The position numbers and the translations under genes were made by a program. From positions 1 through 64,000 of the forward strand of contig CALLUG010000006.1 of NCBI GenBank assembly GCA_938011315.1: DNA of 64,000 bases, written 5' to 3'. The notes under the pieces were generated by a model. The model ran no database searches and was not told the DNA's origin. It saw only the letters and a program-made list of their open reading frames with translations. This document shows, in pieces, positions 1-64,000 of the stretch (the first letter of the stretch is position 1; the number at the start of each line of letters is the position of its first letter). Origin of the DNA: an uncultured Flavobacteriaceae bacterium. GTDB taxonomy: Bacteria > Bacteroidota > Bacteroidia > Flavobacteriales > Flavobacteriaceae.

Positions 1-236
1 ATGGAGAAGTGTTAAGTATGAAAACATTTATCTAAATCCTCCCAATTCTGGAATTGATTTATACAAACAACTTAAAGCGTATTTTAACTTTTATAATCAC
101 AAAAGAAGACATCAAGGAATCGATAATCAAATACCTTTTAAAAGGTATTTGATTAAACAACAAAAAGTAGCTTAAATGAATAATAATCTGAACTTAATTT
201 AATACAAAAACTGTCTAAAAGATGGGAGAATGATCA
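1..236 (+). mobile_element. IS3-family element, right part (cut by window start)
   Basis: This is the 3' end of an insertion sequence that begins outside the window. It holds the end of the transposase OrfB followed by about 60 bp of non-coding end. The right end reads ACTGTCTAAAAGATGGGAG and then AATGATCA, ending near 236. Read on the opposite strand this matches the left end found at 1308 (TGATCATTC, then TTAGGACAGT), so the two are inverted-repeat ends of the same IS type. A degenerate copy follows at 1308-1804 in the same orientation, and a solo left end lies at 55612. The family assignment rests on the OrfB tail and the TG...CA ends. Confidence 0.8.
2..175 (+). pseudogene. IS3-family transposase OrfB, C-terminal fragment
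   Basis: The reading frame is open from the window edge and ends at the TAA at 173-175. It encodes the last 57 residues of an IS3-type transposase (rve integrase fold). The visible C-terminal signature is WRSVKYE, then YLNPPNSG, then NHKRRHQG, the usual end of OrfB in this family. The catalytic DDE residues would lie upstream, so whether the complete copy is functional cannot be judged. The copy at 1308-1804 has a near-identical tail (NHKRKHQRT instead of NHKRRHQGI). It is listed as a fragment only because the window cuts it; it may be intact outside. Confidence 0.75.
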
Positions 237-303
237 TATAAGTTTATTTCTAAACATTTTTCTCTATTTCTTTTCGTACAAAAAATAAAACATTCAATAA
301 TTC

Positions 304-1323
304 ATGAAATACTTTTTAGTACTAATTATTAATTCACTACTATTTTTTAGTTGTCAAAATCATTCTACAAACAATATTAAAACACTTAATCTGATAAAAG
401 AAATAGAACAACTAGATGGAAGATATATAAGTGATGTTAGAGGGCTAACGAATGATGAAAATTATATTTATATATCAGAGTATAACTTAAACCAAATATT
501 TAAAATTAGCAAAAATAGCCTAAAATTAGAAAGTGTTTATGGTAGATATGGTGAAGGCCCTGGAGAACTTACTGGTGCCAGTGAAATATATATTGAAAAT
601 GGAATGTTATATGTTGAAAATGACTTTAAACGTGCCATAGAAAAATATAATACAAGTAATAAAAGTCATGTTAAGACTATTAAACTACCTAACTCTTTAA
701 ATGATGCAGATTTCATGTTAAATTTCTTAGTAAAAGAAGGTAGTTGTTACATCTCTACCGTAAGTAGTAAAAGTACATCAATAAATACTTTTGATGAGAA
801 TGGTCAAATAACTCAAAAAGGTGGTGAAGTTTTTACATTCGATGATAATATGTCGCAGTTTTTAATAAGGAATGGTAGGCATTTATCGATGTTAGGTTCA
901 GACAAGATAATTGCTGTTTCTAACAATCTTCCAATAATAGAATTATATGATTTATCTTTAAACATAAAAAATGTATACGATTATACAAATGCTTCAGAAT
1001 TGATTCAAAAAAATATTGAGCATATAAACTTAAAAAGTAACACAGATGATGAGAATAGCTACAGAATTTTAGCTAAAGATATCAGTACTTATAAAAATAA
1101 ATTATACATATTATTCTCGATATACGGGGATGGATTTGGTTTTCGTCAAAACAAGTTAATCGTTTTTAATATTAAGGAGAATAATATAGTTTTTGACAAT
1201 ATATTAGCTTTGGATGAAAACTCTATATATAGCGCTATTACTGTTGATAAAAATAGCATAATTGCTTTTAATTACACGACATCATCTATTCAAATTTTCT
1301 CAAAATATGATCATTCCCCTTAA
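304..1323 (+). CDS. 6-bladed beta-propeller lipoprotein, 3' end formed by IS sequence
   Basis: The product has 339 residues with an N-terminal lipoprotein signal: hydrophobic residues 4-16 followed by FFSC, placing the lipidated cysteine at residue 17. Residues 79-89 read YGRYGEGPGEL, a hallmark of the Bacteroidota 6-bladed beta-propeller family (PF17170-like). Propeller-like strands repeat through the rest. It is probably an extracytoplasmic anchored protein of unknown ligand. The last codons (Tyr-Asp-His-Ser-Pro-stop) are encoded by TATGATCATTCCCCTTAA, in which TGATCATTC is the left end of the IS3 remnant at 1308. The original C-terminus has therefore been replaced, and a few residues or part of a blade may be missing. 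The gene is IS-bracketed cargo. Family call is good; function is unknown. Confidence 0.8.
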   Translation: MKYFLVLIINSLLFFSCQNHSTNNIKTLNLIKEIEQLDGRYISDVRGLTNDENYIYISEYNLNQIFKISKNSLKLESVYGRYGEGPGELTGASEIYIENGMLYVENDFKRAIEKYNTSNKSHVKTIKLPNSLNDADFMLNFLVKEGSCYISTVSSKSTSINTFDENGQITQKGGEVFTFDDNMSQFLIRNGRHLSMLGSDKIIAVSNNLPIIELYDLSLNIKNVYDYTNASELIQKNIEHINLKSNTDDENSYRILAKDISTYKNKLYILFSIYGDGFGFRQNKLIVFNIKENNIVFDNILALDENSIYSAITVDKNSIIAFNYTTSSIQIFSKYDHSP

Positions 1324-1804
1324 ATTAGGACAGTAAGTTAAGTTCAAAAAAAAGTATTAAATTTACTGATATCACAGGAAGAAAACCCACTTCAAAAATC
1401 AAGACAAAAGTTGTCTTAAAGGTTCTAAAGGAGCGATTAACTACAAAGGAGATAGCGCAACGTTTTAGGATTAACGTTCAACAGGTAAATCTATGCAAGC
1501 GAGAGTTTCTTAGTGAAGCAGAGATCGTTTTTTTAAGGTTAAAACTTCAAAGAAAAGCAAAACTGAATTTAAAGAAAAACGCCTATGGAGAAATGTTGCA
1601 TATGAAAGCGTTTATCTAAACCCTCCCAATTCTGGAATTGATTTATACAAACAACTTAAAGCGTATTTTAGCTTTTATAATCACAAAAGAAAACACCAAA
1701 GAACTGATAACCAAATACCTTTTGAAAGGTATTTGATTAAACAACAAAAAGTAGCTTAAGTGAATAGTAATCTGAACTTAAGTTAATACAAAAACTGTCT
1801 AAAA
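1308..1804 (+). mobile_element. Internally deleted IS3-family element
   Basis: The left end starts with TGATCATTCCCCTTAAATTA at 1308 and GGACAGT follows. About 1370-1580 encodes the OrfA helix-turn-helix part (KVVLKVLKERLTTKEIAQRF, then EIVFLRLKLQRK). From about 1581 the frame changes directly to the OrfB C-terminus (RLWRNVAYE, YLNPPNSG, NHKRKHQ), which stops at 1757-1759. The N-terminal and catalytic parts of OrfB are missing, so this is a non-autonomous relic with an internal deletion of roughly 0.7 kb or more. The right end is recognisable only to ACTGTCTAAAA (about 1804). The terminal GAATGATCA of the copy at 1-236 is absent. Confidence 0.8.
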
Positions 1805-1847
1805 CATTAGTTGAAAACTTTCCGAATTATTAAAATAACATCTAAAC

Positions 1848-1879
1848 ATTGATTTTTATGTTACAATGTGTTACATTTG
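1848..1879 (+). promoter_or_regulatory. Bacteroidota-type promoter for the Fic gene
   Basis: ATTG at 1848-1851 is followed after exactly 20 nt by TACATTTG at 1872-1879. This matches the Bacteroidota vegetative consensus (TTG/TTTG at -33, TAnnTTTG at -7). Transcription would begin near 1886, about 18 nt before the ATG at 1904. The promoter lies just after the IS3 remnant, so the Fic gene has its own promoter and does not depend on the IS. Confidence 0.6.
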
Positions 1880-1903
1880 ATACTGTAATTAACACGTTGT
1901 GAC

Positions 1904-3208
1904 ATGAAAATAGAAAATCCACCAGAAATAAAGGATTTTGATTTCAACAAATATATTGAATGCTTTAAAAAGGATGGAATGGAATCTTTTATTCAAGATA
2001 CTGATAAAAGATATTTTTATTGGACTGAAATAAAGCATCGTCCAAACTTACCATTTGATAATCCCAAAAAAGCTTGGGAAATTGTTAAAACTCACAGATT
2101 TATTGGAGCAAAAAGACTTCTTTTTGGAAATCATAAGTTCTCTTACAACCTAACTTCATTTATACAAGAAGATTTACACAATTTTGATTTAAAATTAATA
2201 GGCGGACTTTATAAAAATTCTATTACGCCTCAAGAACAACAGGAATATTTTAAAAATTCTCTAATTGAAGAAGCTATTGCCTCATCACAAATTGAGGGAG
2301 CTGCAACGACAACCGCTGTCGCAAGAGAAATGATTAAATCAGGCAGAAAACCAAGAACGGAATCTGAACAGATGATAATCAATAATTTCAGAGCTATTAG
2401 AGAAATTGAAAACAGATTAGATGAAGAATTATCAATTGAATTAATTTTTGATATTCATCAAATAATGACCGTAAAAACTGACGCAGCTAAATATGCGGGG
2501 AAATTCAGAGACCATCCAGTTTATGTCAAAGACCATGTAGATGGAGAAATTGCTTTTACAGCACCAGACTTTTCAGAGGTTAATGAATTAATAGAACAAC
2601 TACTACATTTTATTAATTCGGAAACCGAGTTTTATCATCCAATTATTAAAGCTTCTATTCTTCATTTTATGATTGGTTATATCCACCCATTTGGTGATGG
2701 AAATGGTCGTACTGCAAGAGCTTTATTTTATTGGTATTTAATTAAGAAAGGATATTCTTTATTAAAACATATTTCAATATCTAAAGCAATATTAAATTCA
2801 AGAACAAGCTATGATAAGGCCTTTTTAAAGACAGAACACGATCAAAATGATTTAACTTATTTCATAATGTATTCAATGAAAAATTTAAGAGTCGCTTTTC
2901 AAAGTTTAGTTTCATATAGGGATAGAAAACGAGAGGAGAGACAAAAAGCTTCTGAAATACTATATGAGCTCACACAAAAAGGATTTAATAAAAGACAAGC
3001 AGATTTATTAGGCTATTTATTTATCAAACCAAGAGCTAAAGTAACGGTCCCAATATATTCTAAAAGACATGAAATTGTTAGACAAACCGCAAGCAGAGAT
3101 TTAACTGATTTAGAAGAAAAAGGAATTGTTTTTAAAAGTAAAGATGGTAAAACAATGGTCTATGAGTTAATTGCTATCGAAAAAATTGGAAGCTATTTAA
3201 ATAAATAA
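1904..3208 (+). CDS. Fic family protein (predicted AMP transferase)
   Basis: The product has 434 residues. The Fic active-site loop HPFGDGNGRTAR is complete at residues 261-272 (catalytic His261). An inhibitory helix motif of the form [S/T]xxxE[G/N] is present upstream (Ser127 to Glu131-Gly132), which makes this a class II, self-inhibited Fic protein. Residues 1-95 form the N-terminal extension usual in this group. Residues about 350-425 look like a winged helix (KRQADLLGYLFIK, then RQTASRDLTDLEEKG). Fic enzymes transfer AMP or other nucleotide groups to hydroxyl side chains; the target here is unknown. It stands alone on the plus strand, between an IS relic and a cassette-like repeat. Such proteins are common in accessory islands. 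Confidence 0.92.
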   Translation: MKIENPPEIKDFDFNKYIECFKKDGMESFIQDTDKRYFYWTEIKHRPNLPFDNPKKAWEIVKTHRFIGAKRLLFGNHKFSYNLTSFIQEDLHNFDLKLIGGLYKNSITPQEQQEYFKNSLIEEAIASSQIEGAATTTAVAREMIKSGRKPRTESEQMIINNFRAIREIENRLDEELSIELIFDIHQIMTVKTDAAKYAGKFRDHPVYVKDHVDGEIAFTAPDFSEVNELIEQLLHFINSETEFYHPIIKASILHFMIGYIHPFGDGNGRTARALFYWYLIKKGYSLLKHISISKAILNSRTSYDKAFLKTEHDQNDLTYFIMYSMKNLRVAFQSLVSYRDRKREERQKASEILYELTQKGFNKRQADLLGYLFIKPRAKVTVPIYSKRHEIVRQTASRDLTDLEEKGIVFKSKDGKTMVYELIAIEKIGSYLNK

Positions 3209-3215
3209 CATTTTA

Positions 3216-3354
3216 CAACAATGGCTATAAGTAATTGCGTTGGCAAGGCATACTTTTTTGCAATTTTTGGCTTATGCCTTGGCTGAAGCGAATTGCAAAT
3301 ATATATGGCGAAAAATTAATCGATGTTTACTTGGTTTTTACCTCAGTTCTTTGT
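3216..3354. repeat. Cassette-like palindromic repeat, copy 1
   Basis: The element begins with CAACAATGG and GGCTATAAGTAATTGCG and contains GGCAAGGCATA (from about 3242), whose inverted partner TATGCCTTGGC lies about 20 nt further on (10 of 11 positions pair). Outer segments TATAAGTAATTG and CAATTG/AATATA also pair imperfectly, giving one long hairpin. The stretch 3237-3354 recurs at 4188-4307 with few changes, ending in both copies with CTTGGTTTT and CAGTTCTTTGT. The broken toxin gene on the minus strand stops 14 bp beyond it. Any small reading frames across it are products of the repeat. Confidence 0.75.
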
Positions 3355-3367
3355 CGGCAACTGGCTT

Positions 3368-3685
3368 TTATTTTTTTCGTTCTATTTTTATTGGGTTTTG
3401 TCGAGTATCAAAAACATCATTTATTTCAACTCTATTCTTATCGTTATTAATCCAATAAATGACTTTATAGTTTTTATATACAAGATATCTAAACCCTTGA
3501 TTTCTATTTTTAAGAAGTTCTTCGGCTTGTCCAATTTCGGCTTGCCTTTGTAATTTTAAAGTTTCGTTATAAATACCATTAACAAGTTTTTTTGTTATTC
3601 GAATTCCAGCTTTTTCTCGATGATATTTATAAATTTTTTCTAGTTCTTTTTGAAAGAAATCAGGTCAAAATAATTTTAATTCCAT
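3368..3685 (-). pseudogene. RelE/ParE-type toxin, inactivated by an in-frame TGA
   Basis: The minus-strand frame of 106 codons starts with the ATG at 3683-3685, which overlaps the end of the antitoxin gene by 10 nt, and stops at 3368-3370. Codon 7 (3665-3667) is TGA. Family members usually have Trp there (pattern VFWTDFA), so one TGG-to-TGA change explains it. The rest is intact and typical: PDFFQKELEKIYKYHREKAG, EIGQAEELLK, FRYLVYKNYKVIYWI and VFDTRQNP. No usable start lies soon after the stop. The gene should therefore be silent unless the TGA is read through or the base is a sequencing error. The family is a ribosome-dependent RNase or gyrase-type toxin fold. Confidence 0.8.
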
Positions 3686-3918
3686 TTATCAATCTTGGCT
3701 TTTAATTCGCTAGATTCAATTAGTCGACCATTTATTGAATCTTCCATAGATTTGTCAATTCGAGAATTAAATTCCTCAATTGTCATTGGTTTAAAATCAT
3801 CATTTTCGAAATTCTTATTTTCTTTTCTAAGGATTTTTTCAAGTCGTGAAATAACATCTTCACTTTGAATCTTTAAAAACTCTTGAATTAGTTCCAATTT
3901 TCTTGTTTGTAAATCCAT
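3676..3918 (-). CDS. Antitoxin of a RelE/ParE-type module
   Basis: An 80-residue acidic, Lys/Glu-rich helical protein beginning MDLQTRKLELIQEFLKIQ. It follows the layout of short Bacteroidota addiction-module antitoxins: a helical N-terminus with EVI/DVI-like and KLELI motifs, then TIEEFNSRIDKSMEDSINGR and a C-terminal toxin-binding tail. Its last 10 nt overlap the start of the toxin frame, the normal antitoxin-then-toxin coupling. The toxin carries a nonsense codon, so this antitoxin is likely an orphan that could still neutralise related toxins elsewhere. There is no recognisable HTH; DNA binding is not supported by sequence alone. Confidence 0.75.
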   Translation of the reverse strand: MDLQTRKLELIQEFLKIQSEDVISRLEKILRKENKNFENDDFKPMTIEEFNSRIDKSMEDSINGRLIESSELKAKIDKWN

Positions 3919-4319
3919 TTTATTAGCTTTTTATCAAAGATACAAAATTATCAATTTAAACATCTAATTTCCTTGTTTTCACGAATTTCTCAGCTTGTTG
4001 TCAACGTGTTTGTATAAGATTAGTTGCGTGTTTAAGCACTAAAGTTAGCAAATAAATCACAGATAGAAAGTCCGCGAGAACTTTCGTAAGTAGGCTATAA
4101 CGAGCATTAATTATATACGTCTTTGTTGTAAGTAGTGCTTCATGTCCTGCTTGGTTTTACGATGTTTGTTATTTAGTTCGAAACTGAGCGTTGGCAAGGT
4201 GCATACTTTTTTGCAATTTTTGATTTATGTGTTGGCTGAAGAGAATTGCAAATATGCATGGCGAAAAATTAATTGATCTTTACTTGGTTTTCACCTCAGT
4301 TCTTTGTTTTGTGGCGTTT
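3919..4319. other. Non-coding interval made mostly of cassette-like repeats
   Basis: No credible gene was found. About 3990-4090 begins with GTCAACGTGTTTGTATAAG, an end-like sequence of the same type as the other palindromic repeats, followed by a GAAAGTCCGCGAGAACTTTC hairpin-like stretch at about 4067-4086. From 4092 to 4307 it is repeat sequence (listed separately). The promoter of the antitoxin gene should lie near 3919-3990 on the minus strand but no clear consensus was recognised. Confidence 0.6.
4092..4307. repeat. Cassette-like repeat, copy 2 (two joined units)
   Basis: 4092-4237 (AGGCTATAACGAGC to GTGTTGGCT) is nearly identical to 7575-7719. 4188-4307 is nearly identical to 3237-3354, including CTTGGTTTTCACCTCAG and TTCTTTGT at the end. 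The element ends 12 bp before the stop codon of the minus-strand DUF262/HNH gene at 4320. It therefore occupies the whole space between that gene's 3' end and the 5' side of the antitoxin gene. Confidence 0.8.
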
Positions 4320-5693
4320 TTATATCAGAATTTTTCCGTTTGATTTTTCTCGATTACACGATTTATGCAATATTGCGAGATTTATTTCTTCGTTATTTCC
4401 AAAATCGTCTATTGATTGTAAATGGTCAATTTCATAATCATCAGTGCTTCGGATTTGATTTTTACAATATGGGCAAAGTCCGTTTTGTTTTTCTAATAAT
4501 TTATCTTCTAGTGTTTTATCTCTAATAGTAGAAATTCTTTTAGACCTTTCAATGTTATATTTTTTTCGGATAGAGTCTAATGTGCTTGATTTTATAAAAT
4601 CTACTCTGTCTGAAAAAGTGTTATTGATTCTATGTTTACCTCTTTTAGAGTTTTGTATAAAAGCTCGATTAGTTTCATCAGAGAAAAACTTTTCAAAGCT
4701 ATCGTGAATCTCATCTCTATATTTTTGCAAAAATTTATCATCCTCATTTGAAAAGAGTAATGTAATTATGTCCAATAATGTTAAGTTAGGATATACTTTT
4801 TTACGATTTGGATTTTCATTTACTAATTGCCCAAGAGCATTATTTGTTCCGAAAATTAGTTTAATTCTTTTTAGAGTATTTAGAAAATGTTTTTCAAGAC
4901 TATTTAAATTTGTTGAATCAGTTTTATTTTCAAAATGGTATTTTACATTTTGAAGCATTAATGTTTTTGGTAAATGATTTTTATTTTTTAGCTCTTGATA
5001 ATTACTAATTAATGTCATAAAACGTAAAACATCATTCTCATTATCCATTCTTAAATCATCAGTTTTTACAGATTTTCTAGATATTGAGTGATTAAATAAT
5101 TCTGTCTTTACAATTCTTTTAATTAGGCGAGTAAAATCACTTAAATAAATACAATTCCACAATTCAAAACTATTAGCCTTGATGGGGAAAGGATTCTTGT
5201 TCAAACGCTCAAATATTTCATATTTAAGTGATTGCTCAAACCCTTTGTCTTCATCAAAAGTGAATGTTTTCAGAGTGAAATCTAAAATTTTGTCATTAAG
5301 TACAATTTTAAAATAATCGTGATTATAATCTAGTCCGTTAAGATTTGTTAAAATATCTAAACCTATCAAATTGAAACCGTTTAATTTGGTTTTTACACCT
5401 CTTAAATGACCGAGAAAGCCAAAAAAAGATATTAGCCTCTGTTGACCATCAATTACTTCAAGCTTACCTTCTTTATCTTTAAATAAATATATAGGTGGTA
5501 ATGGAATTCCTAGGACAGCACTTTCAATTATACCACTGGCTTTTTGTCTATTAATCACTTCATTACGCTGATAGTTAGGTCTGAGATTAATATTGTCGTC
5601 AAGATAATAACGAAGCAAAGTTTTTATGCTTGTGTCAGATGATGAGCCTTGTTTTAGTTGAAGTAAAGATTTATCTATTGTATTGTTATCCAT
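4320..5693 (-). CDS. DUF262 protein with C-terminal HNH nuclease domain
   Basis: The product has 457 residues. The N-terminal DUF262 (ParB/Srx-like) domain shows YQR at 41-43 and the signature DGQQR at 82-86. The C-terminus (about 395-457) is a zinc-finger HNH domain: CPYC, then EIDHL, then HKSCNREK. Related DUF262 enzymes (GmrS-like, SspE, BrxU) use NTP hydrolysis together with an HNH or DUF1524 nuclease to attack modified or foreign DNA. The ATG overlaps the stop of the upstream DUF262 gene in a TAATG, so the two are co-translated and probably form one complex. Repeats flank the pair. A defence role is inferred from family and context; the trigger is unknown. Confidence 0.88.
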   Translation of the reverse strand: MDNNTIDKSLLQLKQGSSSDTSIKTLLRYYLDDNINLRPNYQRNEVINRQKASGIIESAVLGIPLPPIYLFKDKEGKLEVIDGQQRLISFFGFLGHLRGVKTKLNGFNLIGLDILTNLNGLDYNHDYFKIVLNDKILDFTLKTFTFDEDKGFEQSLKYEIFERLNKNPFPIKANSFELWNCIYLSDFTRLIKRIVKTELFNHSISRKSVKTDDLRMDNENDVLRFMTLISNYQELKNKNHLPKTLMLQNVKYHFENKTDSTNLNSLEKHFLNTLKRIKLIFGTNNALGQLVNENPNRKKVYPNLTLLDIITLLFSNEDDKFLQKYRDEIHDSFEKFFSDETNRAFIQNSKRGKHRINNTFSDRVDFIKSSTLDSIRKKYNIERSKRISTIRDKTLEDKLLEKQNGLCPYCKNQIRSTDDYEIDHLQSIDDFGNNEEINLAILHKSCNREKSNGKILI

Positions 5694-6958
5694 TACGCAA
5701 TTTTATTTGTAAAATAGTTATCTATAATTTTACCCATTTCTGAAAACCTGTATCGAACCCTAGCAGAATTGAAAACTTTTTCTTTGTAAGTGTCAATTAA
5801 ATTGAAGTCTTTATTTTCTTCATATTCTGAGTTTTCAACATTTTTTAGGTACTCGTTGATATATTTGCCTAAATCATATCCGTTATTATCTATAAATGAA
5901 TTATTAAGCCTATTATCAGTTGCAAAATGATAATATAAAGTTTCGATAAAATATCTTTCTTGTCTCTGGCGACTAAAGAAATTACCGTAGGTAGAATATA
6001 TTTTATTGAAATTATTTTTAATTTCTTTTTCAATTTTACTCAATTGCTCTGTTTTGAGTTGCTTTACATCGATTTCAGAATCCTCTTCCTCTTCTTCCGA
6101 TAATTCAGAAACATCAAGTTCATTCTCTTCGTTTTTATCAAAATTGTAAATACTAGATTCTATTCTGTCAAATGATGAATTGATGAATGGATTTTTACTT
6201 TTCTTAGCATAGAGTTCAATTGAATCGTCAAATAGGGCAAGTAAGAAAAGTAAGGTCACATACTCGTCTCCTGCCATTCTTTCGTCTTCTTCAAAAAATG
6301 GACAGACTTTATTAAAGATATCTGACTTCGCAATTTTTTTAAAGAGCTTATGAAAGTCGTTTTGTGAATATTGACAGTTTCTTACTTCTTGCTGATTTAA
6401 AGCAGTTAACCCTGAATTATATCTATGAAATAATTGATATTTAAATTTTAGTTGAGTATCGATATCAATATTTCTATCAACCAATTTAAAAGTTACAGTT
6501 CTAATGGAATATGTTTTGAAGGCTCTTTGAAATTTTTCATCTAATTGTTTATATGTTCTACCATTCAAAGACTCATATAAAGGTGTATCTTTTTTAAGGC
6601 CTTCTAACTTTAATTCGTTATTGCGAAATTTGAGAATAGTACTTAATCTTTGCCTACCGTCAATAGCCTCCTTAACAATTTTCTTTAGGTCTTGAACTTC
6701 TTTTTCAACTTCCACAAAATATATTATCGGTGTATCAATACCATATATAATACTTTCTATAAAATATGATTGTTTATTAATTGACCAAACGAATTTTCGT
6801 TGATATTCAGGTTCATGGTCAATTTTTCCGCTTGTCTGATTTTCCCATAAGTCAATTATTGGTATATCTTGCGGCGCTGGTTGAAATACTCTTTGGAATT
6901 GATATATCTCGTCCTCAAAGATACTTTTTCTTAAATTCTCTTCTACTTTATCACTCAT
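5693..6958 (-). CDS. DUF262 protein, first gene of a coupled pair
   Basis: The product has 421 residues with a DUF262 domain: EYQRKFVW at 51-58 and DGRQRLS at 100-106, the latter a variant of the DGQQR signature. Middle helices follow. Residues about 277-298 are a very acidic linker (EENELDVSELSEEEEED), and a helical C-terminal domain ends the protein. No HNH or DUF1524 motif is visible, so the nuclease is probably provided by the next gene, with which it shares one base (stop/start TAATG at 5691-5695). The pair likely evolved by duplication, with one member losing or never having the nuclease. Function is inferred as the NTP-hydrolysing or sensing partner. Confidence 0.85.
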   Translation of the reverse strand: MSDKVEENLRKSIFEDEIYQFQRVFQPAPQDIPIIDLWENQTSGKIDHEPEYQRKFVWSINKQSYFIESIIYGIDTPIIYFVEVEKEVQDLKKIVKEAIDGRQRLSTILKFRNNELKLEGLKKDTPLYESLNGRTYKQLDEKFQRAFKTYSIRTVTFKLVDRNIDIDTQLKFKYQLFHRYNSGLTALNQQEVRNCQYSQNDFHKLFKKIAKSDIFNKVCPFFEEDERMAGDEYVTLLFLLALFDDSIELYAKKSKNPFINSSFDRIESSIYNFDKNEENELDVSELSEEEEEDSEIDVKQLKTEQLSKIEKEIKNNFNKIYSTYGNFFSRQRQERYFIETLYYHFATDNRLNNSFIDNNGYDLGKYINEYLKNVENSEYEENKDFNLIDTYKEKVFNSARVRYRFSEMGKIIDNYFTNKIA

Positions 6959-6984
6959 AGTTCAATTTTTTTTTAAATGACATA

Positions 6985-7112
6985 CAACGATCTCGGCTAT
7001 AAGTAATTGCGTTTGTGAGGCATACTTTTGCAAGGACACGACAAGCTGAAAATTCTACAAGAATTTTCAGGATAAGCCTTTAAAAAGCAATTGTTTATAA
7101 TCATTGTTATGG
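6985..7112. repeat. Cassette-like palindromic repeat, copy 3 (long imperfect hairpin)
   Basis: The whole element can fold on itself. The left side TATAAGTAATTGCGTTT (from about 6999) pairs with AAAAAGCAATTGTTTATA (about 7083-7100), AGGC pairs with GCCT, and the centre is a perfect 11-bp stem: CTGAAAATTCT at 7046-7056, a 3-nt loop, and AGAATTTTCAG at 7060-7070. Ends are CAACG (6985) and GTTATGG (7106-7112). It shares GGCTATAAGTAATTGCG and AGGCATACTTTT with copy 1. It lies between the 5' end of the DUF262 pair and the 3' end of the antitoxin gene. Confidence 0.7.
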
Positions 7113-7131
7113 TGTCGTTTTTTCTATTCGA

Positions 7132-7431
7132 TTACAAAAAAGTCAGTCCAATTTTTCGGTTAAGTCCTTGCTCGAAAATCCTAATTAAGGTCGAAAGTTG
7201 GATATTTCCTTTTCCATTCTCAATTTTAGAGATATAACTCTTTTTTGTACCAGTTTTTTCGGCAAGCTGCTCCTGTGTCATTTGTGCCTCTTTTCGTGCG
7301 GATTTCAGCATTTCGCTTACGATGAACATTTGTGCTCCTTCGTCATAATTGTTTCGGCTTTCCGTTCCAATTTTCCCGTGTTCAAGCTCAATGAGTTCCT
7401 CGAAGTTCGTTATGTTTTTATATTTTTTCAT
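7132..7431 (-). CDS. HigA-type HTH antitoxin
   Basis: The product has 99 residues with an XRE/HTH_3 domain at about 36-95 (SARKEAQMTQEQLAEKTGTKKSYISKIENGKG). The N-terminal 35 residues (MKKYKNITNFEELIELEHGKIG, then RNNYDEGAQ) match the HigA-like antitoxins of Bacteroidota, which sit downstream of a HigB toxin. Only the tail of that toxin remains just upstream (7437-7574, 5 nt away). The antitoxin normally represses its own operon. Its original promoter was lost with the start of the toxin gene, so its expression now depends on the adjoining repeat or is absent. Confidence 0.88.
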   Translation of the reverse strand: MKKYKNITNFEELIELEHGKIGTESRNNYDEGAQMFIVSEMLKSARKEAQMTQEQLAEKTGTKKSYISKIENGKGNIQLSTLIRIFEQGLNRKIGLTFL

Positions 7432-7436
7432 TGTCT

Positions 7437-7574
7437 TTATTTTTTCTTGTCAAGATATTCGTTCATTAATCGTTCCGCTTTATCGATTTCCTTTTCCGGT
7501 GTTTTTTGCGTCTTTTTTTGAAAACCGTTAAAAAGTACCACAAGTTGTCCTTCATCGAAACAGCAGAAGTAACT
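7437..7574 (-). pseudogene. HigB-type toxin, C-terminal remnant
   Basis: The minus strand encodes 46 residues ending at 7437-7439: [18 protein letters not shown], then [19 protein letters not shown]. This is the C-terminal half of a HigB/RelE-like mRNA interferase of the kind that precedes HigA. The homology stops exactly where the repeat beginning AGGCTATAACGAGC starts (7575), so the N-terminal half and start codon have been removed by a rearrangement at the repeat boundary. It cannot make an active toxin. Confidence 0.78.
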
Positions 7575-7719
7575 AGGCTATAACGAGCCATTAACTATAC
7601 ACGTCTTTGTTGTAAGTAGTGCTTCACGTTCTGCTTGGTTTTACGATGTTTGTTATTTAGTTCGAAACTGAGCGTTGGCAAGGCATACTTTTTTGCAATT
7701 TTTGGTTTATGTGTTGGCT
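7575..7719. repeat. Cassette-like repeat, copy 4
   Basis: This is 145 bp nearly identical to 4092-4237, from AGGCTATAACGAGC to GTGTTGGCT. Its last base touches the stop codon of the restriction-modification gene (TTA on the plus strand at 7720), and its first base is where the HigB remnant is cut off. GGCAAGGCATA and TATGTGTTGGC inside it form an imperfect hairpin arm. The exact fit between two genes suggests insertion or excision at defined ends. Confidence 0.8.
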
Positions 7720-10700
7720 TTATTCAATTTCTATTTTATCTATTTCTTTCATTATTCTATCTGTTTCGGTTAGGGCAACTATAATTTTTTGATAATGTAA
7801 AATATCTTCAAATTTTAATTCTCTTTCCTTTCTGTCTTTCAGCCATTTTTGTGCTGGTTGGTAACCACCAATATAAAATTCCCAAGCGGTTACAGGAACA
7901 TTGTCAAAATATTTGCTCTCATTTATCCATATTCTACCAAGTTGCTTTTCTTTGTCGATTATTTGCCAATCTTTCTTTCCAATCTTTGTGGTAATAACAT
8001 TATGGTCGTTTTCTGCATCTTCTGCCATTTCATAACTGGTAATATAATCTTCAACTTTGTTGCTTTCTAACAAATGAATTTCGCGTACTTCTTTCCCTAA
8101 TTTAACTAAATTCCAAAACGTTTTTTCGTCTTTTGGATAAGGCACTCTTGGAAAATCTATTTTTAAAAACTCTTTGTATTTTTCTCTGTATGTTGGCGAG
8201 TGTAAAACTGCATAGATGTAATCTAAAATATCTATTGGTGCAAAAGTATCTTTGGTTTCTTCTTTTTCTTTGGTGAAAGTTAAATCTAGCTTTTTAGCTA
8301 TTTCTTTTACTATTTCTTGATTTAGATTGGGTATTCTTTCTGCTGTTTCCTCTATTGTTTGTTGACCTTTAAGGTCTTTGTATGTATAGAGAGGAAATAC
8401 TACATTCTGTTCTTTGGTTTTATTTGATATAACACACATTTCTGCAATATTATTATCAATTAAAATATGATGAAACTCATCTTCTGCTAATTGACGCGGT
8501 ATTAATAAACACAAATTTTCTTGACTAATTAAATGTGACATAACACTACTTCTAGTCCAATCAACCATACTGTCAGAATAAAATAAAAATCGTTTATCAA
8601 AAGGTCTATAACTCAATTCTTGTATTTGTGTGTCTAAATCTATTTTAAGTAATTCCTTTCTAGCATTTTCAATTTTCCAGCCTCTAGTATCTCCCTGCTT
8701 ATATTTTCCTGCTTTTTTATGTGAGAAAAACATTTGTCGAATTTCATCATCTGTTTTACTTATATCTACAAAACTTTTAATTCTATTTAGAAGCTTTTCT
8801 TTATCAAAATCGATAACAAATTTGTCTCTAGAGGTTTGAATTCCAGTGCTATTTAGAGGGAATAATTTATGTATATTAAAACCTTGATTGTAAGTTTTAC
8901 TATTAGAGTTATCTTTCGGAACAAAGAAAATATTTGGTTTGATAGGATTAATTTCTTCAAAACTGATATTTGAAAGACTATTTTTTAACAAGAAATCATA
9001 TTTGAATTTTCTGCGACCGTATAAGTCATAATGAAATACTTTTCCTAATTCCTTTTCTTTTTTCTTGTCTGTTTTTAAGAATATAGTAATAGCAACACCT
9101 TGCATAATGTCAAAAACATTTTGGTCCGGTGAGCCGTCAGGAGATACTTCATTTCGTTTTGTATTTCCGTGTAAGTCTATCGTGTAGATTTTGTCATAAG
9201 TTTTCAATAAATTCCATCGCATACCTCTAAAGGTTGGATTATCTAAAAACCCGTGAGGATTAATAAACGCTAAAATACCGCTGCCGTTTTTTTCGATATA
9301 ATGTTGACTATAACGTATAAACTTTACATAATCATCATTTAACCAGTGTTTACGTTCATTAAAATGAACTCCATCAACATATTTATAATCTTCAATTAAA
9401 TCACTTATCCATTGTCCATTATTTGAAGATATTCCACTATAAGGCGGATTCCCAATAACACACATTACAGGTGTATTACGTTTTATATGGTTGGCTTCAT
9501 TAGCTTCACTACTTAACCAATTGGAAAATAAGGTTCCTGTGTCTTTATGGTGTTCTTCTAATGAGTTGGTTAAGTAAATATTTAAACGTTCGTTTTTAGT
9601 GGATTTATAACCAGTTTCGGTTAGTAGCATATCTAACTTCAAATGTGCCATAGCGTAGGAAGCCATTAACAACTCAAAACCGTTTAGTCTTGGTATTAAG
9701 TGTTCTTCTACGTAGCCACTCCAAGCACCTTTCATTGCCTTAAAATTTTTGTTGTAAATAAACTTTACAACTTCTGCTAAAAATGTTCCTGTTCCTGTTG
9801 CTGGGTCAAGTATTTGTACTTTGTGGACTTCTTTTTCTACTTGTTTGTAGCCAGTTGCAGAACGTTTATCAGGCGTTTGTGTGTCTAATTTTATTTTGGT
9901 TTTACTTGTATCTGCAAGGCCTTGTGGTAAATTAAATTCGGTTTTTAAAATATCGTCAACTGCACGAACTATAAAGTTTACAACCGGTTCGGGGGTGTAC
10001 CATACACCTCTTGCTTTGCGTAATTTTGGATCGTATTCTGCCAAAAAAGTTTCGTAAAAATGAATTATAGGGTCGTGCATTTGAGTTGCCTTTCCAAAAT
10101 TCTTTAAAAGTTGTTCAACGTTTGTTGCTCTAAAAACTTCTGCAAGGTTGTCTACTACAGTTACAATACGTTCGTCAATATCTGGTCCAGCAATGTAGCC
10201 AAAAAGTTTACGTAAAAAAGGATTTGATTTTGGTATGAGTTCTGCTGCTTCTTGTCGGCTAAAATCGTCTAAAGTAGGGTCGTGTAAACGAGCTGCGAAC
10301 ATTCCGTAAGCCAAAGTTTGTGCATAAATATCTGCAAAACCTTTAGGCTCTAAATCGTGAATTAATATCTGTTTAAAAGTATCATATTGCCCTTTTAAGG
10401 ACGTGTTTTCTTGTGTTTCTTCGTCGGATGTAATGGCGCGTTCTAAAATGTCTTGTAACAAACGAGCTTTTCCTGCCATCATTTCCGCCAATTTTTTTGA
10501 CGATTTGATGGTTTGACCAATTTGAGTAGAAAAGTCTTTTATTAAATTCTCAAATTTTGAAAAGTTTTCGGGAATTGGCTTCACTGAATTGTTTTCAATT
10601 TCTCCAATTTTGATTTCGTGTACTAATTCTCCGTTTTGAAAGAATTGAAACCAGATGTAATCTGTAATAATTAGATTGTCGAGTGCTTTTTTGTAACGCC

Positions 10701-10959
10701 CAAATTGTTCTTTGTAAGATTTACTGTTTAGGTCTTTACCTATATCTTTTGCTTCAATATAACCAACAGGTATTTTTCCTTTTGTGATTACGTAATCTGG
10801 ATTTCCACAATCAGTTACGTTTGCAGGTTCGTTGGTTATTTCAATTCCTTTTACTAATTTTCTAATTAGTGTTTCTAAATCGCCTCTATATGAATGTTCT
10901 CTTGATAGTCCAGATTGAAGTCTCTTACTTACTATTTCTACGTATTCTTTTATTGTCAT
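7720..10959 (-). CDS. Single-chain restriction-modification enzyme (type IIG / ISP-like)
   Basis: The product has 1079 residues. The N-terminus carries a PD-(D/E)xK nuclease core: NPDYVI at 53-58 and YIEAK at 67-71. A helical connector follows (about 130-330), then an N6-adenine methyltransferase with the SAM-binding motif DPATGTGTF from Asp385 and the catalytic NPPY at 504-507. The C-terminal part (about 600-1079) should hold the target-recognition domain. No Walker A or DEAD/DEAH motif is visible, so it lacks the helicase of true type ISP enzymes such as LlaGI and resembles type IIG/IIL: one protein cuts and methylates one strand. The recognition sequence cannot be predicted. The gene looks intact and is flanked at its stop by a cassette-like repeat. 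Confidence 0.9.
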   Translation of the reverse strand: MTIKEYVEIVSKRLQSGLSREHSYRGDLETLIRKLVKGIEITNEPANVTDCGNPDYVITKGKIPVGYIEAKDIGKDLNSKSYKEQFGRYKKALDNLIITDYIWFQFFQNGELVHEIKIGEIENNSVKPIPENFSKFENLIKDFSTQIGQTIKSSKKLAEMMAGKARLLQDILERAITSDEETQENTSLKGQYDTFKQILIHDLEPKGFADIYAQTLAYGMFAARLHDPTLDDFSRQEAAELIPKSNPFLRKLFGYIAGPDIDERIVTVVDNLAEVFRATNVEQLLKNFGKATQMHDPIIHFYETFLAEYDPKLRKARGVWYTPEPVVNFIVRAVDDILKTEFNLPQGLADTSKTKIKLDTQTPDKRSATGYKQVEKEVHKVQILDPATGTGTFLAEVVKFIYNKNFKAMKGAWSGYVEEHLIPRLNGFELLMASYAMAHLKLDMLLTETGYKSTKNERLNIYLTNSLEEHHKDTGTLFSNWLSSEANEANHIKRNTPVMCVIGNPPYSGISSNNGQWISDLIEDYKYVDGVHFNERKHWLNDDYVKFIRYSQHYIEKNGSGILAFINPHGFLDNPTFRGMRWNLLKTYDKIYTIDLHGNTKRNEVSPDGSPDQNVFDIMQGVAITIFLKTDKKKEKELGKVFHYDLYGRRKFKYDFLLKNSLSNISFEEINPIKPNIFFVPKDNSNSKTYNQGFNIHKLFPLNSTGIQTSRDKFVIDFDKEKLLNRIKSFVDISKTDDEIRQMFFSHKKAGKYKQGDTRGWKIENARKELLKIDLDTQIQELSYRPFDKRFLFYSDSMVDWTRSSVMSHLISQENLCLLIPRQLAEDEFHHILIDNNIAEMCVISNKTKEQNVVFPLYTYKDLKGQQTIEETAERIPNLNQEIVKEIAKKLDLTFTKEKEETKDTFAPIDILDYIYAVLHSPTYREKYKEFLKIDFPRVPYPKDEKTFWNLVKLGKEVREIHLLESNKVEDYITSYEMAEDAENDHNVITTKIGKKDWQIIDKEKQLGRIWINESKYFDNVPVTAWEFYIGGYQPAQKWLKDRKERELKFEDILHYQKIIVALTETDRIMKEIDKIEIE

Positions 10960-11309
10960 TTTCTGTTTTCAATCTTTGGTCAGCATTGGATAAAAATAGC
11001 TCTTTTGTTTTTTATAGCGTTAGCTTTTGCGAGGAAAAAAACAAATGTTCAATTTCTGCACCATTTTCGCATTACTTACAACAAAGTGTAAATTCACCGT
11101 TAAATGTATTTCTACACGAAAAATCTACTATATTTCTCTATTTCAGTTTTTATTTGCTTTTTGCTAAGTTTTTGCGCCAAACCATACGCAACAACCTTGT
11201 ATTGAAAAATAAAACGCAAAGAATCCATTAAAAACATAAGATGCTATTGGGCCAAATATCTTTTGTTTTTAATAAACAGCAGATTCAAAAATAATTTAAT
11301 TTTATAGCC
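10960..11309. other. Intergenic stretch at the right edge of the island
   Basis: This 350-bp AT-rich interval separates the restriction-modification gene from the core genes. Around 11019-11035 it contains AGCGTTAGCTTTTGCG, which read on the other strand (CGCAAAAGCTAACGCT) resembles the ends of the cassette-like repeats, so this may be the outer boundary of the array. The minus-strand promoter of the enzyme gene should be here, but only a weak -7-like TATTTTTA was seen. No gene recognised. Confidence 0.45.
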
Positions 11310-12428
11310 CTACAAATCTTTTATAAAAGTACAGCGTTTTTTGTGTATTACTGGCTTAAAGTTTTTCCAAAGCTTATGTATTGCGTGGTTATCGTCCAAT
11401 TCGGGACCTCTAACACAGTATTGTATGCCTTTTTCTGTAAATGTTTTATGAAATTCTTCAAAGATAATAGCCGAAACCCCTTTGTTTTGATATTTTGGTA
11501 AGATGCCTATTAAGTAAAATGTAACCGATTTTGAATGTTTTTTAGCATGTAATAAATGGCTAATTCCAGTAGGAAACAGCTTGCCTTTCATTTTTTGTAA
11601 AGCTTCTGCGTAGGATGGAGTTACAATACCAAAAGCGATAAGTTGCCCATCTTTGTCTATCACAAACTTTACGTAATCGGGATTAATAAATCCAATAAAT
11701 TTTTTTGTAAAGTAGCTGCGCTCTTCGTCATTAATTTTTACAAAAGTAGATAGCGTGGCGTGCGATTTAGCAAAAACATCAAACATTTCATTAATATAAG
11801 GTTTAAGCTCTTTTTTAGTTTTAAAATTTAAAGCTTTAAGTTGGTAGCGTTCTTTTATTAATTGTTGTGTTCGTTGAAAGTACTCTGGTTTGATGTTTTT
11901 AAATTCCATTATGTTTTCAGAATACGTTTTTCCAACACGATGGCCCAATGTTTTAAAATGAGTAACATAGTAGGGGTAGTTGTACCAAGTAATCATACTT
12001 CCTATTTGCTCATACCCTTCGGTTAGTACGCCCACTTTGTTTAGGTTAGAAAAGCCTACAGGGCCTTCTGTGTATTCCAATTGATTTGCTTTACCAATAG
12101 CATAAACTTCGTTTAGTAAAGCTTTTGTGACTTCAATATTGTCTATAACATCAAACCAACCAAAACGCATTTTTTTTATATTCTGCTCTTTTACTTCTGT
12201 CCAGTTAATAATAGCAGCAACCCTACCAACAATTTTGTTGTCTTTATACGCTAGAAAAAGGGAGATTTCTGCATTTTTAAAGACAGGATTTATTTTGGAA
12301 TTAAATGTGGCTAACTCTTCTTTTATAATAGGAGGGACCCAATATTTTGATTTTTCATATAGTGAAAAAGGAAATTTTACGAATTTTTTTAATTCTTTTT
12401 TTGAGTGTACCGCTTTTACTGTAATCAT
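11310..12428 (-). CDS. GNAT-fold N-acetyltransferase-like protein
   Basis: A 372-residue cytoplasmic protein with the features of a double acyl-CoA N-acyltransferase (GNAT) fold. Residues about 55-75 (ISLFLAYKDNKIVGRVAAIIN) resemble the first beta hairpin of GNAT enzymes. Residues about 295-330 (SVTFYLIGILPKYQNKGVSAIIFEEFHK) resemble motif A, which binds acetyl-CoA (Q/RxxGxG/A variant: YQNKGVSA). Members of this family are widespread and conserved in Bacteroidota, but the substrate is not known. It is the first core gene after the island and lies 24 bp downstream of the outer-membrane protein gene on the same strand, so the two may be co-transcribed. Confidence 0.75.
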   Translation of the reverse strand: MITVKAVHSKKELKKFVKFPFSLYEKSKYWVPPIIKEELATFNSKINPVFKNAEISLFLAYKDNKIVGRVAAIINWTEVKEQNIKKMRFGWFDVIDNIEVTKALLNEVYAIGKANQLEYTEGPVGFSNLNKVGVLTEGYEQIGSMITWYNYPYYVTHFKTLGHRVGKTYSENIMEFKNIKPEYFQRTQQLIKERYQLKALNFKTKKELKPYINEMFDVFAKSHATLSTFVKINDEERSYFTKKFIGFINPDYVKFVIDKDGQLIAFGIVTPSYAEALQKMKGKLFPTGISHLLHAKKHSKSVTFYLIGILPKYQNKGVSAIIFEEFHKTFTEKGIQYCVRGPELDDNHAIHKLWKNFKPVIHKKRCTFIKDL

Positions 12429-12452
12429 ATATGCTTGTTACAACTTGTAATA

Positions 12453-13376
12453 TTACAAATTGGTTTGTTCTTCTAACTCTTCAAAGTCTTTTCGTATTTT
12501 TTTATCCTTATGAAAATCTAAACGGTAAGAGGCGCCTAGAGTGATATTAAAAACAGATGGTGTGTTTTTGTTATTAAATGCAACTGCGGTGTCTAGCTGA
12601 AAATTTGGACTAAAAAGATATGCGCCTCCAAACCTAAATAAATTGTCAGAATTAAAATCACCACTAATACCTTGTGTTTCACCAAAAACAACTAACTTTC
12701 GATTAAAGGCATGTGTTAATGTTAAAATGTATTGAAAATCAGAACTGTCAGTCCCTATCCTGTCTAGCATAAAGTTGGTTACAAATACCCAACCTCCTTT
12801 AAAGTTATTTTGTGTAATAACGGCCACCCTAGGACTAAAGCCCTCGGTGTCTGGGGCAATAAATGGATTGTCTTGAGTGTCAAAATTAGCACCAGCAAAT
12901 ACAGCTACTGCTGGGATTAGTTTTTTCCAATTAAAACGCTGGTTGGCTTTCCAGCTGTATAAGTTGGGTTTATCCTCTTCGGCATCTTTATAGGGGTCGT
13001 AAATTAAGTATTTAGCTCCTAAGGTTACATTTCTAAAATCAGTACGGCTGGTCTCTGGGGCATTTGCTAAACTATTGTCTGTAAATGTATCACTCTGGTA
13101 GCCAACATTTAGGTTAAGCTCTAATGCCTCGAACAATAAACCGTAGCGCAATACAAAATCTGCTCCAAAACCTTCTGTTTCAAAATTTAAAAGATCATGT
13201 TCTTCATTGATAGAAAATACACCAGTTTCAAACTGAAAGACATTAACGCCAACAGCAAATGCACTTTGAGAAACCCCAGGACGGTTAGAGTTAATAACAT
13301 CAGTGTACTGCCCATAAGTAGCTATAGTGTTTAGAATATAAATAACAAACGCAATTTGAACAAAATAAAGCCTCAT
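12453..13376 (-). CDS. Outer-membrane transporter-like beta-barrel protein
   Basis: The product has 307 residues. An N-terminal signal sequence (about 1-22, ending ATYGQ) is followed by alternating hydrophobic strands ending in aromatic residues, as in outer-membrane barrels. TDVINSNRPGVSQSAFAVG and VNVFQFETGVF near the N-terminus are typical of the PF13557 family (named after the meta-pathway phenol degradation proteins and usually annotated as transporter). The substrate is unknown. It is divergent from the DUF4834 gene. A TATATTTG -7 element lies upstream on the minus strand at 13406-13413. Confidence 0.75.
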   Translation of the reverse strand: MRLYFVQIAFVIYILNTIATYGQYTDVINSNRPGVSQSAFAVGVNVFQFETGVFSINEEHDLLNFETEGFGADFVLRYGLLFEALELNLNVGYQSDTFTDNSLANAPETSRTDFRNVTLGAKYLIYDPYKDAEEDKPNLYSWKANQRFNWKKLIPAVAVFAGANFDTQDNPFIAPDTEGFSPRVAVITQNNFKGGWVFVTNFMLDRIGTDSSDFQYILTLTHAFNRKLVVFGETQGISGDFNSDNLFRFGGAYLFSPNFQLDTAVAFNNKNTPSVFNITLGASYRLDFHKDKKIRKDFEELEEQTNL

Positions 13377-13405
13377 TAGCTATTAGGTTTAATTATATGA
13401 AGTCC

Positions 13406-13413
13406 CAAATATA
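13406..13413 (-). promoter_or_regulatory. Candidate -7 element for the barrel protein gene
   Basis: On the minus strand the sequence reads TATATTTG, an exact match to the Bacteroidota TAnnTTTG -7 element. It would start transcription near 13399, about 23 nt before the ATG at 13376. No good TTG was found about 20 nt upstream, so the call is tentative. Confidence 0.35.
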
Positions 13414-13487
13414 TAATTTTATTATTTTTTTATGTTTGTAAACGAGTTTTAAATATGAAGAATTGTATTTTTGAATAAATTTTAGCT

Positions 13488-13769
13488 ATGCTCCAAGAAG
13501 CGTCATTACATGGTTTAATTAGGGTATTACTCCTATTAGTGTTGGTTTACTACGGTGTAAAGGTGTTGTCAAGACTATTTGCGCCAGCAATATTGCGTTA
13601 TGTTACAAAAAAAACAGGGCAACATTTTGAAAAACAATTTAACTCTAAGCGTAAATACTCGCGCTCTTCCAAAAAAGAAGGTGATATTACTATAGATAAA
13701 ATGCCTAACACAAACAATCACTCCAATAAGGATGTAGGGGAATATGTTGATTATGAAGAGATTGATTGA
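13488..13769 (+). CDS. DUF4834 family small membrane protein
   Basis: A 93-residue protein. Residues about 8-36 form one hydrophobic membrane segment (LIRVLLLLVLVYYGVKVLSRLF). A basic cytoplasmic stretch with KKTGQHFEKQF and KRKYSRSSKKEG follows, and the tail ends in the acidic VGEYVDYEEID. This layout is the DUF4834 family of Bacteroidota, of unknown function. It sits 55 bp before the YfhO-type gene on the same strand, a common arrangement in Flavobacteriaceae, and is probably co-transcribed with it. A TATTTTTG at 13466-13473 could be its -7 element, but the possible -33 partner is too far upstream. Confidence 0.8.
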   Translation: MLQEASLHGLIRVLLLLVLVYYGVKVLSRLFAPAILRYVTKKTGQHFEKQFNSKRKYSRSSKKEGDITIDKMPNTNNHSNKDVGEYVDYEEID

Positions 13770-13824
13770 CGGGATTTAAATACAAATAAGCCTAATTTAT
13801 TTTTACTGATTTACTTTTAATGTT

Positions 13825-16263
13825 ATGAACGCATTTTTGATAAAAAAAATACTCCCACATATACTCATTATTCTAGGGTTTATTGTTGCTTCGTTATTAT
13901 ATTTTAGCCCTGTGCTACAAGGGAAACAAATTTACCAAAGCGATATCAAACAATATATTGGTATGGCAAAGCAACAAAATAAGTTTAGAGCAGATACAGG
14001 AACAGAAACCTATTGGACAAATAGCGGTTTTGGTGGGATGCCAACATATCAATTGGGAGCAAAATACCCTCATAACTATATTAAAAAATTAGATTTAGCA
14101 CTTCGATTTTTACCACGCCCTGCAGACTATTTGTTTTTGTATTTTATAAGTTTTTATATATTACTGCTCGTGTTAAGGGTAGATTATAAGCTTGCAGGGC
14201 TTGGTGCTTTAGCCTTCGGGTTTTCTACATATTTAATCATTATTTTAGGTGTGGGGCATAATGCTAAGGCACATGCTATAGCCTATATGCCGTTAGTACT
14301 AAGCGGTATTTTACTAACATTCCAAAAAAAATATAGTACTGGGTTTTTACTTACAACAATTGCTTTAGGTTTGGAAATTGTGGCCAATCATTTTCAAATG
14401 ACTTACTACTTACTTTTGTTAGTAATGATACTTGGTATTGCTTATTTTGTAGATGCACTAAAGCGACAGCAAATAACAACTTACTTTAAGACAGTAGCAA
14501 TATTAGGTGTTGCTGCCTTACTGGCGCTTGGCTTAAATGCAACAAATGTTATGGCGACCAAAGAGTATGCTAAAGAGAGCACACGAGGCAAAAGCGACCT
14601 CACAATTACCGCCAATGGCACTCCCAAGCAAACTACCTCTGGCTTAGATAGAGACTATATTACGCAGTATAGTTATGGTAAACTTGAAACGTTTAATCTT
14701 TTTATACCACGTTTTATGGGAGGTGGTAATGGCGAGTATTTAGGACGAGACTCAAACATTTATAATGCGTATCGTAAATTAGGAGCAGGACCAAAAGATG
14801 CCTTAGAGGCCTCAAAAAGAGCGCCAACCTACTGGGGGGATCAACCCATTGTAGAGGCACCAGCTTATGTGGGAGCAGTAGTTTTATTTTTGTTTGTATT
14901 TGCCTTGTTTTTAGTAAAGGGACGCTTAAGATGGTGGCTTGTTGGAGGCGTATTGCTCTCACTACTATTATCATACGGTAAAAATTTAAGTTTTTTAACC
15001 AACTTTTTTATAGATTACATCCCACTTTACAACAAATTTAGAGCTGTAAGTTCGATACAGGTTATACTAGAACTTTGCATCCCCCTAATGGCTGTAATGG
15101 GCTTAGTAAACTTGTTTAACCTTTCTGAAAATAATAACAATAAAATAAAAGCATTAACTTACAGTACAGCTATTACTGGAGGTCTAGCATTATTATTTTT
15201 AATATTTAGAAATACGTTTGATTTTGTTGGAGGTAGCGACGCTTTTTTTAGACAAAATTATGGCCCAGCATTTGTAGAGGCTTTAATTGCCGATAGGAAA
15301 GCAATATACACCTCCGATACAATACGTACACTTGTACTTGTGCTTATTTCGGCAGGAGCAATTTGGTATTTCTTAAAACAAAAAATATCCAAAAACACAA
15401 CAATTATTGTATTTGCTATTATCATTATATTCGACCTGGTTACTGTAGATAAACGCTATGTTAATACAGAAGATTTTATTTCGGCAGCGCAAGTAAAAAC
15501 GCCTTATAAAGCACTAGAGGTCGATAAAAAAATATTGCAAGACACATCGCACTTTAAGGTGTTTGATATTAGCTCTAATGATACACGAGCATCATATTTT
15601 CACAACTCAATATCTGGCTATAGTGCCGTTGCCATGAAACGATACGACGAATTGTTTGATTTTCACATTTCAAAAAATAATATTCAAGTATTGAGTATGC
15701 TAAATACTAAATATATTATAGCACCCAATCCAAATAAAAATAATGTTCCAGAAGTTTTTGAAAATACAGAAGCCAATGGCAATGCTTGGTTTGTAAATAC
15801 TATTAAGTGGGTAAGTACAGCCAATGAAGAAATTAAGGCACTAGACAGTTTAAATACCAAAACTACTGCCGTGATTATGACGCAGCAAAAAGATGATAAT
15901 CCCAACATAACAATCGCTGCACAAGCACAGGACTCATTAAGTAACATCTCACTAACACATTATAAACCAAATGCACTAGTGTATCAATATACTAGTACTA
16001 ATGGCGGTTTAGTTGTGTTTTCTGAAAATTATTACAAATACGGTTGGCAAGCTTATATTGATGGGCATCCTACACCTCATTTTAGAGTTAATTATGTTCT
16101 TAGAGGATTGCAAGTGCCTAAAGGAGAGCATACAATAACGTTTAAGTTTATACCTCAGGTTATCAAAAAAGGAAGTTCAATTGCTTTAGCGAGTTCTTTA
16201 CTTTTAGGCGTTTTACTTATTACTGGTCTATTTTTTAAATACAGAGACCTCAACAAACAATAA
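13825..16263 (+). CDS. YfhO family membrane protein (GT-C-like)
   Basis: The product has 812 residues. It starts with a membrane segment, has about a dozen hydrophobic helices through residue ~545, and a final helix near the C-terminus (about 785-806). Between them is a large soluble domain (about 550-780) ending in the pattern YYKYGWQAYIDG, then VPKGEHTITFKF, typical of the PF09586 (YfhO) family. This family resembles GT-C membrane glycosyltransferases, which use polyprenyl-phosphate sugars to decorate surface polymers; in Gram-positives YfhO modifies lipoteichoic acid. Here it precedes a GT4 glycosyltransferase by 1 bp and a flippase, so a role in surface glycan or exopolysaccharide assembly is likely. 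Confidence 0.88.
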   Translation: MNAFLIKKILPHILIILGFIVASLLYFSPVLQGKQIYQSDIKQYIGMAKQQNKFRADTGTETYWTNSGFGGMPTYQLGAKYPHNYIKKLDLALRFLPRPADYLFLYFISFYILLLVLRVDYKLAGLGALAFGFSTYLIIILGVGHNAKAHAIAYMPLVLSGILLTFQKKYSTGFLLTTIALGLEIVANHFQMTYYLLLLVMILGIAYFVDALKRQQITTYFKTVAILGVAALLALGLNATNVMATKEYAKESTRGKSDLTITANGTPKQTTSGLDRDYITQYSYGKLETFNLFIPRFMGGGNGEYLGRDSNIYNAYRKLGAGPKDALEASKRAPTYWGDQPIVEAPAYVGAVVLFLFVFALFLVKGRLRWWLVGGVLLSLLLSYGKNLSFLTNFFIDYIPLYNKFRAVSSIQVILELCIPLMAVMGLVNLFNLSENNNNKIKALTYSTAITGGLALLFLIFRNTFDFVGGSDAFFRQNYGPAFVEALIADRKAIYTSDTIRTLVLVLISAGAIWYFLKQKISKNTTIIVFAIIIIFDLVTVDKRYVNTEDFISAAQVKTPYKALEVDKKILQDTSHFKVFDISSNDTRASYFHNSISGYSAVAMKRYDELFDFHISKNNIQVLSMLNTKYIIAPNPNKNNVPEVFENTEANGNAWFVNTIKWVSTANEEIKALDSLNTKTTAVIMTQQKDDNPNITIAAQAQDSLSNISLTHYKPNALVYQYTSTNGGLVVFSENYYKYGWQAYIDGHPTPHFRVNYVLRGLQVPKGEHTITFKFIPQVIKKGSSIALASSLLLGVLLITGLFFKYRDLNKQ

Positions 16264-16264
16264 C

Positions 16265-17545
16265 TTGAATAAAAAAGTTCTTATAATTACGTACTATTGG
16301 CCTCCCGCAGGCGGCCCTGGCGTGCAGCGTTGGTTGAAATTTGTAAAATACTTAAAAATACACCATATAGACCCTGTTGTTTATATTCCTGAAAACCCTA
16401 ACTACCCGTTTAAAGATCCCGACTTACTTGCCGAAATTCCGGAAGACCTAAAGGTTATAAAACACCCTATAAAAGAGCCTTACCGTTTTGCGAAATTATT
16501 TTCTAAACACAAAACGAGTACGATAAGCAAAGGGATTATTAGTCCTAAAAAACAGTCTTTGATAGAGCGTAGTTTACTTTACATTAGAGGTAATTATTTT
16601 ATTCCAGATGCTCGCAAAAATTGGGTTAAGCCCTCTGTACGGTATTTATCTGCGTATCTTAAAACTCATCAAATTGATACTGTAGTTACAACGGGGCCCC
16701 CACATAGTTTGCATTTAATAGGGTTGTTATTAAAACAAAATTTAGCGATAAAGTGGGTGGCAGATTTTAGAGACCCATGGACATCTATAGGGTATCATAA
16801 AAAACTAAAGCTAACCAAACGTTCAAAAACAAGACACAAAACCTTAGAGGCAAAAGTATTGAATACTGCAAATCATATTATTACTACTAGTTTTAAAACA
16901 AAGCAAGAGTTTTTGCAAATTACAGCACAGCCTATTTCTGTAATTACAAATGGCTACGATACCGAGGTTTTTGATAAAGTAGAGCTAGATACAACATTCT
17001 CTATAGCACATATAGGGTCGCTGTTATCGGAACGGAATCCAAGCGTATTATGGAAGGTCTTAAAAACATTAATTTCAGAAAATGAAAGTTTTAAAACTCA
17101 TTTCAAACTACAACTTGTTGGTGAGGTAAGCGATACTATAAAGGCAAGTATAAACGCATTTGGACTATCAAACTACACTAATTACACAGGATATGTATCG
17201 CATAAGGAGGCTCTAAAACAGCAGCATAAAGCACAATTACTGCTTCTTATAGAAATTGACTCTCAAGATACTGAAAGCATTATCCCAGGGAAGTTATTTG
17301 AATATATGGTTACTCAACGGCCTATTATAGCAATAGGCCCAGAGGCTTCTGATGTGCAGAAAATTATCACAGATACTAATACAGGAGCTTACTTTAAGTA
17401 TTCTGATGAAGATGTTTTGAAAACAACTATTTTGAGTTATTTTGAACTATTTTTGAATAAAAAGCTAAAAACAAATCCACTAGGTTTAGAAGCATATAGC
17501 CGAAAGGCACTTACTAAAAAGCTTGCAGAGGTTTTACATTTGTAG
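16265..17545 (+). CDS. Glycosyltransferase family 4 protein
   Basis: A 426-residue GT-B fold glycosyltransferase. The N-terminus has the nucleotide-sugar/acceptor loop YYWPPAGGPGVQRW (about residues 10-23). The C-terminal domain has IPGKLFEYMVTQRPIIAIGP (about 339-358), the E-x7-E-like motif region of GT4 enzymes that binds the sugar nucleotide. The start is TTG, one base after the stop of the YfhO gene, indicating translational coupling. It would add a sugar to a lipid-linked or protein acceptor at the cytoplasmic face. Donor and acceptor sugars cannot be told from sequence. Confidence 0.88.
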   Translation: MNKKVLIITYYWPPAGGPGVQRWLKFVKYLKIHHIDPVVYIPENPNYPFKDPDLLAEIPEDLKVIKHPIKEPYRFAKLFSKHKTSTISKGIISPKKQSLIERSLLYIRGNYFIPDARKNWVKPSVRYLSAYLKTHQIDTVVTTGPPHSLHLIGLLLKQNLAIKWVADFRDPWTSIGYHKKLKLTKRSKTRHKTLEAKVLNTANHIITTSFKTKQEFLQITAQPISVITNGYDTEVFDKVELDTTFSIAHIGSLLSERNPSVLWKVLKTLISENESFKTHFKLQLVGEVSDTIKASINAFGLSNYTNYTGYVSHKEALKQQHKAQLLLLIEIDSQDTESIIPGKLFEYMVTQRPIIAIGPEASDVQKIITDTNTGAYFKYSDEDVLKTTILSYFELFLNKKLKTNPLGLEAYSRKALTKKLAEVLHL

Positions 17546-17561
17546 TTTATATTAAATCATT

Positions 17562-19022
17562 ATGGGAATTGTAAAAAATCAAAGTTTTAGAAATCTAGCC
17601 ATTACCTATTTTGGTTTTGGTATTGGTGCGATAAACGTTTTGTTTCTTTACATTTATTTTTTACCAAATAACTATCATGGTTTGATAAGTTATATACTAT
17701 CTACAGCGGCAATCTTGATGCCTATTTTAGCTCTAGGAACTCATAATACAATTATTAAATTTTATTCCTCTTTTAACACAAACACAGACACAAACAGTTT
17801 TTTATCCATAATGTTATTTTTGCCCATACTGGCTATTATTGTTACAGGCAGTATTGGCAGTGTTTTTTATAATTTTATAGCCACTAGTTTATCGCAAGAA
17901 AATCCTATTATAAAAGATTATGTTTGGCTCATTTATGTCTTAGCTATTTGTTTTGCTTATTTTGAAGTGTTTTATGCTTGGGCAAAAACACAGCTAAAAA
18001 GTGTTTTTGGTAACTTCATGAAAGAGGTATTTCATAGATTGTGCATATTACTGCTTTTTGCTGCCATTTATCTAAAATGGATTCATATTAATACTTTTAT
18101 TTATTGTGTATCAGTAATTTATGTGTTACGAACTTTTATTATGATGTGTTATGCTTTTTCGCTTAAACGGCCTGTATTGCGTTTTAAAAAAATACCTGAG
18201 TTTAACAAAATCATTAAATACAGTTTATTAATAATCGTTGCAGGTTCTGTAGCGAGTATTATTTTAGAAATAGATAAATTTATGATAGGTGAGTTTATTG
18301 TAATAGACAATATTGCTTTTTACAATGTAGCTATTTTTATTGCCGCCGTAGTTGGAGTTCCCGCACGAGCTATGCACCAAATTACAAATCCCATTACTGC
18401 TGTTCTTTTAAACAAAAAAGATTTTGTAGGTTTAAAAAAATTATATAAACAGAGTTCTTTAACACTCTTTGTTGTTAGTGGGCTTGTGTTTTTGTTAATT
18501 GTTCTAAACATTAATCAGCTATATCTCATTTTGCCTGAGGCGTATCGAGGCGGTATTTTAATTATATTTTTGATTGGAATAACAAAACTTATAGACAATG
18601 TTATTGGTAATATTAACGCTATTTTATTTAATAGTAATTACTACAGAGTCATCCTTATATTTGGAGTTATACTTGCACTACTAGCAGTAGTATTAAATAT
18701 GGTATTTATACCTACATATGGTATTTATGGAGCTGCATTTGCCACATTTATTGCTATTGTTGTTTATAATATTAGTAAAATTAGTTTTGTGTACAAAAAA
18801 TTTAAAATGCTACCCTTTACAACCAATACCCTAAAAGTGAGTGTGATTCTTCTAAGCTTTGTTTGTTTGTTTTATTTTTGGGAATTTTCGTTTCGACCTA
18901 TGATAAATATTGGGTTAAAATCTGTATTGGTAAGCTTGTCTTATACTGTTTTGGTTTACCGCTTAGGTATTTCAAAAGATATCAATACTATTTTAGACGC
19001 GTATCTTAAAAAAAACACATAA
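17562..19022 (+). CDS. Polysaccharide/lipid-linked oligosaccharide flippase (Wzx-like)
   Basis: The product has 486 residues and about 14 membrane helices, with the MOP-superfamily layout of polysaccharide flippases. Diagnostic patterns include VAGSVASIILEIDKFMIGEF (about 226-245) and NAILFNSNYYRVILIFG (about 350-366). It would move undecaprenyl-linked glycans across the inner membrane. It is the last gene of the cluster after DUF4834, YfhO and GT4 (17 bp from the glycosyltransferase). In Flavobacteriaceae such isolated flippases accompany cell-envelope polysaccharide genes; the cargo is unknown. Confidence 0.85.
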   Translation: MGIVKNQSFRNLAITYFGFGIGAINVLFLYIYFLPNNYHGLISYILSTAAILMPILALGTHNTIIKFYSSFNTNTDTNSFLSIMLFLPILAIIVTGSIGSVFYNFIATSLSQENPIIKDYVWLIYVLAICFAYFEVFYAWAKTQLKSVFGNFMKEVFHRLCILLLFAAIYLKWIHINTFIYCVSVIYVLRTFIMMCYAFSLKRPVLRFKKIPEFNKIIKYSLLIIVAGSVASIILEIDKFMIGEFIVIDNIAFYNVAIFIAAVVGVPARAMHQITNPITAVLLNKKDFVGLKKLYKQSSLTLFVVSGLVFLLIVLNINQLYLILPEAYRGGILIIFLIGITKLIDNVIGNINAILFNSNYYRVILIFGVILALLAVVLNMVFIPTYGIYGAAFATFIAIVVYNISKISFVYKKFKMLPFTTNTLKVSVILLSFVCLFYFWEFSFRPMINIGLKSVLVSLSYTVLVYRLGISKDINTILDAYLKKNT

Positions 19023-19096
19023 AAAAAACCTAACAAAATTTGTGCTTTGAGGCAAACAAAATTTTGAAAGGCTTTTAGCGACTAATTAATCGACTT

Positions 19097-20182
19097 TTAT
19101 TGCACTCTACTTCTTGAGCTTCTTGAAGGGTTTGCAATACGTCTCGATTTTTCTTTTAAACTCTTAGCGTTTGTGTTTCGCGCTACAGAGCTTCTGTTTC
19201 TTTTAGTATTACTAGCAACTCTAGTTGTTTTTCTAGTAGGAGACGACTTTGTATTTACTTTAGTATTACGACTCCTAGTAGCTGTACTCGTACCTCTGTT
19301 GGTTGTACGGCTTCTATTTGCAACAGACCGATTTCTTTGTGTATTTGTTCTAGACACTACCGACCTATTACTATTGGTACTACGGTTTGTAGCTACTCTT
19401 TGCGTTGTTCTGCTTCTATTGGTTGCAAAACCATTTCTACTTCTATTAGGGCTAGTTGTTGCTAATCGACTCCTTCTAGAAATTGAACCTTGATTGTAGA
19501 TTGAGCTTCTTCTACTTGTGTTATATGCATATTGTCTTGCTGAGTTAATACTATAATATTGCTTTCTGTAGTTATTTCTATACGGTCTGTAATAGTTGTA
19601 CCTAACGGCATTATAATTTTGTCTATAAGGTCTTGTATTAATAATGCAGTAGTTTCTTGTTGGTGCAACATAATACCTGTGGTAAGGCTTATAACGATAA
19701 TACCTATTGTAAGCATTAATATAACCCGTGTAATGCGTGTACCTGTTATATCTATTGTAATGTGCGTATAGGTTGCCTATACGATTAATTCTGCCATAAG
19801 CATTGTAAGATATAGATACGTTTCCAGCTTGCAATATTCTGCCGTAATTGTCGTAATAAATAGGAGTGTTTTCGATTTGTATTACAGCACCATAATCGTC
19901 GTACTGCACATAAGCATCATAATTATATCCAGAATTAAAGCTTAAATTTGCAGCCCCTAAGCCTACACGAGCACTTAATTGAGGGCCATAATTTTTTATA
20001 TTGAAATCGAATTGACCGTCTCTTAATACTGAAAATTCAATTCCGTTTTCTATAAATATGAAAGAATTGTTATATCCTCTAGCATATAATGTTAAGCTAC
20101 TCTCTGTTGCTTTAGTGGTGTCTGCGTTAATAGTTACTCCGGTAAAAAGTAAACTAATAAAAAGGAAGATTAATTTTTTCAT
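19097..20182 (-). CDS. Secreted Tyr/Arg-rich basic low-complexity protein
   Basis: The product has 361 residues from the ATG at 20182; an upstream in-frame ATG at 20242 is unlikely because a signal peptide (MKKLIFLFISLLFTGVTINA) begins at 20182 and a candidate promoter lies between them. Residues about 30-130 contain FIENGIEFSVLRDGQFDFNI and repeated YDDYG/YDNYGRI units. Residues about 135-210 are dominated by Tyr, Arg and Asn (NRYNRY, RYYRYKPYHRYY). The last 150 residues are Ser/Thr/Arg/Asn-rich and very basic (NRSRTTQR, SRSSRSRVQ). Many Bacteroidota encode such proteins of unknown function. It could bind polyanions such as LPS or extracellular DNA, which is inference only. Confidence 0.75.
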   Translation of the reverse strand: MKKLIFLFISLLFTGVTINADTTKATESSLTLYARGYNNSFIFIENGIEFSVLRDGQFDFNIKNYGPQLSARVGLGAANLSFNSGYNYDAYVQYDDYGAVIQIENTPIYYDNYGRILQAGNVSISYNAYGRINRIGNLYAHYNRYNRYTHYTGYINAYNRYYRYKPYHRYYVAPTRNYCIINTRPYRQNYNAVRYNYYRPYRNNYRKQYYSINSARQYAYNTSRRSSIYNQGSISRRSRLATTSPNRSRNGFATNRSRTTQRVATNRSTNSNRSVVSRTNTQRNRSVANRSRTTNRGTSTATRSRNTKVNTKSSPTRKTTRVASNTKRNRSSVARNTNAKSLKEKSRRIANPSRSSRSRVQ

Positions 20183-20211
20183 AATGTTTGTTTTAATATT
20201 GCTTAATATAA

Positions 20212-20228
20212 AACAAACAGCGTGCCAA
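20212..20228 (-). promoter_or_regulatory. Sigma-54-like promoter before the Tyr/Arg-rich protein
   Basis: The minus strand reads TTGGCACGCTGTTTGTT. The -24 half TTGGCACG is perfect against the RpoN consensus YTGGCACGRNNNTTGCW, and the spacing to the -12 half (TTTGT in place of TTGCW) is exact, with the important -12 G kept. Transcription would begin near 20200, about 18 nt before the ATG at 20182. This supports that start over the upstream one. If used, the gene would need an RpoN-dependent enhancer-binding activator. Confidence 0.5.
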
Positions 20229-20439
20229 AAAATAAAATACAAAATAATGTTTTGATTATCAGTATTTTAACTTCATTATAATTGGAGTGTATATATGAAA
20301 ACTAATTTCAACCCCGTAAATTCACATAGGTTTGAATTACTAAATTAAGATGTGTAAATCTTAAAACTAACGCTTGTGTTTGAAAATTATAGGTGAAGAA
20401 TATCTATATTTATCCTAATTTTATTAAGTATTCTTAAAA

Positions 20440-21060
20440 ATGGCAGAATTTATAAAAATATATGAAGAAAACCCTAACCAACGAGCAATCAATAAGGTTA
20501 TTGCTACACTTAAGCGTGGTGGCTTAATTATATACCCTACAGATACCGTTTATGGCTTAGGTTGTGATATTACCAACACTAAGGCTCTAGAGCGTATTGC
20601 TAAAATTAAGGGCATTAAGTTAGAAAAAGCAAACCTATCCTTTATCTGTCATGATTTAAGCAACCTGAGTGATTATGTAAAACAAATAGATACCTCTGTG
20701 TTTAAAATACTAAAGCGCACACTTCCCGGACCTTATACATACATACTCCCTGGAGCAAAAACACTACCCTCAGTTTTTAAAAAGAAAAAAACAGTAGGGA
20801 TACGAATTCCTGATAATGCAATTGCGTTAGAAATTGTAAAACAATTAGGAAACCCCATTATTACGACTTCTATTCGTGATGAAGACGATCTTTTAGAATA
20901 TACTACAGATCCAGAACTGATTTTAGAAAAATGGAGCAATCTTGTCGATATTGTAATCGACGGAGGTTATGGAGGGAATGAAGCTTCGACTGTTATTGAT
21001 TTTTCAAAGGACAACCCTGAAATTCTTAGAGAAGGTAAGGGACGTTTGGATGTATTTTGA
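20440..21060 (+). CDS. L-threonylcarbamoyladenylate synthase (Sua5/YciO/YrdC family)
   Basis: A 206-residue protein with the YrdC fold. Visible motifs are GGLIIYPTDTVYGLGCDI (about residues 27-44), KIKGIKLEKANLSFICHDL, PGPYTYILPG and VGIRIPDN. The TsaC/Sua5 reaction joins threonine, bicarbonate and ATP to make threonylcarbamoyl-AMP, used for the t6A37 modification of ANN-decoding tRNAs. It lacks the C-terminal Sua5 domain and is slightly longer than TsaC, so it belongs to the YciO/TsaC-like group; the exact paralogue role is uncertain. TTTG at 20379 and TATATTTA at 20405, 22 nt apart, could be its promoter. It is monocistronic here. Confidence 0.85.
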   Translation: MAEFIKIYEENPNQRAINKVIATLKRGGLIIYPTDTVYGLGCDITNTKALERIAKIKGIKLEKANLSFICHDLSNLSDYVKQIDTSVFKILKRTLPGPYTYILPGAKTLPSVFKKKKTVGIRIPDNAIALEIVKQLGNPIITTSIRDEDDLLEYTTDPELILEKWSNLVDIVIDGGYGGNEASTVIDFSKDNPEILREGKGRLDVF

Positions 21061-21376
21061 AAAAAATAAAATAAAAATCTATTTTCAAAAGTTTAGTTTG
21101 CCCAGTATTAATTGCAATGTTAATACCGTTATAACTTAATAAATAAAACCATTAAGTGGCTCACAAATACAAGTATAAAGCCTGTTTAAAATGGCACAGA
21201 GACTTGTTGACTTTAGGCAGAAAAGTCTATCTTTAGTAAAGTAAAATTTATTTTCGAGAAACACCGATAACTAATTTGAAATATATTGTATGTCATATAG
21301 ACGCAATAGAAACGAATTATACAGCTTATTTTGAGTAATAATTTAGTGTAAATACTTGAAATACCCTGCGTAACTC
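21061..21376. other. Intergenic stretch carrying a degenerate MITE-like repeat
   Basis: The 316 bp between the Sua5-type gene and the convergent membrane protein gene contain no recognisable gene. The right part (about 21262-21350) is a decayed copy of the MITE-like repeat also seen at 44552 and 63361. The left part is AT-rich and has no clear terminator. Confidence 0.5.
21262..21350 (+). repeat. MITE-like repeat, degenerate copy
   Basis: Shares with 63361-63478, in the same orientation, the stretches AACTAATTTG, TATATTGT, TCATATAGA and CAATAGAAACGAAT, followed by AGCTTATTTTGAGT. The 5' end with CCAATTG is not preserved. Confidence 0.6.
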
Positions 21377-22063
21377 TTAACGATTTATTTTATAGTATAA
21401 CTTTAGTCCAGCTGTAAATTCCGCTCCAATTCTAGTGCCTTCGTTTCTGTAATATGGTGGAAAATGTTCTTCGTTAAATGGTATTGCTGTTAGGTTTACA
21501 AAATTACTGTAAGTATTTATTCTGTAATTTAGTCCTATTCCTGTGTACCAATTTAATCTAATTTTGTTTGAAAGTTTAATAAGCATTCCAAACTTTGGAA
21601 TAATACCAAATTTTTGCCTGTTATAATCGGCGTTATCAAAACTAAAGCTTTCTCTTTGTTGTTCTGAAAAGAAAGATTGCGTTTCAAACTTTTCGTTTTG
21701 AGTTAGATAAAATAGCTCTAAAGAAACGTATTTTAATGTTTTTCTTTTGTAGGTTATAATATGGTAATATTCGGGTCTTATTTCCCAAAGAGAATAATTA
21801 TCAAATGTTTGAATAACAGAATTATTTGTGCTTCCGTAACCGATATCTAATCCAATTTTGGCTTTAGGGTTTAAAGTTTTTACATATCCAACCCTCCAAC
21901 GCGGTGTTCCGCTATTAATAAATCCATTAAGGTTTCCTTGAATATAAAATGGCGAAAATAAATCGGTCGTGATATAGCTTTCGTTTTTAGGTTCAGTACT
22001 TCGTTTTGTTTGTGCACAAACGCCTAATGGCAGGAACAAGAGCAGGTATATAATGCGTTTCAA
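21377..22063 (-). CDS. Outer-membrane beta-barrel protein, unknown function
   Basis: The product has 228 residues. A signal sequence covers about 1-18 (MKRIIYLLLFLPLGVCAQ). The mature part alternates polar and aromatic residues in about 10 short strands (WRVGYVKTLNPKAKIGLDIGYG, IRPEYYHIITYKRKTLKYVSLELFYL) and ends in FTAGLKLYYKINR, as outer-membrane barrels do. LGVC is a poor lipobox, so cleavage before Gln is more likely than lipidation. No specific family was recognised. It is divergent from the fatty-acid hydroxylase gene, with a palindromic site between them. Confidence 0.6.
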   Translation of the reverse strand: MKRIIYLLLFLPLGVCAQTKRSTEPKNESYITTDLFSPFYIQGNLNGFINSGTPRWRVGYVKTLNPKAKIGLDIGYGSTNNSVIQTFDNYSLWEIRPEYYHIITYKRKTLKYVSLELFYLTQNEKFETQSFFSEQQRESFSFDNADYNRQKFGIIPKFGMLIKLSNKIRLNWYTGIGLNYRINTYSNFVNLTAIPFNEEHFPPYYRNEGTRIGAEFTAGLKLYYKINR

Positions 22064-22124
22064 ATTAAATATAGTATCACAAAAAAAAATAAAAACTACG
22101 ACCTATTTTGGCCAAAACTGTAAC

Positions 22125-22140
22125 CAATGTTACAACATTG
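22125..22140. promoter_or_regulatory. Perfect dyad CAATGTT-AC-AACATTG, candidate operator
   Basis: A perfect 7-bp inverted repeat with a 2-bp centre lies between the divergent membrane-protein and hydroxylase genes. It is just upstream of a TAACTTTG -7-like element at 22156-22163 and overlaps the place expected for the -33 element of the hydroxylase promoter. The size and symmetry suit a dimeric HTH regulator. A Crp/Fnr-family regulator gene lies immediately beyond the hydroxylase (23061-23702), which makes it the obvious candidate; this link is inference. Confidence 0.4.
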
Positions 22141-22155
22141 TATAATATATTAAAC

Positions 22156-22163
22156 TAACTTTG
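22156..22163 (+). promoter_or_regulatory. -7 element of the fatty-acid hydroxylase gene
   Basis: TAACTTTG matches TAnnTTTG exactly. A TTG at 22138-22140 lies 15 nt upstream, shorter than the usual 19-21, and sits inside the dyad. The predicted transcription start is near 22170 and the ATG is at 22189. Confidence 0.4.
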
Positions 22164-22188
22164 TAAATGTAAGTCTAAAACCTGTAAT

Positions 22189-23064
22189 ATGAAAAATTAT
22201 ACAGATGCTTTTATTAATGCCTTTATAAATAATGCGCTTTGGGTTTGGAAATCGATATGCTTTGAGGTGCCTTGGTACAACAATTATTTTTGGGGATTAA
22301 TTAGTATTTCGTTGTGCGTTTGGCTTTTAGAAATTGTATTTCCTTGGAGAAAGCAGCAATCTGTTTTTAGAAAAGATTTTTGGCTAGACGCTTACTATAT
22401 GTTTTTTAATTTTTTCGTTTTTTCTATTGCTATAAGTGGTTTTTACGAGCTATTACATCTTGGTGTTACAGATTTAGGTATTGCAAAACAAACTATCGCT
22501 TTTATTGACCCTAGCCAGTGGCCAGTGGCATTACAATTAGTTGTGTTTTTTGTTGTTTTAGATTTTGTGCAATGGTTTACCCATACGCTCTTACATAAAT
22601 ATTCATTTTTATGGAAGTACCACAAAGTACATCACAGTGTTAAAGAAATGGGATTTGCAGCACACTTGCGTTACCACTGGATGGAAAATATTTTATATAA
22701 GCCACTCAAAACTTTTGTGGTAATGCTCCTCTTTGGTTTTGAGCCAGAGCAAGCTTATGTGGTTCACTTTATTGCCATTACCATAGGACACTTAAATCAC
22801 TCCAATATTAAAATTACATGGGGGCCGCTTAAGTACATCATTAACAACCCTGTAATGCATTTATATCATCATGCATATGAGTTGCCTAAGGGGGTTTATG
22901 GTGTAAATTTTGGGATAAGCTTAAGTCTTTGGGATTATCTTTTTAAGACCAATTATATTCCGGAAGATAGCGGTACGATTAAATTAGGTTTTTCAGGAGA
23001 AGATAAATTTCCTAAAACATTTATAAAACAAAGTAGTTACGGCTTTAAAAAAGGACAATACTAA
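22189..23064 (+). CDS. Fatty acid hydroxylase / sterol desaturase family protein
   Basis: A 291-residue membrane di-iron oxygenase. About four hydrophobic helices surround the histidine clusters HTLLH (about 132-136), HKVHH (about 145-149), HLNHSN and HLYHH (about 223-227), which ligate the iron pair. The PF04116 family hydroxylates or desaturates fatty acids, sterols or carotenoids; the substrate here cannot be named. The 3' end overlaps the convergent Crp/Fnr gene by 4 bp. A dyad upstream suggests control by that regulator. Confidence 0.88.
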   Translation: MKNYTDAFINAFINNALWVWKSICFEVPWYNNYFWGLISISLCVWLLEIVFPWRKQQSVFRKDFWLDAYYMFFNFFVFSIAISGFYELLHLGVTDLGIAKQTIAFIDPSQWPVALQLVVFFVVLDFVQWFTHTLLHKYSFLWKYHKVHHSVKEMGFAAHLRYHWMENILYKPLKTFVVMLLFGFEPEQAYVVHFIAITIGHLNHSNIKITWGPLKYIINNPVMHLYHHAYELPKGVYGVNFGISLSLWDYLFKTNYIPEDSGTIKLGFSGEDKFPKTFIKQSSYGFKKGQY

Positions 23065-23702
23065 GCAGGCAAAAGTGTTATATGACCTTGTGCTAATTTA
23101 AGATAACCTTCTGTCTCTAACTTTTTGAGCAATCTAGAAATCACTTCTCTAGAGGATCCTAAATCATAAGCAATATGCTGGTGGGTTGTTTGCAGAATAG
23201 TTGTGCTTTTTAGTTTAGCCTCTTTTTTTAAGTAATCTAGCAGTCTTATATCTTTATTAGAAAAGGTTAAAACTTCAATAACATTAAGCAGCTCATCAAA
23301 TTTCAAATTAAACAGCTCATACACAAACTCGTTCCATTTGGAATATCTTTTTGCAATTTCTAAGGCTTTATGAGCTGGAATGAGTACAATTTCAGATTTC
23401 TCCTCTACAACAGCCTTTACTTTACTAGTTGTATTATGAATTAATGTTGTCATGGACATAATACAGCTTTCTCCAGGCTGAATATAGTATAAAAGTACCT
23501 CATTTCCATACGTTGGTTCTTCCTTAAAAACTTTTGCTAAACCAGAAATCACTAACGGAATTACTTTCACGTAAGCACCTTGCTTTAAAATAACAGTACC
23601 TTGCTCAAAAACATTAATCTTACTTATAGCGATCAACTCTTTTTTAAGCTCTGGCATTTTTGCTAGCTTAGGGAAATAGGTGTCCAGCGCAGCTTCTATC
23701 AT
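23061..23702 (-). CDS. Crp/Fnr family transcriptional regulator
   Basis: The product has 213 residues. The N-terminal cyclic-nucleotide-binding beta roll covers about 20-135 (FEQGTVILKQGAYVKVIPLV, then LLYYIQPGESCIMSM). The C-terminal HTH (about 150-210) contains TTHQHIAYDLGSSREVISRLL, the recognition helix of Crp/Fnr proteins. There is no Fnr-type N-terminal cysteine cluster, so oxygen sensing through an iron-sulphur cluster is unlikely. The arginine/serine pair that fixes cAMP in CRP (RxS) is not evident, so the ligand is unknown. It is convergent with the hydroxylase. Confidence 0.88.
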   Translation of the reverse strand: MIEAALDTYFPKLAKMPELKKELIAISKINVFEQGTVILKQGAYVKVIPLVISGLAKVFKEEPTYGNEVLLYYIQPGESCIMSMTTLIHNTTSKVKAVVEEKSEIVLIPAHKALEIAKRYSKWNEFVYELFNLKFDELLNVIEVLTFSNKDIRLLDYLKKEAKLKSTTILQTTHQHIAYDLGSSREVISRLLKKLETEGYLKLAQGHITLLPA

Positions 23703-23970
23703 ATTAATATTTGTTTTAAGGTATTAAGTTGGTCGCTATTTATTAAAAAAAATCAGCCTAAAATATGAGTTTATGCATTTTGTAAAAAAATGTACCGATA
23801 TTTAAACATAACAAAAAAACAGCATTTTTACAAAAAAAGTTTCTTTTCTGTTGTTGTATAAAAAAAGTAAATTACTAAAATAAGCTTGTTAGTTTACTAT
23901 TTTAATCTTTCCAATGGTTAAAATGACGAACTTTATTGCGCATTTATTTTGTTTATATTACTTTTAAGCT

Positions 23971-26178
23971 ATGACTCAAGAAGAAATCGAAAAAGAAAAT
24001 GCAGCAATTGCAAAAGAGTACAAGCAACTTCTTAAAATAAGCTACCAAACACTATCGAGTGAGGATAAAAAACTTATTAGAAAGGCCTTTAATATTGCTG
24101 TAGATGCCCATAAAGAACAACGCAGAAAGTCTGGCGAAGCCTATATTTTTCATCCCATTGCTGTTGCTAAAATTGTTGCTGCAGAAATTGGCTTAGATGC
24201 TGTATCCATAGCCTCGGCACTATTACACGATGTTGTAGAGGATAATCCCAACTATACCCTAGACGACATTCAGCAATTGTTTGGGGAGTCTATAGCTAGA
24301 ATTGTAGATGGCTTAACCAAAATATCGTCCCTAAACAAAGACGGAAATGTATCGCTTCAGGCCGAGAATTTTAGGAAAATGCTGCTCACATTGAATGACG
24401 ATATTAGGGTTATTATTATTAAAATAGCCGATAGGCTTCATAATATGCAAACGATGGACGCAATGCGTTCCGACAAGCAAGTAAAAATCGCTTCAGAAAC
24501 CCTTTATATATACGCCCCACTAGCGCACCGTATTGGCTTATATAATATAAAAACTGAACTAGAAGACCTTAGCTTAAAATATACAGAAACAGAAGTTTAC
24601 AATGATATTCTTAGCAAAATACAAGATAGCAAAGAAGAACAAAACTTATATATTGACGAGTTTAATGATATTTTAAAATCATCACTAAACAAAGAAGGGC
24701 TAAACTACGAAATTAAAGGCCGTCCAAAATCCATATACTCGATTAGGCAAAAAATGATAAAACAAGGCGTTAGCTTTGATGAGGTGTACGATAAATTTGC
24801 AGTTCGAATTATATACAAATCCGATTTAAAAAATGAAAAGTTTTTAGCTTGGAAAATTTACTCTATCGTTACAGACCATTTTATTCCTAATCCTACCCGA
24901 TTGCGTGACTGGATTTCTTCATCTAAGTCTACAGGTTATGAAGCATTGCATATTACCGTAATGGGGCCTAAAGGGCGCTGGGTAGAAGTACAAATTAGAA
25001 GCGCACGAATGAACGAAATTGCAGAAAAAGGATATGCCGCACACTACAAATACAAACAACAAAATAGTAAAGAAGACTCTTTAGATACTTGGGTAAATAA
25101 GCTGCAAGAAGCACTAGAAAATCCTGAAGCTAACGCCGTTGATTTTGTTGAACAATTTAAACTCAATTTATATTCTCAAGAAATATACGTTTTTACGCCC
25201 AAAGGAGATTTAAAATCCCTTCCAAAAGGCGCAACGCCCTTAGATTTTGCATTTAATATACACACCGATATCGGCATAAAAACAAGAGGAGCTAAAGTAA
25301 ACGGAAAATTAGTTCCCCTAAGCCACACGCTAGAAAGCGGTGATCAAGTAGATATATTAACGTCAGAAAACGCTAAGCCAACCGCAAACTGGTTGGAGTA
25401 TGCAAAAACATCAAGAGCAAAAACTAAAATAAAATCATCGTTAAAAGAAGAAATAAAACTCATAGCCAAAGATGGGAAAGAGTTACTAAGACGTAAATTA
25501 AAGCAACTCAAAATTGCTGTTACCGCCAAAACCATTACCCAACTTGTTAATTATTTTAAACTAAAAACAAGTTTAGATCTTTTTTATAGAGTTGGCATCG
25601 GTACGATAGACAATAAAATGCTAAAAGAATTTGCTGCTTCTAGGAATAATGCTTTGGTTACTTTTTTTAAAAACAGAATTCGAAAAACAAACACCCCTGA
25701 AGATGTAGAAAAAGAAGAAATTACATCTAAATACGATATGCTTGTTTTTGGTAAAGAAGAAGAAAAATTAAATTACAAAATAGCATCTTGTTGTAACCCA
25801 ATTCCAGGAGACAGTGTTTTTGGATTTTTATCTATAAGTGATGGACTTAAAATTCATAAAAAATCTTGCCGTAATGCCTTAAGCATGCAATCTAATTACG
25901 CATACCGTATTATGCCAGCAAAGTGGATAGATTCATCACAAGAAGAATTTACTGCAATTATACACATGACAGGGATTGATAATATAGGTTTAGTAAATGA
26001 TGTTACAAAAGTTATTTCTTCTAATATGCACGTCAATATTAAAACTATAAATTTTGAAACTGAGGCAGGTATTTTTAATGGTAAGATAACAGTGGCTGTA
26101 AAAAACAATAACTTAGTAAAAACGCTAATGGATAAAATTAAAAAGATTAATGGTATCGAAAAAGTGTATAGAGTTTAA
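23971..26178 (+). CDS. rel: Bifunctional (p)ppGpp synthetase/hydrolase (Rel/SpoT)
   Basis: The product has 735 residues, the usual length of long RSH enzymes. Domains in order: HD hydrolase (HP at 61-62, HD at 86-87 followed by VVEDN); synthetase at about 245-350 (KGRPKSIYSIRQKM, then STGYEALHITV and RWVEVQIRSARMNEIAEKG); TGS at about 395-460; zinc-finger/helical region with SCCNPIPGD near 605; ACT domain at about 650-735. Both catalytic domains look complete, so it should make and degrade (p)ppGpp, the stringent-response alarmone. It heads a tight same-strand cluster with a Fur-family gene (28 bp) and purA (6 bp), an order kept in Bacteroidota that links alarmone control to purine synthesis. 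Confidence 0.95.
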   Translation: MTQEEIEKENAAIAKEYKQLLKISYQTLSSEDKKLIRKAFNIAVDAHKEQRRKSGEAYIFHPIAVAKIVAAEIGLDAVSIASALLHDVVEDNPNYTLDDIQQLFGESIARIVDGLTKISSLNKDGNVSLQAENFRKMLLTLNDDIRVIIIKIADRLHNMQTMDAMRSDKQVKIASETLYIYAPLAHRIGLYNIKTELEDLSLKYTETEVYNDILSKIQDSKEEQNLYIDEFNDILKSSLNKEGLNYEIKGRPKSIYSIRQKMIKQGVSFDEVYDKFAVRIIYKSDLKNEKFLAWKIYSIVTDHFIPNPTRLRDWISSSKSTGYEALHITVMGPKGRWVEVQIRSARMNEIAEKGYAAHYKYKQQNSKEDSLDTWVNKLQEALENPEANAVDFVEQFKLNLYSQEIYVFTPKGDLKSLPKGATPLDFAFNIHTDIGIKTRGAKVNGKLVPLSHTLESGDQVDILTSENAKPTANWLEYAKTSRAKTKIKSSLKEEIKLIAKDGKELLRRKLKQLKIAVTAKTITQLVNYFKLKTSLDLFYRVGIGTIDNKMLKEFAASRNNALVTFFKNRIRKTNTPEDVEKEEITSKYDMLVFGKEEEKLNYKIASCCNPIPGDSVFGFLSISDGLKIHKKSCRNALSMQSNYAYRIMPAKWIDSSQEEFTAIIHMTGIDNIGLVNDVTKVISSNMHVNIKTINFETEAGIFNGKITVAVKNNNLVKTLMDKIKKINGIEKVYRV

Positions 26179-26206
26179 AATTTAACTTAAATTTGCCAAC
26201 AGCAAT

Positions 26207-26665
26207 ATGAGTGCCAAGGTAAAAAATAAAAATCAAGACATTGTAAAAAATGTATTTACTACTTTTTTGGAGGAAAATTCACACCGTAAAACTCCAGAGC
26301 GCTATGCTATACTACAAGAAATTTACGACTATGACAAGCATTTTGACATAGAATCGCTCTACACACGAATGAAAAACAAAAAGTATCGTGTTTCTAGAGC
26401 AACACTTTATAATACTATAGAGCTCTTACTAGATTGTGCACTGGTTAGAAAACATCAATTTGGGCAAAACCAAGCGCAATATGAAAAATCATATTTCGAC
26501 AAACAGCACGACCACGTTATCCTGGCAGATACAGGAGAGGTTATTGAGTTTTGCGACCCAAGAATTCAATCTATAAAAAAAACAATTGAAGAGGTTTTTG
26601 ATATCAATATTCATAACCACTCGCTATACTTTTACGGAACAAAAAAAGACAACACAACTAATTAA
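26207..26665 (+). CDS. Fur family metalloregulator
   Basis: The product has 152 residues. The N-terminal winged helix is at about 15-85 ([26 protein letters not shown], then [13 protein letters not shown]). The C-terminal metal domain has HDHVI (about 104-108), E and D in GEVIEFCDP, and HNHSLYFYG at the end. The CxxC pairs that hold structural zinc in many Fur proteins are absent, and the usual Cys after HDHxI is Leu. It is therefore a reduced-site Fur subclass typical of this locus in Bacteroidota. The regulated metal or signal is unknown. It lies between rel and purA and is probably in the same transcript; TAAATTTG at 26188 is too close to the ATG to be a convincing promoter. Confidence 0.88.
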
Positions 26666-26671
26666 TATATA

Positions 26672-27943
26672 ATGGCAGTAGATTTACTACTAGGACTACA
26701 ATGGGGAGACGAAGGCAAGGGTAAAATTGTTGATGTACTCACTTCCAAATACGATATAATTGCCCGATTTCAAGGAGGGCCAAACGCTGGACATACCTTA
26801 GTTTTTAATAACAAAAAACATGTATTACATACTATTCCTTCGGGGATATTTCATGAAAACACTAAAAACTTAGTCGGAAATGGCGTTGTAATAGATCCTG
26901 TTATTTTTAAGAAAGAATTAAATAATCTTGCAAGCCAAGGTGTAAACTATAAAGCGTCTTTATTAATTTCCCGAAAAGCACATCTCATCTTGCCCACCCA
27001 CAGGCTTTTAGATGCTGCAAGCGAAACAGCCAAAGGAAAAGCCAAAATTGGATCAACCCTAAAAGGCATTGGACCAACGTATATGGATAAAACAGGACGA
27101 AATGGGATTCGAGTTGGCGACATAGAATTGGCAGATTGGAAAGAAAAATACCGAGCATTAGCCAATAAACACGAAGCAATGATTGCCTTTTATGATGTTA
27201 ATATTCAATACAACTTAAAAGAATTGGAGACAGAATTTTTTGCTGCAATTGAAACGTTAAAAGAACTCAGTTTTATAGACTCTGAAGATTATATTTTTCA
27301 AGCTCAAAAAAACAAAAAGGCTATTTTGGCAGAAGGCGCACAAGGCTCCTTACTAGATATCGATTTTGGCACCTATCCTTTTGTAACCTCATCTAACACT
27401 ACAGCCGCAGGCGCCTGTACAGGTCTAGGTATTGCCCCAAATAAAATAGGTAATGTATTTGGCATTTTTAAAGCCTATACAACTAGAGTTGGCTCCGGAC
27501 CGTTTCCTACCGAGTTATTTGATGAAGTAGGAGAAACTATGGGACGTGTAGGACATGAATTTGGCGCAACAACAGGACGTAGACGTCGCTGCGGATGGCT
27601 AGACCTTGTTGCTTTAAAATATGCTTGCCAAGTAAATGGTGTAACCCAATTAATGATGATGAAAGGCGATGTATTGTCTGGATTCAAATCCCTTAAAGTT
27701 TGTACTGCTTACAAATACAAAGGAGATACTGTTACACACTTACCCTTTAATATCGAGGCTCATAATGTTACCCCAATATATACAGAACTCAAGGGTTGGA
27801 AAGAAGACCTAACCAAAATGGAAAATGAAAATCAATTACCAAAAGAGTTACATGAATACATTACATTTTTAGAAAATGAACTAGAAATCCCCATAAAAAT
27901 AGTATCTGTTGGGCCAGATAGAAAACAAACTATTTTTAGATAA
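26672..27943 (+). CDS. purA: Adenylosuccinate synthetase
   Basis: A 423-residue enzyme that joins IMP and aspartate using GTP, the first committed step to AMP. The GTP-binding signature GLQWGDEGKGKIVD is at the N-terminus (about 8-21), with the catalytic Asp and His (NAGHT near 40). Later landmarks are KGIGPTYMDKTGRNGIRVGD, EGAQGSLLDIDFGTYPFVTSS and GRVGHEFGATTGRRRRCGWLD. Length and motifs are complete. It starts 6 bp after the Fur gene. In many bacteria (p)ppGpp inhibits PurA directly, which fits its place behind rel. Confidence 0.97.
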   Translation: MAVDLLLGLQWGDEGKGKIVDVLTSKYDIIARFQGGPNAGHTLVFNNKKHVLHTIPSGIFHENTKNLVGNGVVIDPVIFKKELNNLASQGVNYKASLLISRKAHLILPTHRLLDAASETAKGKAKIGSTLKGIGPTYMDKTGRNGIRVGDIELADWKEKYRALANKHEAMIAFYDVNIQYNLKELETEFFAAIETLKELSFIDSEDYIFQAQKNKKAILAEGAQGSLLDIDFGTYPFVTSSNTTAAGACTGLGIAPNKIGNVFGIFKAYTTRVGSGPFPTELFDEVGETMGRVGHEFGATTGRRRRCGWLDLVALKYACQVNGVTQLMMMKGDVLSGFKSLKVCTAYKYKGDTVTHLPFNIEAHNVTPIYTELKGWKEDLTKMENENQLPKELHEYITFLENELEIPIKIVSVGPDRKQTIFR

Positions 27944-27963
27944 AATTTCGTTATAAAACAATT

Positions 27964-27998
27964 AAAGCCTGGTATAATTTGTTTTATGGCAGGTTTTT
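27964..27998 (+). terminator. Possible terminator after purA
   Basis: AAAGCCTG at 27964-27971 pairs with CAGGTTTT at 27990-27997 (8 bp including one G-U), with T-rich sequence following. A loop of 18 nt is long, and a second overlapping pairing (ATAAAACAA with TTGTTTTAT, about 27952-27987) competes with it. It would end the rel-fur-purA transcript. Confidence 0.4.
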
Positions 27999-28063
27999 TG
28001 TTTTAAAAATCATAGACTTAAATTAGTATTAAATCTATAAATAATATAAAAAAATATAATCGT

Positions 28064-29869
28064 TTGAACGCCTTTAAACTCACGCTTTTTTTTACCCTAC
28101 TAGGTTTAATAATGCCTGCAAAGTCTGTAGCACAAAAGAAACGACGGATAAAAATTGAAATTAGTCCCTTTGCCCACAAGTCTGGAGACACCATTCTTTT
28201 AAACAAGGGTGAGGACAATAAGCAGGTCAAAGTATCTCATAATGGTGTAACACTATGGGCAGACAAAATGAACTATTATATAGAGAGAGACTTTATTGAA
28301 GCCTTTGGTAATGTAACCGTTAATCAAGGAGACACCATAATAATGACTTCAAAAGAGCTAGAATATAACGGAAACATAGAGATTGCTTATGCAAAAGGGG
28401 ATGTAGTGCTTACCGAACCAAACTCTGTGCTAACATCAAAAAAATTATTCTTTGATCGACTAAAACAAGAAGCATTTTACAATACTAACGGGAAAGTTGT
28501 AAGAGACTCCTCTGGAACTATTACAAGTAAAATAGGACGTTATTATTTTGAAACAAAAAAATACCAATTTGCAAAAAATGTAGTTTTAAAAAGTCCAGAC
28601 TATACTATAAACACCAAAGTACTAGACTTTTATTCTGAAACAGGACACGCCTACCTATTTGGGCCCTCTACCATTACTACAGAAGACAGTAAAACAAGCT
28701 GCGAAAAATGTTTTTATGATACCGAACAAAAATTAGGCTATGCCGTAAAAAATTCCAAAATAGATTACGATAACCGAACACTACTAGGGGATAGTCTATA
28801 CTTTAATAATGCCAGCAAATTTGCTTCTGCAACAAACAATATTGTAATGACCGACACCATAAATAATACTATCATAAAAGGAGAATATGGAGAGGTGCAT
28901 AAAAATAAAGATTATGCTTTTGTAACCAAACGTGCTTTAGCAATTTTTGTTCGTGAAAATGATACAACACACATACATAGCGATACAATATCTGTTAGAG
29001 GAAAAGCAGAAAGCAGGATTACAAAAGCTTATTATAACGCAAAAATTTTAAAATCAAATCTTAGCGCCAAAGCCGATTCTATACACGTTAATCACAGCAA
29101 AGGCACTACAAAGCTTATGAATTTGAGTCGCTTTTCAAAAAAAGACGCTTTTGCGGCAAAACGTAATCCTGTATTATGGAATTTTAATAATCAAATGACC
29201 GGAGATACCATATTACTTATCGCCAACAAAAAGACCAAAACACTAGATACCCTAAAGGTGTTTAACGACGCTTACATTATAGCCTTAGACTCCCTAGGCG
29301 GCGGGTATAACCAAGTAAAAGGGAAAAAACTAATTGGTGTTTTTAAAGATAATAGCTTACAAACTATAGATATTATTAAAAATGCCGAATCTATTTTTTA
29401 TGCTTACAACGATAACGACGAGCTAATTGCCATAGATCGAACTGTATCTGGGCAAATGAAAATATTTTTTAAGAACAAAACGATAAACAGGATAGATCGT
29501 ATTGGAAAACCAGACGGCACAATGTATGCTTCAAAAAACTTTACAGAAGACTTACAAAAGTTTAGAGGGTTTTGGCAAAGAAGCGAAGAGGGCCCCAAAA
29601 GTGTAAACGACTTATTTAGTGACGATCCCCCACTAAAGCGTCCCATTATAAAAGGATTAAAAGATTTTGTACCCCAAGAAGAATTTATTGAAAAAGAATT
29701 ACTCAAACGCATTAATAGTTCTGCCATTATAAAGCCAACTAAAACGGTACCTAAAAAAGGAAATAGCACACCTTCTAAAACTCCAAAACTCCAACAAACA
29801 AAAAAAAGCCCGCCTACTAATAGACCTTCATTAAAAAAAGGAGTGGTACAAAAAGCAAAAAAAAATTAA
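28064..29869 (+). CDS. OstA-like protein (LptA/OstA-type LPS transport fold)
   Basis: The product has 601 residues from a TTG start; a signal peptide ends near AKSVAQ (residue ~24). The N-terminal half is a run of OstA/LptA beta-jellyroll repeats: LWADKMNYYIERDFIEAFGNV, ELEYNGNIEIAYAKGDVVL and KLFFDRLKQEAFY. The last 60 residues are Lys/Pro/Ser/Thr-rich and end in a lysine run encoded by a long A tract. Such long OstA-like proteins are standard in Bacteroidota and are thought to help carry lipopolysaccharide across the periplasm. The stop lies 11 bp before the aminotransferase reading frame begins. Confidence 0.82.
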   Translation: MNAFKLTLFFTLLGLIMPAKSVAQKKRRIKIEISPFAHKSGDTILLNKGEDNKQVKVSHNGVTLWADKMNYYIERDFIEAFGNVTVNQGDTIIMTSKELEYNGNIEIAYAKGDVVLTEPNSVLTSKKLFFDRLKQEAFYNTNGKVVRDSSGTITSKIGRYYFETKKYQFAKNVVLKSPDYTINTKVLDFYSETGHAYLFGPSTITTEDSKTSCEKCFYDTEQKLGYAVKNSKIDYDNRTLLGDSLYFNNASKFASATNNIVMTDTINNTIIKGEYGEVHKNKDYAFVTKRALAIFVRENDTTHIHSDTISVRGKAESRITKAYYNAKILKSNLSAKADSIHVNHSKGTTKLMNLSRFSKKDAFAAKRNPVLWNFNNQMTGDTILLIANKKTKTLDTLKVFNDAYIIALDSLGGGYNQVKGKKLIGVFKDNSLQTIDIIKNAESIFYAYNDNDELIAIDRTVSGQMKIFFKNKTINRIDRIGKPDGTMYASKNFTEDLQKFRGFWQRSEEGPKSVNDLFSDDPPLKRPIIKGLKDFVPQEEFIEKELLKRINSSAIIKPTKTVPKKGNSTPSKTPKLQQTKKSPPTNRPSLKKGVVQKAKKN

Positions 29870-29880
29870 ACACGATCGCC

Positions 29881-31071
29881 ATCAAAAACGATTTTTTAAC
29901 ATACCAAGCACAAACAACACCACATCCGTTAGCTTTAACAATAGCTCGTGCAGAGGGCAGTTACATTTACGATACAAATAATAAGGCATATCTAGATTTT
30001 GTAGCAGGAATTTCGGCATGTAGCTTAGGGCATAGGCATCCAAAAATAATTGAAGCAATAAAATCGCAGCTAGACAAATATTTGCACGTTATGGTTTATG
30101 GCGAGTACATACAAGAGCCAGCAGTACAACTTACCAAGTTATTAGCACAGCATTTACCCAGTAACATAAATACAACTTATTTAACAAACTCAGGAACAGA
30201 AGCCATAGAAGGGGCATTAAAATTAGCACGCAGATTTACAGGACGCTCGCAAATTATTGCAGCAAAAAAAGCGTATCATGGCAATACTATGGGAGCTATG
30301 AGTGTAGCAGATTTTAAAGAACGCAAACACCCTTTTTTACCTCTAATTCCAGATGTCAAATTTATAACATTTAATAATGTTTTGGAGTTAGAACTCATTA
30401 CAAAAAAAACAGCCTGCGTTATACTAGAAACCATACAGGGCGGAGCAGGATTCATTACCCCCAAAAACGAGTACTTAGCACGAGTACAGCAACGTTGTAA
30501 TGCGGTTGGTGCCTTATTAATTTTAGATGAAATACAACCAGGTATTGGACGCACTGGACGTTTGTTTGGCTTTCAAAACTATAAGTGCAGCCCAGACATT
30601 GTTGTTATGGGCAAAGGTCTAGGAGGGGGGATGCCTATAGGAGCGTTTTCTGCTTCTAAAAAAATTATGGATAGCCTAAAAGACAAACCCAAACTAGGCC
30701 ATATTACAACCTTTGGTGGAAACCCTGTTATAGCGGCGGCGGCTTTGGCTACCCTAAAAGAAATTTTAACAAGCAATATTATAACACAAACATTAGATAA
30801 AGAACGCCTAATAAAGCAAGAGTTATCACACCCTCTCATTACAGAAATACGTGGACAAGGACTAATGCTAGCCGCAATAATGCCTACAGCAGAAATAGTA
30901 AACCAAGTCATCCTAAAAGCACAAAAGCGAGGACTAATCTTATTCTGGTTGCTTTTTGAAGCTAAAGCTATTCGTATTACACCACCACTAACAATAAGTA
31001 ACGAAGATTTAATTAAAGGTTGTAATATTATTACAGACATACTCGACGAAATAAATAGTGATACCTTGTAG
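29881..31071 (+). CDS. Class III PLP aminotransferase (ArgD-like), non-canonical start
   Basis: The frame encodes a complete fold-type I aminotransferase of about 396 residues: KNDFLTYQAQTTPHPLAL and YDTNNKAYLDFVAGISACSLGHRHP at the start, ILDEIQPGIGRTGRLFGFQ in the middle, and VVMGKGLGGGMPIG with the PLP lysine at about residue 245. The family transfers amino groups from acetylornithine, aspartate or similar donors to 2-oxoglutarate. No ATG, GTG or TTG exists in frame between the stop TAG at 29821 and TTG 30073/ATG 30082, and starting there would remove about 65 residues of the fold. The codon where relatives have Met is ATC at 29881. Start by ATC, a frameshift from ostA through its A9 run, or a base error are the options. 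Confidence 0.75.
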   Translation: MKNDFLTYQAQTTPHPLALTIARAEGSYIYDTNNKAYLDFVAGISACSLGHRHPKIIEAIKSQLDKYLHVMVYGEYIQEPAVQLTKLLAQHLPSNINTTYLTNSGTEAIEGALKLARRFTGRSQIIAAKKAYHGNTMGAMSVADFKERKHPFLPLIPDVKFITFNNVLELELITKKTACVILETIQGGAGFITPKNEYLARVQQRCNAVGALLILDEIQPGIGRTGRLFGFQNYKCSPDIVVMGKGLGGGMPIGAFSASKKIMDSLKDKPKLGHITTFGGNPVIAAAALATLKEILTSNIITQTLDKERLIKQELSHPLITEIRGQGLMLAAIMPTAEIVNQVILKAQKRGLILFWLLFEAKAIRITPPLTISNEDLIKGCNIITDILDEINSDTL

Positions 31072-31174
31072 TAGATGAAAAATGTTAATTATTTTGTTGA
31101 AAACATAGAAAGCTAAGTTTTATTTCTAACCAATAGAAAACTAACTTTATTGAAAGTGAATTTAAAAAAATACT

Positions 31175-32578
31175 ATGGAGTTCAGACCATTTGATGATAA
31201 CGAAAATCTATCGCTTTTAAAATTCGAATCGATGCTTAAAACAAATAATATTTTGTTTTTCGATGCTAACGAATTTGAAAATATTATAAATCACTACCTA
31301 GACATTGGAAAAATTGCCCTAGCAAAAAAGGCAATAAAATTAGGTTTAAACCAGCACCCAAACGCTACCAATTTGAAATTATTTCAAGTTGAAATTTATG
31401 TTTTTGAAAACCAATTAGATCTTGCAGAAGCTTTACTAAATAAACTGCATTATATTGAACCATCAAACGAAGAAATTTATATCCAAAAAGCAAATATTTA
31501 TTCCAAAAAAGACGAACATGAAAAAGCTATCCTAGCTTTAAAAACAGCATTGCAATTAGCAGACGATGCTACCGATATTCTTTCGTTAATGGGAATGGAA
31601 TACTTATTTCTCGATAAGTTAGAAGAAGCAAAACAATGTTTTTTAAAATGCCTTAAAACAGATCCAAACGATTACTCTGCTTTACATAATATTATATACT
31701 GTTTTGAGTTTTTGGAACAGACTAACGCTGCCATAACATTCTTGAACGAGTATCTTAATACAAGTCCCTACTGTGAAGTAGCTTGGCACCAATTGGGAAA
31801 ACAGTATTTTACAAAAAAACAGTACAAAAAAGCGATTGTCGCTTTTGATTTTGCTATTATTTCTGATGATACATTTATAGGCGCTTATATAGAAAAAGCA
31901 AAAGTGTTAGAAAAGCAAAAGCAATATGCCGAAGCGATAGAGCATTATAAAATTACATTAGCCTTAGACGACCCAACAGCCTTTGCTTTATTGCGTATAG
32001 GTCATTGTTATAAAAAATTAAACCAAAACCATAAAGCATTACATTATTTTTTTAAAACAGTAGAAGAAGACCCTTTACTTGATAAAGCCTGGATTGCGAT
32101 TACTAAGTTTTATAATGCTGAAAAAAACTACAAAAAAGCACTTCTAAATATTAATAAAGCAATTAGTATTGACAATCAAAATATAGCATATTGGAAATTA
32201 TACGCCCAAATTAACCAACGCTTACATCGTTTAGACGCAGCAGAAAAAGGATACAAAACTGCATTAGACTTAGGAGATTATGAACTAAATACATGGCTAA
32301 ACAGAACAGATGTTTTAATACAACTAGAAGCTTTTAACTCTGCAATACAGAACCTAAATCAAGCTTCAGAATTTCACCCTAATAACGAAGAAATAGAATT
32401 TCGTTTAGCAGGTTTGTTTTTTACTAATAGAGACTTAGATCAAGGTAAATTGCATCTAGAAAATGCTTTACAGCAAAATAGCGAATATGAGTTCATAATA
32501 GAAACGTTATTTCCAAGACTATACCAACAAGAAATCATCCAAAAAATAATACAGAAATATAAAAAAGTGTCCAACTAA
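31175..32578 (+). CDS. Tetratricopeptide repeat protein
   Basis: A 467-residue all-helical protein without a signal peptide, so cytoplasmic. About a dozen TPR units of roughly 34 residues run from about residue 40 to the end, for instance ALAKKAIKLGLNQHPN, KAILALKTALQLADDATDIL, KAIVAFDFAIISDDTFIGAY and KALLNINKAISIDNQNIAYW. TPRs bind partner proteins or peptides; no catalytic domain is visible. It is conserved in Flavobacteriaceae near the DUF368 genes. Its partner is unknown. It is 36 bp upstream of the first DUF368 gene and probably in the same transcript. Confidence 0.88.
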   Translation: MEFRPFDDNENLSLLKFESMLKTNNILFFDANEFENIINHYLDIGKIALAKKAIKLGLNQHPNATNLKLFQVEIYVFENQLDLAEALLNKLHYIEPSNEEIYIQKANIYSKKDEHEKAILALKTALQLADDATDILSLMGMEYLFLDKLEEAKQCFLKCLKTDPNDYSALHNIIYCFEFLEQTNAAITFLNEYLNTSPYCEVAWHQLGKQYFTKKQYKKAIVAFDFAIISDDTFIGAYIEKAKVLEKQKQYAEAIEHYKITLALDDPTAFALLRIGHCYKKLNQNHKALHYFFKTVEEDPLLDKAWIAITKFYNAEKNYKKALLNINKAISIDNQNIAYWKLYAQINQRLHRLDAAEKGYKTALDLGDYELNTWLNRTDVLIQLEAFNSAIQNLNQASEFHPNNEEIEFRLAGLFFTNRDLDQGKLHLENALQQNSEYEFIIETLFPRLYQQEIIQKIIQKYKKVSN

Positions 32579-32614
32579 AAATGTATATCTTTATATCATA
32601 AATTTAAAAACGGA

Positions 32615-33580
32615 ATGCAACATCGCTTTTTTAGCCAATTAATTATTACACTTAAGGGATTAGCTATGGGGGCGGCAGATGTTGTTCCTGGAGTTTCGGG
32701 AGGTACTATTGCATTTGTTTTAGGAATTTATGAAGAGCTTATTAGTAGTATAGATAAGTTAGATTTTGGTGTCTTTACAATTTGGAAAAAAAATGGACTA
32801 AAAGCTGCTTGGATTCATATTAACGGGAGTTTTCTGCTTTCACTATTTGTAGGTATTGTAATTAGCGTTATTTCTTTAGCAAAGCTTATTAAGTGGCTTC
32901 TTTTTAATGAGCCGGTATTACTGTGGTCATTTTTCTTTGGTTTGGTATTAGCTAGTATTATATACATTGTAAAGCAAATTGCAACATGGAATGTTTCTGT
33001 AATTATTGCAATGCTTGTCTTAACCCTAGTGTCGTATTATATTACAAATTTACAACCCTTTACTAACCCCGACAGCTATTTGTATTTACTGTTTTGTGGG
33101 TTTTTAGCCATCATAGCCATGATTTTACCAGGGGTTTCTGGAGCTTTTATCCTGTTGCTTTTAGGAACTTATCAAACTGCTATTGGCACTATAGATGATT
33201 TGTTCGAAAGTATAATTTCTAGAGATTTTGACTTATTTAAATCTGCTTTTGCTAAGTTTTTGATGTTTGCAATAGGAGCGTTGTTAGGACTTAAAACATT
33301 TTCTAAGCTTTTAAATTGGATGTTCAAAAATCATAAAAATTTAACCTTAGCAGTCTTAACAGGGTTTATGATAGGGTCTTTAAACAAAATTTGGCCTTGG
33401 AAAGAGACTCTGCATTGGCGCACCAATTCTAAGGGTATTAGTGTTCCCTTTATAGAACAAAATGTTTCACCTTTTAGTTTTGATGGTGATAGTAAAATTA
33501 CCCTTGCTGTGGCACTTGCCACCATTGGATTTATAACAATTTTACTACTAGAACACTATACCACAAGATCAAAAAAATAA
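32615..33580 (+). CDS. DUF368 membrane protein, first of a tandem pair
   Basis: The product has 321 residues and about 8-9 membrane helices. The DUF368 signature is present twice in pseudo-repeat form: MGAADVVPGVSGGTIAFVLGIYEEL (about 15-39) and MILPGVSGAFILLLLGTYQ (about 169-187). Members of this family (PopT) have been shown to move undecaprenyl phosphate back across the inner membrane for reuse in cell-wall and surface-glycan synthesis. It is followed 2 bp later by a paralogue. Confidence 0.9.
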   Translation: MQHRFFSQLIITLKGLAMGAADVVPGVSGGTIAFVLGIYEELISSIDKLDFGVFTIWKKNGLKAAWIHINGSFLLSLFVGIVISVISLAKLIKWLLFNEPVLLWSFFFGLVLASIIYIVKQIATWNVSVIIAMLVLTLVSYYITNLQPFTNPDSYLYLLFCGFLAIIAMILPGVSGAFILLLLGTYQTAIGTIDDLFESIISRDFDLFKSAFAKFLMFAIGALLGLKTFSKLLNWMFKNHKNLTLAVLTGFMIGSLNKIWPWKETLHWRTNSKGISVPFIEQNVSPFSFDGDSKITLAVALATIGFITILLLEHYTTRSKK

Positions 33581-33582
33581 GC

Positions 33583-34605
33583 TTGATGGAAACAAGCAAA
33601 TCACTTTCTAATCGTATTTCTTTAGTTTTAAAAGGACTTGCCATGGGAGCTGCAAATAAGGTTCCTGGGGTCTCTGGTGGCGTGGTCGCTTTTGTCGCTG
33701 GATTTTACGAAGAGTTTATTAATTCATTGCAAAAAATAAATAAAAATGCCTTGACATTACTAATACAAGGGCGGTTTAAACAGTTTTATTTACATATTAA
33801 CGGTCCCTTTTTAAGCCTTCTTTTCTTGGGTATGGTTATAAGTTATTTTAGTGTTTCTAAACTCTTAGATTATCTTATTGTACATTATGAACTCTATGTA
33901 TGGAGTGTGTTTTTTGGAATGATTATAGGGTCTGTTTATCAAATTAACACCAATTTTAAGCATTGGAATATTAACACGATTATTAGCCTAATATTAGGTG
34001 CAGCAATAGGATTAGGAATTAGTTTTTTAAGCCCCGCTAAAGAAAACGACAATCTTTGGTTTGTTTTTTTTTGTGGGATAATTAGTGTTTCTGGAATGCC
34101 TTTGCCAGGATTTTCTGGATCTTTTATCCTAATTATATTGGGCAATTATGTTTTGTTGTTAGTCGATGCCGTAAATGCCCTTTACGATACAATGACAAAT
34201 ATTGTAAGAGGAGACTTTAGTTTTGTTAACAATGTAGAACGTATTAGAATGCTCAAAATATTAAGTATCTTCAGTGCTGGCTCATTATTAGGGCTAGTGT
34301 CTTTTTCACATTTACTTACCTATCTACTTAAAAAATTTAAAGCTGTTACTTTAGCGCTTTTAATGGGTTTCATTATAGGGTCTTTAGGTGTCGTTTGGCC
34401 CTGGAAAAAAACGATTTTTAAACAAGATATAGCAGGTAATTATCAACTAAACGCTGTTGGAGATAAAATTATAGAAAATTATAAGCGCTACATTCCAGAA
34501 CTAAATACAGAAACCTTTTTAGCCCTTAGCTATTTAGCTTTAGGCATTATCATTGTATTAGCACTAGAGCAGTATAACCATAAAACAAAAAAAAATGAGA
34601 TTTAA
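33583..34605 (+). CDS. DUF368 membrane protein, second of a tandem pair
   Basis: A 340-residue paralogue of the preceding protein, with MGAANKVPGVSGGVVAFVAGFYEE near the N-terminus and GMPLPGFSGSFILIILGNY in the second repeat. There the usual PGVSG is PGFSG and the first motif has Asn-Lys in place of Asp-Val, so the two copies have diverged in the signature loops. It has the same predicted fold and about 8-9 helices. It overlaps aroE by 11 bp. The pair may form a heteromer or act on different polyprenyl-phosphate pools; neither can be told here. Confidence 0.88.
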   Translation: MMETSKSLSNRISLVLKGLAMGAANKVPGVSGGVVAFVAGFYEEFINSLQKINKNALTLLIQGRFKQFYLHINGPFLSLLFLGMVISYFSVSKLLDYLIVHYELYVWSVFFGMIIGSVYQINTNFKHWNINTIISLILGAAIGLGISFLSPAKENDNLWFVFFCGIISVSGMPLPGFSGSFILIILGNYVLLLVDAVNALYDTMTNIVRGDFSFVNNVERIRMLKILSIFSAGSLLGLVSFSHLLTYLLKKFKAVTLALLMGFIIGSLGVVWPWKKTIFKQDIAGNYQLNAVGDKIIENYKRYIPELNTETFLALSYLALGIIIVLALEQYNHKTKKNEI

Positions 34606-35335
34606 GTTTGGACTTGTAGGTAAGAATATAGATTATTCTTTTTCCAGAACATACTTCTCAAAAAAGTTTAAAGCTGAAGGCTTAAAACATAGCTATGATA
34701 ATTTTGATATTAACACTATTAATGCTTTTTTAGATATTGTTAAGGATACCCCAAACCTAAAAGGTGTTAATGTTACCATTCCTTACAAAGAAGCCATAAT
34801 CCCTTTGCTGGATACACTACATAAAACAGCAAAAAAAATAGGCGCTGTTAATACAATAAAAATTACAAAAAAAGGAAAACTAAAAGGCTATAATACAGAT
34901 TATTACGGGTTTAAGACGTCTATACAGCCTTATTTAAAACCACAGCACAAAAGAGCATTAATATTAGGTACAGGAGGTGCCTCAAAGGCTGTAGCCTATG
35001 CTTTGACCCAATTAAATATAGATTTTAGCTACGTGTCTAGACATAAAAATAGCAAAGCAAAATACAGCTATAACACACTCACTAAGGACACTATTTTAGC
35101 ACATCAAATCATTATAAATTGTACCCCTTTAGGGACACATCCTAATATAAATAACGCTCCAGATATTCCGTACATTCATATAAATGCGTCTCACCTACTT
35201 TACGACCTAATTTATAATCCAAAAGACACTAAATTTTTGCAAATAGGCGAAGCAAGAGGTGCTGCAATCTGCAATGGCACCAAAATGCTAATGCTACAAG
35301 CAGAAAAATCCTGGGCTATATGGAACAAAGTTTAG
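34595..35335 (+). CDS. aroE: Shikimate dehydrogenase
   Basis: A 246-residue enzyme that reduces 3-dehydroshikimate to shikimate with NADPH in the chorismate pathway. The substrate-binding domain shows GKNIDYSFSRTYFSKKF, LKGVNVTIPYKEAI (catalytic Lys) and GAVNTIKI, then GYNTDYYGF (catalytic Asp). The nucleotide domain has LILGTGGASKAVAYAL. It is at the short end of the family range (about 270), as in other Bacteroidota. The ATG lies inside the end of the second DUF368 gene, so translation is coupled. Confidence 0.93.
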   Translation: MRFKFGLVGKNIDYSFSRTYFSKKFKAEGLKHSYDNFDINTINAFLDIVKDTPNLKGVNVTIPYKEAIIPLLDTLHKTAKKIGAVNTIKITKKGKLKGYNTDYYGFKTSIQPYLKPQHKRALILGTGGASKAVAYALTQLNIDFSYVSRHKNSKAKYSYNTLTKDTILAHQIIINCTPLGTHPNINNAPDIPYIHINASHLLYDLIYNPKDTKFLQIGEARGAAICNGTKMLMLQAEKSWAIWNKV

Positions 35336-35413
35336 CAGCTTTAACACCAGTATTGTAGTTTTTATCTTATATTTAGACGCTAAATTAATAGTTGAACCTA
35401 AACATTGAAACAA

Positions 35414-37336
35414 ATGTCTGACAAAAAGGAGTTACCAAAAACAGGACTTACAGAAAAGCAAAATACCAGTCAAGATATAGCTCCTGAGCAGCATACAGGC
35501 ACTAGCTCTACTGTTACTAAAGAGAACCTAACAAATCAAGTAAGTCCAAACCATCAGGATGCAGATAGTGAGTATATTACAAAAAATGAAAGTACTAAAA
35601 TAGCCCATCAAGATAAGGCACTCCCAACTAAGGCATACGAAACCATGTCGCTCGAAACTTTAACAGAAGAATTTAGACTTTTGCTTAAAAACGAAAAAAT
35701 TGAAGATATAAAAACACAAGTGTCAACTATTAAAACCGAATTTGATTATAAATTTAATGCCTTTTTAGAAGAAAAAAAAGAAGCGTTTTTAGAAGACGGC
35801 GGTAACGAAATTGATTTTCATTTTAACAGCCCTATAAAAAAAGAATTTAATCATCATTACAAAACCTACAAGTCAAGACAACAAGAACTGCGTAAAGCCC
35901 TAGAAACAAGCTTAAAAGCAAACTTACAAGCACGACTAGCTATTATTGAAACTATTAAAGGCTTAATTACTGTTGAAGAAAATATAAACACAACCTACAA
36001 AAATTTTAGGCAATTACAAGAACAGTGGCGAACCATAGGTGCAATACCTAGAGACCGTTATAATAATGTATGGAATACCTATCACCACCATGTAGAACGA
36101 TTTTATGATTTTTTACACCTCAATAGAGATTTAAGAGATTTAGATTTTAAACATAATTTAGATCAAAAACTTAAAATAATTTTACGAGCAGAAGAGTTGG
36201 CTAAAGACGATAATACCAACAGATCGTTTAGAGAATTACAAGAATTGCACAAGCTTTGGAAAGAAGAACTGGGGCCTGTTGCTAAAGAATACCGCGAGCC
36301 AATATGGGAACGTTTTAGTGCCGCAACAAAATCTATTCACGACAAACGACAACTATATTATGCCGAACAAGATAAAATACACGAGGTTAATCTTATTGAA
36401 AAAAATGATATTATTTCAAAAATTGAGAGTCTAGCTGAACATAATATTTCGAGTCATTCCGACTGGCAAAATAAAATAAAAACAATTGATAACCTTAGAG
36501 AAGCATTTTTTAAAGCAGGAAAAGTTCCATTAAAAGTTAACGAAACGACTTGGAGTCGATTTAAAAATGCAGTAAAAACATTTAATCAAAATAAAAATAC
36601 ATTTTATAAAACCTTAAAAAAAGAGCAATACACTAACTTACAGAAAAAAATAGACCTTATTAAATTGGCTGAATCCAATAAGGATAATGACAATTTTGAG
36701 TTAGCGACACCAATCATGAAAAAAATTCAGAACGATTGGAAAACAATAGGTCATGTCCCTAGAAAAGATAGCGATGCACTATGGAAACAGTTTAGGGCAG
36801 CCTGCAATCATTACTTTGACAGGCTAAATGCAGCAAGAAACACAGCTAACAAGGAAGAGGTTGAAGCTCTAGAAAAAAAAGAAGCGTTTTTAGAACGTAT
36901 TAAACATTTAGAATTTACAAGCCAAGACGATACAGCACACATAGAACAAATAAATTCTATTACCGAAGAGTGGAAAACCCTTGGAACTGTAGCTTTCAAT
37001 AAACGTCAAATTAATAGCAAATTTACTAAAGCAATAGACACTTTGTATGGTAAATTAAATTTAAGTAAACCTAAAATTGAAACTCTAAAATATCGTAATA
37101 AACTAGAATCACTCGCTACGGACAAGCGTTTGTTGGATAACGAGCATAGCTTTATTAGAAAAAAAATAGATGAAACTAAAAGCGAAATAAATCAATTAGA
37201 AAATAATCTTCAATTCTTTTCTAATGTTAACACAGAAAACCCTTTAGTAAAAGAGGTATTACTGAAAATTGAAAATCATAAATCTAACCTAAATACTTGG
37301 CAGGTAAAACTAAAAGCAATCAAAAAATATTTTTAA
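35414..37336 (+). CDS. DUF349 domain-containing coiled-coil protein
   Basis: The product has 640 residues from the ATG at 35414; a TTG nine bases upstream is less likely. Residues 1-75 are a polar, disordered N-terminus (Ser/Thr/Gln/Glu). From about 150 the protein consists of DUF349 repeats of roughly 70 residues marked by W-x-x-[IL]-G-x-[VI]-P/A spacing: LQEQWRTIGAIPRDRYNNVW, IQNDWKTIGHVPRKDSDALW and ITEEWKTLGTVAFNKRQ. The C-terminal 80 residues are a coiled coil. It is cytoplasmic, with unknown function; the family is conserved across Bacteroidota. Confidence 0.88.
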   Translation: MSDKKELPKTGLTEKQNTSQDIAPEQHTGTSSTVTKENLTNQVSPNHQDADSEYITKNESTKIAHQDKALPTKAYETMSLETLTEEFRLLLKNEKIEDIKTQVSTIKTEFDYKFNAFLEEKKEAFLEDGGNEIDFHFNSPIKKEFNHHYKTYKSRQQELRKALETSLKANLQARLAIIETIKGLITVEENINTTYKNFRQLQEQWRTIGAIPRDRYNNVWNTYHHHVERFYDFLHLNRDLRDLDFKHNLDQKLKIILRAEELAKDDNTNRSFRELQELHKLWKEELGPVAKEYREPIWERFSAATKSIHDKRQLYYAEQDKIHEVNLIEKNDIISKIESLAEHNISSHSDWQNKIKTIDNLREAFFKAGKVPLKVNETTWSRFKNAVKTFNQNKNTFYKTLKKEQYTNLQKKIDLIKLAESNKDNDNFELATPIMKKIQNDWKTIGHVPRKDSDALWKQFRAACNHYFDRLNAARNTANKEEVEALEKKEAFLERIKHLEFTSQDDTAHIEQINSITEEWKTLGTVAFNKRQINSKFTKAIDTLYGKLNLSKPKIETLKYRNKLESLATDKRLLDNEHSFIRKKIDETKSEINQLENNLQFFSNVNTENPLVKEVLLKIENHKSNLNTWQVKLKAIKKYF

Positions 37337-37350
37337 GCTCACAAAAGTTA

Positions 37351-38130
37351 TTACTCTGTTTTAGCCTCTTCCCAAAGATTATTCATTTGAGTTAGGCTCA
37401 TGTCGTTTAGGGTTTTCCCCATTTTTTTCACTCTTTTTTCTAGATACTGAAAGCGTTTTATGAATTTTTTGTTTGTACGCTCTAAGGCATTTTCTGGATT
37501 TATATTTAAAAAACGCGCATAATTTACCATAGAAAATAGAAAATCTCCAAATTCATTTTCCATGGTCTCAAGATTGTTATTGTCAATTTCAACCTTAAGC
37601 TCTGTAAGTTCTTCCTCTACTTTTTCCCAAACCTGTTCTGGTTTTTCCCAGTCAAAACCTACACCAGCAGCCTTGTCTTGAATACGGTTTGCTTTTACTA
37701 ATGCAGGAAGCCCTACAGGCACACCTTCTAGCACACTATGCCTTCCTTTACCTTCCTTTAGCTTTATTTGCTCCCAATTTTGTTTTACATCCTGTGCATT
37801 AGTAACTGTTGTATTAGCATAAATATGTGGATGCCTAGTAATTAATTTTTCGCAAATAGTATTAATAACGGTCTCGATATCAAAATCGTTGGTTTCACTT
37901 CCAATTTTGGAATAAAATACAATATGCAGTAACAAATCGCCCAATTCATTTTTTACTTCTTGCAAATCGTTGTTTAAAATAGCATCTGCCAACTCGTAAG
38001 TTTCTTCTATTGTTAAGTGCCGTAAGCTCTCTATGGTTTGCTCTTTATCCCAAGGGCATTGCGCTCTAAGCTCGTCCATTATAGTAAGTAATCTATCAAA
38101 GGCTTTTAGTTGTTTCGCTCTGTTATTCAT
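37351..38130 (-). CDS. mazG: Nucleoside triphosphate pyrophosphohydrolase MazG
   Basis: The product has 259 residues with two tandem MazG domains, the full-length E. coli-type layout. The first domain has the metal-binding EETYELADA (about 52-60) and ELGDLL (about 81-86) after the signature CPWDKEQT. The second has EELTELKVEI and EFGDFLFSMV. It hydrolyses NTPs to NMPs and pyrophosphate, cleaning non-canonical nucleotides and in E. coli lowering the ppGpp level. It is convergent with the DUF349 gene (14 bp gap) and is transcribed alone. Confidence 0.93.
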   Translation of the reverse strand: MNNRAKQLKAFDRLLTIMDELRAQCPWDKEQTIESLRHLTIEETYELADAILNNDLQEVKNELGDLLLHIVFYSKIGSETNDFDIETVINTICEKLITRHPHIYANTTVTNAQDVKQNWEQIKLKEGKGRHSVLEGVPVGLPALVKANRIQDKAAGVGFDWEKPEQVWEKVEEELTELKVEIDNNNLETMENEFGDFLFSMVNYARFLNINPENALERTNKKFIKRFQYLEKRVKKMGKTLNDMSLTQMNNLWEEAKTE

Positions 38131-38505
38131 TATTTTAGTTGTGTAATATATTTTTAATCATAAAGTGATGGCTAGAGTTAAGTTACGAATGTAACTTTTG
38201 AGTTAACATTTTTTCTGTCATTTCTAAATTAGAGATGTCAAAATTAAGTCTTTTTATTGGTCTGTCATTTAATTTTCCTTACCAGCACAAATTTTGTTAT
38301 AAACCTAGTAGTTTGTAATTAAATTGAAATAGTATTATCAATATTAAGTTGCTGATTTGCATGCAATTAATTTATACGGATTACTCTGTATAAAGCGTAT
38401 TGATTTTAAATTAACTTCTTGTTTAACTCGTAATTAACACTTCAAAAAAATATAATTTGTATTTAAAAACACGATATTTGCTATTCAAATTTTAGAAGTA
38501 AAATT
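38131..38505. other. Intergenic stretch between divergent mazG and small membrane protein gene
   Basis: This 375-bp AT-rich interval has promoters in both directions by position, but no convincing TTG/TAnnTTTG pair was found. A short imperfect dyad around GTTACGAATGTAAC lies at about 38184-38200. No gene, RNA or repeat recognised. Confidence 0.4.
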
Positions 38506-38688
38506 ATGTCAATGAACAAAAATACGGTATTAGCATGGGCTACTATAATTATGATAATTGTAGGCTTAGGTTTAATAGCGCTAGGCGCGTTTAGATACGA
38601 TCAAATTGCTGGATGGGGCTTTGCTGCTGTTGGCGTTGGTTTTTTCTCAATTGCTTGGGTTTTTAATGCCCTAAAAGGAAGAGTTTAA
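38506..38688 (+). CDS. CAL67264-type small membrane protein
   Basis: A 60-residue protein with two membrane helices (about 8-27, TVLAWATIIMIIVGLGLIALGAF, and about 34-54, GWGFAAVGVGFFSIAWVF) joined by a short FRYDQIA loop. It ends NALKGRV. This is a small protein family conserved in Flavobacteriaceae, of unknown function, and commonly upstream of ettA as here (64 bp). The conserved ends and codon pattern support that it is translated. Confidence 0.78.
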   Translation: MSMNKNTVLAWATIIMIIVGLGLIALGAFRYDQIAGWGFAAVGVGFFSIAWVFNALKGRV

Positions 38689-38752
38689 GTGATTTTAAAA
38701 CATGTGACATTACTGAGAGTAATATCTAAAAAAAAAGTAATACCAAAATATT

Positions 38753-40444
38753 ATGAGTGACGATAAAAAAGTAATTTTTTCAATGTCTGGTCTTAGCAAG
38801 ACATTTCAGGGCGCAAATACCCCCGTATTAAAAAATATATATTTAAGTTTCTTTTATGGTGCCAAAATAGGAATCTTAGGTCTTAATGGCTCAGGAAAAT
38901 CGACACTTTTAAAAATAATAGCAGGAGTAGATAAAAATTACCAAGGCGATGTTACGTTTTTGCAAGACTATTCTGTTGGCTTTTTAGAGCAAGAACCCCT
39001 GCTCGATAATGACAAAACGGTTATAGAAGTTGTCAAAGAAGGTGCTGCTAAGACAGTAGCAATTCTTGATGAGTATAATAAAATTAACGATATGTTTGGC
39101 TTAGAAGAAGTATATTCTGATCCAGATAAAATGGAAAAGTTAATGAACCGCCAAGCAGAGCTTCAAGATGAGATTGATGCAGCAAATGCTTGGGAACTAG
39201 ATACAAAACTAGACATCGCTATGGATGCCTTACGCACGCCCGATGGCGACAAAAAAATAAGTGTCCTCTCTGGAGGTGAGCGTCGCCGTGTGGCATTATG
39301 CCGATTACTATTACAGGAACCCGATGTACTGTTGTTAGACGAGCCTACTAACCACCTAGACGCAGAATCTGTACATTGGTTAGAACACCACTTGGCACAA
39401 TACAAAGGCACTGTAATTGCAGTAACTCATGACCGTTATTTTTTAGATAATGTTGCCGGATGGATATTAGAACTCGATAGAGGAGAAGGTATCCCATGGA
39501 AAGGAAACTACTCTTCCTGGTTAGATCAAAAGTCTAAACGTATGGCTCAAGAAAGTAAAACAGCATCTAAACGCCAAAAAACATTAGAAAGAGAATTAGA
39601 CTGGGTAAGACAAGGTGCTAAAGGGCGCCAAACAAAACAAAAAGCACGTTTAAAAAATTATGATAAATTAATGAGTCAAGACCAAAAACAACTTGACGAA
39701 AAATTAGAAATATACATCCCTAACGGACCTCGTTTAGGGGCCAATGTTATAGAAGCTATTGATGTTAGCAAAGCTTATGATGATAAATTGCTGTATGAGT
39801 CGCTAAATTTTAATTTACCACAAGCGGGTATTGTAGGTGTTATTGGGCCTAATGGTGCAGGAAAAACGACTATTTTTAAAATGATAATGGGAGAAGAAGC
39901 TACAGACAAAGGCAGCTTTAAAGTAGGTGATACAGCACAAATTGCGTATGTAGATCAAAATCATTCAAATATAGATCCAGAAAAGTCAATTTGGCAAAAT
40001 TTTAGTGATGAGCAAGAGCTAATTATGATGGGAGGCAAGCAGGTAAACTCTAGAGCTTATCTAAGTAGGTTTAACTTTAGTGGTAGCGAACAAAACAAAA
40101 AAGTGAAGTTGCTTTCTGGAGGAGAACGAAACCGTTTGCACTTAGCCATGACACTAAAGGAAGAAGGCAATGTACTCCTCCTCGATGAGCCTACAAACGA
40201 CCTAGATGTTAACACTCTAAGAGCGCTTGAGGAAGGCTTAGAAAATTTTGCGGGTTGCGCCGTTATAATTAGCCATGACCGTTGGTTTTTGGATCGTATT
40301 TGCACGCACATTTTAGCTTTTGAAGGAGACTCACAAGTGTACTTCTTTGAAGGAAGCTTTAGCGATTATGAAGAAAACAAAAAGAAACGTCTTGGTGGCG
40401 ATTTAATGCCAAAACGAATTAAATACAAAAAGCTAACGAGATAA
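38753..40444 (+). CDS. ettA: Energy-dependent translational throttle protein EttA (ABC-F)
   Basis: A 563-residue soluble ABC-F protein with two ATPase domains and no membrane segment. Domain 1: Walker A GLNGSGKST (about 44-52), signature LSGGERRRVALCRLL and LLLDEPTNHLD. Domain 2: GPNGAGKTT (about 366), LSGGERNRLHLAMTL and LLLDEPTNDLD. The basic inter-domain linker (KRMAQESKTASKRQKTLERELDW) is the tRNA-contacting PtIM. EttA binds the ribosomal E site and gates entry into elongation by the ATP/ADP ratio. It is followed by a strong inverted repeat that should terminate transcription. Confidence 0.94.
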   Translation: MSDDKKVIFSMSGLSKTFQGANTPVLKNIYLSFFYGAKIGILGLNGSGKSTLLKIIAGVDKNYQGDVTFLQDYSVGFLEQEPLLDNDKTVIEVVKEGAAKTVAILDEYNKINDMFGLEEVYSDPDKMEKLMNRQAELQDEIDAANAWELDTKLDIAMDALRTPDGDKKISVLSGGERRRVALCRLLLQEPDVLLLDEPTNHLDAESVHWLEHHLAQYKGTVIAVTHDRYFLDNVAGWILELDRGEGIPWKGNYSSWLDQKSKRMAQESKTASKRQKTLERELDWVRQGAKGRQTKQKARLKNYDKLMSQDQKQLDEKLEIYIPNGPRLGANVIEAIDVSKAYDDKLLYESLNFNLPQAGIVGVIGPNGAGKTTIFKMIMGEEATDKGSFKVGDTAQIAYVDQNHSNIDPEKSIWQNFSDEQELIMMGGKQVNSRAYLSRFNFSGSEQNKKVKLLSGGERNRLHLAMTLKEEGNVLLLDEPTNDLDVNTLRALEEGLENFAGCAVIISHDRWFLDRICTHILAFEGDSQVYFFEGSFSDYEENKKKRLGGDLMPKRIKYKKLTR

Positions 40445-40450
40445 ACAGTA

Positions 40451-40507
40451 GCAGCTAATTCTTAAAAAAAAAAGGGCTACTCATTTATCTTTTTAAGAAT
40501 TAGTTGC
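40451..40507. terminator. Bidirectional terminator between ettA and a helicase gene
   Basis: GCAGCTAATTCTTAAAAA (40451-40468) pairs with TTTTTAAGAATTAGTTGC (40490-40507); 17 of 18 positions are Watson-Crick and the last forms G-U. The spacer is 21 nt. The arms end in A/T runs on both strands, as expected for a terminator shared by convergent genes. The very long arms are unusual for a simple terminator and could also be a small palindromic repeat. Confidence 0.6.
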
Positions 40508-40536
40508 ATGAATTATACCAATTGGCATAAAATAGG

Positions 40537-42111
40537 TTAATCCTCTGGGGGATGACCATGAATTTCTTCAAAAATAGTGTCAAAATTTTCTCTAATTTGG
40601 CTCCGGAGTTTTTTACGGTAATCATCTTTTAACCAATCGACAAAGTTATACGTACTTTTACTAATGCACTTTGTGTAGCGATTAATACGGAAATCAATAT
40701 CTTCTCCAATTAGCTTACTTAGGGTTAAGGCGTCAAAAACATCCTCACTATTTTCTATACAAATTCTTGCGTGTTGCTCTATAGAGCGTTTTAAAACTAC
40801 TTTTGATGACTCTCCGTTTCTTACCGACTCTAAGTACGTTTTTTTAATATCAAAATGCACATCTTCAGATTTTGCAAACTGCTTGCGTAAAGCTTCAGGC
40901 ATTTCGTATTTAAAATTACTTTCGAGTTCGTCATCGCTTAACAAACTATTTAGGTAATAATCTGGCGATTTAAAAATGCGTTGCCAGTCTAAGTCTGTTC
41001 CCCAATGGCCAAATCGATGAAAATTGTTTCCTAAATCTATAACATCAAAGGAGTCTTTATTGTCCAAAACACGCGAGCCTCGACCAATCATTTGGTAATA
41101 CAGTGTTAATGATTTTGTAGCTCTATTTAAGATAATAGATTCTACAGTAGGTTCATCAAAGCCTGTGGTTAGTATGCTTACAGAGGTTAAAATAGCGTTT
41201 GGAGTTACTTTAAACCAATCGAGTATTGCTTTTCTTTCTTTTTTTGATGCTGTATTATCTAGATGGGCAATCTCATAGCCTTGTCTTCTAAAAGCATCAT
41301 AAACCATTAACGAGGTTTTAATACCATTGTTAAAGATTAATGTTTTTTTGTCTTTAGAACGCTCTTCGTAAGCACTCAGTAATTTATATAACATATCAGA
41401 ATTGGTATATAAATCTTCGGACGATTTTACAGTATAATCGCCATTAGCACCAACAGTAAGCGATGTTAGTCCCACATTATAAGAAAACATTTTGGCTTGT
41501 GCTAAGAACTTATTTTTAATTAACGACTCTATCGATTCTCCCACAATTAGCTCATCGTAATTGTCCGTCATGGGTAGCTCTACATTAGAGCTTAATGGTG
41601 TTGCTGTAACACCCAAAATAAAGGACTTATGAAAAAACTTGAAAAGTTTTGTAAACGAATTATAATGTGCTTCATCAATAATAACTAAGCCAATATCAGA
41701 AATATCTAGCTTATTATCGTTTAAGCGGTTATTGAGTGTTTCTACCATGGCCACAAAACAACTGTATTCGTTTTGGTCTGAAAGATCTGCTTTACTATCT
41801 ATAATTTTATTATCCACTCCAAATTCTGTAAGCATTTTGGAGGTTTGCTTACACAACTCAATACGGTGTGTTAAAACTAAAACACGCTTCTTGTGGGTTT
41901 TAATATATTGTCTTACAATTTCCGAAAAAATAACGGTTTTACCTCCACCTGTAGGTAATTGGTATAATAAATGGTAGTCATTTGGGGCATCTTCAAAATG
42001 TTTGAAAATTTTATTTATAGCACCTTTTTGGTAGCTGTATAAGTCTTTACCCGTTTTTCTTTCGTCTAATTCTATATTCGATATCACTTGTGTAATTTTG
42101 ATGGGTCGCAA
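40537..42111 (-). CDS. DEAD/DEAH box helicase (superfamily 2)
   Basis: A 524-residue protein from a TTG start. Helicase motifs: Walker A LPTGGGKT (about 52-59), motif II IIDEAH, motif III GVTATP, motif VI QMIGRGSR. The N-terminal RecA domain contains a type III restriction-enzyme-like layout (YQKGAINKIF, then RVLVLTHRIELCKQT), and the C-terminal ~120 residues are an extra helical domain. No nuclease domain is visible. Such SSL2-like helicases occur as housekeeping genes in Flavobacteriaceae; the nucleic-acid substrate is unknown. The neighbouring rhlE-like gene is on the same strand, 129 bp upstream. Confidence 0.85.
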   Translation of the reverse strand: MRPIKITQVISNIELDERKTGKDLYSYQKGAINKIFKHFEDAPNDYHLLYQLPTGGGKTVIFSEIVRQYIKTHKKRVLVLTHRIELCKQTSKMLTEFGVDNKIIDSKADLSDQNEYSCFVAMVETLNNRLNDNKLDISDIGLVIIDEAHYNSFTKLFKFFHKSFILGVTATPLSSNVELPMTDNYDELIVGESIESLIKNKFLAQAKMFSYNVGLTSLTVGANGDYTVKSSEDLYTNSDMLYKLLSAYEERSKDKKTLIFNNGIKTSLMVYDAFRRQGYEIAHLDNTASKKERKAILDWFKVTPNAILTSVSILTTGFDEPTVESIILNRATKSLTLYYQMIGRGSRVLDNKDSFDVIDLGNNFHRFGHWGTDLDWQRIFKSPDYYLNSLLSDDELESNFKYEMPEALRKQFAKSEDVHFDIKKTYLESVRNGESSKVVLKRSIEQHARICIENSEDVFDALTLSKLIGEDIDFRINRYTKCISKSTYNFVDWLKDDYRKKLRSQIRENFDTIFEEIHGHPPED

Positions 42112-42240
42112 AATACAACGTTTTAATAGTTTCTATCGTCTGTTTTATGTTTTTTTTTAGGAGGTCTTGTTTTTTGTTATAAATAATCAATAAGTTAATG
42201 TTAATCAGACATTTAGTAGTATTGTTGAAATAATAAAAAA

Positions 42241-43479
42241 TCAATACTTTCTTGAAGCTTTTTGTTTGTTTGTTCTAGGGTTAGAATTTGTTTTTACTGT
42301 TTGCCGTCTGCCACCGCCTTGTTTTTCAGGCACTGTAGAGGCATTAGGATCTGGCTCGAAGCCTTCAATAATTTGTTTAGGTATTTTTAAACGGACTAAT
42401 TTTTCAATATCTTTTAAATATTGCGTTTCATCGGCAGACACTAAGGATATGGCTTCTCCACTTGCACCTGCACGTCCTGTTCTGCCTATTCGATGTACAT
42501 AATCTTCAGAAATGTTAGGCAATTCAAAGTTTACAACATGTGGTAGTAAAGGGATGTCTAATCCTCTAGCGGCAATATCTGTGGCCACCAAGATTCGGAT
42601 AGAGCCATTTTTAAAGCTAGACAATGCCTTTGTTCTAGCGCCTTGACTTTTGTTACCGTGTATTGCTGCTGCAGTAATCCCTGCTTTAATCATTTTTTTA
42701 CAAAGGTTATTCGCTCCGTGTTTTGTTCTAGTAAAAACAAGTGCTTGTTGCCAGTTTCCGTCTTTAATTAACTTAATGATTAATCCTGCTTTTTTTCCTT
42801 TTGCTACGCGATACACTTTTTGATTAATACTATCTACGGTAGAGTTTTCTGGAGTTACTTCAACATAAGCGGGTTGACTTAAAATTCCATTCGCTAAAGT
42901 CTTAATTTGTTTAGAAAACGTTGCCGAAAACATTAAGTTTTGGCGTTTACTAGGAAGTTGTCTTATAATGCGTTCAATATCTCTTAGAAAGCCCATATCT
43001 AGCATTCTGTCGGCCTCGTCTAAAATTAATATCTCTATTTTTGAAAGTGATAAAAAGCCTTGGTTTTGTAAATCTATTAACCGTCCCGGGGTTGCCACTA
43101 GCATATCAACTCCTTGTTTTAATTGGGCTACTTGTGGTTTTTGGTTAACGCCTCCAAAAATAACGGCAGAACTCAAGTTTAAGAACTCGCTATATTGCTT
43201 TACGTTATGATATACTTGCGCAGCCAACTCTCTAGTAGGGGTTAATACTAGCGCACGTACAGAGCGTTTGTTTGTGGGATGTTGCTGGGACAGTAGTTGT
43301 AGTGTTGGTAATGTAAACCCTGCTGTTTTTCCAGTGCCTGTTTGTGCCGAGGCTAATATATCTTTTCCTTGTAGGATTAAGGGAATTGCTTTTTCTTGTA
43401 TTGGTGAGGCTGTTGTGTAGTTTTGCTTTTTTATTGCTTTTAGTAAAGCAGGCGATAAGCCTAGTGTGTTGAATGACAT
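42241..43479 (-). CDS. RhlE-like DEAD-box RNA helicase
   Basis: The product has 412 residues. Motifs in order: Q motif [12 protein letters not shown] (about 22-33), Walker [10 protein letters not shown] (44-52), [30 protein letters not shown] and [10 protein letters not shown]. The C-terminal tail is short, basic and Gly/Gln/Asn-rich ([27 protein letters not shown]), as in RhlE proteins that bind structured RNA. It is likely to act in ribosome assembly or cold-stress RNA unwinding. The start ATG at 43479 is well supported by [16 protein letters not shown]. Confidence 0.93.
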
Positions 43480-43863
43480 TTAGCGTAGTTATGACCCAAG
43501 ATGATTTGTGCACTTTAAGTCTTTATGAAAGCACAAATATACAGTTTATTTAGTCTAAAAAAATGTAGCTTTAATAATCTTGCAATAGGAGTTGCAGCAC
43601 TTAGCACAAGAATCGGTTATAGGGTAAACAATCTAATTAGCAACGTTTTTGTTATTTTCAAATAAAAGTTTTCTTAATTTATTTATTATAAAATCAAGAT
43701 TATTAAACTGGCAAATGCCCTTCGAGTTATCTATTTGTTTTTTTTGATATGCCTTTAAATTAATTTTAATTATGTGGTTTGCATCAAATGCTTTTGCTAA
43801 GTTATTAAAACTTTAGAACTGTGCTCCTTGATTAAGGCTTCTAAATTACTAAGCTTGTCACTA
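43480..43863. other. Intergenic stretch between rhlE-like gene and rpe
   Basis: 384 bp with no intact gene. The right two thirds (43633-43863) carry a possible frameshifted relic on the minus strand, listed separately. The left part upstream of the helicase gene should hold its promoter, but no consensus was recognised. Confidence 0.4.
43633..43863 (-). pseudogene. Possible frameshifted gene relic after rpe
   Basis: Directly after the rpe stop the minus strand reads DKLSNLEALIKEHSSKVL in one frame, then, after a one-base shift, NNLAKAFDANHIIKINLKAY and QKKQIDNSKGICQFNNLD, FIINKLRKLLFENNKNVAN to a TAG at 43633. The composition looks protein-like, but there is no start codon and no family was recognised. 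It may be the decayed tail of a gene or chance. Confidence 0.3.
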
Positions 43864-44526
43864 TTAGTTATTTGCAATTTTTCGTAACTCTTTTATTGTT
43901 TCAATTTGGTTATCATTCTTAAACACATAGCTGCCTGCTACAAGAACATCGGCTCCTGCACTTACCAATTGTTCTGCATTTTTATTGGTAACGCCACCAT
44001 CAATTTCAATTAGTGTAGTGGTATTTTTAAGATTTATTAAAGTTTTTAGCTGGGTTACTTTATGATATGTATTTTCTATAAAACTTTGCCCTCCAAACCC
44101 TGGGTTAACACTCATTAGGCAAACCAAATCAATATCTGCAATTGTGTCTTCTAGTACATTTATATTGGTATGTGGGTTTAATGCAACACCCGCTTTCATG
44201 CCTGCATCTTTGATTGCTTGTAGGGTTCTGTGCAAATGTGTGCAAGCCTCGTAGTGTACGGTTAGTATATTGCTTCCTAACTCTGCAAATGTTTTTATGT
44301 AGCGATCTGGGTCTACAATCATTAAATGCACATCGATTGTTTTTTTTGCATGTTTGGTAATTGCTTTTAGCACGGGCATTCCGTAAGATATGTTTGGAAC
44401 AAAAACACCATCCATAATATCGATATGAAACCAGTCGGCATCGCTATTGTTTACCATTTCTATATCTCGTTGTAAATTAGCAAAATCTGCTGCTAAAATT
44501 GATGGAGCAATAAGCTTAGAGGTCAT
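43864..44526 (-). CDS. rpe: Ribulose-phosphate 3-epimerase
   Basis: A 220-residue TIM-barrel enzyme that interconverts ribulose-5-phosphate and xylulose-5-phosphate in the pentose phosphate pathway. Visible landmarks are IAPSILAADFANL (Ser/Asp at the active site), WFHIDIMDGVFVPN (metal His/Asp), DVHLMI, VNPGFGGQSF and IEIDGGV (second catalytic Asp), then AGADVLVAGSYVF for phosphate binding. Length and motifs are complete. Its upstream region contains a MITE-like repeat (44552-44711), so its promoter may be within or between that repeat and the start codon. Confidence 0.96.
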   Translation of the reverse strand: MTSKLIAPSILAADFANLQRDIEMVNNSDADWFHIDIMDGVFVPNISYGMPVLKAITKHAKKTIDVHLMIVDPDRYIKTFAELGSNILTVHYEACTHLHRTLQAIKDAGMKAGVALNPHTNINVLEDTIADIDLVCLMSVNPGFGGQSFIENTYHKVTQLKTLINLKNTTTLIEIDGGVTNKNAEQLVSAGADVLVAGSYVFKNDNQIETIKELRKIANN

Positions 44527-44551
44527 TTTTTTTGTATTTAAAATTGTGTTT

Positions 44552-44711
44552 ACACCAATTATTACACAAAATAAGCTATATCATTCGTTTCTATTTCGCT
44601 TATATATCATTACAAAACCTAAACGTAAGGCTATGTTTAGGTTTTCTATGTCATCTAAACACAATAGATTCCAAATTAGTTATAACTCATTTTAAATAAC
44701 AATTGGTAATA
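44552..44711 (-). repeat. MITE-like repeat with an internal hairpin
   Basis: Opposite orientation to the copy at 63361. Shared blocks include AAATAAGCTATATCATTCG, TTTCTAT, ACACAATA and CCAAATTAGTTATA, ACTCATTTTAAATAACAATTG. Ends ACACCAATT and AATTGGTAAT are inverted repeats. Compared with the other copies it contains an extra hairpin: AAAACCTAAAC (about 44612-44622) and GTTTAGGTTTT, an 11-bp perfect stem with a 10-nt loop. It lies between rpe and murA, both on the minus strand. Confidence 0.7.
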
Positions 44712-44809
44712 CAAAGATACTAAGTTGTTTTTAGTATAAGCGATACAACTTGTTCTGTTTTTAATAAAATGACCCCAATTAGAGAATATTGGGATTGTTT
44801 TTTGGGGGG

Positions 44810-46117
44810 TTAGATACGTTCAATTTTAGCGCCAATGGCTTTTAGGCGTTGATCTATATTTTCGTAGCCACGATCTATTTGTTCTATATTATGTATTACG
44901 GAGGTGCCTTTGGCAGATAATGCTGCGATGAGCAAGGATATCCCTGCACGAATATCTGGCGAGGTCATTGTTGTTGCTTTTAGGGTAGATTTGAAGTCGT
45001 GTCCAATAACATTGGCTCTGTGTGGATCGCATAAAATAATTTTTGCTCCCATATCAATAAGTTTATCTACAAAGAATAAGCGACTTTCAAACATTTTTTG
45101 GTGTACAAGAATACTCCCTCTAGCTTGTGTTGCAATGACTAAAATAATACTCAATAAGTCTGGAGTAAATCCTGGCCATGGCGCATCAGACACGGTTAGT
45201 ATGGAGCCATCAATGTAGTTTTGTACTTCGTAACCATTAGTATGACTAGGGATGTACATATCATCATCTTTGCGCTCTATTGTGATGCCTAGTCTTCTAA
45301 ATACATCGGGAATTTGCCCTAAGTTGTCCCAGCTTACATTCTTAATGGTCAACTCACTCTTAGTCATTGCTGCTAAGCCAATCCAACTTCCTATTTCTAT
45401 CATATCTGGAAGCATTGTATGTGTTGTGCCTTTAAGTTGTTTAACACCAGTAATACTTAGCATATTAGAGCCTACTCCAGATATTTTAGCTCCCATCCGG
45501 TTTAGCATATTACACAATTGTTGTAAATAGGGCTCACAGGCGGCATTGTAAATCGTTGTTGTGCCTGTGGCTAAAACTGCTGCCATTACGATATTGGCAG
45601 TTCCTGTTACAGAAGCTTCGTCTAAAAGCATATAAGTGCCTTTTAGCTCTTTTGCTTCTACGCCATAAAAATAGTCTTCACGGTTGTATCTAAATGTAGC
45701 GCCTAGTTTTATAAAACCCTCAAAATGTGTGTCTAACCGTCTGCGTCCTATTTTATCACCTCCAGGTTTAGGGATATATCCTTTACCAAAACGAGCTAGT
45801 AGAGGGCCTACAATCATTATAGATCCTCTTAGTGCACGACCGTCTTCCTTAAAGGCTTCAGACTCTAAGTAAGGTAGGTTAACTTCATTAGCTTGAAAAG
45901 TATAAGTGCCGTGTTTTAATTTTTCTATTTTAACGCCTAATTTACCTAGTAATGTAATTAGTTTATTTATATCTATAATGTTTGGAACATTATGTAGTGT
46001 TATTTTTTCGGAACTAAGTAATACAGCGCATAAAATTTGTAGCGCTTCATTTTTAGCGCCTTGTGGTTGTATGCTTCCTTTTAGTTGGTGTCCGCCTTCA
46101 ATTTTAAATGTTTTCAT
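44810..46117 (-). CDS. murA: UDP-N-acetylglucosamine 1-carboxyvinyltransferase
   Basis: A 435-residue enzyme that adds enolpyruvate from PEP to UDP-GlcNAc, the first committed step of peptidoglycan synthesis. Visible motifs are GAKNEALQILCAVLL (Lys22/Asn23), ALRGSIMIVGPLLARFG, PGGDKIGRRRLDTH and LPDMIEIGSWIGLAAM. In most bacteria the loop reads PGGCxIG, with the Cys that fosfomycin alkylates. Here Asp121 occupies that position, the change known from naturally fosfomycin-insensitive MurA of Mycobacterium and Chlamydia. The enzyme should still work, because Asp can act as the general acid. It is 108 bp downstream of the DUF4290 gene on the same strand. Confidence 0.96.
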   Translation of the reverse strand: MKTFKIEGGHQLKGSIQPQGAKNEALQILCAVLLSSEKITLHNVPNIIDINKLITLLGKLGVKIEKLKHGTYTFQANEVNLPYLESEAFKEDGRALRGSIMIVGPLLARFGKGYIPKPGGDKIGRRRLDTHFEGFIKLGATFRYNREDYFYGVEAKELKGTYMLLDEASVTGTANIVMAAVLATGTTTIYNAACEPYLQQLCNMLNRMGAKISGVGSNMLSITGVKQLKGTTHTMLPDMIEIGSWIGLAAMTKSELTIKNVSWDNLGQIPDVFRRLGITIERKDDDMYIPSHTNGYEVQNYIDGSILTVSDAPWPGFTPDLLSIILVIATQARGSILVHQKMFESRLFFVDKLIDMGAKIILCDPHRANVIGHDFKSTLKATTMTSPDIRAGISLLIAALSAKGTSVIHNIEQIDRGYENIDQRLKAIGAKIERI

Positions 46118-46224
46118 GGATAGTGACCTTGCGTTTTAATAAAGTTACCTTATCGTTATCTGGGACCTACTGCACTAATATGTATTAATAAAATAACGTT
46201 TTAAAATAAAAAAAGAGACGATAA

Positions 46225-46869
46225 TTAATACCGCTTTCTATTTCTGTTGTTATTGTGTTTGTTCTTTTTTGTGTAATTGTTGTTGGAGAATTTACGCTTA
46301 GATTTCATTAAACTAACGGAGTCACTTAGGCTTTCGTTACTGTTTTTTAAGTCTATTTTTCCTTGTGATAATTCGTATAAGTGGTTAAATATTACGTAAT
46401 CCTCAACAGTATCCTTATTCCAATTTAAGAAACATTTTTTCATGTGGTTGGCTATGGTAAAAACCAATGCATCTTTCATGTCACCATCTTCCCATGTATT
46501 GGCGATATCAATCATGGTTTTGATGTTGTTTCCGTAAAATCGATATTTTGGAAAGTTTTGTGGATACCTTAAAGGTTCGGGACGTGCTTCTAAAACTTCA
46601 CGAATGGGTTTGTCGTAAGGAGAATCGCAATCTAACTTAAAATCGGACATGATAAATAACTGATCCCATAGTTTGTGTTGAAAATCGGGAACATCACGCA
46701 AGTGAGGTTGCATATTTCCCATAACAGCTATTATAGATTTCGCTAATTTATTTCGCTCTTCTTTTGTTTCTCTTGTGGTAGCGTGGTTAATCATTTTTTG
46801 CATATGTCGTCCGTATTCCGGAATAATTAGATGCTCACGCTCTGTATTGTACTGTAATTGGTTTGTCAA
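46225..46869 (-). CDS. DUF4290 family protein
   Basis: A 214-residue cytoplasmic protein, nearly all helical, with the conserved N-terminus YNTEREHLIIPEYGRHMQKM and HPHLRD-like MQPHLRDVPDFQHKLWDQLF. The tail is basic and Asn/Lys/Arg-rich (NNNYTKKNKHNNNRNRKRY). This is a Bacteroidota-specific family of unknown function, commonly located directly upstream of murA as here, so a link to cell-wall synthesis is possible but not shown by sequence. Confidence 0.87.
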   Translation of the reverse strand: MTNQLQYNTEREHLIIPEYGRHMQKMINHATTRETKEERNKLAKSIIAVMGNMQPHLRDVPDFQHKLWDQLFIMSDFKLDCDSPYDKPIREVLEARPEPLRYPQNFPKYRFYGNNIKTMIDIANTWEDGDMKDALVFTIANHMKKCFLNWNKDTVEDYVIFNHLYELSQGKIDLKNSNESLSDSVSLMKSKRKFSNNNYTKKNKHNNNRNRKRY

Positions 46870-46983
46870 AATGTGTTTGTAGAATTTTAAATTATCGAGC
46901 TTGCAAAATACAAAAAAAAATAACTCGATATAGAGAGTAATGTATTGTTTTTTTATAGCAATTGGGTTTAGTAATTAGGTGTT

Positions 46984-47277
46984 TTATAACGAAATAATCC
47001 CTTCAACCGTTTCTCCAACTTCTATGTATTTAGCAATTACAGCATCTGCACTTTTCATCATTACAGTAATTGATATACTTGTGTAATTTCCATTTTTGGA
47101 CTTGGTGGTGCTAATAAGTGCGTTATTAAAATTAAAAAGCGTTCTTACCTGTTCAATTTTATCTAGGTCTGTTTTTACAATAAATTTAAAAAGGTATTTT
47201 GAAGGCCATAACGATGTGTCTATAAGCTGCTTTCGGAGTTTTTTGTAAAATGCTTCTGCATCTGGTTTGCCTAACAT
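46984..47277 (-). CDS. DUF493 family protein (YbeD-like)
   Basis: A 97-residue protein with a ferredoxin-like alpha/beta fold of the DUF493/YbeD type. It opens with KPDAEAFYKKLRKQLIDTSLWPSKYLFKFIV-like sequence (split here around residues 4-33) and has YTSISITVMMKSADAVIAKY in the second half. YbeD is thought to have a small-molecule-binding regulatory role; here the function is unknown. It stands upstream of DUF4290-murA on the same strand and is divergent from the AAA ATPase gene. Confidence 0.82.
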   Translation of the reverse strand: MLGKPDAEAFYKKLRKQLIDTSLWPSKYLFKFIVKTDLDKIEQVRTLFNFNNALISTTKSKNGNYTSISITVMMKSADAVIAKYIEVGETVEGIISL

Positions 47278-47427
47278 ATATGTTACTTTTGTCTTTTTTT
47301 ATAATGAATACAAAGATACAGTATCAATAATTAATAGCTTATATTTTAAACCCATATTAAAAGCTATCACTAACATTTTTTATTTCCCTTTTTAATTCCG
47401 ATTTTTACAGCTAAAACGTTGCTAAGA

Positions 47428-47970
47428 TTGAATACAAAACGCATTGTTATTACAGGAGGTCCAGGAACAGGAAAAACCGCTATAATAAAGGAACTTACAA
47501 AACGAAATTACACCTGCTTAGAGGAGGTTTCTAGACAAATAACTATAGCGGCTAGAGCAAAAGGAATAACACAATTATTTAAGAGTGACCCTTTGTATTT
47601 TAGCGAATTACTATTAAAAGAAAGAATTACACAGTTTGAAGCACTAAAAACAGACAAACCTATTGTGTTTTATGATAGAGGCATTCCAGATATTATTGCA
47701 TATCTAGATTATGCAAAAATCGATTACAACACAACATTTACAACAGCCTGTAAAAACTATAGCTACACTTCTGTCTTTATATTACCACCATGGGAAACTA
47801 TTTTTAAAAATGATACTGAGCGTTATGAAAGCTTTACGGAAGCTAAAAAAATACAACACTATTTAATAAATACTTATAAGAGTTGTGGCTACTCCCTTAT
47901 TGATGTACCATGCGATACCCTAAGTAAGCGTACCGATTTTATTCTAAATCAAATACAAACCTGCCCTTAA
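47428..47970 (+). CDS. AAA family ATPase/kinase-like P-loop protein
   Basis: A 180-residue single-domain P-loop protein of the AAA_28 type. Walker A is GGPGTGKT at residues 10-17 from the TTG at 47428. Another TTG nine bases upstream (47419) is possible, but MNTKRIVITGG is the usual N-terminus. Walker B-like IVFYDRGIPDIIAYLDY (about 86-102) resembles the DRG motif of nucleoside-kinase-like enzymes. Function is unknown; relatives include NadR-type kinases. The stop codon TAA shares a base with the recQ ATG (TAATG), so the two are co-translated. Confidence 0.8.
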   Translation: MNTKRIVITGGPGTGKTAIIKELTKRNYTCLEEVSRQITIAARAKGITQLFKSDPLYFSELLLKERITQFEALKTDKPIVFYDRGIPDIIAYLDYAKIDYNTTFTTACKNYSYTSVFILPPWETIFKNDTERYESFTEAKKIQHYLINTYKSCGYSLIDVPCDTLSKRTDFILNQIQTCP

Positions 47971-49871
47971 TGCAACATCCTGTACAAATCCTTGAACGCT
48001 ATTGGAATCATACAAGTTTTAGACCTCTTCAAGAAGAAATTATTAATGCGGTATTAGCTGGTGAGGATACTTTTGCTTTGCTTACTACTGGCGGAGGAAA
48101 ATCTATTTGTTTTCAAATTCCGGCGCTTGTTAAACCAGGGATTTGCATTGTTATTTCACCACTTATAGCGCTTATGAAACACCAAGTTGACACCTTAAAA
48201 CAAAAAGGAATTAAGGCACTTGCATTGACTAATGAGTACAGCTATAAAGAAATAGATACGATGCTAGACAACTGTATTTATGGCAACTATAAATTTTTGT
48301 ACCTATCGCCAGAGCGTTTACAAAATGAACTAGTGCAAGCACGCATAAAGCAAATGAATGTAAATCTTATTGCGGTAGATGAAGCGCATTGTATATCGCA
48401 GTGGGGTAACGACTTTAGACCAGCTTATAAGAATATTGTCCAATTACGTGAACTACAGCCTAATGCTAACGTTATTGCGCTAACAGCATCTGCTACGCCT
48501 AGCGTAATAGAGGATACAATGAAGGCCTTAGACTTTATTAACCCAAGTGTTTTTAAAGCGTCTTTCAAGAGAGACCATTTAGCGTATATGGTTTTTGAAA
48601 CTGAAGATAAACAGTATAAAATTCAAAAAATACTTAAAAAAAATGCAGCCTCTTGTATTATATATGTTAGAACTCGAAAAAGCGCACTAGAGGTTAGTAA
48701 GCAACTTAATGATAGTGGGTTTACGAGTACTTATTACCACGGAGGGCTAACCAATGAGCAAAAAACAGCACATTTTTCGGAGTGGCTAGCCAATAGGAAG
48801 CAGGTTATGGTTGCTACAAACGCATTTGGTATGGGTATTGACAAAGCTGATGTTAAAACAATAATCCACATCAACCTCCCTGAGAGTATAGAAAGTTATT
48901 TTCAAGAAGCAGGAAGGGCAGGGCGTGATGGGCAAAAAGCTTATGCAGTAACTTTAATTAATAAAGGTGATGCACAGTTTTTAAAAGATCAATTTTTAGC
49001 AAATATTCCAACTCTTGTTTTTATAAAATCAGTTTATAGAAAGTTGTGTAGTTACTTCCAAATTTCTTATGGTGAGGGTGCTCAAACCACACATCAATTC
49101 AATTTTAACGATTTTTGTAAAGCCTATCAATTTAATAAAATTAGTACGTATAATGCCATACAAAATTTAGACCGTACAAGCGTTATAACCCTAACACCAC
49201 AATTTAATAATCGTACCACGATTAAGTTTTTGATAAGCAATACAAAACTATTTTCGTATATTAAAACGCGTACAGAAACGAACACTATCGTTAAAGTTAT
49301 TCTTAGAACTTATGGAGGTATTTTTGATCAAAACATAAAAATTGATACCTTATTAATAGCTAATAAGTCTTCTAGTACCGAAAGCGCAGTAATCACTGTT
49401 TTAAAAACCTTAGAAAACGATCATATTATTGCATTAAATCTCGTTAAAACAGATGCGGAAATTACATTTATTGAACCTCGCGAAGATGATAAGACAATAA
49501 ACAGAATAGCTCCTGTTATAAAACAACAAAATAATCTTAAAAAAGAACGAATTGAGGCAATGCTAAACTATGCTTATGACGCCACCACTTGCAAGAGTAT
49601 GCAATTGCTTGCTTACTTTGGAGAAACACAAGCAAAAAAATGTGGTATCTGTTCAGTTTGTATTGCTAATAAAACAACAAATACTAGCAGGTTAAACACT
49701 CAAGAAACTATTACAAAAATTATTTCAATACTTACCCAAAAAGAATTAAGCTCCAGAGCCATAAGTGATGCACTAAATATAGCTAACACAACCACAAACG
49801 AACTCTTAAAACAATTATTAGAAAACAACACCATAGCAATAACCAAAGCAAATACCTACAAAATAAAATGA
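47970..49871 (+). CDS. recQ: RecQ family ATP-dependent DNA helicase
   Basis: A 633-residue 3'-5' helicase. Motifs: FRPLQEEII (motif 0), Walker A TGGGKS, DEAHCISQWGNDFRPAY (DEAH plus the RecQ aromatic loop), TASATP, GRAGRDGQ (motif VI). The zinc-binding subdomain CKSMQLLAYFGETQAKKCG, then ICSVC keeps four cysteines (about 538-562). An HRDC domain is not evident; the last 80 residues form a winged-helix-like end (NEL LKQLLENNTIAITKA). It acts in recombination-fork repair. The ATG overlaps the preceding stop by one base, and its own stop overlaps the fmt start by 4 bp. Confidence 0.93.
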   Translation: MQHPVQILERYWNHTSFRPLQEEIINAVLAGEDTFALLTTGGGKSICFQIPALVKPGICIVISPLIALMKHQVDTLKQKGIKALALTNEYSYKEIDTMLDNCIYGNYKFLYLSPERLQNELVQARIKQMNVNLIAVDEAHCISQWGNDFRPAYKNIVQLRELQPNANVIALTASATPSVIEDTMKALDFINPSVFKASFKRDHLAYMVFETEDKQYKIQKILKKNAASCIIYVRTRKSALEVSKQLNDSGFTSTYYHGGLTNEQKTAHFSEWLANRKQVMVATNAFGMGIDKADVKTIIHINLPESIESYFQEAGRAGRDGQKAYAVTLINKGDAQFLKDQFLANIPTLVFIKSVYRKLCSYFQISYGEGAQTTHQFNFNDFCKAYQFNKISTYNAIQNLDRTSVITLTPQFNNRTTIKFLISNTKLFSYIKTRTETNTIVKVILRTYGGIFDQNIKIDTLLIANKSSSTESAVITVLKTLENDHIIALNLVKTDAEITFIEPREDDKTINRIAPVIKQQNNLKKERIEAMLNYAYDATTCKSMQLLAYFGETQAKKCGICSVCIANKTTNTSRLNTQETITKIISILTQKELSSRAISDALNIANTTTNELLKQLLENNTIAITKANTYKIK

Positions 49872-50824
49872 GCATGAAACGTACCCTTAGAATAGTGTTT
49901 ATGGGAACTCCAGAGTTTGCAGTAAGCACACTAAAAACATTGATAGAAAACCAGTACACTATAGTCGGTGTTATTACTGCGCCAGATAAACCCGCAGGAA
50001 GAGGGCAAAAGCTAAGCGAATCTGCAGTAAAACAATATGCCAAGGGCAATAAGCTCAATATATTGCAACCTACCAACTTAAAAAGCGATGTGTTTATTAA
50101 TAAGCTTAAAGCCTTAAAAGCAAACTTACAAATTGTTGTAGCTTTTAGGATGCTTCCTAAAGTGGTTTGGCAAATGCCAGAATATGGCACCTTTAACTTA
50201 CACGCTTCACTTCTCCCAAACTACAGAGGGGCAGCACCAATAAACTGGGCTATTATTAACGGAGAAACAACAACAGGAGTGTCCACTTTTTTTATAGACG
50301 ACCATATCGATACAGGAGAACTTATTTTGCAAGAAGAAGTATCTATACAGCCAAATGAAACTGTAGGAGAATTGCATGATAAATTAATGACTATTGGCAG
50401 TGAATTAGTTTTAAAAACAGTTGTTTTAATTTCTGAAAACAAAGCGATAACTAGAGCACAAACAGTAACTGCAAAACAAAAAACAGCCTATAAACTTAAT
50501 AAAGATAATTGTAAAATTGATTGGAACAAGTCCTTAGATGATATTTATAATAAAGTAAGAGGCTTAAACCCATATCCTGCAGCTTGGACTTTATTAAAAA
50601 ATGGCGAACAACAACTTAATGTAAAAATATATGCTACCCAAAAAATAGAAGAATCACACCAATTCCCTGTTGGAAAAATTATCACTTCCAAAAACACGAT
50701 GAAAGTTGCCGTAACCCAAGGTTTTATAGTGCTAAAAGAAATTAAACTCCCCGGAAAACGAAAAATGGACATTAGTGCTCTTCTAAATGGAATGACTTTT
50801 CATGAAAATTCAGAAATGCTTTAA
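49868..50824 (+). CDS. fmt: Methionyl-tRNA formyltransferase
   Basis: A 318-residue enzyme that formylates initiator Met-tRNA using 10-formyl-tetrahydrofolate. N-terminal formyltransferase domain: IVFMGTPEFAVSTLKTL, PDKPAGRGQ, FNLHASLLPNYRGAAPINWAI (catalytic Asn-His) and FIDDHIDTGELI (catalytic Asp). The C-terminal beta-barrel tRNA-binding domain begins near residue 210. Length is normal. The ATG overlaps the recQ stop (ATGA). Two close ATGs exist (49868 and 49874); the first is used here because of the coupling. Confidence 0.95.
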   Translation: MSMKRTLRIVFMGTPEFAVSTLKTLIENQYTIVGVITAPDKPAGRGQKLSESAVKQYAKGNKLNILQPTNLKSDVFINKLKALKANLQIVVAFRMLPKVVWQMPEYGTFNLHASLLPNYRGAAPINWAIINGETTTGVSTFFIDDHIDTGELILQEEVSIQPNETVGELHDKLMTIGSELVLKTVVLISENKAITRAQTVTAKQKTAYKLNKDNCKIDWNKSLDDIYNKVRGLNPYPAAWTLLKNGEQQLNVKIYATQKIEESHQFPVGKIITSKNTMKVAVTQGFIVLKEIKLPGKRKMDISALLNGMTFHENSEML

Positions 50825-50929
50825 ACCCCTATATATACTGACATGTTGTGAAATTTCACGAAAAATGCTTGGTGTTATTAACATTCGTTTTAAGTTATTA
50901 ACAAAATAGCGTATTTCATAGGCTATTAC

Positions 50930-50959
50930 TTGTGTAAATGGTTATTAGGTATAAATTTG
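50930..50959 (+). promoter_or_regulatory. Strong Bacteroidota promoter before the HU gene
   Basis: TTG at 50930-50932, a 19-nt gap, then TAAATTTG at 50952-50959, a full match to the Bacteroidota vegetative consensus (TTG/TTTG; TAnnTTTG). Transcription would begin near 50966, leaving a leader of about 43 nt, A/T-rich right up to the ATG at 51009. Abundant expression is expected of an HU gene. Confidence 0.7.
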
Positions 50960-51008
50960 TAAGGAGAATTAGCAAAATGTTAGTTCATTTTAATTTAAAA
51001 TTTTTTTT

Positions 51009-51281
51009 ATGACAAAAACAGATTTAATCAACGGAATGGCAGAAAATGCTGGTATCTCAAAAGCATCAGCTAAAAAAGCATTGGATTCTTTATTGACAGA
51101 TATCCAAGGAACTCTACAAAAAGGCGATAGAGTATCTTTAGTTGGTTTTGGTTCTTGGTCAGTTTCTAACAGAGCTGCAAGAGAAGGTAGAAATCCTCAA
51201 ACAGGAAAAACAATTCAAATAAAAGCTAAAAATGTAGTAAAATTTAAAGCAGGTTCAGACTTAGGAGCTGCAGTAAACTAA
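51009..51281 (+). CDS. HU family DNA-binding protein
   Basis: A 90-residue nucleoid protein. The HU/IHF fold is complete: helices from MTKTDLINGMAENAGISKASAK, then beta arms with the signature VGFGSWSVSNRAAREGRNPQTG (about 47-68; canonical GFGxFxxxxRxxRxGRNPxTG), ending IKAKNVVKFKAGSDLGAAVN. It binds and bends DNA as a dimer and shapes the chromosome. It has its own strong promoter and a rho-independent terminator, so it is a single-gene unit between fmt and the ThiE-like gene. Confidence 0.95.
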   Translation: MTKTDLINGMAENAGISKASAKKALDSLLTDIQGTLQKGDRVSLVGFGSWSVSNRAAREGRNPQTGKTIQIKAKNVVKFKAGSDLGAAVN

Positions 51282-51307
51282 TTTTACACACATAACTTTG
51301 AATTAAA

Positions 51308-51334
51308 GGCTGTCTTTACGACAGTCTTTTTTTT
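51308..51334 (+). terminator. Rho-independent terminator of the HU gene
   Basis: GGCTGTC (51308-51314), a 5-nt loop TTTAC, GACAGTC (51320-51326), then a run of eight T. The stem is 7 bp with one G-U, extended by A/T pairs. It starts about 26 nt after the HU stop codon. Confidence 0.85.
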
Positions 51335-51390
51335 AACACATAACTGCTTTAAGCATACCGACTACTTTTTGAAAGCTAAAAACATAATAT

Positions 51391-51996
51391 ATGATCTTTC
51401 TTATTTCCCCCGAGAATGATATTACTAATGAAATTGACATCTTACATCAATTATTTGAAGCAGGTTTAACTCATTTTCATTTAAGAAAACCAAACAAAAC
51501 CTTTAATGAACATTGTGAGTATTTGAATCAGGTTGACGAAAAATACCACCCGTTTATAATGACTCACAATTTCCCTAATGAGCTGACTAACGCATATACT
51601 CTTAAAGGAATACACCTAGAAGAGCGTAAATGGAGGGCTCAAAAACACAAATTGCAAAACTATGTAAGTGACTTTAAAAAACAGGGCTTTACAGTAAGCA
51701 GTTCTTATCACGAAACCAAAGATTTGGAAGCACAAACAGTAGCGTTTGATTACTATATTTTAAGCCCCGTTTTTGGTGCAATCTCAAAAAGTAATATGAA
51801 GGGGAGAGGGTTTGATGTTAAGCATATATCAAAATTTATAACAGGTATGGGGGGTATTAATGCAGAAACAACCCCCGAAGCTATTGCTTTGGGATTTAGA
51901 GGTGTAGGAGCTTTAGGCGGTGTGTGGAATGCTGAAAATCCTGTACAAAGTTTTAAAGCATTACAAGAAGCATTTATTAATGTAAAGCAAAATTAA
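51391..51996 (+). CDS. Thiamine phosphate synthase-like protein (ThiE/TenI family)
   Basis: A 201-residue TIM-barrel protein. GLTHFHLRKP (about 30-39) and KGIHLEERKW follow the ThiE pattern, and SSSYHETKDLEAQTVAFDYY, LSPVFGAISKSN and GGINAETTPEA match its later strands and phosphate loop. ThiE joins the pyrimidine and thiazole halves of thiamine. Several active-site residues differ from classical ThiE (for example KSN for KTK), so it may be a TenI-like relative. No other thiamine gene is nearby. It is followed directly (0 bp) by a half-helicase gene. Confidence 0.8.
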   Translation: MIFLISPENDITNEIDILHQLFEAGLTHFHLRKPNKTFNEHCEYLNQVDEKYHPFIMTHNFPNELTNAYTLKGIHLEERKWRAQKHKLQNYVSDFKKQGFTVSSSYHETKDLEAQTVAFDYYILSPVFGAISKSNMKGRGFDVKHISKFITGMGGINAETTPEAIALGFRGVGALGGVWNAENPVQSFKALQEAFINVKQN

Positions 51997-52614
51997 ATGC
52001 CTTTTAACAAACTTATAGCACCTTTGCAGGAAACACTTTCTACAATTAAGTTTGAAACAGCATTACCGTTTCAAAAGCAAATAATTCCTAAAATAAAAGC
52101 TGGGGCCAATTTGTTTGCTATTGCAGCAAATGGAAGCGGAAAAACAACAAGCTTAATTCTTAGTGTAATTCAAAAGCTAAAAGGAAGCGCTTTTGAAGAC
52201 GCCCCTAGAGCCTTAATTTTTGTGAAAGATAAAACAGCAGCCTTAACACTAAAACAAGAGTTTGAGCGCTATACAAAAAACACCACTTTACGAGTATATG
52301 CACTTTATGAAGAATATCATATCGATAAGCAACGTGAAGAGATTTACCTCGGTACAGATATTGTCATTGCTACGCCAAAAAGACTTAACAAAATTTTCTA
52401 TCTTAATGGCATACATTTAGCCAAATTACAATTGTTTATTGTTGAGGACGCCGAGTTTTTATTTAAAACAAATACTATGGGCGAAGTTTCCAGAATCCCA
52501 GAGAGCATCGATAAATGCCAGTATATTGTATTCTGCTCAATATTTGACAAGCGTTTTGAGCGTTGGAAAAATACATTTATGCACAATGCCCAAGTGCTAA
52601 CGTTTAGCCATTAG
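51997..52614 (+). CDS. Stand-alone DEAD-box-like RecA domain (half-helicase)
   Basis: A 205-residue protein equal to only the first RecA-like domain of a DEAD-box helicase. It keeps a Q-motif-like FETALPFQKQIIPKI, Walker A ANGSGKTT (about 45-52) and IVIATPKRLNKIF. Motif II is degenerate: VEDAEFLF instead of DEAD, with Glu-Asp-Ala-Glu. Motif III reads CSIFDKR in place of SAT. There is no second domain: the stop is natural, and no helicase remnant follows. It could bind ATP and RNA but not unwind alone. Its start codon immediately follows the ThiE-like stop, so the two are coupled. The role is unknown. Confidence 0.75.
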   Translation: MPFNKLIAPLQETLSTIKFETALPFQKQIIPKIKAGANLFAIAANGSGKTTSLILSVIQKLKGSAFEDAPRALIFVKDKTAALTLKQEFERYTKNTTLRVYALYEEYHIDKQREEIYLGTDIVIATPKRLNKIFYLNGIHLAKLQLFIVEDAEFLFKTNTMGEVSRIPESIDKCQYIVFCSIFDKRFERWKNTFMHNAQVLTFSH

Positions 52615-52689
52615 CATTATAACACTAATACTACAAACTTCTTCTAGTTTTGAGATAACATTCGTACCTTTAAGGTTTAAAACCTATAG

Positions 52690-54462
52690 ATGCGAGAATT
52701 TAAAAACACCAAAAAAAACACAAGTAAAGTCAAGCCTAAAGTGTCCATCACAAAGGCATTTAAGGATATTATTTGGCCACGACGAAACTTAGTTTTTATA
52801 GGATTATTACTTATTGTTATAAGAAGTCTTTCGGGTTTAGTTTTGCCTTGGCAAAGTAAAATTTTACTAGATGAGGTTGTTCCCAATGCAAACATAGATA
52901 AGCTATATAGCTTAATCGTTATTGTTATTGCGGCAATTAGTGTACAAGCCTTAACATCTTTTTTGTTAACCCGTATATTGAGTGTACAAGCACAATACCT
53001 TATTGCAGAATTAAGAACTAAGGTGCAAAAAAAAGTGTTATCCTTACCCATTAGCTTTTTTGATAACACAAAGTCTGGTGCATTGGTTTCTCGTATTATG
53101 AGCGATGTAGAAGGCGTTAGAAATTTGATAGGGACAGGTTTGGCTCAGTTAGTAGGTGGTAGTTTTACTGCAGTTGTTTCGTTAATTATACTCATACGTT
53201 TAAACCCATGGATGACTCTATTTGTGCTAGTTCCCTTATCTACTTTTGGAATTATTGCCTTAAAAGCGTTCAAGTTTATTCGCCCTGTATTTAGAGCGCG
53301 AGGACAGATTAATGCAGAGGTAAAAGGTCGCCTAACCGAAACCTTAGCGGGGGTACGTGTCATAAAAGGATTTAATGCAGAAGCACAAGAAAGTGCCGTT
53401 TTTAAAAAAGGGGCACAGCGCATATTTCAAAACGTAAAAAAAAGTTTAACCGCTACAGCCTTAATGACCAGTTCAGCTACATTTTTAATAGGAATAGCAA
53501 CAACTGGCATTATGGCTATAGGTGGATATTATATGATACAGGGCAATATGACTACAGGAGATTTTTTGTTTTTCACATTAGTTCTTGGCTTTATGATTGC
53601 TCCTATTGTACAGATGAGTAACATAGGGAGTCAACTTACCGAAGCACTTGCAGGGCTAGACCGTACCGAGGAGTTAATGAATATGACTACAGAAGAAGAC
53701 AATGAATCACGAACAATTAGATTAAACACCATAAAAGGAAATCTTGTTTTTAAGGATGTTTCATTTTCTTACGACAAAGGCAAAGAGGTATTGCATAATA
53801 TTAACTTTAGCGCAGCCCATGGCTCTGTAACTGCATTAGTGGGAAGTTCTGGTTCAGGGAAATCTACAATTGCAGGGCTATGCGCTACTTTTTTAAATCC
53901 ACAATCGGGGCGTATTACAATAGACAACAATGACATTTCCAAAGTAAACCTAAACAGTTATCGACAACACTTAGGAGTTGTACTGCAAGATGAATTTTTG
54001 TTTGAAGGCACCATCAAAGAAAACATCTTATTTGCTAAACCTAAAGCAACAGACCTACAGTTGCAAAATGCAGTAAAAGCAGCATACGTCAATGAGTTTA
54101 CAGATCGTTTTGATAAGGGACTGGAAACGCTTATTGGAGAACGCGGTGTAAAATTATCTGGTGGGCAACGTCAACGCATCGCAATTGCTCGTGCTATTTT
54201 GGCAGACCCTAAAATTATTATATTAGACGAGGCAACTTCCAATCTAGACACAGAAAGCGAAGCCTTAATCCAAAAAAGCTTAGCAGAGTTAGTGAAAAAA
54301 CGAACTACAATTGTAATTGCACATCGTTTGAGCACCATAAAAAAAGCAGATCAAATTCTGGTTATCGAAGCAGGTCATATAGCAGAAAGAGGAACTCACG
54401 CCGAACTCATACAACTTAAAGGACGTTATTACGACTTGTACACCTACCAAGCAAAAATATAA
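52690..54462 (+). CDS. ABC transporter, fused permease and ATP-binding protein
   Basis: A 590-residue exporter half-transporter. Residues about 25-310 hold six membrane helices of the ABC type I fold. The ATPase domain (about 345-590) has Walker A GSSGSGKST, Q-loop VVLQDEFLFEGTI, signature LSGGQRQRIAIARAIL and Walker B IIILDEATSNLD, then the H-loop (IVIAHRLSTI). It should work as a homodimer of the MsbA type exporting lipids or drugs; the substrate is not predictable. It is 4 bp before the amidohydrolase gene. Confidence 0.93.
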   Translation: MREFKNTKKNTSKVKPKVSITKAFKDIIWPRRNLVFIGLLLIVIRSLSGLVLPWQSKILLDEVVPNANIDKLYSLIVIVIAAISVQALTSFLLTRILSVQAQYLIAELRTKVQKKVLSLPISFFDNTKSGALVSRIMSDVEGVRNLIGTGLAQLVGGSFTAVVSLIILIRLNPWMTLFVLVPLSTFGIIALKAFKFIRPVFRARGQINAEVKGRLTETLAGVRVIKGFNAEAQESAVFKKGAQRIFQNVKKSLTATALMTSSATFLIGIATTGIMAIGGYYMIQGNMTTGDFLFFTLVLGFMIAPIVQMSNIGSQLTEALAGLDRTEELMNMTTEEDNESRTIRLNTIKGNLVFKDVSFSYDKGKEVLHNINFSAAHGSVTALVGSSGSGKSTIAGLCATFLNPQSGRITIDNNDISKVNLNSYRQHLGVVLQDEFLFEGTIKENILFAKPKATDLQLQNAVKAAYVNEFTDRFDKGLETLIGERGVKLSGGQRQRIAIARAILADPKIIILDEATSNLDTESEALIQKSLAELVKKRTTIVIAHRLSTIKKADQILVIEAGHIAERGTHAELIQLKGRYYDLYTYQAKI

Positions 54463-54466
54463 TTGT

Positions 54467-55597
54467 ATGCTCAAAGCCATAAAGACATTGCGCAAAGAAC
54501 TACATGCCCACCCCGAACTCTCAGGTAAGGAAGTGCAAACGGCTATGCGTATTTGTAAATTTATAAACACACATCACCCCACTAAAATTATAAAAAACTT
54601 AGGCGGTACAGGACTTGCAGCAATATATGAGTTTGGAGAAGGACCAACAGTAATGATTCGTTGTGAACTAGATGCTTTACCAATAAGCGACCCCAACACT
54701 TACGATTACAAATCGACACAAGACGGAGTGTCGCACAAATGTGGACATGACGGTCACATGGCTATCGTTACGGGATTGATTTTTTGGTTAAAAACAAAAC
54801 CAAAATTACAAGGTAAAGTTGTTTTATTATTTCAGCCTGCCGAAGAAACAGGAAAAGGTGCAGAAATGGTTTTAAAAGATAGTCGGTTTTTGCAACTGCA
54901 ACCCGATTATGTTTTTGCTTTACACAATATTCCGGGTGTAGCAATGCATCAAATTATTCCAATTGACAGTAATTTTTCGCCAGCAGTACAAAGTGTCGCT
55001 ATTTTTTTAGAAGGAAAAGTGTCGCATGCTTGCGAACCAGAAAAAGGTGTTAATCCAGCAGTGGCAGTAGGGAAGCTTATTGAAGCCTTTGAAAGGCTTA
55101 GTGTTAAGGATTCAAACCATGAAGATTTTTGCTTGTTTACGCCAGTCCATATTAATTTGGGAGAGATTGCCTATGGAATATCCGCAGGAAAAGCAGAAAT
55201 TCATTACACATTTAGGACTTGGGATAACCAAAAAATAACGGATTTAAAAAAACAGATTAACAGTATTTTAAAACAAATTTCAAAGTCAGAAAACTTGAGC
55301 TATAGCTTAGATTGGTTTGATTATTTTCCTGCGGCAATAAATACAGATTTCTGTAACGAAATTGTTATTAAGTCTGCTCAAAAAAATGGATTCGATATAC
55401 AAAAAAATGCAGAAGCTTTTAAATTTGGAGAAGACTTTGGGTGGTTTTCTAAACATTATAATGCAGCAATGTTTGGGTTAGGTGCAGGGCTGAAAACCCC
55501 AGCATTACATCATGCCAATTACGACTTTCCGGAGGAACTACTACAGACAGGGATACAAATGTTTCAAGGAATACTAACAGAAGTGTTAGAGCAATGA
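54467..55597 (+). CDS. M20 family amidohydrolase/aminoacylase
   Basis: A 376-residue zinc hydrolase of the HipO/AbgB type. RKELHAHPELSGKE (about 7-20), CELDALPI, HKCGHDGHMAI (metal His/Asp, about 94-104) and QPAEETGKGAEMVL (catalytic Glu) are all present, with the lid/dimerisation domain in the middle and a final HHANYDFPEE. It cleaves an N-acyl amino acid or amino-acid amide, with the substrate unknown. It is coupled to the ABC exporter gene. Immediately after its stop, an IS3 end begins (55612), so the accessory segment joins the core genome here. Confidence 0.9.
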   Translation: MLKAIKTLRKELHAHPELSGKEVQTAMRICKFINTHHPTKIIKNLGGTGLAAIYEFGEGPTVMIRCELDALPISDPNTYDYKSTQDGVSHKCGHDGHMAIVTGLIFWLKTKPKLQGKVVLLFQPAEETGKGAEMVLKDSRFLQLQPDYVFALHNIPGVAMHQIIPIDSNFSPAVQSVAIFLEGKVSHACEPEKGVNPAVAVGKLIEAFERLSVKDSNHEDFCLFTPVHINLGEIAYGISAGKAEIHYTFRTWDNQKITDLKKQINSILKQISKSENLSYSLDWFDYFPAAINTDFCNEIVIKSAQKNGFDIQKNAEAFKFGEDFGWFSKHYNAAMFGLGAGLKTPALHHANYDFPEELLQTGIQMFQGILTEVLEQ

Positions 55598-55611
55598 TTT
55601 TTGTAAGATGC

Positions 55612-55660
55612 TGATCATTCCCCCTAAATTAGGACAGTAAGTTAAGTTCAAAAAAAAAGT
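55612..55660 (+). mobile_element. Solo left end of the IS3-family element
   Basis: TGATCATTCCCCCTAAATTA, then GGACAGTAAGTTAAGTTC and an A tract, the same as the left end at 1308. Nothing of the transposase follows. CTGTCCTAAAT at about 55667 looks like a damaged opposite end, so only about 65 bp of IS sequence remains. Confidence 0.75.
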
Positions 55661-55675
55661 ACAATCCTGTCCTAA

Positions 55676-55828
55676 ATAAATAATAGTCACATCAAATCTA
55701 ACCATTTTACTGGCAAGAGTAAAAAACTTGCCTTGATTACGGTAAGTAATAAGCTACTAAAACAAGCTTTTTCTATTGTGAAAAATGGAATTCCTTATGA
55801 TACAAATTACAGAAGTATATTGGTGTAA
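55676..55828 (+). pseudogene. IS110-family transposase, C-terminal remnant
   Basis: An open frame without a start codon encodes 50 residues ending in KKLALITVSNKLLKQAFSIV, then KNGIPYDTNYRSILV and TAA at 55826-55828. This is the typical C-terminus of IS110/IS116/IS902-type transposases. The catalytic part is gone. It differs in type from the IS3 end immediately upstream, so at least two elements have inserted and decayed at this junction. Confidence 0.7.
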
Positions 55829-55901
55829 AATAATATGAAAATCGCTTGGTTTTTACTTCAGTTCTTTCTTGTAAAACGTTTTTTTATTCCAACTTTAATT
55901 G

Positions 55902-55909
55902 TATTTTTG
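55902..55909 (+). promoter_or_regulatory. -7 element of the methyltransferase gene
   Basis: TATTTTTG matches TAnnTTTG exactly and would start transcription near 55916, upstream of the ATG at 55935. A good TTG at -33 was not found. It shows that the in-frame TTG at 55899 is upstream of the likely transcript and cannot be the start. Confidence 0.4.
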
Positions 55910-55934
55910 TAACCAATGTATAAGGTTGTTTAAT

Positions 55935-57206
55935 ATGGTTACGAAAGATTATTATTCTCTAAATGAGGTTTCTGAAATTTTAGGAAAAAGTAAAGAAACT
56001 CTAAGACGTTGGGATAGAGATGGAAAATTTTCAGCTGTTAGAGAGCCTATTAGTCAATATAGGATATATAAAAAAGAACAAGTTAATACTCTTTTAGACC
56101 AATTATCTATCAATTACGAAGATACTACAGATAACTCTGTTATTCCAATAAAGGAGTTTAATGTTTTAGAATTATTTGCAGGAGCAGGAGGTCTGGCGGT
56201 AGGTATGGAAAAAGCAGGTATTAAATGTGTTGCTTTAAATGAAATAGATAAATGGGCTTGTCAAACTTTAAGGGAGAATAGGCCTCATTGGAATGTTTTA
56301 GAAGGAGACATAAAGTCTTTTGATTTTGCAGAATATAATAATCGGGTTGATATTGTTACAGGTGGTTTTCCTTGTCAAGCATTTAGTTATGCAGGAAAAA
56401 AATTAGGTATTCAAGATGCAAGAGGAACTCTTTTTTACGAATTTGCAAGAGTAGTTAAAGAAGTCAATCCATTAATTTGTATTGGTGAAAATGTCAAAGG
56501 TCTATTATCTCACGAAAAAGGAAAGACAATTGAAGGAATGATTTCTATTTTAGATGAAATCGGTTATAATATTGTCCCCGTAAAAGTTTTAAAAGCTATT
56601 AATTATAAAGTCCCTCAAAAAAGAGAACGAGTTATTTTAGTAGGAGTTCGAAAAGATATTGATATAGAATATAAATATCCAAAACCACATAATAAAATTT
56701 ACAACTTAATAGATGCTCTAAAAAAAGGAGAGTTATATAATTGTAATGTGCCTAAATCAGAAGGTTCAAAATATCCAAAACATAAAAAGTCTGTATTAGA
56801 TTTAGTGCCTCAAAAAGGGTATTGGAGAAACTTACCTCTAGATATTCAAAAAGAGTATATGGGAAAGAGTTTTTATTTAGGTGGAGGAAAAACTGGGATT
56901 GCTCGAAGAATTGGATGGGATGAGCCAAGTTTAACGCTTACTTGTAGTCCAGCTCAAAAACAAACAGAAAGGTGTCATCCAGAAGAAACAAGACCATTTA
57001 CGGTAAGAGAATATGCAAGAATACAAACTTTTCCAGATGATTGGAGATTTATGGGTTCTGTATCTCAGCAATATAAACAAATAGGAAATGCTGTTCCTTG
57101 TAATTTAGGACAAGAAATTGGTTATTCAGTTATTCAGTTTTTAAATGAATATTACTCAAAGTTGAACAGCTCAGACTCTTTAATTTCTTCAGCTAATTCA
57201 GTATAG
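55935..57206 (+). CDS. DNA cytosine-5 methyltransferase with N-terminal HTH
   Basis: A 423-residue protein from the ATG at 55935. Residues 5-58 form a MerR/excisionase-like helix-turn-helix (YSLNEVSEILGKSKETLRRW, then DGKFSAVREPISQYRIYKKE). The C5-methyltransferase follows: motif I FAGAGG (81-86), motif IV GGFPCQAFS with catalytic Cys147, ENV at 185-187, PQKRERV (VIII), then REYARIQTFPDDW and QIGNAVP (IX, X). The recognition domain is between about 250 and 350. With the convergent Eco47II/Sau96I-like endonuclease it forms a type II system; GGNCC is the known target of that family. The HTH probably lets the enzyme repress its own gene or control the endonuclease. It overlaps that gene by 55 bp at the 3' ends. 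Confidence 0.92.
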   Translation: MVTKDYYSLNEVSEILGKSKETLRRWDRDGKFSAVREPISQYRIYKKEQVNTLLDQLSINYEDTTDNSVIPIKEFNVLELFAGAGGLAVGMEKAGIKCVALNEIDKWACQTLRENRPHWNVLEGDIKSFDFAEYNNRVDIVTGGFPCQAFSYAGKKLGIQDARGTLFYEFARVVKEVNPLICIGENVKGLLSHEKGKTIEGMISILDEIGYNIVPVKVLKAINYKVPQKRERVILVGVRKDIDIEYKYPKPHNKIYNLIDALKKGELYNCNVPKSEGSKYPKHKKSVLDLVPQKGYWRNLPLDIQKEYMGKSFYLGGGKTGIARRIGWDEPSLTLTCSPAQKQTERCHPEETRPFTVREYARIQTFPDDWRFMGSVSQQYKQIGNAVPCNLGQEIGYSVIQFLNEYYSKLNSSDSLISSANSV

Positions 57207-57862
57207 CCTTTTTTGAAGAATTGTTCGGTATCTAATGATAAAATCATTTTATCTAAATTGATAACTAATTTATTATAAAAGTCAGGAAACCCAGTAATTC
57301 TATGCCAAAATTCAACTCCAATTATTACTGGATGTTTTTCATCAATTCTTTTATAATGTTGACTTAATTGATTTTCTGTGCCATATAATACACCTAAAAT
57401 TAAATCGGAATTATTAAGGCTAATTTGATTCGTTCTAGCTAAGTTGGCGACCGTTGAAAATTTTTTTAATAGAGGATTAACATCTTCGGAGTTTATGGTA
57501 TTTGGACCAGATTTTAATTGACACCATTTTTTTCTATGATCAATTTTATCAACAAACTCAATATCCATTCCTTTAATTAATGAGCCATCAGCTAATTTTA
57601 ATTCAACAAGCATATTTTGAATTCGAGTACCAAAAGAAGTATTAATTGAAGTTCCTAAAACTCTAGGAAAATAAAGTGCTTTTGCTATACCAATAGGAGT
57701 GAAATCATCTTCTAAGACTTTAGATAAATATTTAACTAAAATTGGATTAATTTTATACGATTTGAGTTTAGAATGATTTTTTAAAGAGTTTATTTTATGA
57801 TTATCAAATATCTTTTCTTCAAAATATTTAGTTACAATTCTAAGTAGTTCATTTTCATTCAT
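57152..57862 (-). CDS. Type II restriction endonuclease, Eco47II/Sau96I-like
   Basis: A 236-residue enzyme. The PD-(D/E)xK core is GMDIEFVD (98-105) and WCQLKSGPNTINSED (113-127), with a Gln-x-Lys variant of the second half. VLYGTENQLSQHYKRI and GVEFWHRITGFPDFYNKL are strongly conserved landmarks of the Eco47II/Sau96I family (PF09553). Members of this family cut GGNCC. It should cleave DNA unprotected by the convergent methyltransferase. The 3' end is embedded in the 3' end of the methyltransferase gene, so the transcripts overlap in antisense. The start is the ATG at 57862. Confidence 0.88.
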   Translation of the reverse strand: MNENELLRIVTKYFEEKIFDNHKINSLKNHSKLKSYKINPILVKYLSKVLEDDFTPIGIAKALYFPRVLGTSINTSFGTRIQNMLVELKLADGSLIKGMDIEFVDKIDHRKKWCQLKSGPNTINSEDVNPLLKKFSTVANLARTNQISLNNSDLILGVLYGTENQLSQHYKRIDEKHPVIIGVEFWHRITGFPDFYNKLVINLDKMILSLDTEQFFKKGYTELAEEIKESELFNFE

Positions 57863-57917
57863 ACAATGAATTTAACTTTTTTTAAATGAACTCCAGATTT
57901 TTTTTTTCAAATGTGTG

Positions 57918-58104
57918 CCAACGTTTGGTGTAAGGAACTCAGGGCAGCGGGTAGGCACTGACTTTCGAATTCTCACTAAGCCAAATTTACATATTTTGCT
58001 TTTATTTTTCTCTAAATGCCAAATTGGAAATTTGGCGACCTCGTAAAGAAACCCAAGCTTTTAAATTAAGCATAAACCGCCCTATGTTTTTTACACGTGT
58101 TATC
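57918..58104. repeat. Large palindromic repeat after the nitronate monooxygenase gene
   Basis: The left side CCAACGTTTGGTGTAAGGAA, then CTCAGGGC pairs with GCCCTATGTTTTTTACACG and GTGTTATC on the right (GTGTAA, AAC and AGGGC match across the arms). The centre has a perfect hairpin GCCAAATT-GGA-AATTTGGC at 58018-58036. The element ends 8 bp before the stop codon of the minus-strand monooxygenase gene. The architecture (CAACG ... GTTAT ends, long imperfect stem, 3' to a gene) is the same as the repeats at 3216 and 6985, though the sequence differs. Confidence 0.6.
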
Positions 58105-58112
58105 TACTGCCA

Positions 58113-59105
58113 TTATTCTAATAATTTAATTTTTTCTAATGTGTTTTTTGCTTGATAAATTATTTTATGAACAATTTCTTTTGCTGAGATTATGTTACTT
58201 ATTAAGCCCGATGATTGACCGGCGTATAAAGCTAAAGCTTCTAAATTTCCTTTAGTTCCTTTTAGTGGATTATTATCTGAGTAACGAATTATTGGTTTAT
58301 TATTTGAATCATAAGCAATAATTTCATTTTCATTAGGACGTTTACCACTTTTAGGCTCTCCCGCTTTTTTCCAATCTTCAAAAGTACTGTTTTTTAACAC
58401 TCTATGCGGAGCGTTTTCCCATCCAATATTGAATAGGTTTTTAACATACACAGTATTATTTTCATCCGATTTTGAAATTAATTCAGAATAAAATTCCTCA
58501 ATATTAGCTTCATTACTCATTAAAAATCGAGTTCCAATACAGATGCCAGAAGCTCCTAAGGATATTGAAGCAATTAAGCCTTTTCCATCTGTAAAACCTC
58601 CAGAGGCAATAACAGGAATATCTACTTTTTCAGAGATAGACGGAATCAAAACAGAACTTGCAACATTTCCTTTAACGTGGCCGCCAGCTTCCCAGCCTTG
58701 AGCAATTAGAAAATCAACTCCTTTGTTTGAGTATTCTATAGCTTCTTTTGAATTCGAAACAGTTTGGCAGACTTTAATATCGTTTTGTTTTAATTTTTCA
58801 ATATATTTTGAAGAATCTCCCCAAAAGAAAGAGACTACAGGAACTTTTTCTGAAATACATAAATTTACCCGTTCGTCTTGATTCCAAGCAAGAACAAGAT
58901 TTACGCCAAACGGTTTAGAAGTTCGTTTTTTTGTCTCTCTAATGCTATTGATGCATTCTTGTTTATTCTTCCAAGATAAAGCAAGCATTCCTAGACCTCC
59001 AGAATTTGAAACTTCACTTACAAGAATAGGATTTGTTGCACTTCCAATTGGAGCTTGGATAATTGGGAATTCAATATCGAGTAATTCAGTAATTTTGGTT
59101 TTCAT
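58113..59105 (-). CDS. Nitronate monooxygenase (NMO/2-nitropropane dioxygenase family)
   Basis: A 330-residue FMN-dependent TIM-barrel enzyme. QAPIGSATNPILVSEVSNSGGLGML (about 17-41) fits the FMN/substrate region, AQGWEAGGHVKG (about 135-146) and IPVIASGGFTDGKGL, then GASGICIGTRFL form the phosphate-binding loops. The family oxidises toxic alkyl nitronates such as propionate-3-nitronate to aldehydes and nitrite. It sits between a palindromic repeat and a 232-bp non-coding piece, with no metabolic partner, so it looks like cassette cargo. Confidence 0.9.
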   Translation of the reverse strand: MKTKITELLDIEFPIIQAPIGSATNPILVSEVSNSGGLGMLALSWKNKQECINSIRETKKRTSKPFGVNLVLAWNQDERVNLCISEKVPVVSFFWGDSSKYIEKLKQNDIKVCQTVSNSKEAIEYSNKGVDFLIAQGWEAGGHVKGNVASSVLIPSISEKVDIPVIASGGFTDGKGLIASISLGASGICIGTRFLMSNEANIEEFYSELISKSDENNTVYVKNLFNIGWENAPHRVLKNSTFEDWKKAGEPKSGKRPNENEIIAYDSNNKPIIRYSDNNPLKGTKGNLEALALYAGQSSGLISNIISAKEIVHKIIYQAKNTLEKIKLLE

Positions 59106-59337
59106 AAGTTGTTGTTTGCAGGTAACGATTTTGTGTATGGTTAAGGAACTAAATTAGCAAACGTCTACGAACTCGTAAAAGTTACGTTTATCATATGAAA
59201 TTTAAGGGTTTGCCTTTTACATGTTTTGTGTCTTTTGAGTGTAAAGAAAAATTAAACTATTAGCAAATTCGATTTGAATTTAAAGATATGCATAGAAACC
59301 AAAAAAACAGAAATGCAAATTAAAGCTAAACTCTATT
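59106..59337. other. Non-coding border of the second accessory segment
   Basis: Starting with TAACGATTTTGTGTATGG at about 59123, it resembles the left ends of the cassette-like repeats. CAAACGTCTACGAACTCG and AAGTTACGTTTATC inside may be the paired side. No gene. The next gene (59338) belongs to the conserved SGNH/ABC block. Confidence 0.4.
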
Positions 59338-60027
59338 TTAGTCTAACACGTCTTTTAGAACGTTCCAAACATTAGTGGCAACAATTTTTTGTCCTTCGGC
59401 AGTAGGATGAATTCCATCGGCTTGATTCAATTTTGGAATACCTCCTACGTTTTCTAATAAAAAGGGAATTAAGTAAGTATGGTTTTGAGTAGCTAGTTCA
59501 GGAAATAAACTTTTGAACTCAGTGGTGTACGTTTGCCCCATGTTAGGAGGTAGTTGCATCCCTGCCAAAACAATTTTCACATTAGGATTTTTGGTCTTAA
59601 CAAGTGTTATCATGGCTTGCAGGTTTTGACGTGTTTCACTTAGTGCAATACCACGAAGCCCATCGTTTGCGCCAAGCTCTAGAACAAAAACATCAACTTT
59701 TTGCTTTAGTACCCATGCTAATCGGCTACGTCCCCCTGCCGTTGTTTCGCCACTCAAACCAGAGTTGATAACGCTGTAATTGAGCTGTAAAGAGTCGATG
59801 GTGTTTTGTATTAATGCAGGAAAAGCTTCATTACTATCGTCTAACCCAAAACCAGCAGTTAAGCTGTCTCCAAAAAATAAAATAGTCTTTGTGTTTTGTG
59901 CTTTTGTGTCCTCAGTGCTAGTGTTGGCGTATGTTTTATTTTTTTTTAATTCAGAATTAGTATTACTGCACGATAGTAAAATACAGAATACAAAAAAATA
60001 ACGAAACTTTAAGAGTGTACTAACCAT
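59338..60027 (-). CDS. TesA-like SGNH hydrolase (arylesterase), lipoprotein
   Basis: The product has 229 residues. The N-terminus is a lipoprotein signal with CILLSC (lipidated Cys20). SGNH blocks: FFGDSLTAGFGLD with catalytic Ser55, SGLSGETTAGG (Gly), ELGANDGLRG (Asn) and DGIHPTAEGQ (Asp-x-x-His). It would hydrolyse acyl esters or thioesters in the periplasm, like E. coli TesA. It is divergent from the YbbA/YbbP-type ABC genes, 49 bp apart; the same three genes are neighbours in E. coli (tesA, ybbA, ybbP), so a common job is likely. Confidence 0.9.
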   Translation of the reverse strand: MVSTLLKFRYFFVFCILLSCSNTNSELKKNKTYANTSTEDTKAQNTKTILFFGDSLTAGFGLDDSNEAFPALIQNTIDSLQLNYSVINSGLSGETTAGGRSRLAWVLKQKVDVFVLELGANDGLRGIALSETRQNLQAMITLVKTKNPNVKIVLAGMQLPPNMGQTYTTEFKSLFPELATQNHTYLIPFLLENVGGIPKLNQADGIHPTAEGQKIVATNVWNVLKDVLD

Positions 60028-60076
60028 ATAATGCGATAAAAATTAAAATCATTTTTTTACCTTGTAGGCTTATTGA

Positions 60077-60781
60077 ATGCAGATTCAAAATAAAATAATA
60101 ATGCCAAAGATATTAAAGATTGATAAGTTAGAGAAAACATATACTAGTGGTTCTAAAAAATTAACAGTATTACACGATATTTCTTTCGACATAGAAGCGG
60201 GCGAAACCTTTGCTATAGTAGGCCCATCGGGAAGCGGAAAAACAACATTATTAGGTCTTTGTGCTGGTTTAGATAAACCTAATTCTGGTAGTGTGGAATT
60301 ATGCGGAACAAGACTGCAAGATATGAGCGAAGACCAGCGTGCCTTACTTCGAAATAAAGACGTTGGATTTATTTTTCAAAATTTTCAGCTATTACCAACT
60401 CTTAGTGCTCTAGAAAATGTAAGTGTGCCCTTAGAATTACAGGGAACAAAAAATGCCTCTACAATGGCATTACAATTGCTAGATAAAGTAGGCTTGGCGA
60501 ACCGCATACATCATTATCCGTCACAACTCTCTGGAGGAGAACAACAACGTGTAGCCTTAGCTAGAGCGTTTTGTAATACGCCCTCTATTTTATTTGCAGA
60601 TGAGCCAACAGGGAATCTAGATGAAGAAACGGGCGAGAAAGTTATTGAGTTACTTTTTGAGTTAAATCGAGAAGCAGGTACCACTTTGGTTATTGTAACT
60701 CACGACCTAGACTTAGCAAACCGTACCCAACAAGTACTACAACTTAAAGGTGGAAAAATACTAACAAACAAACGACAGTAA
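60077..60781 (+). CDS. ABC transporter ATP-binding protein (YbbA/LolD-like)
   Basis: A 234-residue ATPase of the MacB/LolD group. Walker A GPSGSGKTT (about 49-57), Q-loop FIFQNFQLLPTLSALENV, signature LSGGEQQRVALARAF and Walker B ILFADEPTGNLD, then H-loop VTHD. The usual MacB-group Q-loop and NLD D-loop are present. A second ATG at 60101 (MPKILKID) could be the true start. It is 4 bp before the permease gene, and the two form the transporter. Confidence 0.93.
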   Translation: MQIQNKIIMPKILKIDKLEKTYTSGSKKLTVLHDISFDIEAGETFAIVGPSGSGKTTLLGLCAGLDKPNSGSVELCGTRLQDMSEDQRALLRNKDVGFIFQNFQLLPTLSALENVSVPLELQGTKNASTMALQLLDKVGLANRIHHYPSQLSGGEQQRVALARAFCNTPSILFADEPTGNLDEETGEKVIELLFELNREAGTTLVIVTHDLDLANRTQQVLQLKGGKILTNKRQ

Positions 60782-60785
60782 CATC

Positions 60786-63329
60786 TTGAATACATTATCT
60801 CCAAAAACAGGTACAGCATGGTTGTTTAAAATGGCATGGCGAGATGGGAAAGCAAACATAAGTCGTTTAATCTTGTTTATGGCTTCCATTATTTTGGGGA
60901 TTGCAGCAGTAGTTTCCATACAGTCGTTTAGTGAAAATTTGAAAAAAAACATAGGACAGCAATCCAAAGCTTTGATGGGCGCAGATTTTATTATCGATAG
61001 CCGCAATAGTCCTAATACTCGTGTGCAGCAAATTATAGACTCGCTTGGTGGTGCTAATGCTTCCGAAGTAAATTTTGTTTCTATGGCAGCATTTCCTAAA
61101 ACTAATGATGCCAAGTTGGTTCGTGTTAGAGGTATGAAAGGGGCTTTTCCATTGTATGGCACTTTAGAAACCGTACCAGCCAAAGCAGCATTAGATTATC
61201 AAGATAAAAATGCAGCCTTGGTAGATGCGACTTTAATGTTACAATATAATTTAAGTCCTGGAGATTCTATAACTATAGGGCGGATTACTGTACCAATTTT
61301 AGCAGCTTTAAAGTCAATTCCTGGAAGTTCGTCTATATCAGCATCGATAGCGCCTCCTGTAATAATCCCGTTTTCATTAATAGAAAAAACAGAGTTATTA
61401 CAGCAAGGAAGCCGTAAAGACTATCAGTATTTTTTTGTAGCTTCAGATAAGATTAATTTAGATGTACTAAGCCGTGACTTAAATCCTATTTTGGAAACAG
61501 AAAATGCTGGTTTAAGCACTCATAAGGCTGCAAGCGCACGTTTAGGAAGGCGTTATACTAACGTGAGTAAATTTTTAAATTTAGTCGCCTTTATAGCCTT
61601 ATTGTTAGGCTGTATTGGTATTGCAAGTTCGGTACATATCTATATAAAAGAAAAATTACCAGCAGTAGCAGTTTTAAAATGTATGGGAGCAACTGCTAGA
61701 CAAACGTTTTCAATATACCTTATCCAAATTGCAGGTATGGGGTTTTTGGGAGGTCTCTTAGGAGTAGGTATAGGGCTTGGACTACAACAATTTTTTCCTT
61801 TACTGCTACAAGCGTTTTTACCATTTAGTATCGATATTAGTGTATCGGTTAGTGCTATTGTTTTGGGGTTAGTTTTGGGCATACTTATGTCAGTGCTTTT
61901 TGCTTTACTCCCCTTGTTAAGCACTTGGTATGTATCTCCTTTAGAAGTTTTGCGTGTGCAAGCAGGTAGTTATGTAAAATCAAAACGTGTTAAGTTGCTG
62001 ATTTTTGCTGCTATTTTGGGGTTTATTTATGCAGTTACATTTTGGCTATTAAGAGACGGAGTTTATGCTTTAGGATTTGTACTTGGAGTAGGCTTTACAT
62101 TTTGTGTTTTGGCTGGGATAGCCGTTTTGTTTATGAAAGGGATCAAACACTTTTTTCCTAAAGCTTGGGGGTTTACAGCGCGACAAAGTTTACTCAATTT
62201 GTTTAGACCCAATAATCAAACTTTGGTATTGATTATTGCAATTGGTTTGGGTGCTTTTTTAATTAGCACCTTGTATTTTACTAGAAATATGCTCCAGTCT
62301 AGAGCAACTTTAAATGCGGCGACTAAAGATCCTAATATGATTTTAATGGACGTGCAAACAACTCAAAAAGAGGCTGTAAAACAACGCATTGTTTTAAATA
62401 AATTTCCTGTTGTAGATGATTTGGCTATAGTTACAATGCGACTGCACAGTATAAAAGAAGTTTTAGTAAATACAATTAGAAAAGATAGCAGTTCTTTAGT
62501 GAGGGATTGGGTTTTAAATCACGAGTTTAGAGCGACGTATCGTGATTCTTTAATTCCTTCAGAAAAGATAATAGAGGGGCGTTGGGTGCCAAAAATAGAG
62601 CTAGGGAAACCTGTAGAGATATCAATCTCTAGCAACTTTGCTAAAGACACTAATTTGGCCGTTGGAGACGAATTGGTATTTAATGTACAAGGTGTATTAA
62701 TGACAACATTGGTAGGTAGTATTAGGGATGTAAACTGGGGACGTGCACAAATGAATTTTTTAGTTGTGTTTCCAAAAGGGGTATTAGAGGAAGCGCCGCA
62801 ATTTCATGTTTTAACAAGTTATACTCCCAATGAAGAAGCTTCGGCAGGATTACAAAGAGATTTAGTAAAACAGTTCCCTAACGTATCTGTTATTGATTTG
62901 CGCCAAATACTACAGGTGGTAGAAGGTGTGTTAAATAAAATCTCATGGGTTATTAATTTTATGGCATTTTTTAGTATACTCACAGGTTTGATTGTGCTAA
63001 TAAGCTCAGTACGTAACAGCAAATATCAGCGCATAAAAGAAAGTGTTTTATTGCGAACACTAGGAGCTAAAAACAAACAAATACTACATATCACTGCTTT
63101 AGAATATTTTTATTTAGGAAGTATTGGTGCGGGCATAGGAGTTTTACTATCTGTAGTTGGTAGTAAACTATTAGCCAGTTTTGTGTTTGAAGTGTCCTTT
63201 GTCCCTTCGTTAATTCCTTTTTTAATAGTGTTTCCAGCCATTACTATATTGGTCTTGTTCATAGGACTAATAAATAGCAGTGCTGTACTTAAGAGTACAC
63301 CTTTAGAAGTGCTAAGGCGAGAAGGCTAA
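60786..63329 (+). CDS. ABC transporter permease (FtsX-domain, YbbP-like)
   Basis: An 847-residue inner-membrane protein from a TTG start. A first helix (about 20-45) is followed by a periplasmic domain, three helices (about 255-395), further helices near 395-500, a second periplasmic domain and three final helices (about 715-845). Both FtsX modules end in the STPLEVLRxxG-like sequence (YVSPLEVLRVQAG and KSTPLEVLRREG). This is the YbbP layout. With the ATPase it probably drives a periplasmic process rather than small-molecule import; the divergent SGNH hydrolase is the likely partner. Confidence 0.9.
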   Translation: MNTLSPKTGTAWLFKMAWRDGKANISRLILFMASIILGIAAVVSIQSFSENLKKNIGQQSKALMGADFIIDSRNSPNTRVQQIIDSLGGANASEVNFVSMAAFPKTNDAKLVRVRGMKGAFPLYGTLETVPAKAALDYQDKNAALVDATLMLQYNLSPGDSITIGRITVPILAALKSIPGSSSISASIAPPVIIPFSLIEKTELLQQGSRKDYQYFFVASDKINLDVLSRDLNPILETENAGLSTHKAASARLGRRYTNVSKFLNLVAFIALLLGCIGIASSVHIYIKEKLPAVAVLKCMGATARQTFSIYLIQIAGMGFLGGLLGVGIGLGLQQFFPLLLQAFLPFSIDISVSVSAIVLGLVLGILMSVLFALLPLLSTWYVSPLEVLRVQAGSYVKSKRVKLLIFAAILGFIYAVTFWLLRDGVYALGFVLGVGFTFCVLAGIAVLFMKGIKHFFPKAWGFTARQSLLNLFRPNNQTLVLIIAIGLGAFLISTLYFTRNMLQSRATLNAATKDPNMILMDVQTTQKEAVKQRIVLNKFPVVDDLAIVTMRLHSIKEVLVNTIRKDSSSLVRDWVLNHEFRATYRDSLIPSEKIIEGRWVPKIELGKPVEISISSNFAKDTNLAVGDELVFNVQGVLMTTLVGSIRDVNWGRAQMNFLVVFPKGVLEEAPQFHVLTSYTPNEEASAGLQRDLVKQFPNVSVIDLRQILQVVEGVLNKISWVINFMAFFSILTGLIVLISSVRNSKYQRIKESVLLRTLGAKNKQILHITALEYFYLGSIGAGIGVLLSVVGSKLLASFVFEVSFVPSLIPFLIVFPAITILVLFIGLINSSAVLKSTPLEVLRREG

Positions 63330-63360
63330 TTTGTGTTTTTGTGTAATCAACAAATTAAAC

Positions 63361-63478
63361 TAATACCAATTGTTATTTAAAATGAGCTATAACTAATTTG
63401 GAGTATATTGTGTTTATATTTCATATAGAGACAATAGAAACGAATGATATAGCTTATTTGAGTCGCAATTGATATAAG
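63361..63478 (+). repeat. MITE-like repeat, best preserved copy
   Basis: A 118-bp element with imperfect inverted ends: TAATACCAATTG on the left, CAATTGATATAAGTA on the right. The body shares long blocks with the inverted copy at 44552-44711 and the decayed copy at 21262-21350. There is no reading frame. It lies between convergent genes (permease and DUF4301), a typical location for a mobilised miniature element. Confidence 0.7.
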
Positions 63479-63487
63479 TATAATAGA

Positions 63488-64000
63488 CTAAGTAGCTTGA
63501 TGTGTAGGGTTTAGTAAGTCGTTTACAGTTTTTACAGGATTAAATGTTGCTGCAGGAACTTCTATAAAAACACTATTCCAGTCTGCCATAGCGCCATTCC
63601 ATAAGCCAGGTAACTCTAAGGCTTTGATAGCTTTTCCTTCTTTTGTTTTGGTAGTGATAAAAGCGCTGTTATGGTCTACAAATTTGTTTAGTTCAAATTT
63701 TTCTCCTTTATAGTTTTTTGTACCACAAACAATGTCTACAGGATTAAAGTGTGTGGCAGAGTGTAAAATATTTTTTTGTGCTTTAGTATTTATGTCTATC
63801 TGCGCCGATTCTACAATTTGAAGTGAAACATTTCCTGTGTCGTCCTTAACCCAAAACGGTCCGCCGCCGGGTTGTCCCTTATTTATTACCATGCCACACA
63901 CCCTAATAGGGCGATCTAGTTTTTGTATTAAATATCTTATTTTATGAACAGATGAGTAGGTTTCAAAATCTTCAGGAAAATAGATGTTTAGATTATTGGT
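63488..64000 (-). CDS. DUF4301 family protein, 3' part (cut by window end)
   Basis: The minus-strand frame is open from the window edge to 63488 and encodes at least 170 residues of the C-terminal part. NIYFPEDFETYSSVHKIRYL, then QKLDRPIRVCGMVINKGQPG and GGPFWVKDDTGNVSLQIVES match the conserved end of the DUF4301 family (PF14134) of Bacteroidota. A GTG at 63901 could be mistaken for a start, but the homology clearly continues upstream into the edge. DUF4301 proteins resemble nucleotidyltransferases by fold in places; the function is unknown. Confidence 0.82.
   Translation of the reverse strand, partial: TNNLNIYFPEDFETYSSVHKIRYLIQKLDRPIRVCGMVINKGQPGGGPFWVKDDTGNVSLQIVESAQIDINTKAQKNILHSATHFNPVDIVCGTKNYKGEKFELNKFVDHNSAFITTKTKEGKAIKALELPGLWNGAMADWNSVFIEVPAATFNPVKTVNDLLNPTHQAT

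Follow-up and report, generated by a model that had tools for sequence, protein, structure and literature searches.

A Two-Gene DUF262 and DUF262-HNH Unit from a Flavobacteriaceae Bacterium as a Candidate Split Form of a Paired-DUF262 Defence Protein

The DNA analysed here (the window) is a stretch of 64,000 nucleotides of contig CALLUG010000006.1 from an uncultured Flavobacteriaceae bacterium (assembly GCA_938011315.1). Two adjacent genes on its minus strand encode DUF262 proteins. Gene A (positions 5693 to 6958) specifies a protein of 421 aa in which a DUF262 domain (PF03235, now named GmrSD_N) at residues 36 to 197 (6368 to 6853, minus strand) is the sole Pfam match, with a score of 63 bits against a cut-off of 33.2. 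Gene B (4320 to 5693) specifies a protein of 457 aa with its own DUF262 domain at residues 33 to 183 (5145 to 5597, minus strand; 39.2 bits) and an HNH nuclease domain at residues 407 to 452 (4338 to 4475, minus strand). This second domain matches PF01844 at 33.4 bits (cut-off 21.4) and was found by Pfam in B only. The two genes share one base in a TAATG stop/start overlap (5691 to 5695 in plus-strand coordinates). An earlier note, made from the letters alone, had described two overlapping DUF262 reading frames with an HNH domain in the second protein only; its coordinates and overlap were exact, and the domain assignment agrees with Pfam.

Both proteins carry a YQR motif, accompanied by DGRQR in A (residues 100 to 104; 6647 to 6661, minus strand) and by DGQQR in B (residues 82 to 86; 5436 to 5450, minus strand), as had also been read from the sequence. 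The QR, DGQQR, and FxxxN motifs of GmrSD, BrxU, and SspE are exact in B, whereas in A an R replaces the first Q of DGQQR. In alignment A5, DGQQR is invariant, as are the HNH residues D423, H424, N438, and N447 of B across 26 rows, so that B retains an intact HNH active site. The acidic stretch that the earlier note picked out in A is present at about residues 277 to 298 (6065 to 6130, minus strand), and the corresponding region is also acidic in two close relatives (L017 and L018), with different letters. Between B and its counterpart in L017 there is 85% amino acid identity with a dN/dS of about 0.04, which indicates strong purifying selection. For A, synonymous sites are saturated in the same comparison, and pN is 0.08. 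Because of the strong selection on B and the pN of A, the pair can be regarded as real, with chance excluded. A search of the whole assembly at E ≤ 0.001 found no PF03235 domain beyond A and B, and PF07510 (DUF1524) is absent from B and has no match in the assembly at E ≤ 1e-8.

The pair had been described as lying among toxin-antitoxin and restriction genes. The former description is weak and the latter real: a type IIG enzyme is encoded at 7720 to 10959 and scores 1251.7 bits with a PADLOC model, but the toxin-antitoxin part is weak and comprises orphan antitoxin-like reading frames only. These are a Y4mF/HipB-like HTH protein (7132 to 7431), which is below the cut-off, and a RelB-like reading frame (3676 to 3918) with a weak, likewise subthreshold match (E of 0.009). 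No partner toxin was recognised by eye among the short reading frames beside them. A Fic protein similar to SoFic is also encoded near the pair (1904 to 3208). Repeats flank the segment that holds the pair. These intergenic repeats were considered as integron attC sites, but the integrase-like proteins of the assembly are below the integron-integrase cut-off (110 bits for the best piece, versus 265). The repeat at 4095 to 4320 does not fold unusually (z of -1.33), no Rfam match was found within positions 1 to 16000, and promoter- or terminator-like sites showed no clear excess over shuffled sequences.

Relatives of the pair were collected from genome_contigs (84,980 species genomes), for which the query was an alignment of the C-terminal part of B. 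Selection relied on two peptide patterns in B; 127 relatives were confirmed, and the 80 best (L017 to L096) were retained. In 71 of the best 80 of 127, both DUF262 copies are encoded in a single reading frame and in the same order, a count that treats L020 and L038 as fused with part of the first copy outside the main frame. The first copy is in a separate or broken frame in another 5 of these 80 (L017, L018, L019, L042, and L092). It is missing from 0 of 76 checkable loci among the best 80 of 127, the other four (L021, L023, L044, and L057) starting no more than 200 bases from a contig end, where it cannot be checked. Partial breakage of this copy was seen in L019, L020, L038, L042, and L092. 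Some loci were retrieved twice with equal scores (L004/L043, L013/L029, L014/L026, and L015/L090), and each is present once within the 80.

The two-gene state of the window recurs in its close split relatives L017 (a Lutibacter MAG), L018 (Marinifilum fragile), and L019 (Mariniflexile fucanivorans), with A broken in the last. The gene junction of L017 has the same one-base overlap, and one base separates the genes in L018 and L019. The two DUF262 copies occur together and in the same order across the genomes of relatives, which is the co-occurrence that the earlier note had proposed to look for. As judged from such comparisons, the pair is best described as a two-gene form of a protein usually encoded by one gene, not as a stand-alone oddity.

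Narrower searches covered the phylum, the order, and the genus. In the phylum, window B had matches in 7 of 395 genomes, one of them its own, and the other six reading frames encode 711 to 1108 aa. Five of those six (L011, L013, L014, L015, and L016) include the first DUF262 copy; the exception, L012 (genome G460), has one NsnA-type DUF262 and an HNH domain without a first copy. Window A matched 28 of 395 genomes including its own; five of the others have fused doubles, and the remainder have single proteins of NsnA or L012 type. At the order level, a profile of the fused proteins matched 4 of 395 genomes, the window's own included, and B matched 7 of 296 including its own, with single DUF262 proteins accounting for four of the six others. 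Because so few genomes were matched in order-level searches, the family is considered rare. Within the genus, B was found in the window's genome only, of two genomes searched.

Profile scores alone did not clearly tell A and B apart from single NsnA-type proteins, and trees, which do separate them, were therefore built. A scores 140 to 142 bits with fused first copies versus 151 to 153 with a profile of eight single NsnA-type proteins, and B scores 168 to 176 bits with fused second copies versus 162 to 169 with the same single proteins, a set drawn entirely from searches with window B and so biased toward B. In a tree of 63 rows, split A and the 22 fused first copies that were sampled are sister groups (98/93), as are split B and the 22 fused second copies (100/98). 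A second tree, whose 45 rows include ten fused proteins as well as TgvAB-like sequences, gives the same placement (99/95 for A and 100/99 for B). For both trees the program warned of long branches, mainly those of DUF1524-linked rows. We accordingly refer to A as first-copy type and to B as second-copy type. Topology tests, with clades named after the first tree was known, rejected the single clade of split genes that an independent duplication would give (p-AU of 0.0009) and also a single clade of fused copies (p-AU of 0.00125).

Because the trees pair A with first copies and B with second copies, the duplication that produced A and B is older than the divergence of one-gene and two-gene forms. 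By this placement, the old paired-DUF262 protein is represented in the window by a sister form made of two genes. That form may predate the fusion, or it may result from a later fission on the stem.

The two copies differ consistently in their motifs. First copies of fused proteins have DGRQR in 74 and DGKQR in 3 of 79 cases, with none recognised in 2 (L020 and L087), and second copies have DGQQR in all 79, where the 79 proteins count four loci twice. At the same motif position, eight single proteins have L in four cases and Q, S, R, and N in one each. Across the 32 rows of an alignment of fused proteins, neither copy varies in its five motif residues or in the F and N of FxxxN. Because motif residues are retained with an asymmetry at one position, both DUF262 copies look functional but different.

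Relatives also differ in the effectors that they carry or adjoin. An HNH domain is present in the core reading frame of 36 of 80 loci (best 80 of 127), all of which have a DH...N signature on inspection. In the 32-row alignment A4, which includes 22 members of the HNH class, PF01844 is recognised in 21 members. One locus outside the 80 (L005), first classed as HNH by profile coverage, was rejected from this class, as Pfam shows no HNH domain in it. Another 26 of the best 80 of 127 are HNH-less doubles that adjoin a putAbiC-type membrane gene, the adjoining genes forming one BLAST cluster. These genes end within 12 bases upstream or overlap the double, and three are short fragments (L032, L051, and L096). 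The cluster itself has 27 members, the 27th being from the viral-contig locus L098, and the ten members that were scanned were all putAbiC (PF16872).

Smaller groups make up the remainder. Two of the best 80 of 127, along with L016 from outside the 80, have a PIN_8 gene directly downstream. Two others in this set, and also L097, have a protein of about 500 aa upstream. None of these partners was seen for 14 of the best 80 of 127; among these, L060 and L081 lie beside Schlafen AlbA_2 genes, L084 has a long C-terminal extension, L059, counted as non-HNH, has its HNH domain in the next frame, and some others are cut. Genes within 60 bases of the HNH-carrying forms make no cluster of their own, except for the A genes of split loci. 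As far as comparison of relatives can indicate, this is the pattern to be expected if the paired DUF262 were a common sensor whose effectors can be exchanged. No paper that treats putAbiC together with DUF262 was found in the open-licence PMC literature.

The nature of these partner genes bears on another explanation, in which B is a DNA-damaging abortive-infection effector that is restrained by A and let go on infection. The overlapping genes with A first would be in keeping with such restraint, and the putAbiC, PIN, and AlbA_2 genes beside relatives suit an abortive style. However, the two copies form one chain in 71 of 80 relatives (best 80 of 127), for which a permanent complex is a better fit than a short-lived antidote, and we regard restraint and release as unlikely.

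The same comparison is relevant to the proposal that the locus is an orphan type II restriction enzyme or a selfish HNH gene with no role in defence. B has a weak match (45 bits) to a model for type II REases in PADLOC, a type IIG restriction-modification gene is near, and repeats flank the segment. However, the REase match is confined to residues 31 to 123, which belong to the DUF262 part, and relatives without HNH keep the paired DUF262 next to other effectors. Furthermore, the surrounding genes vary among the window, L017, L018, and L019, so the A/B pair is the constant unit, and the different surroundings of the three other split loci likewise argue against a selfish gene. This proposal is accordingly judged highly improbable.

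Structures were predicted for a fused relative and for window B. The model of L011, the fused relative, has a pLDDT of 86.5 and a pTM of 0.74, and that of window B has values of 74.0 and 0.68. In VIA comparisons, copy 1 of L011 matches SspE (Z of 7.3, rmsd of 3.2, 134 residues), copy 2 with the linker matches BrxU (Z of 7.4, rmsd of 11.7, 284 residues), and the end of the protein matches the Gme HNH nickase (Z of 7.7, rmsd of 3.1, 70 residues). BrxU is first in the VIA list for window B (Z of 7.8, rmsd of 13.5, 273 residues), which also includes SspE (Z of 6.8, rmsd of 4.2, 142 residues) and HNH domains of the Cas9 type. Both BrxU and SspE are thus among the top VIA rows for the DUF262 copies. 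Foldseek returned no match at E ≤ 0.001 for either model. Because all Z scores are below 8 and no Foldseek match has an E below 0.001, these similarities are consistent with the GmrSD plan and are not proof of it. The predicted arrangement is a ParB/sulfiredoxin-type fold in both DUF262 copies, a helical linker, and an HNH domain at the end.

BrxU, GmrSD, and SspE resemble A and B in joining DUF262 through a helical linker to a His-Me nuclease. However, they have one DUF262 per chain, use DUF1524, and lack the asymmetric pair. Assignment of the locus to this plain type was rejected, as DUF1524 is absent from A and B according to Pfam. Septu was also rejected: the similarity of B to PtuB models is confined to its C-terminal HNH part, and no PtuA match was found among the six window proteins scanned.

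The earlier note had suggested a search with defence-system HMM sets; PADLOC offers only single-protein models for the halves and none for the pair. Each of the two proteins matches NsnA best (148 and 165 bits) and PD-T4-2_A second, so each half is named "NsnA" and the system is overlooked. NsnABC, which we take to be the Menshen system, raises the possibility that A and B are a Menshen or PD-T4-2 variant, and NsnA and PD-T4-2_A do form the nearest DUF262 sequence branch. However, they contain one DUF262 and are accompanied by ATPase/NsnC or HEPN partners, none of which was found beside the pair. The NsnA model is also unspecific, given that it assigns 207 bits to the DUF262 protein of L099, whose neighbour is a HEPN gene. 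In a full NsnABC locus (L101), NsnB and NsnC are next to NsnA and score 286 and 269 bits, whereas NsnB, NsnC, and HEPN had no match among the six window proteins scanned. For PD-T4-2, a HEPN partner gene is given in a table of PMC10952713. DUF262 and HEPN pairs are annotated in L099, L100, and L102 of our set, where the HEPN gene of L099 has no PADLOC match. A Menshen or PD-T4-2 variant is therefore quite unlikely.

The earlier note could name no system of this design, and this holds for the PADLOC models but not for the literature, where the plan of a DUF262 gene coupled to a DUF262-nuclease gene is already published (TgvAB in 2024 and GrwAB in 2025). TgvAB of V. cholerae VPI-2 is described as two adjacent DUF262 genes, the second with DUF1524, both needed for protection and both with DGQQR (PMC11411939). 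GrwAB of V. cholerae VSP-II WASA is described as two DUF262 proteins, one with a nuclease, and again both are required (PMC12137116). According to these reports, motif mutations in either partner abolish protection (PMC11411939, PMC12137116). A 2025 review names the reason that two-protein GmrSD-like systems need both partners as worth study (PMC12409362).

The similarity in plan makes it necessary to consider whether the pair is TgvAB or GrwAB, that is, a two-gene modification-dependent restriction enzyme of the GmrSD type. As in TgvAB, the genes of the window are adjacent, both proteins have DUF262, and only the second has a His-Me/HNH-type nuclease. However, B has PF01844 in place of PF07510/DUF1524, and A has DGRQR where both TgvAB subunits have DGQQR. 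GrwAB, compared by its description, likewise pairs two DUF262 proteins, one carrying the nuclease, but the nuclease is a DUF1524 in GrwA, which is encoded first, and GrwB has further domains of unknown function. GrwAB was rejected as a match because the pair lacks DUF1524 and A, with DUF262 as its sole Pfam match, does not have the multi-domain plan.

Sequence comparisons separate the two types further. Among stretches around 31 of 32 DUF1524 matches in the Bacteroidota genomes searched, we found three TgvAB-like pairs (L175, L177, and L180), each with a DUF262 and DUF7834 protein of 472 to 475 aa that overlaps a DUF262 and DUF1524 protein; the DUF7834 is a further difference from the window pair. 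In the 45-row tree these pairs, which are labelled by architecture and stand in for the V. cholerae proteins VC1767/VC1766, fall outside the 100/99 branch that holds A, B, and the NsnA-type proteins. A profile of DUF1524-linked DUF262 does not list window A or B even at an E of 10, although B of L018 and B of L019 are weakly listed at 17 to 18 bits. Because the TgvAB-like pairs are on a different DUF262 branch, the plan of two DUF262 domains plus a nuclease probably arose twice, and identity of the pair with TgvAB or GrwAB is very unlikely.

We favor, with a probability of roughly 60%, the reading that A and B encode the subunits of a single nucleic-acid defence enzyme, the two-gene form of the old paired-DUF262 protein. 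The earlier proposal of a coupled two-component unit agrees with this, as fused relatives, co-occurrence, and trees all place the halves together. In the mechanism we envisage, an A-B heterodimer would take the place of the DUF262 homodimer of BrxU, and the asymmetric pair would bind NTP. B would probably be the canonical NTPase, and A, with R for Q in its pocket, would probably be a regulatory or sensing partner. An encounter with foreign, perhaps modified, DNA would cause a change in shape that frees the HNH domain to nick or cut. The target would probably be invading phage or plasmid DNA; dependence on modification is a tentative suggestion that we hold with somewhat less than even confidence. 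NTPase activity, DNA sensing, and phage protection are likewise roles that A and B would be expected to have. Relatives appear to use this paired sensor to drive other effectors, namely a putAbiC membrane protein, a PIN protein, or Schlafen AlbA_2.

A broader proposal, to which we give even odds, is that the window pair belongs to a class of defence sensors not described before and represents its two-gene sister state, perhaps from before the fusion. This class would be defined by an obligate asymmetric pair of DUF262 NTPases (DGRQR plus DGQQR) that acts as a common detector for interchangeable HNH, putAbiC, PIN ribonuclease, or Schlafen AlbA_2 effectors and that evolved independently of TgvAB and GrwAB. 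The window and its relatives amount to a second, apparently independent lineage with the published plan, in which fusion of the two copies is the rule and one motif position nearly always distinguishes them, and this suggests that the asymmetric DUF262 pair is the working unit. One-gene DUF262-DUF262-HNH proteins (for example, L011, L024, and L029) have the same copies, order, and HNH domain as the window but in one chain, and no name for them was found in the open-licence PMC literature. These natural one-gene and two-gene versions, along with the natural effector swaps, are material for testing the asymmetric pair.

Finally, mobile elements were searched for members of the family. No relative was found in viral contigs by a single-protein search, and the alignment search recovered two HNH-less doubles there (L097 and L098). 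Window B matched nine phage records, none covering 80% of the protein. In plasmids, B matched 94 records and A matched 123, in every case at less than 60% identity and over less than 80% of the query. The fused relative L011 matched one plasmid record at E ≤ 1e-20, from Priestia, with 64% of the query matched.

A putAbiC membrane protein and a double-DUF262 protein (a single chain carrying both DUF262 copies) that lacks the HNH nuclease domain form a conserved two-gene unit in 26 of the 80 loci that were the best of 127 relatives. The unit is exemplified by locus L034, where it comprises 3237-4499 with 4504-6843. No paper containing both terms, putAbiC and DUF262, was found in the open-licence PMC literature.

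Other companions and added domains were also observed among the double-DUF262 relatives. A PIN_8 gene lies immediately 3' of the double-DUF262 protein in L072, L082, and L016, and a protein of about 460-507 aa comes before it in L089, L091, and L097; a Pfam scan of the L089 and L091 versions gave no match. DUF4379 treble-clef zinc fingers are present at the N-terminus of the double-DUF262-HNH proteins of L014 and L049, and these are possibly an extra DNA reader. Separately, three Bacteroidota loci (L175, L177, and L180) hold TgvAB-like pairs, with DUF7834 in the first protein.

In Lutibacter (L017), where the pair is split as in the window, a protein with AAA_15 and OLD-like TOPRIM domains (675-2486) is encoded by a gene ending 167 bases upstream of gene A, and it is near the PADLOC AriA and Old models.

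Imperfect intergenic direct repeats occur around the pair in the window (3237-3354, 4105-4319, and 7589-7719; also 3202-3257 and 6974-7029). Two 95-nt copies that are 96% identical (4105-4199 and 7589-7683) bound the segment holding the pair and the HTH gene, and the 4105-4319 repeat, used as a query, was found at eight places across the assembly, counting itself. These repeats could be cassette or mobile-element boundaries. The stretch at 6960-7125 gave a better DNA fold than any of 200 shuffled versions (z -2.96).

Nearer the window start, the gene at 1904-3208 encodes a Fic protein whose C-terminus resembles SoFic (175 bits against the PADLOC SoFic model), and may represent a second defence gene. 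The copies of a 223-nt direct repeat (1-223 and 1585-1807; 91%) flank an ORF at 304-1323, and there is an inner 32-nt inverted-repeat match.
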